A stretch of 64,000 bases of DNA, from NCBI RefSeq assembly GCF_002994745.2, contig NW_020126836.1, forward strand, positions 124,001-188,000, given 5' to 3'. The stretch is from Rosa chinensis (Eukaryota > Streptophyta > Magnoliopsida > Rosales > Rosaceae). The first letter of the stretch is position 1. Each line of letters begins with the position of its first letter. Both the position numbers and the translations under genes were made by a program. Positions 1 through 64,000 of this stretch are shown one piece after another. Under the pieces are notes generated by a model. The model was not told the DNA's origin. It saw only the letters and a program-made list of their open reading frames with translations, and searched no databases.

Positions 1-2308
1 GACAGTAATCCTTGCATATGACTTAGTTCAGGAGATTACATTTAAAATCAAACAATTAGAATGACACGGAAAATAGATAAAGAAGTCAAACAACTCACAC
101 CAGAGTCGATGATCACCCATCAACACCAAAGTTGATGATCACCCATCAACTTCAAATAAATCATCTCACAACATGACTCGTTTTCAAAACTCGACATCCT
201 TACCCCTTAAGGTAACATACATCACAAAAGTGATAAAAAAATCATATTATCCCAACTCACCCATAATATGAAAATCAAGTCCCTCTTGGTCAATAAAAGA
301 AAGAACCCACACGACACTCTCAATTAAAAACATGTATTCAAAGGCTTCATGTAACCCTCGTGTTACTCCCCTGAAATACAAATAAAGACGTATATTCAAA
401 GGCTTCATGTAACCTCGTGTTACTCCCCTGAATATACAATAGCAGACATACTAGAGCTCTAACTGATCGCAACCACTCACCGGCCAAAGGCGTGGTTCCC
501 GATATAATTGCCTCAGTCACCACTGTGACACCAGATCAGTAGATCCGAAAACATTTAAAAGTCTCACACGACTCAAAATGTTACACTAACACTCGGTTAC
601 TCTTTCAACATAATATAATCAACCATTCCACGATATAATGTATTGCCACGAAGAGTAAATACTTGAAATGACAATCCAATCAACTCTCAATCATTTCTTC
701 ACCAATGTCACACCATCCAATATATATATTCCACATAAATATATATATATATATAGATATATATACGTAGTCATTCACGCAGGAATGACCACTAATACCA
801 ACTATAGGTTTATAAATTATACTTCTCGAAAATCATTTTATATCAAAACCATGTTTTAACCTACCCATCAACCATTATCGATCAAGTTCATATATTTTAA
901 AACAAATAATTTATTTTGATAAATATGATTTTGCATACTAACAATTAAATCTACTAAATTAAACATAACTAAATTATCAACCGAAACACCGTGAGATTTA
1001 CTCACCTCCATATCCTGCTACGTCTTCACACAAAACCAAGATAAGCACCAAATCATCCATACTCCGCTCACACAAGTCCGTCAATCACCTAATCACATCA
1101 AGGTCACACTCAATACAACACAAAGCACACAATTCACAACACACAATTATACAACGATCCAACAGTCGGATCCTCATCCGAGACCATCCAACATCTTCGG
1201 AACACTTCTACAATCACTATATCAAAACTACAAGTCGTTCAGACAGCCGAATCCTCACGGATAGAAAACCGATCGAACCGAAAACCCTAAAACTTGGAAA
1301 ATTCATAACATGCTCATACGATTTCCAAAAATTACAAACTATATATCGAAATGCTCGTATCGACGAGTAGGTCGCACTGAGGAGTAGAAACTGCCCCAGA
1401 GGTGGCCGGAAGCTGCCGGAAACCACCACCACAGTGGCGGCGCCGCCACTAAACCAAAGTCAAAATTTGACAAAACTTCCAACATGAAAGTTCTTCATCT
1501 TTACTCCAATTGAAACTTTCATAACTACACCATAATCAGATTCTGAGCCAAAAAGTAGAATTTTACCTCGTAAGCCGAAGGATTCGAAAAACCCTAGTTT
1601 CAAAAACTCCAAAATTCGATCACCACAGATCAAATCGCTGCAAGCCTTCTTGGGGATAGCTTCTACTTCCTATGGGCTAGAAAAGCCCTCAAAGAAATTG
1701 AGCTATAGTGGCCGGAGCTGGAAGAACCAAGGCCGGCGATTTGAGGCGATTTGCAGCTCCACCGTGCAACTTCTTGACCTTGTAGCGTCGTCTACGGTGC
1801 TTCCCATGACGAATCACCACCACAGATGTGTAGAGGGGACTGAGGAGAGCAGGATTCCTTTTTTAATCGAAGCAAAAGGTGGCCGGAGGAGGAAGAAATC
1901 GGCCGGCGAAGGTGAGGGGGCGAAACTGGGCTCAGGAACGAAATGGAGAGGGATTTCTGGAGTTCTGGAAATTCTGTCCTTCTTTGCAAATTTCCCAAAT
2001 TTTCTTATATTTATAAAATTTTCCCAATTTTCAATTGCTCATAACTTTTTCATACGAACTCCGATTTTCGCGTTCCGCATATCCTCGAACTCGTAACGAC
2101 GCGCTCTACAACTTTCGTGAAGGAAGTTCTCACAAAATCTAAACGTATAAAAAGTCAAACTTCGTAACCCCCTAAAACGAGCACTTCGAATAATAATTCG
2201 TCCGAAAATAATTCCACTCAACCCTCGAACCACGAAATCGTACAAACGAACATTTTATTAATCCCAGGAAACATTTCGGAATTAATAACAAATTTCTGAG
2301 GTCTTACA
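1..2308 (-). repeat. 3' LTR of TR-GAG-A copy 1 (continues off the left edge)
   Basis: On the minus strand the LTR starts at 2308 with TGTAAGACCTCAG, directly after a purine-rich tract. It matches the 5' LTR of the plus-oriented copy (58025-61112) over its whole visible length, with many scattered differences. The other end lies outside the window. Small reading frames here are LTR sequence and not genes. Confidence 0.85.
340..445. repeat. Tandem duplication of about 53 bp inside the LTR
   Basis: Two copies of a unit containing CAAAGGCTTCATGTAACC and CTCGTGTTACTCCCCTGAA follow one another. The plus-oriented copy of the same LTR (about 59938-59985) has a single copy, so the duplication is specific to this LTR. 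Confidence 0.8.
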
Positions 2309-3019
2309 TTACCCTCCTTAAAGAAATTTCGTCCCAAAATTTAAGCACACTACCCAGCAATCAGGTAAGGCTAACTCGTTCTCAAATCTATTCCACGCCC
2401 TCCTGCAAGTAATGTACTCGTCGTTAAGCCTCCACAAGATATTGAACAAGTGAATATCCCTCGATCCAAGTAGCTATGTAGTCCCGTCTGGAAAAACAAG
2501 CCGATCATCCATAATGGCTGCATCAATACCCTTTCCAACAGTACCACAATCAAACAACTGATACAGGTACAATACCGAGCATCACCACACTACGACACTT
2601 TACCACCCCACTTGATGGTAAAACAATCATTTCATGAATCAAAACTCTGCAATTGCAGAACATCACACAGACAAAACAACAGTCCAGAATCCTGTCCTCA
2701 CAACAGTATCTGCATCACTTCACCAATCATACAACCCCAACATTACACAAGAATTGAAAACAACAACATTTCAATCACTAAATCAACACATAAATTTGCC
2801 ACAGTGAAACCATTCCAAATCATAAGGAATTTGTTTCACTAAACAAAACTGCACCAAGGTCTCAATCACCATCAAAATAAGGCATGCATAATCACTCATC
2901 AATTCCTACCATCTCATAACCAAAATCACAGTAAGGTCTAGCCTCAGCTAACCTACACACGAATTATCACCTGTCATTGTAATTACAATCAAAGTGGTAT
3001 AGATCCTCTACTACCACAA

Positions 3020-3260
3020 CAATGACCATACTCACACATAAATCAACACATAACATTACACACATAATCATTGTCACACAGACCACCACCCAGTACTGTC
3101 ACACAATCACTACAAGTACTGTCATAAAAGCTGCTACAAAAGCACTACTAGCCCTGCCACAAAGGCTGCCACACAAGCACTGCTACACAAGCTGCCTGTC
3201 ACACAAGCACTGCTACAAAAGCTGCTAAAAAAGGCACTGCCACAAAGGCTGCCACAAAAG
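3020..3260. repeat. Imperfect short tandem repeats in the internal region
   Basis: Degenerate repeats of roughly 14-20 bp built on CACAAGCACTGCTACA and CAAAGGCTGCCACA. The reverse complement appears in the plus-oriented copy at about 62890-63130, so the block is part of the element. Confidence 0.7.
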
Positions 3261-4109
3261 GCACTTCACTACCTAAACAACATTATAGTGTATCTCCATA
3301 GCAACAATTCTGCATGCTACATCACTACACACCATCACTACAAGGCAATCCACAACACAAATCTAAATTATAGAAAATTACCATTGTACAACAATAGAGA
3401 TGTATCACTCCGCAAAATGTAGCTACACGCACAAGTCTAACTATAGACATCATGCAAAAACCCATCACCACACAATCAATCTCAATACCACACCAAGAAG
3501 TCAGACCACACCCAAACATCTAGCTAGATACACCGAAGCCATTCAGAACACAAAACAGATGTGCAGAAATACAATGCTTCTCGAAAATCAAGAATTTATA
3601 AATGTTAAACACCTCCCACTCTGAAACATCTCTAGGCTCTACCTGCCCAACGAGTGTAGTCAAACAAAGTTTAGTAGCTACACCAATTGAAGTTTACTTA
3701 TGGGTCCTCTGCCCTTTCCAGGACCCACCCTGAGTACTTGTCGCACTACTGCTCTCTGTAACTACCTTTCCCTCCTTTTCTCAGGAATTCTCCATAATTG
3801 TCATCTCCTTCCAAGACGTCTAGAGTTCCTGTAAAATGTTAAAGCACTAGCAAGGATGAGTGCTACATGATGCAACTGAAAAAGAACCACTCCTGCTTTA
3901 ATCACCAGACTCAGTTTCCCCCTGGAACTTCCGAGTCAAGAACACTAGATCCATTGACCAAACAAATTGAAACAACCACGAGAACCGAGCCTCGTAGTCC
4001 CTGACACTCCTAATCCCTTGAACTAATGTAATTGAAGTCACCCTCTAACCTCTCCCTCACTGGAGTAGGAAGGTACATGTTCCGCAATAGTTCCAGTAAA
4101 TCTCCCAAG

Positions 4110-4301
4110 TCATGGTTGATATAATCCTAAATTCCTAATCCCTAGCACAAAATCCCACCACCTTCCTACTTCACATTTGAATAGGAACGTAGCTATCTCT
4201 TTCTTCTTCATGTCGGTACAGTCAACCATATCAAAGTAGGTCTCCATGTTTTCGATCCATTGATCGGCCAACAGGAAATCTGAACCAACATGAATTGCCA
4301 T
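4110..4301 (-). pseudogene. Retrotransposon gag remnant (Ty3/gypsy type)
   Basis: The 63-residue reading frame contains LADQWIENMETYFD followed by EIATFLFKCEVGRWWD. This is the typical core of plant Ty3/gypsy gag (retrotransposon gag family), which coats the element's RNA in virus-like particles. In the related plus copy (61869-62105) the frame continues about 15 residues further in recognisable sequence; here it breaks off after GRWWDFVLGIR. A full gag would be several hundred residues with a zinc knuckle, neither of which is present. It has no neighbouring pol. Confidence 0.75.
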
Positions 4302-5044
4302 TGCTCTCCGTAGTGACCTCCCTAGTCAGCCTAGACAGGTGAGTAGCATCAACTGCCTCCACAACAACGAAACAAGTTGTACTACCTCCTCCACCGAATA
4401 AAACTCCTCCTGAAAGGGAACCATGCCTTATCCTTGGCTCAACCTCTCACAGCATTCATCACCTAGTGGACATAGCGTCTTCCCTAAGCATTCTCAAAAC
4501 TACACTAAGAACTCAAACTGCACACAAGGTCTGCACAGACACCTCGGAGCCACTTTAATCAGATAATCATATGCTGAAATAAATGCTCCACTAAGACGCC
4601 ATGCTATAAAACAAGATATCTATCCCCTGATTAGTACCTTCCCCCCAAAACATCTGCCGATCCAACTCAGGAAAAGTACAACATCTACTGGTCAAATACT
4701 CGTACCAACTTAGATACAAGCATTGGTCAAACACCATGACCCCAACAACCAACTTCAATTGTACAAAAGAACATCACTTCCCTGAAACAATCCTCGCCGA
4801 CTCAATCAGAGTTCAATCCAGAGGTTCCCATTCCTTAAAAGACTACAACTCAAAGAAGCTATACAAAGCTCCTACACTTCCCTTACAGAGCTGACCTATG
4901 CTCTGACGACTTAACGCTCTAAACAACACCTAACACTCCACATACCCAATGACTATGTCAATACCGAAGAGTATATGATGGGGATCCGCTGTAGACGGGC
5001 CATCACTCGAGTAGTACTGACTGTCACCAAATATGTACCTTATG

Positions 5045-5058
5045 CTCTGATACCAAAC
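5045..5058 (-). other. Primer-binding site, initiator-Met tRNA type
   Basis: The minus strand reads TTTGGTATCAGAG right after the LTR end GGGGCGTGACA. TGGTATCAGAG is complementary to the 3' end of plant initiator methionine tRNA, the usual primer of Tekay/Del and Copia elements. The plus copy has TTTGGCATCAGAG, one base different. Confidence 0.85.
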
Positions 5059-5667
5059 TGTCACGCCCCGAATTTTGAATAAAGAAAATTCAAATCTGAA
5101 ACGCGAGAACAAACAAAAGAAAACACACATAGAAAATTTTTCATTTAAACTAAGCAACAAACAAACTGAGCTCATAATGTCAATACCGACTCGTTCTTTA
5201 GAGTCACATATTACATTACAGATAGTTTACAAATCAAACTGAATCACAATTCAATAAGTAAACACACCCACCACAACTCACTACCCAGCGGAATAATTAA
5301 AAGTAAGAGCACCCTTCCACGTCCACGCCATCGAACGTACACCTCAGCTTTGATAATGATCACTCGATCTTCAAACCTGCACAATAAACCCTACACCATA
5401 GAATAGTGCACCGGGATTGAACAAAACAAACCCGGTAAGCTTTTCAAGCCCGTATGAGTAAACTCAATTAAGTGACTCATGTCACACATGCTTATAATTT
5501 CTAAACTCGTGAGATGAATTAAAGCAACAATATTTAATTTCACAAAACACAATCAAACATCAAGTTCATATTATAACATATCATCTCAACGCCAAATCAC
5601 ATTCACTTCCCCTCAACATAAAGCATTTGTCAAGACGATGACCTCACAGCTCATTCACAACTCACTA
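5059..5667 (-). repeat. 5' LTR of TR-GAG-A copy 1, part adjacent to the primer site
   Basis: Begins on the plus strand with TGTCACGCCCC, the reverse complement of the LTR end. It runs to the CACTA-1 insertion point, and the LTR resumes at 13197. Confidence 0.85.
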
Positions 5668-5689
5668 CACTACAAAAAATAATTGCAAC

Positions 5690-5900
5690 GGCTACCCCGT
5701 TTGGCGTCGGCATCCATTTGCCGTAGCAAAAAATTGACTTTTTGCTTCGGCAAAATCACGCCGTCGTAAAACTTGCGACTGAGTTGCTATGCCGTGGCGA
5801 TGGGGTGGGGTAGCCAAACTTTAATATTTATCTTCGGCGAACGTTTGCAGTCGCAAACTTCCAATACTTGGCGACTGCGTCTAAAATGCTGTCGCACTAG
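5690..5900. repeat. Left subterminal repeat region of CACTA-1
   Basis: Short GC-rich words recur in both directions in an AT-rich setting: GGCGTCGGC, GCCGTAGC, GCCGTCG, TTGCGACTG, GCCGTGGCG. In CACTA elements such subterminal repeats are the binding sites of the TNPA-type protein; here that role is inferred from position and motif. Confidence 0.7.
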
Positions 5901-5990
5901 TTAACAACTATGAGCCCAATTCTCTTATTAAATCTATTTTCTCATCAAAGAACCCTAGCCTATTTCTCTCAATCCCTGTTCTAAATCGCA

Positions 5991-5991
<1 letters not shown>

Positions 5992-6038
<47 letters not shown>
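5992..6038. repeat. (TC)n microsatellite
   Basis: An uninterrupted TC run of over 40 bp sits just upstream of the captured gene fragment. CT-rich tracts are common in plant 5' leaders, so it may have been captured along with the gene. Confidence 0.95.
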
Positions 6039-6039
<1 letters not shown>

Positions 6040-6206
6040 GTTCTCGATCTAACTGAACAAATTGAGCATCGCAGAACTTGGTGGCCACTGTGCTAATCTA
6101 GATCCAGGGCTTACTCGTTTTGGGTATTTCATTCATTTTGGCTTACTCTTCACTCGTTCCTCTCCTCTCTCGTTGTATCTAATTCGACTCAGATGCTTCC
6201 AATTCA

Positions 6207-7480
6207 ATGGCGGGGTCATTCATGCGAGTTTCTTTCTGTCCGAGTGAAATTCGTACAGAATTTCGATTCAACTCAGATGGTCTCTCTTCTCTGTTCTTTG
6301 AAAGCTCGCGTCTTGGGTCAGTTCTCAACTCTCTTTTCGCTTGGTTTCTGTTTTGGGCTTCTTGTTTTTTACTGGTAGATTCAATTTTATGTTGAGATTT
6401 TCAGTTATAATCTACTAGAAATTATCTGTGATTTAATTCATTGTGGACTGAAAGCTTTAGTCATTGCTTGTGTGAATTTGCTTCTTTCCAACATTTGGAA
6501 ATTGATGAAGTTTCAGTTGGGTTTTCGAAACAGAAAGAGGAAGAAGTTGATAGAAATGGGAAATTGGAGAGAGCAATTGATGGGGTTTCAAAAGAGGAAA
6601 AGATAATAATTTTGAAAAGCTTTGAACATAGAAATGGCAAATTGGAGGGACAGATTGATGGAATTTCAGTTGGTGTTTCAAAAAAGGAGGGGATGGTGAT
6701 TTCAAAAGGCTTAATTGGGGCTGCTGTGGATGAAATTCTATCTGGGGAGAGTGAAAATGATGAAAATGTGGAACCTTTTGTGTCTTCTGGTCGTGATTCT
6801 CAAGCTTCTACTCGGTTGCCTTGGGAGAGAGAAGGTGAATTGGGTAATGGGGAAGGTGGTAAGACAATAAAGAAGTGGAGTAATACGCTTTCAACTGAGG
6901 CATCCCTTCCAGAGCATGAGTTGAAGAGGCTAAGGAATGTTTATTTGAGGATGTTGGAAAGGACTAAAGTCGGAGCTGCCGGTATCACACAGGGTTTGGT
7001 GGATGCCATATATGAGAGTTGGAAGGTGGATGAAGTGGTCAAGTTGAAGTTTGAGGAGCCACTCTCACTTAACATGAAAAGAACTCATGGCATTTTAGAG
7101 GTTGGTGTCTGTACATTGTTATATATCTTGCTCTCTTTCATCTATATCAATTGAATCGTTCTGATTATTTTAGTCTCAGCTGACTAGTATTGTCTGTATT
7201 CTTTTGAATTGGAGATGCAATAATGATGTTGATAATAGCTATGTTGTATATTGTTAATAAGTTGTTCAAGAATTGAGTGTCCTGGTAACTTATTTAGGGT
7301 TGTCTTCTATTCTGTGCCAGAGTAAAACTGGAGGTTTGGTTATATGGAGATCAGGCAGTTCAGTAGTGTTATACAGGGGAATATCATACAATCTTCCGTG
7401 TGTAAACTCATATACCAAACATTTGGAGACTGTTGACCTATCTTTCCACTGGTTTGATTCATTTTTTCTTTTGAAGCTAT
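6207..7480 (+). pseudogene. Captured fragment of a CFM3-like CRM-domain RNA splicing factor gene
   Basis: CRM-domain proteins bind group II intron RNA in chloroplasts and mitochondria and promote splicing. A possible start codon with a short N-terminal exon lies at 6207. The main exon ends at 7100 and contains the start of a CRM domain: SLPEHELKRLRNVYLRM, VGAAGITQGLVDAIYESWK, VVKLKFEEPLSLNMKRTH. A 220 bp intron (7101-7320, GT...AG) is followed in phase by [19 protein letters not shown], the next block of the same domain. The wording matches CFM3 (CRM family member 3) best. Only the first of several CRM domains is present; after about 7400 the frame runs into unrelated sequence and stops. The first-exon assignment is weak. 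The fragment lies entirely inside CACTA-1, so it is a transposon-carried copy. Whether it is transcribed is unknown. Confidence 0.82.
7101..7320 (+). other. Intron retained in the captured CRM gene fragment
   Basis: Donor GTTGGT and acceptor TCTGTGCCAG. Removing it joins the two CRM-domain blocks in phase 0. Presence of the intron shows that capture was from genomic DNA rather than from a spliced transcript. Confidence 0.8.
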
Positions 7481-7500
7481 AATTTCTGTTCAAGGAGCTC
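7443..7500. repeat. Internal duplication in CACTA-1, copy 1
   Basis: CCACTGGTTTGATTCATTTT and the following bases to CAAGGAGCTC recur at 11138-11193 with only a few mismatches. The two copies lie about 3.7 kb apart, on either side of the solo LTR. Confidence 0.85.
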
Positions 7501-7594
7501 CAAAGATCTCCTTAGTCCCGACTGCAATCGCACCGAGTATTTTCTCAGTGCAATTATCAATTACCATCTTTATAGGTAATATTATTTTCTCTAA

Positions 7595-7625
7595 TTCTTC
7601 TTCTTCTTCTTCTTCTTCTTCTTCT
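7595..7625. repeat. (TTC)n microsatellite
   Basis: About ten uninterrupted TTC units. Confidence 0.95.
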
Positions 7626-7820
7626 GTGGGAACTATGGTTTTTCCTCTTTTTAGTTTTAGGGGTAAATGAACACGTTGATAGATGAGAAACTTGATGTTA
7701 ACTTTATATTTTTCATTATCAGAGAAACAAAAGTAAATCTACTCACCGAACTTATGAATCCATTAACAGATATTGAGGAGCGGCACGAATTGTTGCAGGG
7801 CTAGGTTTCCCAGGTATATC

Positions 7821-9930
7821 TGATACGCCCAAAATAGACGCTCAACTTAACCCTGCAAGATGTAGTCGTTAGCAATATAGAGTAAGCAGGGATCGTTCAA
7901 GCCGGGGATTGAGGGTAACTTTATAATTCACACAAAAGAAAACAAAACAAAACTAACTAAAGCACAAAACAAATAACAAAACTAAGAAAAAGAAGAACGT
8001 CAAAGAGGGAAAAAGATGGCAGGACAAGATGGGGATAGAAGGGTGCGTTGCAATCCTAAGTTGAAACAGATTTGGGGTTTTTGGTTTTTTTAACGAAAAT
8101 AAAAGATAAAACAAAAGGAAAACGAATTTGATTTTAGGTTTTGAGAAAATAAGATGGAGAACATGTTAGAGACTCGGAAATCCACCACCAATTACTTTCA
8201 ACCAATGTTAAGTTAACTTAGATTCAATTACTGAGGTATGAATAGAAACCAACCAAGAAACAAGTCGGAGCAGATCATGTCCCTTATTAATGTTTCCCTA
8301 ATTACTTAGTCTACGTGGACGCACAATAGCTAAGCCTATCAAACATGCAATCAAGGTATAGAACGCTATCCTATCAACAACACATATAGTGTCAACACAT
8401 TTGAAGCATTAAGATCTCATGGAAACGATTGATTATAGAGTTGCAGTCTAGTGTGGAACGCCTACCTAGCATGCTCTTCTAGTTGTTTAAAACATCAACT
8501 TTTGTTCAAAGCCTTGCATACTTGTGGATTAGAAAACAAGACGATTAGGTGAATTACTTTCTAAACCTAACTCCAATTACATGCATAAATCCTATGTTGG
8601 CCACCATAAAACAAACACATGTAAAAGTTTTCAATCAATCAGAGATAAACAACCAATCAACACCAAAGATCATGAAACTAAATTTAAACAAACATATGTT
8701 CTACATAATTGGGGCTTCAAACCTCGCCCCTAACAAAAGGTAACTAGCCACACATCGTTTTAAATTCAACAAATAAAAGCATGAGTATTAGATTACAAGA
8801 TGATAAAAACCGTAAAAGGGAGAGTATGAGAGCCACGAATTCACTTTTAGGCAGCCTTAGATGCAGGCAATCCTTCAAGATGGGGCACGGCTGGAGCTTG
8901 ATGGAAGTGGATGGTGAATTGCACGGTTTTCCTTCTTGAAGACTTGGGAATTTTTGAGACTTTGTGTGCTAGGGTTTGGGGGCAGAAGATGGCGCTGTAG
9001 GATGGTTCCTTTCAACGTGTTCAGAGCCTCTATATATGTAGAACGCACAGCCTAAGTTTCCTTTTCCAATTCTGCTTTGAAAGCCTCCCCTAGTTGCTTG
9101 AGGATTACCCTACTTGGTGCATAATTAAATGATTTTCAAGCCTCAATAATCTTCCAAAAATCTTGATGAATCATTCTAGGACTCTCCTTCATATTTGCAG
9201 CAGCAATAACCTTCCAAAAATTCCCTGGAAATCCGTCCAAAGAAGAATTCTGCAAAACCGTCCTGTTTTGACTAGGATTCAATTTCTGACTCTGAAGCTT
9301 CCTTCTTGGACAAGGAACGACTTCGTCTTGACAAGTTTCTGGATGGTTCTTGACTCCCACGTGCTCTATGACATCATATCATCTAGAATGATCAATAACC
9401 TTCTGGAAAAACTCCAAGAAAATCGCCGGAAAAGATCTCCCAAAAAGCTTCGTGAAAAGCTGACAGTTTCTGCCTTATCGGGAAGCATACTTCGACTTTG
9501 ATTTCCTACTGCCTTGTTGATGCTTCTGACCAGTTCTTTGGCTGTGGTTGAAGTATAAAATCATGTATTTAAGGGTCGCTGGTCCTTTCTTCAAATTTGC
9601 AGATGGAATGATGCAAGAATTGCTCCTCAAAACCGTTCCCAGAAAGCTGATTCTGAAACTGCAGTTTTCTGCTTTGCAGCAACTGTTTTGTACAATGAAT
9701 TCCGTGGACTTCCCTTGTAATTTCTGGCCAAATGGTTAATCAAACTTGGTCCTCTGCATCAGTACTTCATTATCCATGGCTCCATTGCTCCCTTTCAGCT
9801 CTTATTTCTCTTGAATCACTCCACGAACTACCTAAAAAGAAAACAAAGTTAAAACTGACTTTTTAAAGGAAATAGCTAAGAAAAGTGTAAGGGATTTCAC
9901 ACGTTATTCGTCTCATTTATGCTCCTATCA
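7821..9930 (-). mobile_element. Solo LTR (family SL), inside CACTA-1
   Basis: The 2110 bp block begins TGATACGCCC and ends GCTCCTATCA (TG...CA termini). It is flanked by a perfect 5 bp TSD, ATATC (7816-7820 and 9931-9935). It contains the word CAGGGATCGTTCAAGCCGGG, a common feature of one class of plant LTRs. No primer site, gag or pol is present inside. A second copy of the family, inverted, lies at 52744-55480 with its own TSD. Single LTRs with intact TSDs normally arise by recombination between the two LTRs of a full element. Orientation is assigned relative to the second copy and is tentative. Confidence 0.8.
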
Positions 9931-10664
9931 ATATCATATATATCTCGTAATAAACTAAAGGGATCACTATATTCCAGTTACAGATTCCATTTATTGTTTG
10001 GTGTCTGAAGCTTGGTAATTGTATTTTACCAGGAGAAGAGATTTGTAGATGCAAAATGAGTTCAACGTAATGGTGGTCAGAAGTTGGAGCTGCACGATTT
10101 TGTACGATGGTGGGTTGTTTCTTTTTCTGCAATCAGTATCTAGAATTGTAATAATATTGGGCATGTGCACTTGTTTGAGATATTAAAAATGCCTGATCTG
10201 TTTGTTTGTGTTTGTTTTTAATAAGTGTAAGCAAGAGTCCTGCTCTTTTCAATTACTTCAGTTCCAAGCTGTGACTTTTTATTTTGACTTTTATATTATT
10301 ATCATTATTTTTTTTTTCTCTTGTCCTTGCAACATCTCACCAAAAGTAATAAGAGGTTTATTGGGATGTTAATCACCATTGGATTCAATTGTTTTAACTG
10401 CTACCAACAAAACCTTCTTTCATATTGCATAAACAAATAGCAAAGATGATACTCCAAGTGCCAAATTACTCATCTCGATGTATCATTTGTAGTCACTTTC
10501 TGTTCCTTTTGTTTGCCGAAATTTGAACAAAATGTTATTTGCCCTTCCTTTAGAATGAGTTGGTTTGGTCTTCCAATGGAGTCATCATTAGATACTTTAT
10601 ATCAATTGCTAGTTACAACTATATTGATTCTGTTATACCTTTTAATGTGATATGCCGTGAAGGG

Positions 10665-10905
10665 TTTATTGATCAAGACCCTTTGCAGATTAGCAAATGA
10701 TCATGAACTGACATTACCTTATAACAGGGTTTATTGATTAAACTTATCACATGCTAACCCTTATAACATGGTTTTTGATCAGGCTCAGTTCATTGATCAA
10801 GACCCTTTGCAACAGCAAGTGTAATTTTCATTGATCAAGACCCTTTGCAGCAGCAAGTGCAATTTTCATTCATCCATCAAATTTGCAGCACCAAGTGCAA
10901 TTTTC
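10665..10905. repeat. Imperfect tandem repeats of about 50 bp
   Basis: The words ATTGATCAAGACCCTTTGCA and GCAAGTGCAATTTTCA recur three to four times, most clearly at 10788-10838 and 10839-10880. Confidence 0.75.
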
Positions 10906-11137
10906 AGTTTGGGCTCAGTTCACAGAGTATAGGGCTTTTCAATTAAGAATAGGTATATTAATTTTAATTTGTTTTTTTTAATATGAAATTGTGCAGTCAC
11001 CATTGCTAGAAGAGATGATTAATTTCTTTTTTTCCAGGTAAATTTCCCTCTCCATTTTCTTCTCCTTTTCCATCAATTTGTGTTTACCAATTGCACAATT
11101 ATATTTTCCTTTTCATGTCATCGCAATTATGATTTCC

Positions 11138-11193
11138 ACTGGTTTGATTCATTTTTTCTTTCAAAGCTATAATTTTTGTTCAAGGAGCTCGAA
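11138..11193. repeat. Internal duplication in CACTA-1, copy 2
   Basis: Near-identical to 7443-7500. Confidence 0.85.
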
Positions 11194-12744
11194 AGAAATT
11201 TAGTTTTGACACTCATCTGATCTTTGCTTGGAACATTTTACCATAATTGAAATCTATATTTTTGTTTTTGCAATTTTTTTTTCCTTCTAAGAATTGGTTG
11301 GGTTGGTTTTATTCTAAGAATGACAATTAGGATCACAATAGTGGTGTAACTTTGAATAATATCAAGTTATGAACAGATATAAAATGGAACATAAGTAGAG
11401 CAAATGAACTGTAAAGACATTTTGGTTGAGTTTTTACTTTATACTGTTTGGTACTTTGGTTTAATATGCAGCTGATTTGCTATAAATGGGAGAAAATGAT
11501 GGATTAATTTCATGATTTTGTTCTTCTGCATTTGCAGGGGTCCATTCAGATGCAATTGTCATGATCGAAACAGAAAGAGGAAGACTCTGAGAAATACAAA
11601 GGTAAGGCATGCTTATGCAGATTTCCAATTAAAGTTTGAGTCCTTGAATTGAAGATTTAGTATTTTTTTTTAATTTTCAGGTCTGGAAGATTTGGAATTT
11701 ATATAAGGGGTTCAAACCAAGTGAGTCTTCTCTAACCTGTATCTTTGGTTTAATTTGGTTTGTTAGATAAGTTGCCAGATTGATGCAGAGACAATGAGTT
11801 TGGGTACAAGTACAATGGCCAGCAGTGACTAAGTGAGTTCTTATCTTTGATATTTCTCTCCTTCATGATTGATATAACTTTTAGTTATCTTTTGAACTTC
11901 TCGGAGAAGAAGAAGAAGAGAGAGATGGAAGGAAACAAGAGGCAGAGAAGAGAGAGGTAGAATTTTTACATTGAAGTTGCTCAGATCCCAACATTTGTTT
12001 ACATATAATTATGTGACCTTTTTTCTTTAGGTGCCACATATTGTGTGCAAGTGATTGGGGGTGTTCAGAGTTTGGTTTTTCATTTAATTAGTTGCTGTCT
12101 TCTTTTCTTCTTTGTTTTGGAAAAAATGATGTGGCTTTGCTGAATGCTCATGGTGGAATGCTTATTTACTGTTAGTATTCTTAATAATCCATGCTCATGG
12201 TGCAATCTGCGATATTAATTATTGGAATTGGGTTATGGTGTAACATTGAAAAAGGGTGATATGCAAAGCCATACAAGATATATCAAATTTTTTTTTTTTT
12301 GATGTCTTAGGTTCCGGATGCAACTAGTGACCATGAAATTCGGAGGGAGTCTGTAGGAGAAGAAGGGAATCCAGATTCAAGCAGTGATAGAGCAATAGAC
12401 TGAGTTTCAATATGTTATTGCATATTTTTGTTAAGTGTTACTCTTGGTTGTCTTCATTAGGTACTTGGTTTTGGGCATAACTTAATTTGTACTTCTTCTA
12501 ATTACCTATACTGATAACTTAATTACATTGCAATGAAATAGATGAGTTAATGAACAATATATGTGTTGTGTATTGATATTTTTATCCCATTTTTCGGATA
12601 TTGCAAAAATACAGGTTTTGTTAAAAAAAAAAAAAAAAAAAAAACAGGTTGGCTACTAGCATCGGTGAATTGCCATAGCCAAGAATATATTTCTATATAA
12701 CACCACACCAAAGCTACGGCAATGAGACCGTAGCAAAATTTACT

Positions 12745-12875
12745 ATTGAAAAATTGGCGGGAAGCAAATTAGTTTGGCAGCAAAAGAAAATTGGCGGGAA
12801 GCAAATTAGTTTGGCAGCAAAAGAAAATTGGCGGGAAACAAATTTGATAGGAAACAAATTTTGGCGGGAAGTAAT
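12745..12875. promoter_or_regulatory. Cluster of four E2F-like binding sites on a 37 bp repeat
   Basis: ATTGGCGGGAAG occurs at 12753-12764 and 12790-12801, ATTGGCGGGAAA at 12827-12838 and TTTGGCGGGAAG at 12860-12871. The first three lie exactly 37 bp apart in a tandem repeat containing GCAAATTAGTTTGGCAGCAA. These words fit the plant E2F consensus (WTTSSCSS; for example TTTGGCGGGAAA), which controls S-phase genes. Binding is inference. The cluster sits just inside the right end of CACTA-1. Confidence 0.65.
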
Positions 12876-12889
12876 ATAATTATCTTAAT

Positions 12890-13185
12890 ATTAATTATGC
12901 TGCGACGGAAATTTAATATTAATTATGTTGCGAAGGAAATTTGCCGTAGTATATTTTGTAATGGCGACGACATTAGGTAGCATGAAACCGTCGCAGAGTA
13001 AGTGTCGCAAAGCTATTTGCCGTCGCAAAAGTGATCTGTGACGGCATTTTGCCATGGCTAAAGATATTGGCGACGCCACCAATGGCGTCAGAAGCTTTGT
13101 CGTCGCAGAGCCGTCGCAAATGCTTTTTTGCGACGGCAAAATAGCTTTTAGCTACGATAGGGCGCCGTGGCGATTGCAATTTTTT
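12890..13185. repeat. Right subterminal repeat region of CACTA-1
   Basis: Many copies of GCGACGG, CCGTCGC, TGCCGTCGCAAA and relatives in both orientations, matching the words near the left end. Likely transposase-accessory binding sites, by analogy with En/Spm. Confidence 0.75.
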
Positions 13186-13196
13186 TTTGTAGTGAG

Positions 13197-13638
13197 CTAC
13201 AAGTCTCAAACCACAACCGCACTTACAATTGAATTAAGTAAAATCAGTAATCCCTGCATAGAAACTTAGTTCAGGAGATCACATTAAAAACAAATGATAG
13301 AAATCATATAAATCCCTGCATAGAGTTTAGTTCAGGAATTTACATTAAAACAAACAATTCAAAAAGCGGTGATCCCTGCATATAACTTAGTTCAGGAGAT
13401 TACATTAAAACAAACAATTCAAAAGACAGTAATCCCTGCATATGACTTAGTTTAGGAGATTACATTTAAAATCAAACAATTAGAATGACACGGAAAATAG
13501 ATAAAGAAGTCAAACAACTCACACTAGAGTCGATGATCACCCATCAACTCCAAATAAATCATCTCACAACATGACTCGTTTTCAAAACTCGACATCCTTA
13601 CCCCTTAAGGTAACATACATCACAAAAGTGATAAAAAA
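13197..13638 (-). repeat. 5' LTR of TR-GAG-A copy 1, remainder after CACTA-1
   Basis: The LTR continues from the CTA repeat and contains four tandem units of about 60 bp with AATCCCTGCATA...TTAGTTCAGGAG. Similarity to the plus-copy LTR ends near 13638 (after CACAAAAGTGATAAAAAA), so roughly 2 kb of LTR is missing here. Confidence 0.8.
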
Positions 13639-14097
13639 TCAGAACATTCATTCTTCTCTTTTTGTTCTTTCTTCTTTTCTTCTCTTTTCATATTTAGACA
13701 AGGATCCCACTGTTAAGAACTTCTATCCTCCAGCTCTGTTGTTGTTGTTGTTGTTTTTTGTTTGTTAATTTTTTTTTTTTTTTGGTTGGGTACTACAAAT
13801 GCTTAGATAGCAGCACATTTAATTGGATCTCCTCTTTCAATTTGCAATGATACCACTGATTCATTCTTTTTTGTTTAATTCACAAAATACTTTCAATTTA
13901 TTTCTGTTCGTAAAAGGCAGTATACCCCAATTGTATTACGATGTACCAAAGGTTGTAGCTGACCGGCCTCTTTTCTGCAGGTTTAAAACGGAATAGCAGC
14001 TAAACTGTCAAAACTCTAGAGTTTAAAATCAAGAGTGAGGCATTTTGTTTTATATTTCTTGCTTACGCCTTTTGTTTTGTTTGTGTTGGCTAAACAG

Positions 14098-14290
14098 AGA
14101 AATAGAGGTTGGTTGTGATTGTTTGCTTTCCTTTGCACAAAGACATAGAGAGAGAGAGATAGTTGATATTCAGAAAAGGAGATTCTGAACTCATCATCTC
14201 AGTACAAGGTTAGTTGTCTCTGAGCCAATTTGCTTTTTAATTTGTGAGTTGTGAGTTCTTTCTTTTTTTAATTTCTATATCTGAATTTGT
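14098..14290. repeat. Diverged direct duplication, copy 1
   Basis: Pairs with 14797-14985; shared words include GGTTAGTTGTCTCTGAGCCA and TTTGTGAGTTGTGAGTTCTT. Confidence 0.8.
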
Positions 14291-14796
14291 GATTAATTTA
14301 TGTTTCTGTTTTTAACTCATCTTATTTCTGTTTTGGTTGGTCAATTAATGTGGGGAATTAATTTATGTTTCTCTTTTTAATTGCATTGAAACAAAGAGTA
14401 TAGTTGTTTCAAATATTATAGAGTATAGTTATTTCTTTTGTTTTGTTTGTGTTGGTGCTTTAGAAAGAGAAACTGGAGATTGGGACAAGCTTTAGCTATA
14501 TGATTTTGGGGCTACCAGTATATGGTTGTCCATTTTCCTATTGTCTTTCCAGTGGATGTAATTGTTTGACGTTTAATTTGAAGTGAAGGCAATAATGATA
14601 TTGAGAGCTTAGATACTGACTGAATTCTTATGCATTTAGCTTAATTGTACATCGATCGTACGTCTTACATCATAAAAAATAAAAATTCTGTTATCTAGCT
14701 TCATGTTTCAACTTCCACTAAGCTGTGCTGTCTTTGGTTATATTTTCAGGTATTTTGATCCATTTAAATTCGATCACTTATCAAGAACCATCCACA

Positions 14797-14985
14797 CAGA
14801 AATAGAGAGATTGGCTGTGATTGTTTGCCTTGCTTTGCACAAAGACATAGAGAGAGAGATAGCTGATATTCACAAAAGGAGATTGTCACCTCATCATCTG
14901 AGTACGAGGTTAGTTGTCTCTGAGCCAATTTGCTTTTTTAATTTGTGAGTTGTGAGTTCTTTCTTACTTAAATTTCTATTTCTGA
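14797..14985. repeat. Diverged direct duplication, copy 2
   Basis: Pairs with 14098-14290. The arrangement suggests a local duplication of about 700 bp period. Confidence 0.8.
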
Positions 14986-15868
14986 ATTTGTGATTAATTT
15001 ATGTTTATGTTTTTAATTGCATTGAAACACAGAGTATAGTTGTTTCAAATATTATAAAAAAATATGGATTTGATAGATTTTATGTTTAGCTGTTTCAAAA
15101 TCTTTTGGGTTTGGCACTTTCGGATTAGTTTGTATAGATTTGATCTATTTACTTACGAAACAGAAAAATAGATACAAGATCCAACATTTTGTCTGTACAT
15201 GTCAGAAATGGAAACATAAGAAAATATGGTTATCATTCAATGAGGTTGTCGTCCCAGGTCCAAATAGAATAAAAATAAAGATTTTGATTCTAAGACTAAC
15301 CCTTGCATCTTTGAACGAATGATGCTTCAAATATGGGAAGACCAAGTCTTTATTCTTCTAATCTCCTATCTTTCTTTGATTTTCTTTTGTCATTTTTTAT
15401 GGTTTTTTATTCTTCTAAACAAACCTACCCCTAAATTTACAAGTGATAGCGGTAGACAATATACCACTATCTAAGGTTTCTATAATAGGCATTCTGCATT
15501 TATCATTATTCGAAAAGAATCTGTCAGTATATTTTGTATTCAATACATCATCTGAATGCCAACAGTTTCGGGAATATTGTAGGGCAGGAAATGGAGAGTG
15601 GTACGTAATCACATAGATACGTATCTTCCAGTATAAAGAATCACAGCTGTGGCTTCATATATATTTCAAAGGAAACGTTAGCTAAATGCTTTCAGATTCA
15701 TTATCAGCTTCTCCTCTATTTTTTATTTATTTTTATGTTAGGAGGTTATTGTATGGAACAGCACACCAGAGGATCACAGGATGATTGTTACTAATATTCG
15801 AATTAGAACAAATCTCCTGAACATAAAATGAACCAAGTATGATGGTAGAGTTCGTATATGTTCAAATT

Positions 15869-17580
15869 CTTTTTTTTTTTTTGGTCAATAAGAAGATTCA
15901 TTGAAAGAGAAACAAAGTACAAACAGAGTCAAATGACAGAGGAAGAGAAAACTGAGAACAGAAAGACTTAAAGCAATAAGAGACTAAAAACAAGTAAACT
16001 AAGAAAACAAGCTGCAGCTGTCGGACTAGAAATCAGTCTGGAGGTCGTGGTTGAGCATCATGCCGAAGAGCCGACAACAAAGAGGCTGGGGGATAGTTCA
16101 TCCACTCTTGGGATAAAAGCCTCTGCTTTGCTGGCTTGGCCGCAGCATCCGCTGAACGGTTAGCTTCACGGGGAGTCCAAATGCAAGTGAAGTGACTGAA
16201 GTGGGACTTGAACCTGAGAAGGTCTTCCACAAAGGGATTCAGTTTCCAACTCTCTCCACAGGCTTGGTTGTTTACAAACTCCACCAAATCCTTACAGTCA
16301 CACTCACAAATGACCTTTTGCTTGTTCAGTCTTGCTGCCAAGAAACCACCTTGGATTAAAGCCATAGCCTCGGACTCAATGGCTGAGTTGTAGGTACTGA
16401 AATAGCTTCCTCCAACAAGAAAGCGTCCACGATGATCTCTCAAGATAGTACTTGTACCTCCATTTTTTGTCATGGAATCCCAAGCTCCATCAAAGTTTAT
16501 CTTGATAAGTCCTCAGGAGGGGGTTTCCAAGAAGTGATACTGTTACTCGATTCTGGAGAAGATATTGCAGACACATTTACCAACCTGGCATTTGTCCATT
16601 CAAGGGAACTGAAGTTGGCGTTTGAGATAACTATATCTGGGTTTACCAAACCATTTTTGTAGATAGCTGCACATCTCATTTTCCAGATTTCAAAGAGAAT
16701 GAAACCCACCATCTCCAGAAATTTTGAGGGATCATCTACCAGTTTTGTACTCTCTTCCACAATACTTAGAAGCCAACAATCTAGCGAGGAGATTTTCTCA
16801 AACCTTGGACGATATCCGAGAGGGCAGCCAAACCAAACCCGTTTAGTCCAAGGGCATAGAAGGAGGCAATGCTCAATTGTTTCCGGGAATTGACCACAGA
16901 GACTACAAAGGGGAGAAGGAATGATTTTCTTTTTGAACAGGTTCCAGAAACATGGGAGAGCATTTGAAATAGCTCTCCAAAGGAAATTGGATATCTTTGG
17001 GATGAGTCCAGAGTTCCAAATCACTTTCCAGACTTTAGCATTAATAAGATGGGACGAAGAGGCCTTACTGACCTCAGGAGCAGCAATCGTAGAGTATAAA
17101 CAGTGGTAACCAGACTTGACCTTATAATTGCCAGCTTTCTCTCTTGGCCAGATAAGAGTGTCTTCTTTGTTGGGGTTGCCCAAAGGGATTGACTTGATTG
17201 CTTTTGTGTCCCCAACCGAAAGGAAGGGTACAATATGGTCAATCCTCCAACAATGATTAATTGGGTCAATGAGCTCCTGAACCGCAAGGGGGTGAATCGA
17301 TTCCGAGTATCAGTTGGTTTGATCAAACCCCCATTGGAGTTGGGAACCCATCGATCAGTCCAGACATCAACTGACCTTCCATTGTTGATTTGCCTTACAA
17401 TATGATTAGAGATAGTGTCCCTCCCAGCAATTAGGCTATTCCAACCCCATGAAGGACGCCGACCATTTTTGGCAGTCAAGAAAGACGAGTTTGGAAAATA
17501 CCTCCCTTTTAACACCTTAACCCACAACGCGTTGGGGTTCTTCAGGATACGCCAGCGTTGTTTGGCAAGAAGGGCCTTAT
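15869..17580 (-). pseudogene. LINE piece 5: end of reverse transcriptase ORF, zf-RVT, RNase H, poly(A)
   Basis: From right to left the translated sequence begins ALLAKQRWRILKNPNALWVK, typical of the region after the reverse transcriptase. Next comes a zf-RVT domain (about 17183-16500) with VWKVIWNSGLIPKISNFLWR and cysteine/histidine positions CSLCGQFPETIEHCLLLC. The RNase H (RVT_3) domain follows (about 16490-16033), with INFDGAWDSM before 16473 and CDCKDLVEF and WTPREANRSAD blocks supplying acidic residues. The step from zf-RVT to RNase H needs a one-base frame change near 16490, so it is broken. The poly(A) tail appears as a T-run at 15869-15883 on the plus strand. The piece is cut on its 5' side by CACTA-2. 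Confidence 0.88.
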
Positions 17581-17599
17581 CACTACTAAAAATTTTCTC

Positions 17600-18420
17600 A
17601 TATACATCGGCTAGAAACCGATGTAAAAAAAAATTGTACACATGTGTTAGTGGGTGATGTAAAAGATCGCCAAAAAATAGACATCGGTTAAAAACCGATG
17701 TCCCATACAACAATAAACATCGGATTAGATTCCAGACTCGATGTTAAATTACTATTATGATCACAAATTGGTGTTTTTAGATATTATTAAACCTTCATAT
17801 TTATGCATTTAATGCTTAACGAAATATAATTCCAATAGCACTAGTATTCATTTTAACATCGTTACTCATTCTAGAAATGATGTGTAATATATTTTTAGAC
17901 ATCAGAGTTTTTGAAATTTGCCGGCTGTTTATAAACTTTACTGGTACTTGCTATATATCACACTATTTAAGATTGAATCTACATTCTTTTGTATTACTTT
18001 ACCGATGTTCATTATTCTGTTAAACATCGTTTCCTTTTACAAAGTGATGTCCATTTTTCTATTAAACAACAGTTTTTGAAGTTGACACCGATGTTCATAC
18101 TTATACTAGACATCGTTTTTCATTTAATAAATCGATGTCCATTGATTTGTTTTACATCGTTTCTTACTTAAAAAGTAAATGTCCATTGCGTTGTTTTACA
18201 TCTTTTCTTACTTCATAAGTCGATGTCCATTGAATTGTGTTATATCGTTTCTTACTTAATAAGTCGATGTGCACTGAATAAAGAGAAATCAATTTTTGTT
18301 TCCAATCTGATGTATCATCTCTTTAATGACATCGTTTTTGTAGTTTAATACTGATTTGAAATAAACGTATATACATCATGTCCTTTACATGAGCATGATG
18401 TCCACTAACTTTGTAATTGC
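17600..18420. repeat. Left subterminal repeats of CACTA-2 (ACATCG/CGATGT)
   Basis: Dozens of ACATCG or CGATGT words, often paired as small inverted repeats such as ACATCGGTTAAAAACCGATG. Units of about 60 bp are tandem at 18115-18270 (GTCGATGTCCATTG... with TTACATCGTTTCTTACTT). The right end has the same words at 37855-37985. Probably transposase binding sites. Confidence 0.8.
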
Positions 18421-19934
18421 TGCTACAATGCATCTATCTAATCCACATTTGACAACATGAAATCTCAAATAATTTGAATATGGGGCATTGCATTAATTTG
18501 TATCCAACATGAAAAATGTTAATAGTTCAAAAAATAGGCAAAAAGAACCTAACCTACTTCAAGGGTAGCCTAAAACATATCATTGTAATAAGTGTACATG
18601 TAGTTTTGTTCACAGTTGCTGCAACAGTACAACTACTTCCAAATGGTTCACAAAAAATCTAGCTAGCCTTACTCAAAATCACTTTGCTAGTCAGCATCTA
18701 TAGCAAAGTCTGAAAAGAGTCGGTCACCTCAATGCGCACCTCGTCAAGTTGGAATGTCCAATTCTAAAGAAAACAAAGCTCAGCTGGAATGTCAAGTTGG
18801 AGAAAGTCTTGGGATGTCCAATTCTAAAGAAAACAAAGCTCAGCTGAAATCAATATTGAAGGATGAATCAAAATAGTAACAAAAATTATGCTAAGATATA
18901 ATTAAGAGATTTGAAAAGCCAATATGGTGTCTCTATGCAACACTTTAACATTCTGAACAGATGATAGGCAATGATATAAATTAACTCAGTCAAACTGAAA
19001 TCATGAATTTAGTAACAAAAAGAAGTATTGCCTGGAAGTTGAGTTGAGAAACTAGATTGGCACCCCTGTCCTAATGCCACATGATCCCCGCGCATATACA
19101 TTTTTGCATCTTTAGGAGAGCAAGCTGCAAGAAATGATTGTAGAAAACATGATTAAGCAGAGCAAAGAAAACACGAGTACTCGATGGTCCTCCCACATCA
19201 CAAATGTTTTCTTCTGATTCACAAAATAACACCACCATCAAAGTATTTGAAAAAATCAGAAACCCCCAAAAAGTTTCCACAACAAGGATGTCCCTTTCAT
19301 CATAACAAATTTATAGTTATAAGACCAACTGATATGCAATAGCTAGTGGTTCTACCGCCAAGACGAGATAAACCTAAGCGCTAGTTAGTCAAGAACGTTA
19401 TAAACATTATAGAAACTCAGCTTTGAGAGTGAGTGAGTAAATGGCATGCCACCTTCCACGTGTTCTTTCTCACAAAGATACTACACAACATTTGGTACAC
19501 AATGATAAACAATATGAAGTGAGAGAGAGAGAGAGAGAGAGAGAGGAAAGCTACAGAATCATTAATCTTCTTCTTCATCCTATGCATTGCCTATATACTT
19601 CATTCATATTCAGCATAAAGTATTCAGGATTCATCGGGGCACTGACTTGCTCCAGCTTGAAAAAAAAAAAAAAAAAAAGCCAATTCAACCTACCATTAAG
19701 TAAAACCAAGATACATCAGACCAGCCCCTTTCTTCAATTTTGTTATAGTCCCCCCAATCTTTTCGAGTATACAAGTTCTTTCATATAGACCACACCAAAC
19801 CAGTGAAAGAAACCTCCATTTCTAATTGTTCCTCCTCTATTGGTGGACGATGTTCCTAGCTTTGCACGGTTATCCACCCATTTAAAAATACTTTAATCTA
19901 AGATTTTTACAAAAGCTATTCAAATATCAACACA
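18421..19934. other. CACTA-2 interior, left part, unassigned
   Basis: No recognised gene. Two copies of a 60 bp unit lie at about 18745-18847 (GATGTCCAATTCTAAAGAAA repeated). An (AG)n run is at 19518-19542 and a poly(A) run near 19660-19677. The minus strand around 19060-19130 has a short exon-like open stretch I could not identify. This side would be downstream of the captured DnaJ gene and may be its remainder. Confidence 0.45.
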
Positions 19935-20540
19935 CATTACTACAAAAACTGCATCACACAACACCCATCAGACAAGAGATTAAAAGTTTACTGTCGTCTG
20001 ATAACGTGAACTTAATTGTACAACGGTGTTAATCAAGTTCTGTTGTAGGAATGGTACCAAATTGATGACTTTTTCTTCAGAGTTCTATCACACAACACAA
20101 TTATGCATGTTCTGTTGTCTAAATGACACAAAATTTAGCGGCAGATATCTCGCCATCACTGAACTCAAAATCCCCTCCCAAGACAAGTTCACCAATTTAA
20201 TCACACAACATAATTTTGTTTCATCTGTTGTAAGAATTCTGCATGCTACAACGGTGTAGTTGTTTCTGTTGTAGGACTAGAACGGGGTGCCAAATTCTGC
20301 GCCAAATTTTGAGTGGGCGGCAATGTTGTAAAAATTTGACACCTTCTACTAGGTATATGAAGTGTGTGATATAAAAAATGGCACAACAGATTGTGGGCAT
20401 TCTGTTGTGTGAAGGCTCAAATCTATTTGAATTGCTTCCCCCAAACCTAGCAAGGCAGCCAAATTTCCCTCCCTACTTTGACATTGTATACTCTCCTACG
20501 ACAGTTGTTTAATTATCTGTTGTATGACGAACTTAACTCT
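19935..20540. repeat. Left subterminal repeats of CACTA-3
   Basis: Repeated TCTGTTGT, ACAACGGTG and ATCACACAAC words. The right-hand counterpart is at 33900-34520. Confidence 0.75.
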
Positions 20541-21779
20541 TCTTTGACAATTTATTGAAGTACTCAAGTCTTACCAAACCTAGACAAATATTCTCGCCAA
20601 ACCTAGCTATCTGTCGAGAGAAAGAAAAGAAAAGAACCCAGAAACCTTCTTTCCCTCTCGATCACTATCAGAACTCTAAATCATTATCAAAACTTTCTAG
20701 CCTGAGTCAAAACACTCTCAATCACTCTCAATCTCTCTCAAAACCTAGATATCGGGTTCTTGCCTTTTTTTTCTAGACTGAAGCCAATTTATCCCAATTC
20801 CCAAATAGAAGAATCGAAGACAGAACCCTATCATGAACGAAGTCGCCGTTTTCATGTTTTGAACCAAAATTGGAGTCGCCCTCTCTCAATCTCTTTCTCT
20901 CAAAGACTCAGAGTCTCAGTCTCTCCCTCTCTCTGCGGTCCGGCTGCATGATTCTCAGGCTCTCAGCGGCTCAACCTCTCTCCGACTGTCGGAGTCCCCG
21001 GTGACAACGAATTTCTGGTAAGTTGAATTTCTGGGTTTTGAATGATTCAATCGAATTCGGAATCATGATTCTCACAATCTCATGAACTCATTCTGGGTTT
21101 TCACTTTCCAGTCATCACTCATTCACTCTTGGTTTGCTTCTTCGACTCCTCCTCAAGCTGTCAAGCCACTCCTCAAGCAGCAAACTTTGGTTCGATTTAT
21201 GGGTTTTTGTCTTTCAATTTTTCAAACTTTCAATCGAATTTCTGGGTCTCATTGTTTCAATTTCACAATTTCTGGGTTCACACTTTTCAGGGCTTTCTGG
21301 GTTCGATTTCTGGGTTCAAGGCTTCAAGGAGTTCAAGCTCGGTGATTCTGCAATACATTGTGAGTCTTGTTAAGTTGCTGGAATGCTGGGCATTGAGTCA
21401 TTGTCTCAAAGTATCAAACTGTGAATGTTTTGTACTTGTGTATCTCGTTCTCAAGTTTTGGATTTTGGTGTTTCTGATTCATGATTGTTGGAGGCTTGGA
21501 GCTGTGTTGGACTTTGCTTACTAAGTTACTGTATTGTTTTGAGATAATGATATTTGGCCTCTGTTTTGGGAATTGAATGTTTTGATTAATTGAATTGCAG
21601 CTGGTTTTGGCCTCTGTGAATGACTAAATGGGAATTGAATGCTTTGATTAATTGAATTGCAGCTTGTTTTAGCCTCTGTGAATGACTGAATGGGAATTGA
21701 ATGTTTTGATTAATTGAATTGCAGCTTGACTGGCTTACTGCCTATGCTATGTTTTGTTTACTGGGTTTGTTGATTATAG
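20541..21779 (+). other. CACTA-3 interior upstream of the captured exons
   Basis: Pyrimidine-rich, 5'-leader-like sequence (TCTCTC-rich at 20870-20940) is followed by an intron-like stretch. At about 21568-21727 a unit of about 62 bp with TTGATTAATTGAATTGCAGC is repeated three times, so a branch/acceptor-like end of an intron has been triplicated. Several overlapping small frames here lack family resemblance. Confidence 0.5.
21568..21727 (+). repeat. Triplicated 62 bp unit containing a splice-acceptor-like end
   Basis: Three copies of GGGAATTGAATG(T/C)TTTGATTAATTGAATTGCAG followed by TT(G/A)GCCTCTGTGAATGACT, the last one partial. Confidence 0.85.
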
Positions 21780-22284
21780 GGAAATCTCAAAGCTTTACAT
21801 ACAGAAGAGAGATTGTTGAAGAAAAAGCTTTACATACTTCAATTGGCTTTTGTGGAGCAGAAAAAGGCGGATGAGAGTGTCTTGAGGCTGGTTGAAGAGC
21901 AAAAGGTATCGACTGCAGGCTGACCAGAAATTGTAGAAATTACTTAAGAATTATGGTATGCTTGGTTTTCACTGACTAGGACTCTTTTATTTTCAGAGGG
22001 GAAAAGAGGATGCCTTGCATAAAATACTTCAGTTAGAAAAGAAATTGAATGACAAACAGAAGGTAGAAATGGAAATTGAAGAATTAAATGGTAAATTAGA
22101 GGTGATGAAGCATCTTGGGGATGAAGATGATGAAGGCGTTAAAAAGAAGATTGAAGACATGAATCAAGAATTGGGGGAAAAAGTTAAAGAGCTTGAGCAT
22201 TTGGAAATACTGAATCAAACTCTGATCACCAAAGAGCGCCAGAGCAATGATGAGTTACAAGAAGCTAGTAAAGTGTTAATAGCA
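21780..22284 (+). pseudogene. Captured fragment of an FDM/IDN2-like RNA-directed DNA methylation factor gene
   Basis: FDM/IDN2 proteins (XS, coiled coil, XH domains; related to SGS3) bind RNA and act with the SWI/SNF and DRM2 machinery in RNA-directed DNA methylation. Two exons are visible. About 21780-21905 ends in FVEQKKADESVLRLVEEQK. A 91 bp intron (GTATCG...TTTTCAG) follows, then 21997-22284 with ILQLEKKLNDKQKVEMEIEE, KLEVMKHLGDEDDE and LITKERQSNDELQEA, then a donor GTATGC. The joins are in phase. VMKHLGD and KERQSNDELQEA are hallmarks of the coiled-coil segment just before the XH domain. The XS and XH domains are absent, so it is a truncated copy. An FDM rather than IDN2 origin cannot be decided. 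Confidence 0.8.
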
Positions 22285-22990
22285 GTATGCATTTCTTTTT
22301 CCTGTGAACTTGGACTTTGTTAATTTAGAGACACACACACACTCATATAGTTGTATATATAATATGTACATATTGTAGATGCAGAAGTACACAAGAAAAG
22401 ATTTATATGCAGGAATTCCCATCTGGGTTCTTTGGCCATCAAACTTTAATTCCTTGTTTTTTCTTCTTAAGTTTGGTCCCGGTTTAGTACTTGAAGCTTT
22501 ATCCCTAATTAGAGGGCAGAGCTGTGAACCTCAAGTCTTGCATTAGAAATTACTGAAGTTAAACAAGAGCCACTAGTTAATGCTCAGCGTTTATTATGGT
22601 AGAAATAATGAGGTGTTTTAATTATCATTGGGGGAGTTGAGTGAGAGGTTGGTCAAGTTGAGGATGATGAAAGAGAATGAGTCTGAGTCTCGGGTTGGGG
22701 GAGTGTATGAGGACTTCAGGCACAGCTTGGAGATCATCAAGATATCTCAAGAAGAGGAGAAGCATAGGAAAACTTTGAGTGAGTAAGCCATTTTTTGCTG
22801 TTTTGATTGGGGTTGATGTTAAGTTTAATAGTTTGTTTTTACACAAGTAGACTGGTTTATTTTGTAAGGCTTAGAAAGAATTGTTTATCAGCAGAAACAT
22901 AATCGTTCCCATACCCAATTCAGTTAATATTGACAATATATTCTAGGTGTCTAAAGAAACTTGCCCCAGTTCTAAGTTCTAGATCATGGC

Positions 22991-25900
22991 CGTTGAGACC
23001 GAAAATTTCACAAACCCAAAATAAAAATTTTTGGTTCGATGCAAAAGTGAGAGTCCAGTATTTTTAGCTTAATTATCTCCAAAGCAGATAATTGTACAAG
23101 TTTGCTATGGCCAAAGAAGGTAGAGTCCTAGTTGTCTTCAAAGTTCAAATAAAACAAGAAAAGGAAGATCATGCATGCATCACGTGGATTGTATTCAAGA
23201 CCAAGTCAAGAATATTCAAATCATCCATCCAATGAGGATAACAAAAGTCACGACTTGATATCATTTGAAGTGGTAGCAATCAGATGACTCATTTTGTATC
23301 AAGTTTTCAAATTCAAATCCCATACTGGAAGTTGTGGATAATTCCCACGGTTGCAAGTTTGAATGTGGGAGTGGTTATCATCATCTGAAGATCATTTCGA
23401 ATTTAAAATTAGGGTTAACCTGCATGATCTCTTATTCTTCTACGTGCCTATTTAAAGAGCTCTTTACATGCAACAAAGGGGGAGACGGAGAGAAATAGAG
23501 AAAAGAGTGAGTCAAGTTTTGTGCATCAAAGGAAGGCAGCGTTCAAGAGGAAGAGAGAGTAAAGAGTTCTAGTTACCTGGAGACGACAACCCGACGACAG
23601 GAGAGCTTCATATTCAGGTATCCTGCTGGTCGTTTCTTCAAGGTCTTCCTTGCTCGTTGCTAATATCTCCATGAGTGCAGAAAGACTTGCCTCTGCCTAT
23701 TTCCATGTGGGCTCTGTAATCCTTCTTAAACAGCTCCGAAAACAAACCACTCCGGCCAAATATGCCAACAACACCATCACAACTCACAAAGCCTCAAATC
23801 CCTCATTGTTGCCCACCAAAATCAGAAAACAAAACACCTCCATTTGCCTTTGTGTTAACAAACAGTGCAGGTTTAAAGAGACCAAGAAAAAAAGCACGTT
23901 CACAGAGATGGAGGAGGAAAAGATATTTCGGCAAGGGAAGAGGCTCACCCGTGTATTCTCGACCTTCTTTCGATGCCTATATTGCGGTGCGACCTGCGTA
24001 TAGGTGGCGAAAGCAAGGTCCAACTCAAGGGGGTTTCACTGCACTTGTTTTTGATGCCTGTATCGCGGTGCGTCCTGCATATGGGTGGCAAAGATGAGTG
24101 TCAAGTGAAACCTGGGGCTGCCGGTTCACGCCAAGTACAAATTAATCATGCTTCGACTCACAAAGCAAAGAAACTGCTCCGGAGGGATCTTTGTGCAGCG
24201 CCAGATGTAAGAAGTTACTTCACCTGCAGCGAAGTCGTCACCAGAATGGTGCCCCTGAAAGTAAAGTGGTCGTCTCTCCACAGAAGGGTGCCTACCTGGC
24301 CGCAAGACTGCAGAGTGTTCGGTTTAGCTCACCTTCAATCAAAAGTCAGCAGCATGTTCACATGAGATAGCTAAACTGCAGAAACACAAAGTGGAGGAGT
24401 GCAAACTATCTGATGCTTACGGCAAGCACATAATTGCAGGAGCATCACAAATGTAAAGTTGTTCGATCAAGTTCAAGTGATGAAAACGGTCATAGATAGC
24501 ATTGGAAAATTCATTGTGCTACCTTCTTGTGGGTTACCCCAGCATGCATCGAGGATTGTTCTCGTACAATCAATCTTGAGACCACCTGAAAGCTACGTGG
24601 TGGACAAGAGCGAAGCGGGTCAAAGTCTTTTAAAGAACGGTTCCTGCATACAAATGACAGAAGGTCTTGAAACCAATTAAAGAGAACTTTCTTTCTTGAA
24701 CCGGTGACTTGATAAAAAAAAGGACAAAATATGACAAACTTAATTGTGTAATTGAAGCGGTGGTGCATCTAAACTAGAACTTGCTGTATGACAAAAGATG
24801 GCAAGTTTTAATTAAAAGATCTTTTGAGGCGGTGATGTGATCAGTAAGAAGACAAAGAAGCATATATGTCAAAGTCACCGTCCTAAGTCTACTCACCCAC
24901 AGCCTTCACAAACGCATGGCAATGATCATAAAGCAGCCTTGACTAGCAACGTGACACACCTCCAGTTCTACTTGTATTGATTGAAAAGGCAATTAAATAG
25001 GTGGCTAATTAAAGCTTGATTAAACATGTGGTTCACATAGTGGAACCAACGAAATGATCAGTAGCATGTGGTTCATAGTTTATATTTCAAGCCTCTTTCA
25101 AAGGATAATTGTCAAAAACAAAAATGAAAAGCAAGACAAGGGATAATTGGCTTTAAAAACGAGTTGGTTCTCCCCTGAAAATTGGTGCGGTCTCAGCCAG
25201 GCCTCCTACAAAAAAAATGGGAAGCAAGCCCATTTTAGAGCTAGTTAAAGACGGGTGTCTAAATCAATTATTCTGGTTTCATTGTATGATTCGGCGACAA
25301 GTGAAATACGGCAAAAGTCCATTGCACATCTCGACATGATGGGTGTCCAAAAACAATTACTCACTTGAAGCAAATAACTATGGTTCCGGCGAAGAGTCAT
25401 AAGCCCATTGCCCAGCTCGGCAAGATGAGTGTCCAAATCAAAATTGGCGGACACTCTACCAAATTGGGTGCTCACTCAAAAAACTCTATTTGATGGGTTC
25501 AGAATATACACATCCGTCAAACCCAAAGTCGGTACAAAACCGAAAATTCATTCTGATGAACTACAGTGGTTTGATCCCTTCACAGGGTATGTAGGCAGTC
25601 TAGCGACCCACTAGATGCAACCACAACTCCAAACAGAATCCCTGACTCCACCAGTCAAATTCAACCAGTCCCAAATGAATCACTGACTCCAGTCAAATTC
25701 TCCCAATAGCACAAAAAATCAAATCCATTCCAAATCACACAAATAAAGTCCGAACCAAATTCAAGGGCTTTAAATCCTCTCCCAAACACAAATTCAAAAT
25801 AAATAGGTCATCTACCCATTTAAATCTCAAATGCCGGAACTACATGTGGTTTGATCCCGCAAAGGGTATGTAGGCAATCTAGAACCAAATTTATCTAGAT

Positions 25901-26299
25901 GCATCCACGTCCTAAACACAAAATCGAATCTCTGGTCCATTTAAACCAAATTCGTCCCAAACACTACTCTCATTCCAAAATCAAAGCCCTCCAATGAGTC
26001 ATTCACTCATTGGAACTCTTGAACTACGAGTGGCTTGATCCCTCTCCAAGGGTACGTAGGCAACCCATTCAAATGTCCGGGTGCAGCCGCAAAAACAAAC
26101 AAACACACATCTCATCAATTGGTTTCTTCATAAATGGAATCAAAGGGTGTTTCCCTGTAACAAGGGATTGTAATTAAGAGACACATTCTGTCTTGAATGG
26201 GTCGAACCCGAAATAATAAAAACTCTATTCACTAAATGAATACGAGTGAAATTATGTTGGGTGACATTTACGCTTACTGTGTGCAATTTTCTCTCAACA
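22991..26299 (+). repeat. 5' LTR of TR-GAG-B
   Basis: Pairs with 28714-32021. Reading frames inside (for example 23650-24003) recur in both LTRs and have no recognisable product. A short motif built on CTACG/GTGG...GGTACGTAGGCA occurs at about 25560, 25840, 26030 and again after gag near 28410. Confidence 0.92.
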
Positions 26300-26325
26300 T
26301 AAATTTTGGCACGCCCAGTGGAACT
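26300..26325 (+). other. Presumed primer-binding site of TR-GAG-B
   Basis: Directly after the LTR the sequence reads TAAATTTTGGCACGCCCAGT. TTTTGGCACGCCCAGTGG occurs after the LTR in many plant Ty3/gypsy elements; I cannot name the tRNA with certainty. Confidence 0.6.
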
Positions 26326-26390
26326 CATTCTCCTTTTCATCTCCATTTATAACTAATCATATTTGTTACTTGTTTGCCACAGGATACAAT

Positions 26391-28190
26391 ATGGCACCAC
26401 AAGTGAAAATGAACATCTAAGAGCTCAAAGCTACTGAGTCAAAGGCTAGAGATGTAGGACGAGCTGATCATCGTGTTTCATGCATCATCGATCAAGCTCT
26501 AATCACAAGTGACATCCTAAAGCTCAATCATGTCCCCACCACAACTCAGATAATGATTGGTTCTATTCCAATCACTTTGGTCGTTACACCACATGAGGTT
26601 CCAACAAGGCCCGAAGCCCGATCCCTCAAGTCCCCACAACAAGTATATCTGCAATCACCGACAGCTAACATAGCTTCCGAACCTCAGATAGTCAAGTTCA
26701 CCTCAACCTCTGACAGCTCATCTGGCCGGAAGGACAAAGTTGTTAAAGTGCACCACCAATGGAGTCTATCTGGGGTCAACAAAATAGCCTCTACAACTGG
26801 AAAGTCCAAGAAAGCACGTATACCAGTGGGGACATTTCAAGCAAATAGATCACAGGGGGCATTTCAAGATAATGTACCACAGGGGGCCTTCCGGGACTCT
26901 TCAGCAGAATCAAGACCATATATGGTCCCTGTTGTTAGTCCAAATACTCAAGAAATGTTTAAGACAAATAACGGCACAAAGCCTGAGACCATGTCAGTTA
27001 TGGTCACAAACGCATCGACGATAGAAGAGCAGCTAGAAGAAATGAAGATGATGCTAGCAGAAAAAGATGCTCAAATAGCAGCACTGACTTCTCAGTTAGC
27101 CGCTATGGCTAACATTGACAATCACAAAAATGATGAAAAAGGTGATCGTGAAAAGAAAATAGGAGGGCATGGTTCTGCAATCGCAAGTCTTGAAGACATA
27201 AAGACACTAATTGCAGAAGGAATCCGTGAAGTATACACGACCTCAAATCCATAGTTCTCTGGGTACTTGAAACCCTACCTTGCTCATTATGATGCATTAC
27301 CGTTCCCTAAGGGCTATCAGAGGCCAACTTTTGACAAGTTCGATGGAGTAGATGGCTCTCCGCATGAACATTTGGCTCATTTCTTCTCAGCCTGCGGGGA
27401 AACATCGCAGTTAGATGCACTGTTGGTAAGGCAATTTGTTCAATCTCTAAAAGGAGCAGCTTTTACTTGGTACAGTCAATTACAACCAGGTTCTATCCTC
27501 ACATGGGACGATATGCAAAGAGCATTTTTGGCACAATTTGTCAGCTCCAAAAAGAAAGTCTCGATTATCGACTTGGCTGACACTAAACAGGAGTCTGATG
27601 AAAGCATCAATGAATTCATATCCAGATGGAGGAGTTTAAACCTCCAATGCTCGGAAAAATTAACGGAGCTTTCGGCGGTACAAATGTGCTCAAACAATCT
27701 CTTGCCACATATAGCAACTTTTGTCAGCACCGCAGAACCTCAAACATTCGAAGCGCTAGTCTCAAAAGCTAGCAATGTCGAAAGACAAGTTGCCCGTAAG
27801 AAGATTATGACACAGAGGGCATCCTTTAAAGATCATAGAGTCGACAATACAGATGAGTCACTGGCAACCTTTGTCGAAACTGACACCAAGTCGAACAAAT
27901 GCAAAGGAAAAGAAGGGTCTAGAAAGTTCACTCTCAAAGAAAGGAAAGAAGTCAAATACTCTCTCAATGATGATAATGTCGAACAAATTTTCAGTGAGCT
28001 CAACAAAGCACAAGCTATCGAGCTTCCTGAACCAAAACGACAGAGTGTCAACAAGACCAACGACCCCAGATATTGCCAGTACCATCGAATTGTTAGTCAT
28101 CCAACGAAGGATTGCTTCGTTTTGAAGAACATAATCCAAGAAATGGTCAACAACAAGGAAATTGAGGTGGAGACATCGTCAGCAAAGTAA
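26391..28190 (+). pseudogene. gag of TR-GAG-B, interrupted by two in-frame stops
   Basis: One frame runs from ATG at 26391 to TAA at 28188-28190, about 600 codons. It is broken by TAA at 26418-26420 and TAG at 27252-27254. The central gag domain follows the second stop: PHEHLAHFFSACG, VRQFVQSLKGAAFTWYSQL and RRSLNLQ-type blocks, with a region near the C-terminus holding CQYH and H-P-T-K-D-C positions that resembles a partial zinc knuckle. The N-terminal part has a coiled-coil stretch (EEQLEEMKMMLAEKDAQIAA). Gag coats the RNA in virus-like particles. No pol follows: after 28190 comes about 520 bp of low-complexity A-rich sequence and then the purine tract. Confidence 0.85.
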
Positions 28191-28713
28191 AATCGAAATT
28201 TGTCTGCGATTTTATTTGTCTCTCGAAAGGTGCTTCAAAAAAAAAAAAAAACTGAAGGAAGCTCACTGGATTGAAAACCCGAAAGGGCAGTCCAGGCAAA
28301 AATTTGAGCGGGAAAAAAAAAAATTATATGTGCCTGTTGAGCAAAAACCCCATAGAGGGTAGTTCAAGCATAAAAAATTAAGGCTAAAAAAAAAAAAATC
28401 CTTCATGGGAACTACGTACGGCTTGATCCCTTAATGGGTACGTAGGCAGTCTAGTCTCAAATTCTAGATCCAGCCACAAAATCTTCAAAACCACATTGTC
28501 TCTACCAACGGGATGTGATCATGGCACAAAGCCTTGCACCTCTGAGACTCCTTGTACGAGTATAAACTACAGTTGGCGGAAAAATTACAAATATGGGACA
28601 GGTAACTTACAGTGAAGATATCATATGTCTAGGCTCCGGCTTTCCTTCACTGAAAAAAGTTGTCAAGCCTCGTACGCGCAAAGCTTTTCACGCACGACGC
28701 TTGAGGGGGCAAC
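28191..28713 (+). other. Post-gag spacer and polypurine tract of TR-GAG-B
   Basis: A-rich sequence with several A-runs, ending in TTGAGGGGGCAAC at 28701-28713 directly before the 3' LTR. This tract primes plus-strand DNA synthesis in LTR elements. No pol remnant is visible. Confidence 0.75.
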
Positions 28714-31700
28714 TGTTGAGACCGAAAATTTCACAAACCCAAAATAAAAATTTTTGGTTCGATGCAAAAGTGAGTCCAGTATTTTTAGCTTAATTATCTC
28801 CAAAGCAGATAATTGTACAAGTTTGCTATGGCCAAAGAAGGTAGAGTCCTAGTTGTCTTCAAAGTTCAAATAAAACAAGAAAAGGAAGATCATGCATGCA
28901 TCACGTGGATTGTATTCAAGACCAAGTCAAGAATATTCAAATCATCCATCCAATGAGGATAACAAAAGTCACGACTTGATATCATTTGAACTGGTAGCAA
29001 TCAGATGACTCATTTTGTATCAAGTTTTCAAATTCAAATCCCATACTGGAAGTTGCGGATAATTCCCACGGTTGCAAGTTTGAATGCGGGAGTGGTTATC
29101 ATCATCTGAAGATCATTTCGAATTTAAAATCAGGGTTAACCTGCATGATCTCTTATTCTTCTACGTGCCTATTTAAAGAGCTCTTTACATGCAACAAAGG
29201 GGGGAGACGGAGAGAAATAGAGAAAAGAGTGAGTCAAGTTTTGTGCATCAAAGGAAGGCAGCGTTCAAGAGGAAGAGAGAGTAAAGAGTTCTAGTTACCT
29301 GGAGACGACAACCCGACGACAGGAGAGCTTCATATTCAGGTATCCTGCTGGTCGTTTCTTCAAGGTCTTCCTTGCTCGTTGCTAATATCTCCATGAGTGC
29401 AGAAAGACTTGCCTCTGCCTATTTCCATGTGGGCTCTGTAATCCTTCTTAAACAGCTCCGAAAACAAACCACTCCGGCCAAATATGCCAACAACACCATC
29501 ACAACTCACAAAGCCTCAAATCCCTCATTGTTGCCCACCAAAATCAGAAAACAAAACACCTCCATTTGCCTTTGTGTTAACAAACAGTGCAGGTTTAAAG
29601 AGACCAAGAAAAAAAGCACGTTCACAGAGATGGAGGAGGAAAAGATATTTCGGCAAGGGAAGAGGCTCACCCGTGTATTCTCGACCTTCTTTCGATGCCT
29701 ATATTGCGGTGCGTCCTGCGTATAGGTGGCGAAAGCAAGGTCCAACTCAAGGGGGTTTCACTGCACTCGTTTTTGATGCCTGTATCGCGGTGCGTCCTGC
29801 ATATGGGTGGCAAAGATGAGTGTCAAGTGAAACCTGGGGCTGCCGGTTCACGCCAAGTACAAATTAATCATGCTTCGACTCACAAAGCAAAGAAACTGCT
29901 CCGGAGGGATCTTTGTGCAACGCCAGATGTAAGAAGTTACTTCACCTGCAGCGAAGTCGTCACCAGAATGGTGCCCCTGAAAGTAAAGTGGTCGTCTCTC
30001 CACAGAAGGGTGCCTACCTCCAGCCGCAAGACTGCAGAGTGTTCGGTTTAGCTCACCTTCAATCAAAAGTCAGCAGCATGTTCACATGAGATAGCTAAAC
30101 TGCAGAAACACAAAGTGGAGGAGTGCAAACTATCTGATGCTTACGGCAAGCACATAATTGCAGGAGCATCACAAATATAAAGTTGTTCGATCAAGTTCAA
30201 GTGGTGAAAACGGTCATAGATAGCATTGGAAAATTCATTGTGCTACCTTCTTGTGGGTTACCCCAGCATGCATCGAGGATTGTTCTCGTACAATCAATCT
30301 TGAGACCACCTGAAAGCTACGTGGTGGACAAGAGCGAAGCGGGTCAAAGTCTTTTAAAGAACGGTTCCTGCATACAAATGACAGAAGGTCTTGAAACCAA
30401 TTAAAGAGAACTTTCTTTCTTGAACCGGTGACTTGATAAAAAAAAGGACAAAATATGACAAACTTAATTGTGTAATTGAAGCGGTGGTGCATCTAAACTA
30501 GAACTTGCTGTATGACAAAAGATGGCAAGTTTTAATTGAAAGATCTTTTGAGGCGGTGATGTGATCAGTAAGAAGACAAAGAAGCATATATGTCAAAGTC
30601 ACCGTCCTAAGTCTACTCACCCACAGCCTTCACAAACGCATGGCAATGATCATAAAGCAGCCTTGACTAGCAACGTGACACACCTCCAGTTCTACTTGTA
30701 TTGATTGAAAAGGCAATTAAATAGGTGGCTAATTAAAGCTTGATTAAACATGTGGTTCACATAGTGGAACCAACGAAATGATCAGTAGCATGTGGTTCAT
30801 AGTTTATATTTCAAGCCTCTTTCAAAGGATAATTGTCAAAAACAAAAATGAAAAGCAAGACAAGGGATAATTGGCTTTAAAAACGAGTTGGTTCTCCCCC
30901 GAAAATTGGTGCGGTCTCAGCCAGGCCTCCTACAAAAAAAATGGGAAGCAAGCCCATTTTAGAGCTAGTTAAAGACGGGTGTCTAAATCAATTATTCTGG
31001 TTTCATTGTATGATTCGGCGACAAGTGAAATACGGCAAAAGTCCATTGCACATCTCGACATGATGGGTGTCCAAAAACAATTACTCACTTGAAGCAAATA
31101 ACTATGGTTCCGGCGAAGAGTCATAAGCCCATTGCCCAGCTCGGCAAGATGAGTGTCCAAATCAAAATTGGCGGACACTCTACCAAATTGGGTGCTCACT
31201 CAAAAAACTATTTGATGGGTTCAGAATATACACATCCGTCAAACCCAAAGTCGGTACAAAACCGAAAATTCATTCTGATGAACTACAGTGGTTTGATCCC
31301 TTCACAGGGTATGTAGGCAGTCTAGCGACCCACTAGATGCAACCACAACTCCAAACAGAATCCCTGACTCCACCAATCAAATTCAACCAGTCCCAAATGA
31401 ATCACTGACTCCAGTCAAATTCTCCCAATAGCACAAAAAATCAAATCCATTCCAAATCACACAAATAAAGTCCGAACCAAATTCAAGGGCTTTAAATCCT
31501 CTCCCAAACACAAATTCAAAATAAATAGGTCATCTACCCATTTAAATCTCAAATGCCGGAACTACATGTGGTTTGATCCCGCAAAGGGTATGTAGGCAAT
31601 CTAGAACCAAATTTATCTAGATGCAACCACGTCCTAAACACAAAATCGAATCTCTGGTCCATTTAAACCAAATTCGTCCCAAACACTACTCTCATTCCAA

Positions 31701-32021
31701 AATCAAAGCCCTCCAATGAGTCATTCACTCATTGGAACTCTTGAACTACGAGTGGCTTGATCCCTCTCCAAGGGTACGTAGGCAACCCATTCAAATGTCC
31801 GGGTGCAGCCGCAAAAACAAACAAACACACATCTCATCAATTGGTTTCTTCATAAATGGAATCAAAGGGTGTTTCCCTGTAACAAGGGATTGTAATTAAG
31901 AGACACATTCTGTCTTGAATGAGTCGAACCCGAAATAATAAAAACTCTATTCACTAAATGAATACGAGTGAAATTATGTTGGGTGACATTTACGCTTACT
32001 GTGTGCAATTTTCTCTCAACA
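28714..32021 (+). repeat. 3' LTR of TR-GAG-B
   Basis: Starts TGTTGAGACCG, ends CTCTCAACA. Differences from the 5' LTR are scattered single bases and small indels. Confidence 0.92.
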
Positions 32022-33328
32022 ATGGCTAGATTTTTTTTTTTTATTTCTTTATTTTGCTTTTCTAAATTAAAGAAAAGTCATGGCTTATCAGTATGTGGAT
32101 CAAGATTAGTTAACAACTTGGAGCTTGCTCTGTGGAGTAATTTACAACTATAGTTCGAACAAATATTTCAATGTTGTGCTCTATTGAATTTATTTTGGGG
32201 TCCTCTGCAACTCATTGATTAATGTTGTTGTTTCAGGGCAGAGGCTTCGTATCATAGATATAGGTCAAACTCCTGAGTATATGATGAAGCCCCCGAAGGA
32301 AGGCTTGGTTGAGAAGGCAAGTAGAGTTCCTTTATCTTTTGCATTACCTATGACTTTTAACAATATTCATAAATTGAATTTATCTTGGGGGAATTGCTCG
32401 CAATTACAACTTCAATGTAGAAAACTCATGAACATTAACAAGTGAAAGGAAGACATTTATTGATTTTTATAATATATTTGTTTTCTATTTTTGACGATGT
32501 CGAATTGTTATAAATGCATATGGAATGAATTTTCAGAATAGCTCTTTCTTAAGGTCCTGAGTACTATCCTGATAGAAATGGAGAGAGTCATTGATCATTA
32601 TGTGTGTGTGTGTGTAAGTGGCACACAGTTATGTTACTCTAGGTCTTCTTATGTTCATAATGTATCCTATCTATTGGAAAGTGTCTGTTTGTAGAGAGTT
32701 TAACGTGCACTTGTTGTTATAGTTCTCATATGAGGGAATATTGTCAATGATGATCTATATTCAGCAGTTTGGTGCCTAATATCTGTTAAATACTATGTTG
32801 AATGCAGTATTTCCATCTAGATAACATGTCTTCTGCAGAAAAGCTGAAAATTGAGCTTGGCAAAGTTAGAGATGAATTTAAAATGTCAGAGTCAGATTGT
32901 GGTTCTGCACGAGTTCAAGGTATGGGTTTTGATATTGTATTTTACTACATCTTTTTTTTAGTCATAGAAGAAAGCATTTTTTGTATTCTCATTCTTACTA
33001 TACAAGTGTAACTTTAATATTTATCGATGGCACGCAATTCCTAATGTTTAAGAAGGCTTGCTTCCTCGTATCTTAATATTTTTAACATTTATCTATATGT
33101 ACATCACTGCTAGTTCATACACTATCATACTACTACAGGAGGACAGAAAAAGTAATAGGTAAGTCTATGCAAAAAGATGTCTCAAACCTAATATGTGGTT
33201 GGCCACTGATTTTCATTTTTAAGTGCAGATTTGTATCTAGCTAGTTTCTTTATGTGTTTGAATGAGCTGTATGGTAATGTTGGGTTGTTAACTTAAAATT
33301 GTTTCAGTGGGAGAGGAGAAGCAACTAC

Positions 33329-33628
33329 ATGTATAGCCAAGAGGACATTGATGTAATCCGGAATGAGTGGGCAAAATTTGTCGTCAAGTCATATATGTAG
33401 GAGCCATCAAGTAATTGGTTGAAGGAGAGGGCAGTTTGTTCAGTTATATATGCTGATACATATATTCACATGCAGCATATGTATAGCCAAGAGGACATTG
33501 ATGTAATCCGGAATGAGTGGGCAAAATTTGTCGTCAAGTCATATATGTAGGAGCCATCAAGTAATTGGTTGAAGGAGAGGGCAGTTTGTTCAGTTATATA
33601 TGCTGATACATATATTCACATGCAGCAT
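33329..33628. repeat. Exact 150 bp tandem duplication
   Basis: The unit beginning ATGTATAGCCAAGAGGACAT and ending ATATTCACATGCAGCAT occurs twice in direct succession with no difference I could see. Confidence 0.95.
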
Positions 33629-33740
33629 ATGTGTATGTTTTTGGAACTTACATGTTGTATCAGCTTTTGCTTTCTTTCATGCAGCATATGTGCATGTTTT
33701 TGGAACTTGCATGTTGTATTAGCTTTTGCTTTCTTTTGAT
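33620..33740. repeat. Tandem duplication of about 55 bp
   Basis: ATGCAGCATATGTGTATGTT and the following TTGGAACTTACATGTTGTAT recur once with a few mismatches, right after the 150 bp duplication. Confidence 0.8.
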
Positions 33741-33899
33741 GTAATTAGCTAGAATGCCTTCTTCTTTGGTTTTATGGAATGGATGGATATATGAAAGCTA
33801 CCTCTTTTGGTACATTAGATTGTTGAATTAGTGTATTTGAATGCCTAAATCTTATATATTGTGCATTATTTTTGTGGAAATATTTCAGGTAAAGAATTG

Positions 33900-34520
33900 A
33901 AAATAATCAAACAACAGTCGATTACATTACGTTGTAAGAATATGTATATATCGTTAATCACACGACAAAATCAATTTTAATCACACAACGGTACCAATCA
34001 AATTTTGTTGTCTCATTAAAAATCACACAACAGAACGAATACATATCAGTTGTCCAATGTTAAATCACATAACGGTATATAAATAAAATGTTGTATGACT
34101 TGTGAAGAATTCAACACTGAGCCTCACACATACAACAGTTACTTATGATACCTGTTGTGTGAAGGAACAACCAACAACAGTCGCTATATTTTTCTGTTGT
34201 ATGATAAGTTAACCAACAACAGAGTGCACATACTTCTGTTGTCTGAGTGTTATTTTTCTGTTGTGTGAGAAGTTAACCAACAACAGCGTGTACTTACTTC
34301 TGTTGTCTGATCACCATCGAAAATGCGCCGCATCCAATTTCTGGCATTGGCATGCGCAGAATTGGTGCAACGGTTTTAAGCAGTGCGTTGTGTCTATGAT
34401 GTTCAGATAACGGTGTTTCACCGTTGTGTGAGTGTGCTTATCACACAACATCGAGATAGACGACAGACATGGTGAACATCACACAACAGATTTCCACCGT
34501 TGTGTGATGCAGTTTTTGTA
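33900..34520. repeat. Right subterminal repeats of CACTA-3
   Basis: Many copies of AACAACAG, TTCTGTTGT, CACACAACGG and similar words in both orientations, mirroring the left end. Confidence 0.8.
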
Positions 34521-34529
34521 GTAGTGACA

Positions 34530-36091
34530 TACGCAAACAATACATAATTAATCACATAACATTCTAGAATCAAATGATCAATTGGAATACTCACAAATTG
34601 CAGCCATACTAGTAACATCAGAATTTAGAAACCAAAGTTCCCACACTTCATGCATGCTTTAATTATTACCCAATTCAGCCTTCACTCAATTGTTCATTTC
34701 AAGTTTAACCATTTATGTGCAACTTACGTATAATTAAATACTCTCTTTCATTCACCAGAACAAAGATAACAGAAACATTTCCTAGCTAGTTGCTAATTCA
34801 AAAAGTACATTTCTAATTTCACAAAACAAACTAATATAAAGCAACAAAATTGCAGAAACCATACCTAGATGTTCACAACCCTTGCCTTTGAAATTCTCAG
34901 ATGGTTCCTGCAAAAGCAAGATAAAAAAAAAAAATTACAAACCAAATCAAACTAATACATTTCATAAAGTTGTTCAATTTTTTTTTTATCTAGCTTCCAA
35001 CTCACATATACACAAGTGAAAAAGAAAATTCCATGAACTACTGATATTTCATGACTACCTTTTATCAATAGATAAATTGGAAAAAGCTCTGATACTCAAG
35101 ATCAAATAAAATCCAACCCTCTTACCTATTCTTAGAGCAGATAATCAACAGAAAAATACAAAGAAAATAAATCCCAATAAAAAAAAATTCCAAGTTTACG
35201 AACTATAACTCAGAAGAATAAACTCAACAACACCAAGCTTCCTTCTGTTTTCTGCAAACACCAATCCGATTTCAAAGAGATTGACAAGAAAGAATCACAA
35301 AAACATTAACTTAGAACAAAAACAAAGGCAAAAAATCGAAAACCCATTCCTAGATCACACACCTTCTTCTTACTGCATACTAATTCCAGATTTTCAAAGA
35401 CGACCGAAGAAGTTCCGAGTCTTGTCCCAACTGCAATGCCTGGAGATACAAAGACAAAGAACAAAGACGATAGGTTGAAGCTTCTTTTACATCAAAGCAC
35501 CTTGACATTGAAAATTTGAAACCAAATCCACCTCAAATTTCAGATAACACCCCAATATAAACCCCCAAAGCAACAAAAATCAAGGAGGTACTAAACTTAC
35601 TTGAGCTGCAAAACAAAGGCACAAAAGCATGACTTAACATGAAGGAGATATAGGTCTAAATACCTATTGCTCTTCCTCTATAACTTGATTCAACTTCCTA
35701 CAGTAGAAGACCAGACTCATGACAATGAAATGTGTGGATATATACCCTCTCTATTGGGACTAGCCAGCCTACTTCATAATTCATTGCATATGGAATAGGT
35801 ACATCCAGCTCAAAATATTTTAGCTAGGTCCGAATAGAACTCCACTAAACATGACTGATTTGCATTATTTCCAATAAGAATAGACCATACTGCACTATAT
35901 CAGGACACATAGCTAACCTTGAACTAATAGGTTTAAAGCTGCACTAACCTTGAACCTCCATCTGTAGTATACCTAAATTTCATATAATTATAGTGAAATG
36001 TCTCTTAAAAGTGAAATTTCTACATGCTATAATACTTGACTCTGTGCATACATATGCAAATTAAGAAAAACAAAAGTGAGGCAGAACCTAC
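34530..36091. other. CACTA-2 interior, right part, unassigned
   Basis: AT-rich, intron-like on the minus strand. It may be the continuation of the captured DnaJ gene, but I could not identify further J-domain or DnaJ C-terminal exons. Confidence 0.4.
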
Positions 36092-36582
36092 CCCATAATA
36101 AGCTTTCTTTATTTCTGATGCACTTGCATTCCTGCTAACCCCAACTGTCTCATAGTAATCTCTTGCAGCCATAGATGCTGGCACAAAGAAGAAAAACAAG
36201 CCACATCAATAAATTCAGTCTCGCTTACATATATCGAAGTAATAACAAATAATGGTGTGGCAATATAAGAAACTGTGTAATACATATAAACAAAACCTTA
36301 AGCTCCAATTCTCTCCTTAAAAATAGTATTTATACCCAAGTTTTCTCAACCCCAAAAAAAAAAAAATGATGAGACAAAGACACCCAGAGTTTCATATATA
36401 AAAACCAGTGAGGATTTCACATGAGTAGAATGTTGCCGATAAACAGAAATTACTAGAACAGTTATACACATGAACAAATAAATCAAAATGAAAAGTTATG
36501 GGGATGTGAGGGATACCAGTTCCATGAATTGATCTCATTGTAGTCCAATTGGTAGTTAAAGCTCCCGGAAACCTTCTGTAAA
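36092..36582 (-). pseudogene. Captured fragment of a mitochondrial-type DnaJ (GFA2-like) gene
   Basis: DnaJ co-chaperones stimulate Hsp70 ATPase through the J-domain. Two minus-strand exons are clear. Exon 36582-36517 follows TTTGGCAG and encodes RRFPGALTTNWTTMRSIHGT; it is followed by donor GTATCC. After an intron with acceptor GTGCCAG, exon 36177-36092 encodes MAARDYYETVGVSRNASASE and IKKAYYG, then donor GTAGGT. The exons join in phase. The first half of helix I-II of a J-domain is typical; the HPD motif would be in the next exon, which is not found. The Arg/Ser-rich stretch before it fits a mitochondrial presequence, and wording is closest to GFA2-type DnaJ. The fragment cannot encode a working J-protein. 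Confidence 0.75.
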
Positions 36583-37854
36583 CTGCCAAAGAAAGAAAAG
36601 GGTCCATTCATATAGGAATAAGAAAACTTGATGATTCTGTTTATCACTAGATTGAGACCACCAAAAAGATGACAAATTATCTGACTCTAATTTCCTTTCC
36701 ATTCCCAAAATCTCTACTGCAAAGCGTGATATGTTATCCTCTTTCAAAAATATATTCATCCCCCAATTAATGAACACCATTGAAGGGGTGTATTATGCAC
36801 CATGAGACGCACTAACAAAGAATTCTAGCAAAAGGATATGCAGGCAATACTCAATCACCGACTGTTAACGGGAAATTATCCAGGCACCAGTATTCTTTAG
36901 ATTCAAGGCATCAATGATTGATGCAATACTAACAGTACCCGACAGGAAAAAGACTTACAAAGTATAATACTAATTCCTCCAGTCTACAATCATTAAATTA
37001 CACAAAATCTAGCCTCACAGAGATAGAACACACTCAAAATTCAATATTTGATGCTGTATAAATCATGGTAAATAACTAATCCCTAATAAAAACAAACCAC
37101 CATTTACAAATAACAACCGAAGAATATCATGGATCAAATTTCAGGATATACAAAGCAACACAAGGAAAATAGTCAGTCTTTCCAATATAGCAATCACCAA
37201 TTTGACCCATAACACACAATACCTTCTTGTTTTCCGCAATAACTCCAAACAAAAAAATTCAAAATTGAAAATCTAAAACTGAAACCACACAAAATGGAAC
37301 AGAATTCATCTCCATATACCAAAAATCAAACAAACACTACCTAGGGAAATTGAATCGGGATAAAAAGGGATTGTGGTGAATCGATTCTTGATAGAAAGAG
37401 GGAGGGTTTGGGAATCTCCGTCTGTGAGAATCAAAAGGATGACGAGTTAGATCTGAAGGTAGAGGCGCATTCTCCTTGGAGGCTTGCCGGAGCTACAGTT
37501 TGGCGAGTGGCGACTGGGGAGGCTTGGCTTCATTGTCTCCCGTAAGAAATTGTAGCGCGGCTGCATAGACTTCATCTTCGTCAATTCCACAGAGAGACAG
37601 ACGGTTTTAGAGAGAGAGAGAGAGCGGCGAGAAGGAGGAGGCCATTAATGAGAAAGAGAAAGTAGAGGGAGGCAGTGGTGGCCGTGGAAAGATAGCGGGA
37701 GAGGAGTAGGATGGGATTGTAAGATAATAAAGTGAGTGAAGATAAAAGTGGAAAAACTGACCATGTGTGGGGGGAATGAAAATTTTGTTCCCCGCGTGTA
37801 CGAAATGTTTTAACTTAGTCTTTCCGCGTTTTTGAAAATTTTGAAATCAAAATA
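36583..37854. other. CACTA-2 interior upstream of the DnaJ exons
   Basis: On the minus strand the region around 37600-37380 is richer in GC and purines, like a 5' leader or first exon, including an (AG)n run at 37611-37625. An open stretch there (about DEVYAAALQFLTGDNEA) has no clear family. It may be exon 1 of the captured gene or a second captured piece. Confidence 0.4.
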
Positions 37855-37985
37855 TAGACATCAGTCAACAGTAACAAACGATATTAATTGTATAAATAGA
37901 AATCAGATTTTCAGAAACCGATGTTAGAATATTTTTTTACATCACATGAAATCTGAACTGATGTAAATGACGTGATGTCTATGAG
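37855..37985. repeat. Right subterminal repeats of CACTA-2
   Basis: GACATCAGTCAACAG, CCGATGTTAG, TTACATCACATG and GTGATGTC words, matching the ACATCG family at the left end but fewer in number. Confidence 0.7.
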
Positions 37986-38001
37986 CATAATTCTAGTAGT
38001 G

Positions 38002-39443
38002 TATTGAAGGCATTGAGCTCTCGAAAGCCTAATCCACTGTTTGACTTTGCTTCACACAATTTAGACCAGGCCTTCCAATGAATTTTTGGCTTTGTGTCCT
38101 TGAATCCCCACCAAAAATTTGCTAGATCAGAGTTTATAGCCTTACAGAGAGTCTTCAGAAGCAGGAAAATCAACATGGGATATGTGGGAACTGCCAAAGC
38201 AACTGCTTTTAAAAGAACTTCTCGTCCCGCTTAAGAGAGAAAATTCGCCTTCCAGCCATTGATCTTGGTAGCAATTCTGTCTCGGATGTAAGAAATCATT
38301 TCTCTTTTGGTTTTTCCCCAATGACAAGGAAGACCAAGGTAGACACCCGGTTTCTCAGCAACGAGGATTTAAAGAATACTTGCTAACTCAAGTTTGGTGG
38401 TTCTGGGGGTACCAGCAGAGAAGAGGACTGAAGACTTGTTTAGATTAATGGATTGACCAGAAGCCAGACAATACTGAGATAAAACAGAGTTGAGCGCTAC
38501 ACAATTGCGCTCATTGGCTTTGGTAAAGAACAAAGCATCATCAGCAAACAAAAGGTGAGTCAAGCAGGGCCCGTCATTCCTAAGCCTAATTCCTTGAAGA
38601 GAGTTCGCTGAAGCTGTACTAGCAATATTGGTAGAGAGGACCTCACACACAATTAAGAAAAGGTAAGGGGAGAGAGGATCCCCTTGCCTAAGTCCCCTTG
38701 AGGGTTTGAAAGAATCACCTGCAACTCCATTGACCAAAACAGAGAAAGAGACCGAGGAAACACAACCCATAACCAATTTTATCCACAGATTATCAAAGCC
38801 CATCTTCCTCAAGGTAGCTTCAAGGAAGTCCCATTCCACTCTGTCATAGGCCTTATTCATGTCGAGATTTAGAGCTAGCTCATGATCAGTGGCAGAATTC
38901 AAGCACTTTAAGTGATGGAAGACTTCGTGGGCAATGATCAGGTTATCCTGTATTTGTCTTCCAGGGATAAAAGCATTATGTTCTTTAGAAATGATCTTGG
39001 GAATAATGGCCTTAAGCCTATTTGTAAGAAGCTTAAAAATTATCTTGAAAGAATTGTTGCAGAGGCTGATAGGCCGAAATTGATCAACAGACTTAGGAGC
39101 TGGGATTTTTGGAATTAAGGCAATGTTTGTTGTGTTGATAGCCTCAATCGAGAACTCATCATTAAAGAAGCTATGCACCATAGAATCGATAGTGTCACAA
39201 ACCACATCCCATTAATTGTTGTGGAAAGATCCCGGAAAGCCGTCAGGGCCAAGAGCCTAGTTGTTTGGTGGCTCTCATGACTTCCTCCACTGTAAAAGGT
39301 TTAGAGAGGTCATGATTCTGAGAGGCTGAAATTCTTGAAGACACATTACATAAAACAGTGTTGAAATCTCGAGGAGAAGAGGCTTGGAAGAGATCGCTGA
39401 AATAGTCCTTAAAAGCTGCATGGATACTGACCTCATCGTAAAC
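38002..39443 (-). pseudogene. LINE piece 4: reverse transcriptase
   Basis: The longest open part (39205-38369, 278 codons) contains reverse transcriptase blocks in order: ALIPKIPAPKSVDQFRPISL, AFIPGRQIQDNLIIAHEVFH, LDMNKAYDRVEWDFL, SRGLRQGDPLSPYLFLIVCE and LLFADDALFF. FADD is the catalytic motif (YXDD family). Downstream, 38197-37985 continues with MAVPTYPM...NFWWGFKDTKPKIHWKAW up to the CACTA-2 junction. Upstream of 39205 the frame has a TAA at 39211-39213 after GFPGSFHNN and small shifts. This is the 3'-OH extending enzyme of target-primed reverse transcription. It is flanked by CACTA-2 on its 3' side and the hAT element on its 5' side. Confidence 0.92.
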
Positions 39444-39860
39444 TAGGGGTCGTCAACGGGCCGGGCCGGGCCCGGCCCGGCCCATTCATAGCGGGCTCGG
39501 GCCGGGCCGGGCCGGGCCTTGCCATATTTTTAAATAATTGCGGGCCGGGCCAGGCCGGGCTTTATTAAAAATCAAAGGATCCAAGCCCGTCCATATAAAG
39601 CGGGCCTTGCGGGCTTTTTCGGGCCGGGCCGGGCTTGGCCTTGCGGGCTTTTTTGGGCCGGGCCTTGCGGGCTTTATTTATAAATAAATATTTAAAGACA
39701 CAAGTTTTTTTTTTTTAATCAAGCTTTGGAAATTTAATGGATAATGATCAAATACAACCAAAGATAATAGATCTATATAACTATATTGTACCAAAAAAAA
39801 TCTATATTTATATATAGATACTAATTTATTGATAAATGAATTTTTAAAGACACTAATTTT

Positions 39861-41480
39861 TTATAAACCTATATTTATATATGGATTAAATTCTGCTTAC
39901 TACCCTGTACTTTTAAGGGTTCATCAGTTCAGTCCCTATACTTATAATTTAATCAGAAAAGTCTTTCCACTATCAAATTTCATCAAATCGATCCAATCCG
40001 TCACCACTTGGTCAATTTTCAGAGAAAATTTCCAAACTACCCATCTGCATTCACAATGCTAATGCATCGACGGACTGCCTAGCGATGGGTAGTTTGGGAA
40101 TTTTCTCTGTGAGAAGGTCCCACGTTAGCATTTTAACAGCTAAAATTGACGGAATAGTGATGGATTGGATTAATTTGATGAAATTGGAGAGTGCAAGGAC
40201 TTTTCTGATTAAATTAGAAATGCAGGGACTGAACTGATGAACCCTTAAAAGTACAAGGTAGTAAGCAGAATTTAATCCTTTATATATCATACACTCCAAA
40301 GAGCAACCCCTATCAATTCAAAGAAAATGGAAAAACCGACCGTTGGATGAGTTTATTACAATAAATTATGAGTATGGTAAAAAATTTAGCCAATTTCACC
40401 ATACTTTAGAATCCGATCGGATTGGTCAACCGTAGTCACTTATATGTTTTATTGTTTGACCGATGGCGTGGCAACCGCGAAACGTGCTTATTTTTTCACA
40501 TCACGTTTGTATATATTCCATCGATGGATGTGCGTGGACATAAGATAAAAAAATTAATTTTAATTACAAACACATTGGTGTATACCAATTTTATTCCTTT
40601 AGTTATATGACTTATACATTGCATTTAAATTGTTTAGGTTCATTCTAAAGCAACCATGAAGTAGAAAATGAATTCGGAGAAATCAACCGCTCGATGGAGA
40701 GATTGTAATGTTTTATGGTGATTGTAGAAAATCTAGCCAATTTCGTTATTGTTTCGAATTCGATCAACTAGGTCAAACGTAGTTACTCTTATAAACCTAT
40801 ATTTATATATCATACACTCCAAAGAGCAACCCCTATCAATTCAAAGAAAATGAAAAAACCGACCGTTGGATGAGTTTATTACAATAAATTATGAGTGTGG
40901 TAAAAAATTTAGCCAATTTCACCATATTTTCTAATCCGATCGGATTGGTCAACCGTAGTCACTTATATGTTTTATTGGTTGACCGATGGCGTGGCAACCG
41001 CGAAACGTGCTTATTTTTTCACATCACGTTTGTATATATTCCATCGATGGATGTGCGTGGACATAAGATAAAAAAATTAATTTTAATTACAAACACATTG
41101 GTGTATACCAATTTTATTCCTTTAGTTGTATGACTTATACATTGCATTTAAATTGTTTAGGTTCATTCTAAAGCAACCATGAAGTAGAAAATGAATTCGG
41201 AGAAACCAACCGCTCGATGGAGAGATTGTAATGTTTTATGGTGATTGTAGAAAATCTAGCCAATTTCGTTATTGTTTCGAATTTGATCAACTAGGTCAAA
41301 CGTAGTTACTCTTATAAACCTATATTTATATATCATACACTCCAAAGAGCAACCCCTATCAATTCAAAGAAAATGAAAAAACCGACCGTTGGATGAGTTT
41401 ATTACAATAAATTATGCGTGTGGTTAAAAATTTAGTCAATTTCACCATAGTTTTGAACCCGATCTAATTGGTCAACCGAT
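39861..41480. repeat. Tandem array of about 520 bp units (2.3 copies), first unit split by the MITE
   Basis: Units start TTATAAACCTATATTTATAT at about 39861, 40789 and 41311. With the MITE and its TSD copy removed, the first two units are of almost equal length. Each contains CCGACCGTTGGATGAG and a short repeated frame (40422-40610, 40891-41133) with no known product. The third unit is partial and runs into the microsatellite. Confidence 0.85.
39883..40278. mobile_element. Mutator-type foldback MITE, 396 bp, inside the hAT
   Basis: Begins GGATTAAATTCTGCTTACTA and ends with its inverse complement. The arms are long, about 190 bp each with mismatches, so the whole element folds back on itself. 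The 9 bp TSD TTTATATAT (39874-39882 and 40279-40287) is typical of Mutator-like elements. Confidence 0.9.
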
Positions 41481-41489
41481 TACCGATAT

Positions 41490-41545
41490 GTAGAATATAT
41501 ATATATGCACATATTCTATATAGAATAATAGAAGTATAAGAACTT

Positions 41546-41599
<54 letters not shown>

Positions 41600-41717
41600 C
41601 TCTATATATATTATTATATTATATATATAAACACACACATATATAAATATATATACATATATATAAACACACACACACACACATATATATCTCTATATAT
41701 ATTATATATATAAACAA

Positions 41718-41763
<46 letters not shown>

Positions 41764-41788
41764 CTCTATATATATATCCTCTATATAA

Positions 41789-41820
<32 letters not shown>

Positions 41821-41927
41821 CTCTATATATATATATTATATATATAAACACTCACACATATATAAATATATATATACATATATATAAACACACACACATA
41901 TATAAATATATATATACATATATATAA

Positions 41928-41959
<32 letters not shown>

Positions 41960-42066
41960 CTCTATATATATATTATATATATAAACACACACACATATAT
42001 AAATATATATATACATATATATAAACACACACACACATATATAAATATATATACATATATATATAA

Positions 42067-42105
<39 letters not shown>

Positions 42106-42202
42106 AACACACACAAATATATATATCTATGTGTGTGTGTGTATGTATATTTATAAACACACACACACATAACTACAAATATATATATATATATATATAT
42201 AA
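41490..42202. repeat. Long compound (AT)n/(AC)n microsatellite
   Basis: About 700 bp of alternating AT, AC and TC dinucleotide runs with repeating higher-order blocks such as ATATATAAACACACACACAC. Open frames here ([10 protein letters not shown] type) are artefacts of dinucleotide repeats. Confidence 0.95.
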
Positions 42203-42441
42203 TATTTTACGGGCTTTTACGGGCCGGGCCTAGCGGGCTTTTACGGGCCGGGCCTAGCGGGCCTTTGGCGGGCCGGGCCTACGGGCCGGGCCGGGTTTTT
42301 GCGGGCTTTAGGCGGGCCGGCCCTCGGCCCACCAAGGCGGGCTTTTGCGGGTTTTTTGACGGGCCGGGCCGGGCTAAAAGCCCTCCGGGCCGGCGGGCCT
42401 CCATCGGCCCACTTGATCCGCGGGCTTTTTGATGAGGCCTA

Positions 42442-43621
42442 TCGTAAACCCAAGATCCATCATTCAAGTGAAGGGGTGAGATTCGATTAACCTGTCGTCT
42501 ATGGAGAGCAGTCATGTGGAAAAACTTGGAATTTCTATCACCCTTCAGCTGCCAGTTTACTCTTGACCTTTGGTGCCAGAAGCTTTCCTTAAGGGTCCAA
42601 ACTCTTTCTAATTCCATAATAATGTCACTTTCCTTGTTTCTATCAATAGGTGAGGCTGCTTGAATCAAAGCCAGCATCCTGTTAAGGGACTCGATTAACT
42701 TCCTGTTATTTGGAAATTTCCTCTTGCTGCACTCCTTGAGTCTACCTTGACAAGTCGAAAGCTTTGAATTAAGAAGCTTGTAAGCATTGACATCATTACC
42801 AATCGCCCAAGCATTCCGAACTATCTCTTCACACTCAGGATTTTCAACCCAGGCAGCTTCAAATTTGAAGAGCTTTACGATTCAGGGAGCAGGAGGTTTG
42901 AGGGAAACAAGAAGGGGACAGTGATCCGATCCGGTGTGAGCTAAATGGGTAATTTTTGAGTCAGGCAGGGCTTGAAGCCAGTCGGAATTTCCCAGAGCCC
43001 TGTCTAAACACTCTAAGATCAGGCCATCATCTCTCTTGTTCTCCTAGGTAAACTTGGGGCCACAAAAACCAAGATCAAAGAGAGAATTCGAGTTCATGAA
43101 ATCTTGCAGGAACCGAGGCCTATTCCAAGGAAGAGGGATACCACCTTCCTTCTCGTCATTCGAAAACAACTCATTTAGGTCACCAATACAAATCCAAGAC
43201 TGAGGAGGGACAGCCTGAAGGTTAGAAACAGAGCTCCAAAAGGAAGGTTTATCACTGGCATAAGGAGGACCATAAAACCAGGAAGCTTGAAAACAGGAAG
43301 TTATCATGTACCTAAGTAATTAGAGTATCAAGGACAGATAGACTTTTTGAAATAAATTCCACCTTAACATCCGGCCGCCACCTAGAGGGAAAGGCCACCA
43401 GCAGTCCCGACCGCAGGGACCAAGTTTCCCTTGTGATAGCCAAATCGGCGTCTCAGAATGTTTAAACGGTAATCAGATTGCTTTGTTTCAGATAAGAAAA
43501 TAACCGATGGAGAATGGGACTTTTGAGGTGTACTCATTGGGGACTTTTGAACTGTCAAGGCCTTCCCTAAACCCTGACAGTTCCAAGCGAGTAGTGTACT
43601 CATTGGGGACTTGTGACTGTT
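42442..43621 (-). pseudogene. LINE piece 3: AP-type endonuclease and linker
   Basis: On the minus strand the ORF opens near 43603 with MSTLLAWNCQGLGKALTV, the N-terminal motif of plant L1 endonucleases (WNCQGLG). Next come VIFLSETKQ (catalytic Glu), SWICIGDLNELFS (GD.N motif) and, after a stop at FCGPKFT (43044-43046, TAG), LDRALGN and GSDHCPLLV (SDH motif). The linker to the reverse transcriptase follows, with RVNWQLKGDRNSKFFHM (42677-42450), ending at the hAT junction. The enzyme nicks target DNA. Around 43530-43610 a 20 bp piece GTGTACTCATTGGGGACTT occurs twice, suggesting a short internal duplication. Confidence 0.88.
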
Positions 43622-46452
43622 TGTAACGTCCCGAACCTAAATTTACCAGTTTACAAGTCTTTCGATGGGTAAACGACATTTACATTTACTTTTTGGCTCC
43701 GTTTCGACATTTTAGGGGGCCCTAAAAGTTGACTTTTTGTTCGGGTCAAAATTTGAGAAAATGTTCTTCATGAAAGTTGTAGAGGACGTTAAACCGAGCG
43801 CGTGCATATGTGGTACGTAAAAATCGGAGTTCGTATGCGAAAGTTATACGCGAAAAATGAAAATTACTGTTCATAGTAAGAAGTATATATTTGAATTTTT
43901 TACTGTTGAGCCGGGTAAGTTTTCTTTTTCCTTCTCTCTTCTCCCTCCCGTGGTTTTCTATCTTTCTCTCCTCTGCAACTCTCTTCCCTCTGCAACTCTC
44001 TTTCCCTCCAGCATATCTCCTCCTCCAGACCACCAAATGGCGAGCTGCTGGCCTAGATAGACTCGTCTCCTCCTCCTTAACCTGCATGTGGGAGTTGTTT
44101 ACCGCGATTTGGCCGGAAATGTGGAGATCGAAGCCAACATTTTTACTTTAGCAAATTGGTCAACGCCGATTTCCGGCCACCTCCGGTCATAAAGTCAGGT
44201 CCATTAGAAGCGCCTTGAGCCACTCTTCATGCTTACCAAGTTTCAGAACCCAGATCGAAGCATGGAGGAAGAAAGCATAATTAGAAAATTTCACTATACT
44301 TCGGAGTGCTTAATTGTTCGGCCACTTCAAGGTATTTTCTGACTTTGTCACAGTTGAGAAAGTTATTGGAAATGTTGAGATGATGCTGTGGATGAAATTT
44401 GGTGGCCGGAGGAGGAGTTGGCCGCCGCATGAACAGTGTCACCGCATGAATAGTGCGGTGTATGAACAGTGATTTATATTATGTTTTTACTTTATTTTTT
44501 TTAGCTAGTTAAATCCTATAATTTTTGTAGAGGTTGAATATGTGAATTTGGTTGGAATTGGAGAAGTTTTTAATTGATTATGAATTTATGGGAATTTAAG
44601 ATTTCGATTATCGATTTACGAGAATCCGACCGTCGGATATCTCTTGGTTCTGACTTGGAACCTTTAAGATAACGAATTGGTATTAGATGTAAAATTTGGG
44701 TTGAATTAGAGAAGAAGTGGAGGGATGATTTATGAGGATTTGATTTTGAGAATCGTATTTGATTGTTGAATAGTTATTCACGGAAAATAATTGTGTACAG
44801 GGCGACGTACCGAGCTATTGCTCGACGAAGGAACTCGTATGCATGGTCGCCTAAATAGTACTGTGAGTGGACATTTGTTTTTAAATTAATTCCGCATGCA
44901 GTATTATTATTATTATTTTCTTCCAATTGAGATTTAATTATGTTTTGAATATTTGAGATTTAGTTTATCGAGATTTATTTATGGATTACGAGATTAGTAT
45001 TGAAATTCCTTCCCGAGGGCTTTTAGTAGATTTTTGAGATAGTCATTCATGAGTTATTGAGTTGGGAAATGATTTTCGGGAAGTGACTGATTCGGAAAAA
45101 TATTATGAGAATTATTGTTTTTGAATATCAGTTTTTATGAAGATATACGAGTGCGAGGGATTTAGCAAATATTTGAGCATGATTGATTTATCAAGATTTA
45201 TTGGGTTTTGAATTCCGCACTTATCAGACTTGGGTTAGATGGAGCTTTCTTTCCGAAAGCAATTATTGAATTATAGAGTATGTGATTATGCTTTCGAGGA
45301 TTTATTGAGATATCGAGGATTGAGTTAGCGAGTTATTACTGAGTTATGCTTTCGGTGAATTATTATTGATTTATTGAGGTAATATCGAGTTTCTTTCCGA
45401 AAGCAAGTGATTGAAAGAGGTTATTTTCAGTTCTTGAGGAGGCTATTCAGTTTATTAAGGAGGCCAGTTTTGGCGCATGCGTATCTTACCTAGTTGGCAG
45501 TCCCTTCTAGGTAATAGTCTGGTTGGCAGTCCCTTCCAGACTACAGCTCGGTTGGCAGTCTCATCCGATGCGTCACCTGGTTGGCAGTCCCTTCCAGATG
45601 ACATGAGGTAGTTAGTCGGCAGTCCCGTCTACTACCTGTGGTTAGTCGGCAGTCCTGTCTACTACATGTGGCTAGTTGGCAGTCCCATCTATCCACCGCC
45701 TCCTATTCCGGTTGGCAATCCCTTCCGATGCGTCATCTGGGTGGCAGTCCCTCCTAGATGGCATGAGATGACTAGACAGCAGTCCTTTCTAGTCATCAAA
45801 CGAGCCTCATGAAAAGGATGTTTTTATAAGGATTGAGGATGAGATTTTAAGAGATTTCAAGATGTTCTTGTTACGTGATTGAGATTTCAGTAAAGAGGAT
45901 GATTAAAAGTATTTCCAAGATTGTTACTGCATGCGAGGTTTTAGAGAATAACTTGGGAAAGCATTAAGTTTTACTTATTCATTTGAAATTACTTATTTTT
46001 CGTCCACTCACTCTAACGGATTTTAAATGTTTTCCCCTGGGCCCTTCGGTTTTAAATGCCCAGTTTGCAGGCCAGTTTAGCTTGAGGTCGAGCGTACTTG
46101 GGGTTGAGGCATAGCTGTCATATCTTCCGCATTATAAAAGCATCGGTCATTTATCTTGCTTTCTATTCTCTTGTTCGCCTGTATATTAGATTGCTCTGAT
46201 AACCTATGAGATTAATATTCTTAAATTCAGAATTGTTTATGAAATGAGATATGTGAGATGTTGTGATATAAGGAGCAGGGTGGCTCCAGGAGAATAAGGA
46301 TGGATGATTTAGAAGTGTGGATGTTTTTCTACAGGTTTTGGGTTGTCCATTTTTAGGGGAAATTCTGTCAATTTTTTGGTAGAATTTCTTCTAAAGTGGG
46401 CCCCGCAGGGCCTCTTCGGATTTCAGGGTGAAAACCGGGGCGGGTCCTGTCA
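43622..46452 (+). repeat. 5' LTR of the LARD element
   Basis: TGTAACGTCCCG...GGGTCCTGTCA. It contains the hairpin array (45486-45797). It shares the block GAAAGTTGTAGAG ... AAAATCGGAGTTCGTATG with the TR-GAG-A LTR. Confidence 0.92.
45486..45797 (+). repeat. Array of ten stem-loops with conserved loop, 5' LTR copy
   Basis: Ten units spaced about 25-45 bp share a loop near TTGGCAGTCCCTT, but each has its own flanking stem. TTACCTAG pairs with CTAGGTAA (8/8), TAGTCTGG with CCAGACTA (8/8), GTCACCTGG with CCAGATGAC (8/9), GTCATCTGG with CTAGATGGC (all, two wobble), GATGACTAG with CTAGTCATC (9/9). Others (GGTAGTTAG/CTACTACC, GTGGTTAG/CTACTAC, GTGGCTAG/CTATCCAC, GCTCGG/CCGATGC, CGG/CCG) are shorter or have a bulge or mismatch. 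Stem sequences differ between units yet stay complementary. Confidence 0.88.
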
Positions 46453-46470
46453 GTTGGTATCAGAGCACTA
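46453..46470 (+). other. Primer-binding site of the LARD, initiator-Met tRNA type
   Basis: GTTGGTATCAGAGCACTA follows the LTR end directly; TGGTATCAGAGC pairs with initiator tRNA-Met. Confidence 0.9.
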
Positions 46471-49400
46471 GGTTGTAAGATTCTGTAGACTTGTTTTGAT
46501 CTGGTTACCTTATATGCTTGATGTTACTCAGTACCTCCTGAGTGATGGCCCGACTGCAGCGGTTCCCCATCGTTTACTCTTCGGTGCTGAAGTATTCATC
46601 AATTATGTAAGGTACGCGGTTAGTTGATTTTCCTTCAGGTGCTATGCCTCTTATACGCCGACCTCATAGGGATCTGTCTGCATATCAGATTGTTTAAGTG
46701 TCTTGCACCTTTTCATGGTGATGGTGATGTTAGATTACTCTACAGGTTTGAGTTATGCTACGAAATGTGATCCGAGGGAATGTGGTGGTTATCTCTCCCT
46801 CGATGCCAACAAGTTTGTTGGGGTAAGGTTTAAGGTGCAAGACTGGAGTTCGATTTTGTGTTTGATTGTTAGAGTTGAGTGGACATAGCTTTGGGTTGTC
46901 TCTGTTTGCTATAAATTGCTTTAGAATCAGAATTGTTGATGGAAATGGAACTAGTAATATTAGTGGTTCTGACGTTGAACCAAGTTTCAGGAGATGTGTT
47001 ACGTGATGTGATATGGCATGTATGTGACATTTGTGATATCATTGATAGTTGTTGGAGATTACTTGGAAATCATGACTGGTTATCTTGGCTCTTTGACCTA
47101 ACCATGATATTTGGATTTTGTTTTGTTCGGATTGGAAGAAATTGATTTTTGATACATTGACTTATAATTGATCCTTTTGAAGTTGTGGATCGTATTGAGT
47201 AAGGAGATAGACAGAATTTAAGTTTGATATAGTTTTATGTTTGAAACTTGAATATTTAGTTGGACGCATAGAGCTTTACAGTCGAGTTACGATCTTTGTC
47301 AGTATTTAATTGAGAAGATTAGAAACAACTTTTGTATATGAGATTGTGCCTATGTGTGTACTTAATTGGTTATCCGTTTTGGCTGAAATGGTTGTACCTA
47401 AAGTTTGGAGAATAGCGGTAGTGATTTCGTTGGGTATTCATAATGGTGCAAGTGGAATTACTTGTGATACAAAGTATGATTCGAGTTATAAATTGAGGAG
47501 CCTTGAAGATTAATTGTGATAGATTCTTGGTGAAGTTTTTGCTAGACAGTTGGATTGTGATATTGTAAGAGTGGTTAGTGGAATAACTTTGAGGAAATAA
47601 GTTTCCTAGTTGGCTCCGGAAATACTTCTAATTAAGGTTTGACCAGAATTCTTGTTATATGTGGGTCAAACGTAATGCGGTTTGTCTTTGCAGTGACATA
47701 TTTTCAACGGTGATTAAATTGTGGAATTGGATCGGGTTGGATTAATTTCATATTCTAGTACCGCTTTGTATGATAAGAGAGGTTAGACGGGTATCTGTTT
47801 TGCATCAAGGTTGATGTTAAAGGAAAGACTCTGTGAACGGTGTTTGTCATCTAGGAAAATTGGTGGTTGCTTGAGTTGCATACATATACTAACAGATTGC
47901 TTTGAAGGAATTAAGTGAATTTTACTACCTTGGTACCGTTACTGGTGGTAATGGGTTAAACAGTTTGAAATTTAGTTTCACTTTGATCGATCTTTCTACC
48001 GTATGGTGACCCTTGATTGGAGAAGTATAGAAAGCTGTTGGTACGATTGATATTCGGTCACCATCACGGGTTTATAGGTACAATGACTTGGCAAAATGTT
48101 GGAGTTGAGTTTGGAAATTGTTTGTTTGGACTTGAGTTTTATCAAGGGTTTCAACTGACACTTGAAGTACTAGATTGTTGAGCGACTATGATTGAGTTGT
48201 GTTGTTGGATTTATGCTTAGCGAGATGAGGTTTGGGAAATTTTGGTGCAATCTTAGTTAGCACAGATTAGTTTTTGGAATTGTTGTTGTAGCTGGAATAT
48301 TATTGAATAAGTGCTGTTAGAGGGCGGATCTTCAGCTACTTTATCCTCAGTTTAGCGATGATTGTGTCACTTGGGGATATTGGCTTTGAGCCATGCAAGG
48401 AGAATTGGCTATACCCAAGTACTTGCAAGTTTGACATTGATTATTGGAATATTATGGTTAGAAACGCGGAGAAGAAAGAATGGACTACTTGCTAGCAGTC
48501 TGGTACAGAAATTTTGAACATGAACAGGTGTGCGAAATGTGTCGCCTTATGGCCAGCAAGGTATATATCAAAGAAGTTTCTCTAGTTAACTTAGATGTCA
48601 TCTCAAGGCTTTGATCAATGTTTTAGTTGGGTATCAAAGTAGCGCAAAGTAGCGCAAAGGAAGTGTAGTGACCCGATAACGTACTTGATTAAGAACTTAT
48701 AGGTTGGTTCGAGTCTATTCTTTGATATGCTTGACAACTATGGGACCTCTACGTGCACGACATTCGATCAGAAATTTAAGCACAAACAGACAAAAAGCAA
48801 GTGCGGTTTTGTGGTCGCTAAGGAAATTGGTTATTTCAGACATGTGGGTAAATGTATTATCATCATGTTGTTGGTGAACAAAGTGGATCTTCACTGTACG
48901 AGTTATATGAAAAAGAGTATGAATGTTACTATTCAAACTGAATAGTTTGTGATATTGATACCATGAGTTATTTGGACTAGTATTTGACCTAAATTTCTTG
49001 ACATCGAAGTTGTGTACTTGTGAGTATGTACTACTATATAGTTAGGTAAGACAAGGGTATCCAACTTGGAACATTGATACATTTGGGGTTCTAAGTATAT
49101 GTTTTTGGTTGCTTGTGTAATCGAGATTGTCGAGATTATTAGCTACTCCAGTCGTTGACTTAAGATTGCAAAGGGAAAACTTAATCCAAAGAAGATTTGA
49201 TTTTCGTTATGCAGTTTCAAGGTGTAGTTCGTTCAAGTAACATCGACCTTGATTTAGCCTTGAGTTTTATTCTGAAAATTTTAGTAGGTGTTTCTGCTCA
49301 TATAGTCGAACCATTTACAGGTTGCTTCAAACATAATGTTTTGACGATGTTCTCCCTCAGTTATTAAGGATTGTCAGTAATGAGTAGAAGTAAATCTACC

Positions 49401-49719
49401 TCCTAATACACTGAATTTAGTAAGAACGCTGTGGGAATTATTCAGATCACAATAATTGACTAGATTTCAGCTAGAAGATTGTTTCTTCTAAGGGTTGATC
49501 TCCATGTTCTAATTGGTCAAGTTTTGGATCAGTTTTGAAGGTAATTTCTACATGATTTGAGCAGACTTGCACATCTTTTCTGTGCCTTATCATCGCCATT
49601 GTTGTAGGATTGATGTGTTATTCATCTTCGTGACTGTTTACTATGGATTGACGTGTGCACCCATCTCTACTTCAACAGTATGGAATTTCGAGGACGAAAT
49701 TTTTATAAGAAGGGGAGAT
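46471..49719 (+). other. Non-coding internal region of the LARD
   Basis: About 3.2 kb without a reading frame that resembles gag or pol; the longest frames are under 75 codons and lack known motifs. It ends with GAATTTCGAGGACGAAATTT and the purine tract AAGAAGGGGAGA at 49707-49718. Packaging and dimerisation signals would be expected here but cannot be identified by eye. Confidence 0.7.
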
Positions 49720-52564
49720 TGTAACGTCTCGAACCTAAATTTACCAGTTTACAAGTCTTTCGATGGGTAAACGACATTTACATTTACTTTTTGGCTCCGT
49801 TTCGACATTTTAGGGGGCCCTAAAAGTTGACTTTTTGTTCGGGTCAAAATTTGAGAAAATGTTCTTCATGAAAGTTGTAGAGGACGTTAAACCGAGCGCG
49901 TGCATATGTGGTACGTAAAAATCGGAGTTCGTATGAGAAAGTTATACGCGAAAAATGAAAATTACTGTTCATAGTAAGAAGTATATATTGAATTTTTTAC
50001 TGTTGAGCCGGGTAAGTTTTCTTTTTCCTTCTCTCTTCTCCCTCCCGTGGTTTTCTATCTTTCTCTCCTCTGCAACTCTCTTCCCTCTGCAACTCTCTTT
50101 CCCTCCAGCATATCTCCTCCTCCAGACCACCAAATGGCGAGCTGCTGGCCTAGATAGACTCGTCTCCTCCTCCTTAACCTGCATGTGGGAGTTGTTTACC
50201 GCGATTTGGCCGGAAATGTGGAGATCGAAGCCATCATTTTTACTGTAGCAAATTGGTCAACGCCGATTTCCGGCCACCTCCGGTCATAAAGTCAGGTCCA
50301 TTAGAAGCGTCTTGAGCCACTCTTCATGCTCACCAAGTTTCAGAACCCAGATCGAAGCATGGAGGAAGAAAGCATAATTAGAAAATTTCACTGTACTTCG
50401 GAGTGCTTAATTGTTCGGCCACTTCAAGGTATTTTCTGACTTTGTCGCAGTTGAGAAAGTTATTGGAAATGTTGAGATGATGCTGTGGATGAAATTTGGT
50501 GGCCGGAGGAGGAGTTGGCCGCCGCATGAACAGTGTCACCGCATGAATAGTGCGATGGTGAATAGTGCGGTGTATGAACAGTGATTTATATTATGTTTTT
50601 ACTTTATTTTTTTTAGCTAGTTAAATCCTATAATTTTTGTAGAGGTTGAATATGTGAATTTGGTTGGAATTGGAGAAGTTTTTAATTGATTATGAATTTA
50701 TGGGAATTTAAGATTTCGATTATCGATTTACGAGAATCCGACCGTCGGATATCTCTTGGTTCTGACTTGGAACCTTTAAGATAACGAATTGGTATTAGAT
50801 GTAAAATTTGGGTTGAATTAGAGAAGAAGTGGAGGGATGATTTATGAGGATTTGATTTTGAGAATCGTATTTGATTGTTGAATAGTTATTCACGGAAAAT
50901 AATTGTGTACAGGGCGACGTACCGAGCTATTGCTCGACGAAGGAACTCGTATGCATGGTCGCCTAAATAGTACTGTGAGTGGACATTTGTTTTTAAATTA
51001 ATTCCGCATGCAGTATTATTATTATTATTTTCTTCCAATTGAGATTTAATTATATTTTGAATATTTGGGATTTAGTTTATCGAGATTTATTTATGGATTA
51101 CGAGATTAGTATTGAAATTCCTTCCCGAGGGCTTTTAGTAGATTTTTGAGATAGTCATTCATGAGTTATTGAGTTGGGAAATGATTTTCGGGAAGTGACT
51201 GATTCGGAAAAATATTATGAGAATTATTGTTTTTGAATATCAGTTTTTATGAAGATATACGAGTGCGAGGGATTTAGCAAATATTTGAGCATGATTGATT
51301 TATCAAGATTTATTGGGTTTTGAATTCCGCACTTATCAGACTTGGGTTAGATGGAGCTTTCTTTCTGAAAGCAATTATTGAATTATAGAGTATGTGATTA
51401 TGCTTTCGAGGATTTATTGAGATATCGAGGATTGAGTTAGCGAGTTATTACTGAGTTATGCTTTCGGTGAATTATTATTGATTTATTGAGGTAATATCGA
51501 GTTTCTTTCCGAAAGCAAGTGATTGAAAGAGGTTATTTTCAGTTCTTGAGGAGGCTATTCAGTTTATTAAGGAGACCAGTTTTGGCGCATGCGTATCTTA
51601 CCTAGTTGGCAGTCCCTTCTAGGTAATAGTCTGGTTGGCAGTCCCTTTCATACTACAGCTCGGTTGGCAGTCCCATCCGATGCGTCACCTGGTTGGCAGT
51701 CCCTTCCAGATGACATGAGGTAGTTAGTCGGCAGTCCCGTCTACTACCTGTGGTTAGTCGGCAGTCCCGTCTACTACATGTGGCTAGTTGGCAGTCCCAT
51801 CTATCCACCGCCTCCTATTCCGGTTGGCAGTCCCTTCCGATGCGTCATCTGGGTGGCAGTCCCTCCTAGATGGCATGAGATGACTAGACAGCAGTCCTTT
51901 CTAGTCATCAAACGAGCCTCATGAAAAGGATGTTTTTATAAGGATTGAGGATGAGATTTTAAGAGATTTCAAGATGTTCTTGTTACGTGATTGAGATTTC
52001 AGTAAAGAGGATGATTAAAAGTATTTCCAAGATTGTTACTGCATGCGAGGTTTTAGAGAATAACTTGGGAAAGCATTAAGTTTTACTTATTCATTTGAAA
52101 TTACTTATTTTTCGTCCACTCACTCTAACGGATTTTAAATGTTTTCCCCTGGGCCCTTCGGTTTTAAATGCCCAGTTTGCAGGCCAGTTTAGCTTGAGGT
52201 CGAGCGTACTTGGGGTTGAGGCATAGCTGTCATATCTTCCGCATTATAAAAGCATCGGTCATTTATCTTGCTTTCTATTCTCTTGTTCGCCTGTATATTA
52301 GATTGCTCTGATAACCTATGAGATTAATATTCTTAAATTCAGAATTGTTTATGAAATGAGATATGTGAGATGTTGTGATATAGGGAGCAGGGTGGCTCCA
52401 GGAGAATAAGGATGGATGATTTAGAAGTGTGGATGTTTTTCTACAGGTTTTGGGTTGTCCATTTTTAGGGGAAATTCTGTCAAATTTTTGGTAGAATTTC
52501 TTCTAAAGTGGGCCCTGCAGGGCCTCTTCGGATTTCAGGGTGAAAACCGGGGCGGGTCCTGTCA
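49720..52564 (+). repeat. 3' LTR of the LARD element
   Basis: Near-identical to the 5' LTR. One notable difference is a 16 bp insertion near 50552-50568 (ATGGTGAATAGTGCG region), a small tandem duplication. Confidence 0.92.
51598..51909 (+). repeat. Array of ten stem-loops with conserved loop, 3' LTR copy
   Basis: Same array as at 45486-45797. The second stem is damaged here (TAGTCTGG opposite TCATACTA), while the loop is intact; a few loop bases differ between LTRs. Confidence 0.88.
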
Positions 52565-52743
52565 CTGTTGGCCAGTCACCACCGTCCTGGGGAGGGGATT
52601 GCCCTTCCATAAATCCATCATGTGTTGAGGTTTCCACACTGTACTCAGAAGAATCTTCTAAAATTTCGATAGTAATCTCCTTGAACTCACCCAAATTGAG
52701 ACTGGGGTCAGGAAACTTACCCACCCTTCTCTTCCTAGAAGCA
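52565..52743 (-). pseudogene. LINE piece 2: C-terminal part of ORF1
   Basis: Between the LARD and the solo LTR a short minus-strand stretch is open: GKFPDPSLNLGEFKEITIEI followed by an acidic region and GDWPTV. It continues ORF1 from piece 1 and leads into the start of ORF2 in piece 3 once both insertions are removed. No conserved domain. Confidence 0.8.
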
Positions 52744-55480
52744 TGATAGGAGCATAAAATGCAACGTTTATAATGTTTAAACCCTATATTAATTTGCTAA
52801 GTTATTTCCTTTAACTTGATAAATTTAACTTAGTTAGTGTTTTTCATGTGAAAATGGAGTTTCAAGGTCTGAAAATGACTAAGGAATGCACAAAGGGCTC
52901 AGAAATGGAAAGAAATGAAGAAATGGAAGTTCTCCCAGTTTGACTAGGAAAAGGAATCCTAGTTGGAGTAGGAATCAAAAGCTGACTTGGATTCAAACTC
53001 TTAAGTCGCGGAAATTAGAAGTTCTACTTGCAAAAGGAAACCCAATTCTACTCAGATATGGAATCCTAGTGTGACAAGGAGTCTCTGTTGAATAAGGATT
53101 ACTCAAGAAGGTTCTGGAAGAGTGTAGAAGAATCGCAGAAAAGAAGTTTGTATTCAACTAGGAAACCTACTTGCATATGGAGTTCTACTCATACTAGGAG
53201 ACCTGTGGAAGCTAGGAGAAGTCTATGGAACGTACAAGAAGAATCTAGAAGTCTCAAGAAGGTCATATGCCGTGCACATGGAAGAGGAAGTCTTGAAGAA
53301 CTCGAATTACAAAGCAATGTGGAGTTTGGACTTCTTGTTGAGTAAGGATTGGACTTGTCGTGAGATTCTTGAAAGTTCTGGGGAGTTCTTGAAGTTTCTA
53401 CTTCAGAATAGGCGTGGAAGACATGTGAAAGGCATTTGATGCAAGGGAAAACGGAATTGGACTCAACTTGTGCCCCAAAAGTCAAATTCATTACAGATTC
53501 GGAAATCTGCCTGTGCAGATCAGTCAACTTCAACGGAGTGTCAAAAATAGCTCAGACCTCATAAAATTATGATCTTTATATGGTTGGAAATCTACAGATG
53601 TCTAGTTTTCAGATCTTTTTACGGTTCATCAATATCTATTTTCTAGAGAAAGTTATGGCCGTTTTAGTGGACTGAGGTCAATCCTGCTGGAAATCTGTTT
53701 TGTGACAAAGAAGTCCTAAATCAACACGAACTAAGAGAAGTCAAGTAGAAACGGATTGGGAGAGCCTTGGGACGTCCTCCTATGTATACCTTGTGTATTA
53801 GACATTTCAAGGTTAACAATTTTCTCCACAATTTCGTATTCTCACTTGTTCTCTCTAGTTTTCAGGTTTTCGCAATCTTCAAGGAGCAAGGCCGTGACCA
53901 TCCATCTTCCTAGCCGTGATCAACACTTGTGCGACACCTTGGAGCTGCTTTGGACCTTGGGACGTGATCAAGTGTTGTTCACACCATCATCTTCTCATGT
54001 ATTTTCACGGTTTTGGGTTTCTTGTAGTTAGAATTTCTGCTTTGGAATTTCTGTTGTGTAAACCGAAACTATGATGTGACAAACTGATTTTTGGATGCAA
54101 TTTTGATAGTTCTTTTCATGTTTGATGTGTTCATGTGTTCTTGATGTTGATTGATTGCCGAAATTAAAGAATAATAATCTGGTTTTATGCTTCATTACAT
54201 GTTAACGATTTTCTAAGTCTGACAAACAATTAGGATGACTTGCATGTAATTTGCTAGTAATTAGGGTTGATGCATTGTGAACCTTAATTCAAATAAGTAG
54301 TAAAGGCTTGCTTTGAGTCGAAATCAGATTATGCATGTGATGAATTGGCTTGCTTTGAGTGCTTGGATTTGCATGTTCGTCAATTCTTTCTTGAACTTAA
54401 TGATTTGAAAACGGATTTTCAACGCAGTTGCTTTGATTGTGTGATGTCTACTTTTCAAAATAAATTGATGTAGTGCTTTGCTATTTCGATTAACATAAGA
54501 AAGAAAGTTAAAAGGGACATTGGTTGCTTTGATCTTTGTGACTTAATTGATGGTGTTCTTGGCAATTAATAAAAATTAAGGGATGCATGAATATCCTGTT
54601 CTTGAATGGTTCTTGATGAATTGTTTTCCAAAAATTCTTCTTTTCCCACCTTTCTAAATATAAACAATTTTAATGTTTGTTTATTTTCTGGAAATTTTCT
54701 ATTTCAATCTTCAAAAACCCCCCATCTTTACTTTTTCTTGTTTGTGTAAGTAAATAAAATTAATTTAGATTTTTAGGTAGCATGTTAACTTAGTTAAATA
54801 AATAAAATAATAAAATAAAATAAAAATGTTTTCAATTCTTGAATAGTGTCTCCATGAATAGTAAATATGTGCTTGTATTAGTTTTAGTGTTTTTTTGGAG
54901 TTTGTTATGAGTTTGTTAGGGTTTCCTTAATTTTAGGGATAGGTTCCTTATTTTTAGGGAAAGTAGTTAGAGTTAGTTTTGACTTAGGAGTCCTAGTTTG
55001 ACTTTACTTCTAATTTGTTTCCTACTTGTATTTGACTTCCTAATCCTTATAGAAGTAGTAATCCTTGTTGTATGTGGATTTCTAATACAATTATGACTTG
55101 TAAATTGTGTATAAATAGGAGTAGAATTTCCATAACCTATTCTAACTTGTTTTCTCTCTTCTTTACGAATTGGTAGGCATATATATATACTTGTTGTTAT
55201 GTTTTCTTCCTATAATTGTTGTTTTCTAATTTCGTGTGAATTGTATGTGTATGTTTCTCTCTCCAATTCTTTTCTTTGTTGTTCTTCTCGAATTAAATGC
55301 ATGTTCGTATACTTGTAAACTTGTAATTTCTAATTTTCGTGTACTTGTATATTCTTCTCTTTAATTTGTTTCTCACATGTTAGCACCCTCAATCCCCGGT
55401 TTTGAACGATACCCTATTTGCTCTATACTAATGATGATTCTTTTCAGGGTTTAAATTGGCAATTGCTTTTGCATGTATCA
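52744..55480 (+). mobile_element. Solo LTR (family SL), 2.7 kb, inside LINE ORF1
   Basis: Starts TGATAGGAGCATAAAAT, ends TTTTGCATGTATCA, with the TSD AAGCA (52739-52743 and 55481-55485). Its ends are the inverse of those of 7821-9930. Near its end CAATCCCCGGTTTTGAACGA and CAGGGTTTAAATTGG match the other copy in reverse. The inner parts have diverged or differ in length. No gag, pol or primer site is inside, so it is best read as a solo LTR. Confidence 0.8.
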
Positions 55481-57187
55481 AAGCACGATGGTACCCATAT
55501 GCTCTGTCACTTCGATTGCAAGATCGGCCACTCGCCACTCCATTTGTCCTGTGCCTAGGACCAGTTCTCCTATATCTTTCGAGGCCACCCTCACCCAGGA
55601 CCGGCTGAGGGAGAAAAGATTGACTTGAACTACCATCACCAGGAGTATAGACAAGTCTGGCTTTTTGATGGTGGGGAGAGAATTCAAAATTGGTTTTCGA
55701 GATGGGTCTTTTTGTGTTAAGCAAGGAAGTGTTTTTTTGTTATGCTGAGAAGGAATGATGGAAGTGGGGACTTGAGGTTTGCAAAGAGGAAGGGGGAAAA
55801 AGAGTTTGGGTTTGGGGGTTGACTGGGACGAAAACGGAACCAAGCAAGGATAGAGAGGTTCTTTCCCTTTTGATGGTGGTTTGACATGTTGAAAAGCTTT
55901 GGGGATAGGCAAGGCTGGAGCAGTGGCAAGGGCCAGATTTGGGCAAAGAGTGTAGTTTGTTGTTTGGGTCAAGGATGGGCTTAAGTTGGGAGAAAACAAG
56001 GCATCATCAATCTGGGTTAACAAGTTTTTGGGCCTGTAGTTGTTCGGGTTTGGTGTAGGGATTTTCCTTTTAAGGCTCTTTGGAGGATTGTGCCTAGAGT
56101 TTTTCTCAGCCCAGCTAACATGGGTTCTAGTGGTAGTGACAGCTACCGTTAACCAGCTAGGGCTTGGGAAAGCTGTCACCTTTGGGTTCTCCATGTGGTC
56201 ACTGGGAGAGAAGAGGGGTGAGGCCTTGGTTACGGTGGTAGGGCACAGGATGGTAGGAGTGTCAGCGGACTGATTCAAATTTGAACTTATACCTGGATGG
56301 TCACCATCAGGGTCTAGCACGTCGGCCAAGGGAAGATGCTTTGACATAGACGACGTTGTAGACCGGTCACAATCAGTGGGGGATCTCGAAGAGAGATTTG
56401 CCTTACCCGTGAATTTCCTGGAACTAGGGCGATGCCGTTGCCTTTTGGTGGGCATTCCAAAGTCGAACGGAGGAGGAGTTTGCCGGATTTTCCTTTTTGT
56501 CCAAGAGTCATACCAAACATTCTCCGGTCTTTCTTCACCTGGCTGGAGTATTCAAAAGTTCTTGCAGACGTCAAGTAGGTGGTGGCCCAATCTTCCACAC
56601 TTGTAATAGAAGTCACAAAGACCTTCATAAGCATATTCAACTCTAATACTTTCATACTTTGAGATGGGGAGCCAGAAGTCAGTTGGTAGGGAGTTCCGGG
56701 AATCAAAATGAACTTTAAGTCTGAGATAACCCCGAAGGGTGGCATCTGCATCACAAATATCCTCAACTTGTAACACATCCCCGATCTCAGAGCCTATGAG
56801 TCGAGCATTCTCAGCGTTCATTTTTTCATATGTGAGGCCAGAAATCTGGACCCAGAATGAAATGAGATGTAGAGGAGCATCATTGATGGACCATGTAGGA
56901 AGCCATCTGATGACATTGAAACGAAGGTTTTCAATATTCCAGGGACCTCCCTCCATAATCTTCATTGAGGCCTCAGCTGAAATCCTAATGGAGAAGAGAT
57001 TCCCCCTGAGGTGAACAATATAGAGAGGACCAAAGTCCTTCCATGCTGACCTTATCGCCCCCTTTATGCCACCAATGTTGGGCATGACATCAACAATGCG
57101 AGCTCCCAGAAGAGACACCGTGTCTTGAACCTCGTCAATGTGACAAGTGTTTTCCAGCCTTGCTACAAGATGGTCATGTGAAGCCAT
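55481..57187 (-). pseudogene. LINE piece 1: ORF1 (DUF4283 domain and zinc knuckle)
   Basis: ORF1 of plant L1 elements binds LINE RNA. The frame starts with ATG at 57185-57187 (MASHDHLVARLENTCHID). The DUF4283 domain spans residues about 20-150, with LFSIRISAEASMKIMEGGPW and RWLPTWSINDAPLHLISFWV. It is followed by the CCHC-type knuckle YEGLCDFYYKCGRLGHH..DVC. A TGA at 56552-56554 interrupts the frame. The same frame then continues to 55478 as a proline/serine/lysine-rich tail (starts FGMPTKRQRHRPSS). The tail is cut by the solo LTR and resumes in piece 2. Confidence 0.88.
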
Positions 57188-57850
57188 TGTTCACAGGAGG
57201 GGACCAAAGACAAACTAAGAAGAAAAGAGAACTGGGACACTTGTAGGGGAAAGGGAGACCAAAAAGAGGCACCAGGTTCCCCAAGAACAGTCCAGCAAGA
57301 ACTACCACCACGTGGGTAGAGTGACAAAAGAAACAAATTCCAACCAAGAAGTGGAACGGCTACCACAGCAGGGTAGAGGGGACGTACTGAAGTACCAAAT
57401 TAATTCATTAGGAGTGAGGCAGCTGAAATTATCAGAACAAAGTAGCAAAAGTGGTCAGAGAGGTATTTGTCTAGGGGGTAAAAACTCGTTTGGAAATAGA
57501 CAGAGAAAAAACCAGAGAAGAAAAGGTTCAAAAAGATGAGGAAATTGTCAAGGTGTAAAAGAAAGTTGAAAAGGTGAGGGTTGGAAATGCGGAATGGAAG
57601 GATTGAGATGTTGGGGAAGGGGGAGCAGGATGAGGAAGTAATTGTCTAAAGGATGATGGGTAGGTGTGTCAACAGGGAGGTAGAAAATTCTAGTGAGAAG
57701 GAAGATACTCTCTCTCTAGAAAAATAGTTCTATCTTTTTCGGGTCGGCCCACATGTATATATGAATGAACACTTTGTATTTCGATCCCTTGCATCCTGTT
57801 AGTGAAGCACCAGATTTAGGTCACCCTACATCACCTTTCTCCTCTCAAAA
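57188..57850 (-). other. Presumed 5' leader of the LINE
   Basis: Sequence upstream of ORF1 on the minus strand, without coding potential. An A-run at 57848-57857 (plus strand) may mark the 5' boundary, but no TSD matching the flank of the poly(A) tail (15850-15868) was found, so the boundary is uncertain. Confidence 0.5.
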
Positions 57851-58024
57851 AAAAAATTGAAGTTTTTGTTAAATGATGTGCTTGAGGGGAAGATGAATGT
57901 TACTGCTCCAATAAAGAAAGTGAAGTCCCAGCAAATTGTTTCACAGCCAAATCTCTAGGGTTAGTGCAAACACCAGGCAGGATGCTAGTGCATGTAGAGG
58001 GTATGATGCCTAAAGAGGGAGTCT
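57851..58024. other. Unassigned short segment between the LINE and TR-GAG-A copy 2
   Basis: About 170 bp, not recognised. Possibly remaining old host DNA, or part of the LINE leader. Confidence 0.4.
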
Positions 58025-59749
58025 ATAAGACCTCAGAAATTTGTTATTAATTCCTAAATGTTTCCTGGGATTAATAAAATGTTCGTTTGTACGATTTCGT
58101 GGTTCGAGGGTGGAGTGGAATTATTTTCGGACGAATTATTATTCGAAGTGCTCGTTTTAGGGGGTTACGAAGTTTGACTTTTCATACGTTTAGATTCTGT
58201 GAGAACTTCCTTCACGAAAGTTGTAGAGCGCGTCGTTACGAATTCGTGGATATGCGGAACGCAAAAATCGGAGTTCGTATGAAAGTTGTGAGCAATTGAA
58301 AATTAGGAAAATTCTATAAATATAAGAAAATTTGGGAAATTTTCAAAGAAGGACAGAATTTCCAGAACTCCAGAAATCCCTCCCCATTTCACTCCCTAGC
58401 CCAGTTTCGCCCCCTCACCTTCGCCGGCAGATTTCTTCCTCCTTCGGCCACCTTTTGCTTCTATTCCAAAGGGAATCCTGCTCTCCTCAGTCCCCTCTAC
58501 ACGTCTGTGGTGGTGATTCGTCGTAGGAAGCACCGTAGACGACACTACAAGGCCGAGAAGTTGCACGGTGGAGCTGCAAATCGCCGGCCTTGGTTCTCCC
58601 AGCTCCGGCCACTTTAGCTCGAGTTCTTTGAGGGCTTTTCTAGCCCAGAGGAAGTAGAAGCTATCCCCAAGAAGCCTTGCAGCGATTTGATCGGTGGTGA
58701 TCAAATTTTGGAGTTTTTGAAACTAGGGTTTTTCGAATCCTTCGGCTTGCGAGGTAAAATTCTACTTTTTGGCTGATAATCTGATTATGGTGTAGTTATG
58801 AAAGTTTCAATTGGAGTAAAGATGAAGAACTTTCATGTTGGAAGTTTTGTCAAATTTTGACTTTGGTTTGGTGGTGGTTATTGGCTGCTTCCGGCCACCT
58901 CTAGGGCAGTTTCTGCCCTCAGTTCGACCTACTCGTCGATACGAGCATTTCGATATATAGTTTGTAAGTTTTGGAAATCGTATGAGCATGTTATGAATTT
59001 TCCAAGTTTTAGGGTTTTCGGTTCGATCGGTTTTCTATCTGTGAGGATTCGGCTGTCCGATCGACTTGTAGTTTTGATATAGTGATCGTATAAGTGTTCC
59101 GAAGACGTTGGATGGTCTCGGATGAGGATCTGACTGTTGGATCGTCGTATAATTGTGTTAAATTGTGTGCTTTGTGTTGTATTGAGTGTGACCTTGATGT
59201 GATTAGGTGATTGACGAAATTGTGTGAGTGGAGTTTGGACGATTTGGTGCTTATCTTGGTTTTGTGTGAAGACGCAGCAGGATATGGAGGTGAGTAAATC
59301 TCACGGTGTTTCGATCGATAAATTAGTTATGTTTAATTTAGTAGATTTAGATTTAATTGTTAGTATGCAAAATCATATTTATCAAAATAAATTATTTGTT
59401 TTAAAATATATGAACTTGATCAACAACGGTTCATGGGTAAGTTAAAACATGGTTTTGATATAAAATGATTTTCGAGTAGTTAATTTGTAAAACTATAGTT
59501 GGTATTAGTGGACATTCCTGCGTGAATGACTACATATATATATATATATATATATAATTACGTGGAATATATATATTGGTTGGTGTGACATTGGTGAGGA
59601 AATGATTGAGAGTTAATTGGATTGTCATTTCAAGTATTTACTCTTCGTGGCAATACATTATATCATGGAATGGTTGATTATATTGTGTTGAAAAGAGTAA
59701 CCGAGTGTTGGTGTAACATTTTGAGTTGTGTGGGACTTTTAAATGTTTT

Positions 59750-59860
59750 CGGATCTATGGATCTGGTGTCACAGTGGTGACTGTTTTTGGATCTATTGAT
59801 CTGGTGTCACAGTGGTGACTGTTTTCCGATCTACGGATCTGGTGTCACAGTGGTGACTGA
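59750..59860. repeat. Three tandem copies of a 36 bp unit in the LTR
   Basis: CGGATCTGGTGTCACAGTGG and TGACTGTTTT recur three times. The corresponding place in copy 1 (about 505-555) has one. Confidence 0.85.
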
Positions 59861-60234
59861 GGAATTATATCGGGAACCACGCCTTTGGCCGGGTGAGTTG
59901 TTACGATCAGTTAGAGATCTAGTCTGTCTGCCATTGTATATTCAGGGGAGTAACACGAGGGTTACATGAAGACTTTGAATACATGTTTTTAATTGAGAGT
60001 GTCGTGTGGGTTCTTTCTTTTATTGTCCAAGAGGGACTTGATTTTCATATTATGGTGAGTTGGGATAATATGATTTTTTATCACTTTTGTGATGTATGTT
60101 ACCTTAAGGGGTAAGGATGTCGAGTTTTGAAAACGAGTCATGTTGTGAGATGATTTATTTGGAGTTGATGGGTGATCATCGACTCGTTGTTTGACTTCTT
60201 TATCTATTTTCCGTATCATTCTAATTGTTTGATT

Positions 60235-60465
60235 TTAAATGTAATCTCCTGAACTAAGTCATATGCAGGGATTACTGTCTTTTGAATTGTTTGTTTTAAT
60301 GTAATCTCCTGATCTAAGTTATATGCAGGGATCACCGCTTTTTGAATTGTTTGTTTTAATGTAAATTCCTAAACTAAACTCTATGCAGGGATTTATATGA
60401 TTTCTATTGTTTGTTTTTAATGTGATCTCCTGAACTAAGTTTCCTTGCAGGGATTATTGATTTTA
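60235..60465. repeat. Four tandem units of about 60 bp in the LTR
   Basis: Each unit has TGTAATCTCCTGAACTAAGT and ATGCAGGGAT and a spacer ending TTGTTTGTTTTAA. The same array is at 13250-13470 in copy 1. Confidence 0.85.
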
Positions 60466-61112
60466 CTTAATTCAATTGTAAGTGTGGTTGTGGTTTGAGA
60501 CTTGTAGTGAGTTGTGAATGAGTTGTGAGCTCATCGTCTTGACAAATGCTTTATGTTGAGGGGAAGTGAATGTGATTTGGCGTTGAGATGATATGTTATG
60601 ATATGAACTTGATGTTTGATTGTGTTTTGTGAAATTAAATATTGTTGCTTTAATTCATCTCACTAGTTGAGAAATTATAAGCATGTGTGACGTGAGTTAC
60701 TTAATTGAGTCTACTCATACGGGCTGAAAGGCCTACCAGGTTTGTTTTGTTCAATCCCGGTGCACTATTCTATGGTGTAGGGTTTATTGAGCAGGTTTGA
60801 ATATCGAGTGATCATTATCAAAGCTAAAGTGTATGTTTGATGGCGTGGACGTGGAGGAGTGCTCTTAGTTTTAAGTCTTCCGCTGGATAGTGAGTTGTTG
60901 TGGGTGTGTTTACTTATTGAATTGTCATTCAGTTTGATTTGTAAACTATCTGTAATGTAATATGTGACTGTAAAGAACGAGTCGGTATTGACATTGTGAG
61001 CTCAGTTTGTTTGTTGCTTAGTTTAAATGAAAAATTTTCTATGTGTGTTTTCTTGTGTTTGTTCGTGCGTTTCGGATTTGAATTTTCTTTATTCAAAATT
61101 CGGGGCGTGACA

Positions 61113-63842
61113 GTTTGGCATCAGAGCATAAGGTACATATTTGGTGACAGTCAGTACTACTCGAGTGATGGCCCGTCTACAGCGGATCCCCATCATATAC
61201 TCTTCAGTATTGACATAGTCATTAGGTATGTGGAGTGTTAGGTGTCGCCTAGAGCGTTAAGTCGTCAGAGCATAGGTCTGCTCTGTAAGTGAAGTGTAGG
61301 AGCTTTGTGTAGCTTCTTTGAGTTGTAGTCTTTTGAGGAATGGGAACCTCTGGATTTAACTCTGATTGAGTCGGCGAGGATTGTTTTAGGGAAGTGATGT
61401 TCTTTTGTACAATTGAAGTTGGTTGTTGGGGTCATGGTGTTTGACCAATGCTTGTATCTGAGTTGGTACGAGTATTTGACCAGTAGTTGTTGTACTTTTC
61501 CTGAGTTGGATCGGCAGATGTTTTGGGGGCAGGTACTAATCAGGGGATAGATATCTTGTTTTATAGTGTGGCGTCTTAGTGGAGCATTTATTTCAACATA
61601 CGATTATCTGATTAAAGTAGCTCCAAGGTGTCTGTGCAGACCTTGTGTGCGGTTTGAGTTCTTAGTGTAGTTTTGAGAATGCTTGGGGGGGACGCTATGT
61701 CCACTAGGTGATGAATGCTGTGAGAGGTTGAGCCAAGGATAAGGCATGGTTCCCTTTCAGGAGGAGTTTTATTCGGTGGAGGAGGTAGTACAACTTGTTT
61801 CGTTGTTGTGGAGGCAGTTGATGCTACTCACCTATCTAGGCTGACTAGGGAGGTCACTGCGGAGAGCAGTGGCAATTCATGTTGGTTCAGATTTCCTGTT
61901 GGCCGATCAATGGATCGAAAACATGGAAACCTACTTTGATATGGTTGACTGTACCGACATGAAGAAGAAAGAGATAGCTACGTTCCTATTCAAATGTGAA
62001 GTAGGAAGGTGGTGGGATTTTGTGCTGGGGATTAGGATTATATCAACCATGACTTGGGAGATTTTCTGGAACTCTTTCGGAACATGTACCTTCCTACTCC
62101 AGTGAGGGAGAGGTTAGAGGGTGACTTCAATTACATTAGTTCAAGGGATTAGGAGTGTCAGGGACTACGAGGCTCGGTTCTCGTGGTTGTTTCAATTTGT
62201 TTGGTCAATGGATCTAGTGTTCTTGACTCGGAAGTTCCAGGGGGAAACTGAGTCTGGTGATTAAAGTAGGATTGGTTCTTTTTCAGTTGCAACATGTAGC
62301 ACTCATCGTTGCTAGTGCTTTAACATTATACAGGAACTCTAGACGTCTTGGAAGGAGATGACAATTCTGGAGAATTCCCGAGAAAAGGGGGGAAAGGTAG
62401 TTACAGACAGCAGTAGTGCGACAAGTACTCAGGGTGGGTCCTGGAAAGGGCAGAGGACCCATAAGTAGACTTCAATTGGTGTAGCTGCTGAACTTTGTTT
62501 GACTACACTAGTTGGGCAGGTAGAGCCTAGAGATGTTTCAGAGTGGGAGGTGTTTAACATTTATAAATTCTTGATTTTAGTGAAGCATTGTATTTCTGCA
62601 CATCTGTTTTGTGTTCTGAATGGCTTCGGTGTATCTAGCTAGATGTTTGGGTGTGGTCTGACTTCTTGGTGTGGTATTGAGATTGATTGTGTGGTGATGG
62701 ATTTTTGCATGATGTCTATAGTTAGACTTGTGCGTGTAACTACATTTTGCGGAGTGATACATCTCTATTGTTGTACAATGGTAATTTTCTATAATTTAGA
62801 TTTGTGTTGTGGATTGCCTTGTAGTGATGGTGTGTAGTGATGTAGCATGCAGAATTGTTGCTATGGAGATACACCATAATGTTGTTTAGGTAGTGAAGTG
62901 CCTTTTGTGGCAGTGCCTTTTTTAGCAGCTTTTGTAGCAGTGCTTGTGTGACAGGCAGCTTGTGTAGCAGTGCTTGTGTAGCAGCCTTTGTGGCAGTGCT
63001 AGTAGTGCTTTTGTAGCATCTTTTATGACAGTACTTGTAGTGATTGTGTGACAGTACTGGGTGGTGGTCTGTGTGACAATGATTATGTGTGTAATGTTAT
63101 GTGTTGATTTATGTGTGAGTATGGTCATTGTTGTGGTAATAGAGGATCTATACCACTTTGATTGTAATTACAAGGACAGGTGATAATTCGTGTGTAGGTT
63201 AGCTGAGGCTAGACTTTACTGTGATTTTGGTTATGAGATGGTAGGAATTGATGAGTGATTATGCATGCCTTATTTTGATGGTGATTGAGACCTTGGTGTA
63301 GTTTTGTTTAGTGAAACAAATTCCTTATGATTTGGAATGGTTTCACTGTGGCAAATTTATGTGTTGATTTAGTGATTGAAATGTTGTTATTTTCAATTCT
63401 TATGTAATGTTGGGGTTGTATGATTGGTGAAGTGATGCAGATACTGTTGTGAGGACAAGATTCTGGACTGTTGTTTTGTCTGTGTGATGTGCTGCAATTG
63501 CAGAGTTTTGATTCATGAAATGATTGTTTTACCATCAAGTGGGGTGGTAAAGTGTCGTAGTGTGGTGATGCTCGGTATTGTACCTGTATCAGTTGTTTGA
63601 TTATGGTACTGTTGGAAAGGGTATTGATGCAGCCATTGTGGATGATCGGCTTGTTTTTCCAGACAGGACTACATAGCAACTTGGATCGAGGGATATTCAC
63701 TTGTTCAATATCTTGTGGAGGCTTAACGACGAGTACATTACTTGCAGGAGGGCGTGGAATAGATTGAGAACGAGTTAGCCTTACCTGATTGTTGGGTAGT
63801 GTGCTTAAATTTCGGGACGAAATTTCTTTAAGGAGGGTAGAA
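61113..63842 (+). other. Internal region of TR-GAG-A copy 2
   Basis: 2.7 kb from primer site (TTTGGCATCAGAGCATAAGG) to purine tract. Only the gag remnant is coding-like. The imperfect short repeats at 62890-63130 correspond to 3020-3260 in copy 1. Confidence 0.8.
61869..62105 (+). pseudogene. Retrotransposon gag remnant (Ty3/gypsy type)
   Basis: This 78-codon frame contains LADQWIENMETYFDMVDCTD, EIATFLFKCEVGRWWDF and the following TMTWEIFWNSF, the central part of a Ty3/gypsy gag. It is longer than its partner at 4110-4301. The region just upstream (FQEEFYSVEEVVQLVSLLWR-like, 61757-61820) probably belongs to the same ancestral ORF but is frameshifted. No zinc knuckle or protease follows. Confidence 0.78.
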
Positions 63843-64000
63843 TGTAAGACCTCGGAAATTTGTTATTAATTCCTAAATGTTTCCTGGGATTAATAAGGTG
63901 TTCGTTTGTACAATTTCGTGGTTCGAGGGTGGAGTGGAATTATTTTTGGACGAATAATTATTCAAAGTGCACGTTTTAGGGGGTTCACAAAGGTTGACTT
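63843..64000 (+). repeat. 3' LTR of TR-GAG-A copy 2 (start only)
   Basis: Begins TGTAAGACCTCGGAAATTTG immediately after the purine tract GGAGGGTAGAA; continues beyond the window. Confidence 0.9.

Follow-up and report, generated by a model that had tools for sequence, protein, structure and literature searches.

A coding-free LTR retrotransposon of Rosa chinensis, located in the 64,000-nucleotide stretch of contig NW_020126836.1 that was analysed (the window), carries in each LTR an array of ten hairpins in which a nearly constant tip is held by stems that differ from unit to unit. We consider it close to an even chance (roughly 45%) that this array is a cis-acting structured RNA signal of a Ty3-type chromodomain LTR lineage, whose constant tips would dock a protein and bring the RNA to the particle. 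Sequence comparison supports selection on a folded nucleic acid as the best reading of the array, which most likely acts in the RNA of the element, where it probably has a recognition role and helps the elements to multiply.

The host element has the two LTRs, TG...CA ends, target duplication, primer binding site (PBS) and polypurine tract (PPT) of an LTR retrotransposon, and self-comparison gave 98.7% identity between the 5' and 3' LTRs over the match. No stop-to-stop frame longer than 133 aa occurs in 43500-53500, and the longest frame lying fully inside the internal part (46453-49719, 3267 bp or ~3.3 kb), among the frames of at least 70 aa that were inspected, has 108 aa on the minus strand. 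Judged by its open reading frames, the internal part has no coding capacity, as in a LARD. The available text of one review sets LARD internal parts at >4 kb (PMC9033089); because the 3267 bp found here fall below this size, the label is used loosely, as LARD-like. Rfam models gave no matches at gathering scores in 43500-53000. The promoter-like stretch of the 5' LTR is also matched by loci L013 and L034 and by the L079 piece, and no matches came from L018, L020, L024 and L027. A CT-rich stretch follows its TATATAT at 43884, which suggests a transcription start at ~43915, so that the array would lie ~1.6 kb into the RNA. A poly(A) site beyond the array would place it near the 3' end of the RNA too. 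A 117-bp block downstream of the array contains a CTGGGC/GCCCAG inverted repeat.

Table. Features of the coding-free element and its hairpin array (window positions; arms of each hairpin given as left / right).
Feature	Position	Strand	Basis or remarks
Whole coding-free LTR retrotransposon (LARD-like)	43622..52564	+	LTR self-match 98.7%; ends and duplication read from sequence
Target duplication CTGTT, 5 bp	43617-43621 and 52565-52569		Read on both sides of the element
5' LTR (TG...CA), 2831 bp	43622..46452	+	Self-match, ends read
Promoter-like stretch, TATATAT at 43884	43786..43890	+	93 bp at 70% to family-B LTR L023
GGAGGC, left side of possible helix closing units 1-7	45459..45464	+	Alignment fold and longer fold
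Hairpin 1	45486..45514	+	TTACCTAG / CTAGGTAA
Hairpin 2	45515..45543	+	TAGTCTGG / CCAGACTA
Hairpin 3, short stem	45548..45568	+	TCGG / CCGA; absent from 312-base fold, forms in longer fold
Hairpin 4	45572..45602	+	GTCACCTGG / CCAGATGAC, one C-A mismatch
Hairpin 5	45606..45637	+	AGGTAGTTAG / CTACTACCT, one bulge
Hairpin 6	45638..45665	+	GTGGTTAG / CTACTAC, bulge and wobble
Hairpin 7	45668..45696	+	GTGGCTAG / CTATCCAC
GCCTCC, right side of possible closing helix	45698..45703	+	Alignment fold and longer fold
Hairpin 8, short stem	45708..45727	+	Absent from 312-base fold, forms in longer fold
Hairpin 9	45732..45762	+	GTCATCTGGG / CCTAGATGGC, G-T wobbles
Hairpin 10	45767..45797	+	GATGACTAG / CTAGTCATC
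117-bp block	45954..46070	+	Found in 7/7 compared LTRs of family B at 76-85% identity; limited to 87 bp in L027
LTR end, PBS (46455-46466, TGGTATCAGAGC) and leader	46336..46571	+	78% identity to gag-pol element L079
PPT AAGGGGAGA preceding 3' LTR	49710..49718	+	With LTR start inside 41-bp match to L079
3' LTR, 2845 bp	49720..52564	+	Self-match, ends read
Second copy of array, 3' LTR	51598..51909	+	

The ten units occupy 45486-45797 in the 5' LTR (LTR1) and 51598-51909 in the 3' LTR (LTR2), with 5 differences over 312 positions, so both arrays announced by a sequence-only reading of this DNA are present. The constant loop word of that reading has to be narrowed: the 13-letter word TTGGCAGTCCCTT is exact in only 3/10 LTR1 units, whereas the inner core GGCAGTCC is exact in 7/10 and one mismatch off in the remaining three. 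When up to two mismatches are allowed, TTGGCAGTCCCTT has 19 matches in the window (8 in LTR1, 9 in LTR2 and 2 elsewhere), against a mean of 1.55 and a maximum of 7 in shuffles. A covariance model of the unit, run over the window with an E-value limit of 5, gave 16 matches (16/20 units), none of them outside the two arrays; in the related loci L079, L091, L080, L023, L024, L012 and L028 it gave 28 matches, none outside arrays and none in L091.

The core folds as GG-CAGTC-CC, with one or two mismatches beneath it, mostly between pyrimidines, followed by a unit-specific stem. Collection of further copies yielded 76 arrays from 80 sources, one of which (L001) is the window's own LTR1; L044, L057, L062 and L070 lacked any cluster of three hairpins. 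Among the 687 units of these arrays the core is GGCAGTCCC in 455; another 42 have AGCAGTCCT, in which a G-C pair has become A-T by compensated change. The two positions beneath the core are pyrimidines on both sides in 88% and 79% of units, and where one of them pairs the other is mostly still mismatched. This mismatch is usual and not absolute, since the last unit of L093-L096 pairs at both positions.

Folding of the LTR RNA bore out the predicted array of hairpins. The 312-base array reaches -123.5 kcal/mol on the plus strand (z -5.9 versus shuffles), with the minus strand folding almost equally well (z -5.1); eight of the ten units form their own hairpin in this fold, the exceptions being units 3 and 8, and all ten do so in a longer fold of 45441-46620. 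GGAGGC before unit 1 and GCCTCC after unit 7 may form a helix that closes units 1-7 into one multi-branched domain: all six positions pair in 53/76 arrays, with a two-sided change in 3 of them, a mismatch occurs in 7/76, and one or both sides were not found in 16/76; 4/76 arrays have too little upstream sequence. Separately, GCAGTC of the loop could pair with GACTGC of the leader (46552), which is intact in four of six leaders (W, L036, L080 and L079) and not in L091 or L012.

The arms differ between units and remain complementary within them, as had been claimed, except that the stems of units 3 and 8 are short (about 3-4 bp) and a bulge interrupts those of units 5 and 6. In LTR1, left arms are 43% alike between units and cores 92%, and the mean fit of an arm to its own partner (7.35, versus 5.50 when partners are permuted) was equalled in 0/20000 permutations. 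Seven further arrays, LTR2 among them, had their own-partner fit matched by 0-14 of 20000 permutations. In a comparison of 34 units, comprising every detected unit of the window's LTR1, L013, L012 and L028, the share of paired cells is 84.1% (68.8 +/- 1.5% in shuffles), and two-sided change with pairing retained occurs in 75 cells (27 +/- 6 in shuffles), although these shuffle figures are not strict probabilities because the units of an array are mutually related. Sliding the partner by 1-3 columns left 13-23 two-sided cells, against 75 in register. We regard this count as the fair one because an alternative took only well-paired units (6/10 of LTR1, 7/10 of L092 and 4/9 of L094). Among wobble cells, G-T outnumbers A-C (144 vs 98), with internal-branch changes at about 27 vs 22, a balance that, like the good fold of both strands, favours neither RNA nor DNA, and the C-A mismatch of unit 4 is kept in 18/50 distinct unit-4 sequences.

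A search of the 515-Mb genome, which has seven chromosome-size contigs, found 4743 adjacent core pairs versus 0 for the reversed pattern, on which basis chance or artefact was rejected as the source of the array. In viral contigs, one short pattern matched once in each of 10 contigs, which was taken as chance. The array is common to two LTR families, A (that of the window element) and B. Alignment between these families is confined to short pieces in the upstream flanks and extends mostly over about 60-240 bp in the downstream ones. The array is not special to a coding-free RNA, the setting in which the sequence-only reading had placed it, and its confinement to coding-free copies was rejected, since two gag-pol elements bear it. 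One of these, L079, has gag, protease and integrase matches and lies between the family-B arrays L023 and L024; gag, RVP_2, Integrase_H2C2 and SH3_Tf2-1 score above the Pfam cut-off, Chromo falls below it and no RT match was found in the pieces given. The second, L091, is 87% identical to L079 in its internal DNA and is flanked by window-like arrays, with Retrotrans_gag, Ty3_capsid, RVP_2, RVT_1, RT_RNaseH and SH3_Tf2-1 above the cut-off and rve (E 1.4e-4) and Chromo (E 8.8e-5) below it. With gag, protease, RT, RNase H and an integrase with chromodomain (L091), the partner elements agree with Ty3/gypsy chromoviruses, and from LTR, PPT and integrase end motifs the lineage may be Tekay-like (Tekay/Del). 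A weak motif scan of L079, which also missed other sought pol motifs, gave no zinc knuckle, so that no RNA-binding domain is identified in the proposed partner.

Several segments recur in the window element and in L079 or its LTRs (L023 and L024): the array, the 117-bp block, the segment comprising LTR end, PBS and leader (239 bp, 78%), and short matches of 41 bp at the PPT/LTR start, 93 bp in the promoter-like stretch (70%) and 44 bp at 44861. Going by sequence, the parts common to the coding-free element and L079 would roughly be those needed for trans-mobilisation. Coding-free relatives include L080, which has no frame of 100 aa and is 89-94% identical to the window element, and the divergent L012, whose internal part is 87.5% identical over its first 0.8 kb and which has kept the array. 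These comparisons assign the array to a coding lineage plus its coding-free relatives.

The sequence-only reading had argued from covariation to selection on the folded nucleic acid and had proposed testing the stems across genomic copies. The comparison between units and the constraint described below support it, but orthologous stems do not show covariation above the tree null. In 69 arrays (distinct rows with at least six assigned units), a G-test against a tree-based null of the R-scape type found no significant stem pair, and the sole significant pair of 4350 was a non-stem pair. RNAalifold on 12 arrays predicted 69 pairs, 11 of which had at least one two-sided change, with a covariation term near zero. 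Pairing is nevertheless kept above the null: stem Watson-Crick cells numbered 3290 versus 3024 +/- 73, a value reached in 0/300 simulations, A-C cells were fewer than expected (133 vs 233 +/- 39), as were other mismatches, and G-T cells were reduced more weakly than A-C. Double changes along the tree showed no excess (43 vs 36.8 +/- 14.7). Uncompensated stem mutation, which had been named as an outcome that would count against the reading, was in part observed, since about 53/86 internal and 137/219 terminal changes from a paired state break the pair, and only 6 internal and 7 terminal two-sided changes keep it. Pair-breaking is equally common on both classes of branch, and propagating lineages are therefore no better at compensating. 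Shared compensated changes include pair 8 of unit 10 (C-G to T-A, 9 units) and pair 10 of unit 2 (G-C to T-A, 6 units). Recombination has produced hybrid units in 50/1046 classifiable cases (1100 less 54 unclassifiable).

Because retrotransposon copies decay after insertion, terminal branches approximate mutation and internal branches what still propagates. Whole arrays and flanks were aligned within each family, leaving out 6 arrays assignable to neither, and the ratio of internal to terminal changes was lowest in the core. In family A (37 sequences) it was 0.17 for the loop, 0.10 for GG/CC, 0.42 for stems, 0.60 for spacers, 1.31 for the mismatch positions and 1.17 for flanks (core versus flank plus spacer, p = 1.3e-14; stem versus flank, p = 3.7e-8); the corresponding values in family B (33 sequences) were 0.24, 0.18, 0.38, 0.43, 1.22 and 0.74 (p = 9.8e-7 and p = 0.0028). 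As these copies had been found via the array, the analysis was repeated on copies found through the 117-bp block, whose core pattern has 440 genomic matches (0 for the reversed-pattern control). From the first 100 of the 440 matches listed, on contigs C1 and C2 only, 40 copies were drawn: 20 chosen because their block sequences were variant, and 20 that were mostly typical. Absence of the array from most family members, the other outcome named as adverse, was not seen: 39/40 carry 3-13 hairpins, and in the fortieth (L111) other sequence replaces most of the array, with hairpin 10 still at its end.

In the block-found copies, internal changes per column were 0.12 (loop), 0.13 (GG/CC), 0.26 (stem), 0.37 (spacer) and 0.60 (flank), and terminal changes were 0.74, 1.27, 0.99, 0.77 and 1.09, respectively (Fisher p = 1.2e-6 for core versus flank and p = 0.003 for stem versus flank); the difference between stems and spacers was marginal, with stems the slower (p = 0.05). 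On internal branches the core thus has about five times fewer changes per site than the flanks and the stems about twice fewer, which is hardly so on terminal branches, and the sub-core mismatch positions change freely and remain mostly pyrimidine. Methylation-driven decay may have raised the terminal rates of the core; the low internal rate per site is independent of that decay. Changes were assigned by Fitch/FastTree reconstruction, which ignores recombination, and the trees are approximate because arrays recombine, as in L036, where units 1-4 are family-B-like and units 5-10 family-A-like. We read the pattern as purifying selection on the core and stems, the coding-free family included. Since the array is under constraint in coding-free elements, it probably has a cis role in their own spread and not in gag translation.

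A mechanism consistent with these observations would begin with a transcript running through the array and presenting ten reiterated recognition hairpins, each with a CAGUC loop, GG/CC closure, usually one or two pyrimidine mismatches and a stem free to vary if it pairs. The constant tips could then be bound by several copies of a protein, for which the Gag of coding relatives is the most plausible candidate, ahead of an export factor or a host factor. The avidity of multiple tips would carry the RNA, with or without coding capacity, to the assembly site or into the particle itself. A coding-free element would thereby use its coding relatives. Among functions we would place Gag-mediated packaging as first choice and export as second. 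The more specific proposal, that the array is a multivalent RNA docking pass of the coding-free element to the proteins of its coding relatives, under selection in parasite and partner alike and passed between the two by recombination, is offered tentatively. Of the other roles suggested earlier, dimerisation through kissing loops was rejected because neither the loop CAGTC (CAGUC in RNA) nor the core GGCAGTCC is self-complementary, and small-RNA production seems unlikely from stems of 8-10 bp.

The reiterated constant tip and free stems, in coding and coding-free elements alike, would equally suit an RNA export or stability element, in which a host factor for export or RNA binding would assemble on the hairpins and allow the long unspliced RNA to leave the nucleus. 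An element protein of the LTR retrotransposon Cer1 is described, in the available text of one paper, as required for export of its genomic RNA (PMC10309623). Nothing specific to export was found here, and we think this explanation unlikely. Action at the DNA level, as ten enhancer-like protein binding sites or cruciform-forming palindromes, is somewhat more doubtful still: many copies of a short constant word in an LTR do resemble a transcription-factor array and the other strand folds nearly as well, but a double-stranded site needs none of the unit-specific complementary arms that the permutations single out (0/20000), and the inferred TATA box would put the array ~1.6 kb inside the transcript.

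Reverse transcriptase could copy arm onto arm by switching template, giving self-correcting palindromes in which only the loop word is selected or duplicated. This would account both for arms that differ between units yet match within them and for the lack of excess double changes along the tree; we nonetheless judge it improbable, lower again than a DNA-level role, given that the sub-core mismatches persist in most units, the unit-4 C-A mismatch survives in 18/50 sequences and stems are constrained on internal branches. An ordinary functionless minisatellite, produced by tandem duplication and chance, would fit the range of unit numbers (3 to 15), the recombination seen in L036 and the many pair-breaking stem changes. 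Against it stand the internal-branch constraint, the own-partner pairing and the conservation of the array in two families with flanking LTR sequences that can hardly be aligned, and we regard it as highly improbable.

A thin literature check, which does not establish absence from print, found no published description of such an array, and the rose genome paper uses neither 'LARD' nor 'hairpin' in its main text as far as available (PMC6786968). Coding-free retrotransposons fill plant genomes, and how they get packaged and copied by others is an open question, to which the array offers a short and testable candidate. Its appeal lies in one constant tip, present in many copies, common to parasite and partner and under measured constraint in propagating lineages. 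If the docking role is true, we know of no earlier plant LARD for which a mobilisation signal has been defined.

LARDs such as Sukkula of the Triticeae are gypsy-type elements that are coding-free between long LTRs, have a PBS and PPT and are presumed to be trans-mobilised; Sukkula internal domains reportedly have a conserved RNA structure. The rose element is like them in its coding-free internal part, long LTRs, PBS and PPT, but differs in having its structure in the LTR, as an array of reiterated hairpins that is also found in gag-pol relatives. Repeated constant recognition parts held by stems recall the constitutive transport element of Mason-Pfizer monkey virus, which has two internal loops in one stem instead of about ten separate hairpins. 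Dasheng and RIRE2 likewise pair a non-autonomous LTR element with a putative autonomous partner, and we know of no hairpin array in them. Retroviruses and Ty3 are comparable in having cis-acting structured parts in their genomic RNA. For Ty3, the available text of one paper gives a proposal of dimerisation via short palindromic sequences and describes the packaging sequences as lacking a precise definition (PMC11381356). The rose loop, by contrast, is not palindromic, and that available text mentions no reiterated constant-loop array for Ty3 (PMC11381356). L1 and Alu, as described in the accessible part of another paper, share a 3' stem-loop hypothesised to recruit the partner machinery (PMC5135761); these are non-LTR elements with a stem-loop at the 3' end and no array, but like the rose elements they provide a case in which a non-autonomous element and its partner have a stem-loop structure in common.

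Exchange within the array is shown by a locus elsewhere in the genome, L036, whose hairpin array is chimeric: units 5-10 are like those of family A, to which the window element belongs, while units 1-4 are like those of family B. On contig C1 of the same genome, parts of another array lie about 550 bp apart, probably as the result of an insertion within it.

In the leader stands the word GACTGC, reverse-complementary to the GCAGTC of the array loop; it is intact in four of the six leaders read. A 117-bp block lying 3' of the array, which contains a CTGGGC/GCCCAG inverted repeat, is kept across LTR families that have otherwise diverged, and may be a processing or start signal.

Self-comparison of the window showed a large inverted duplication, in which one end of the window is repeated in opposite orientation at the other, and revealed a 3.3 kb direct repeat whose copies, separated by 2.4 kb, are probably the LTRs of another long-LTR element, a recent one whose internal part is short. 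An AT-rich tract consists of approximately 490 bp of imperfect AT dinucleotide between CA and AC runs.

Positions of the features (window coordinates unless stated)
Feature	Position	Paired with	Identity
Leader word	46552-46557		
117-bp block	45954-46070		
Direct repeat	22992-26299	28715-32021	99.3%
Window ends	1-5669	58026-64000	
Inverted match	2152-5669	64000-60503	96%
Inverted match	514-2306	59783-58026	92%
AT-rich tract	41547-42091		
Chimeric array	L036, about 1468-1848		
Split array	G000:C1:8494154-8494904
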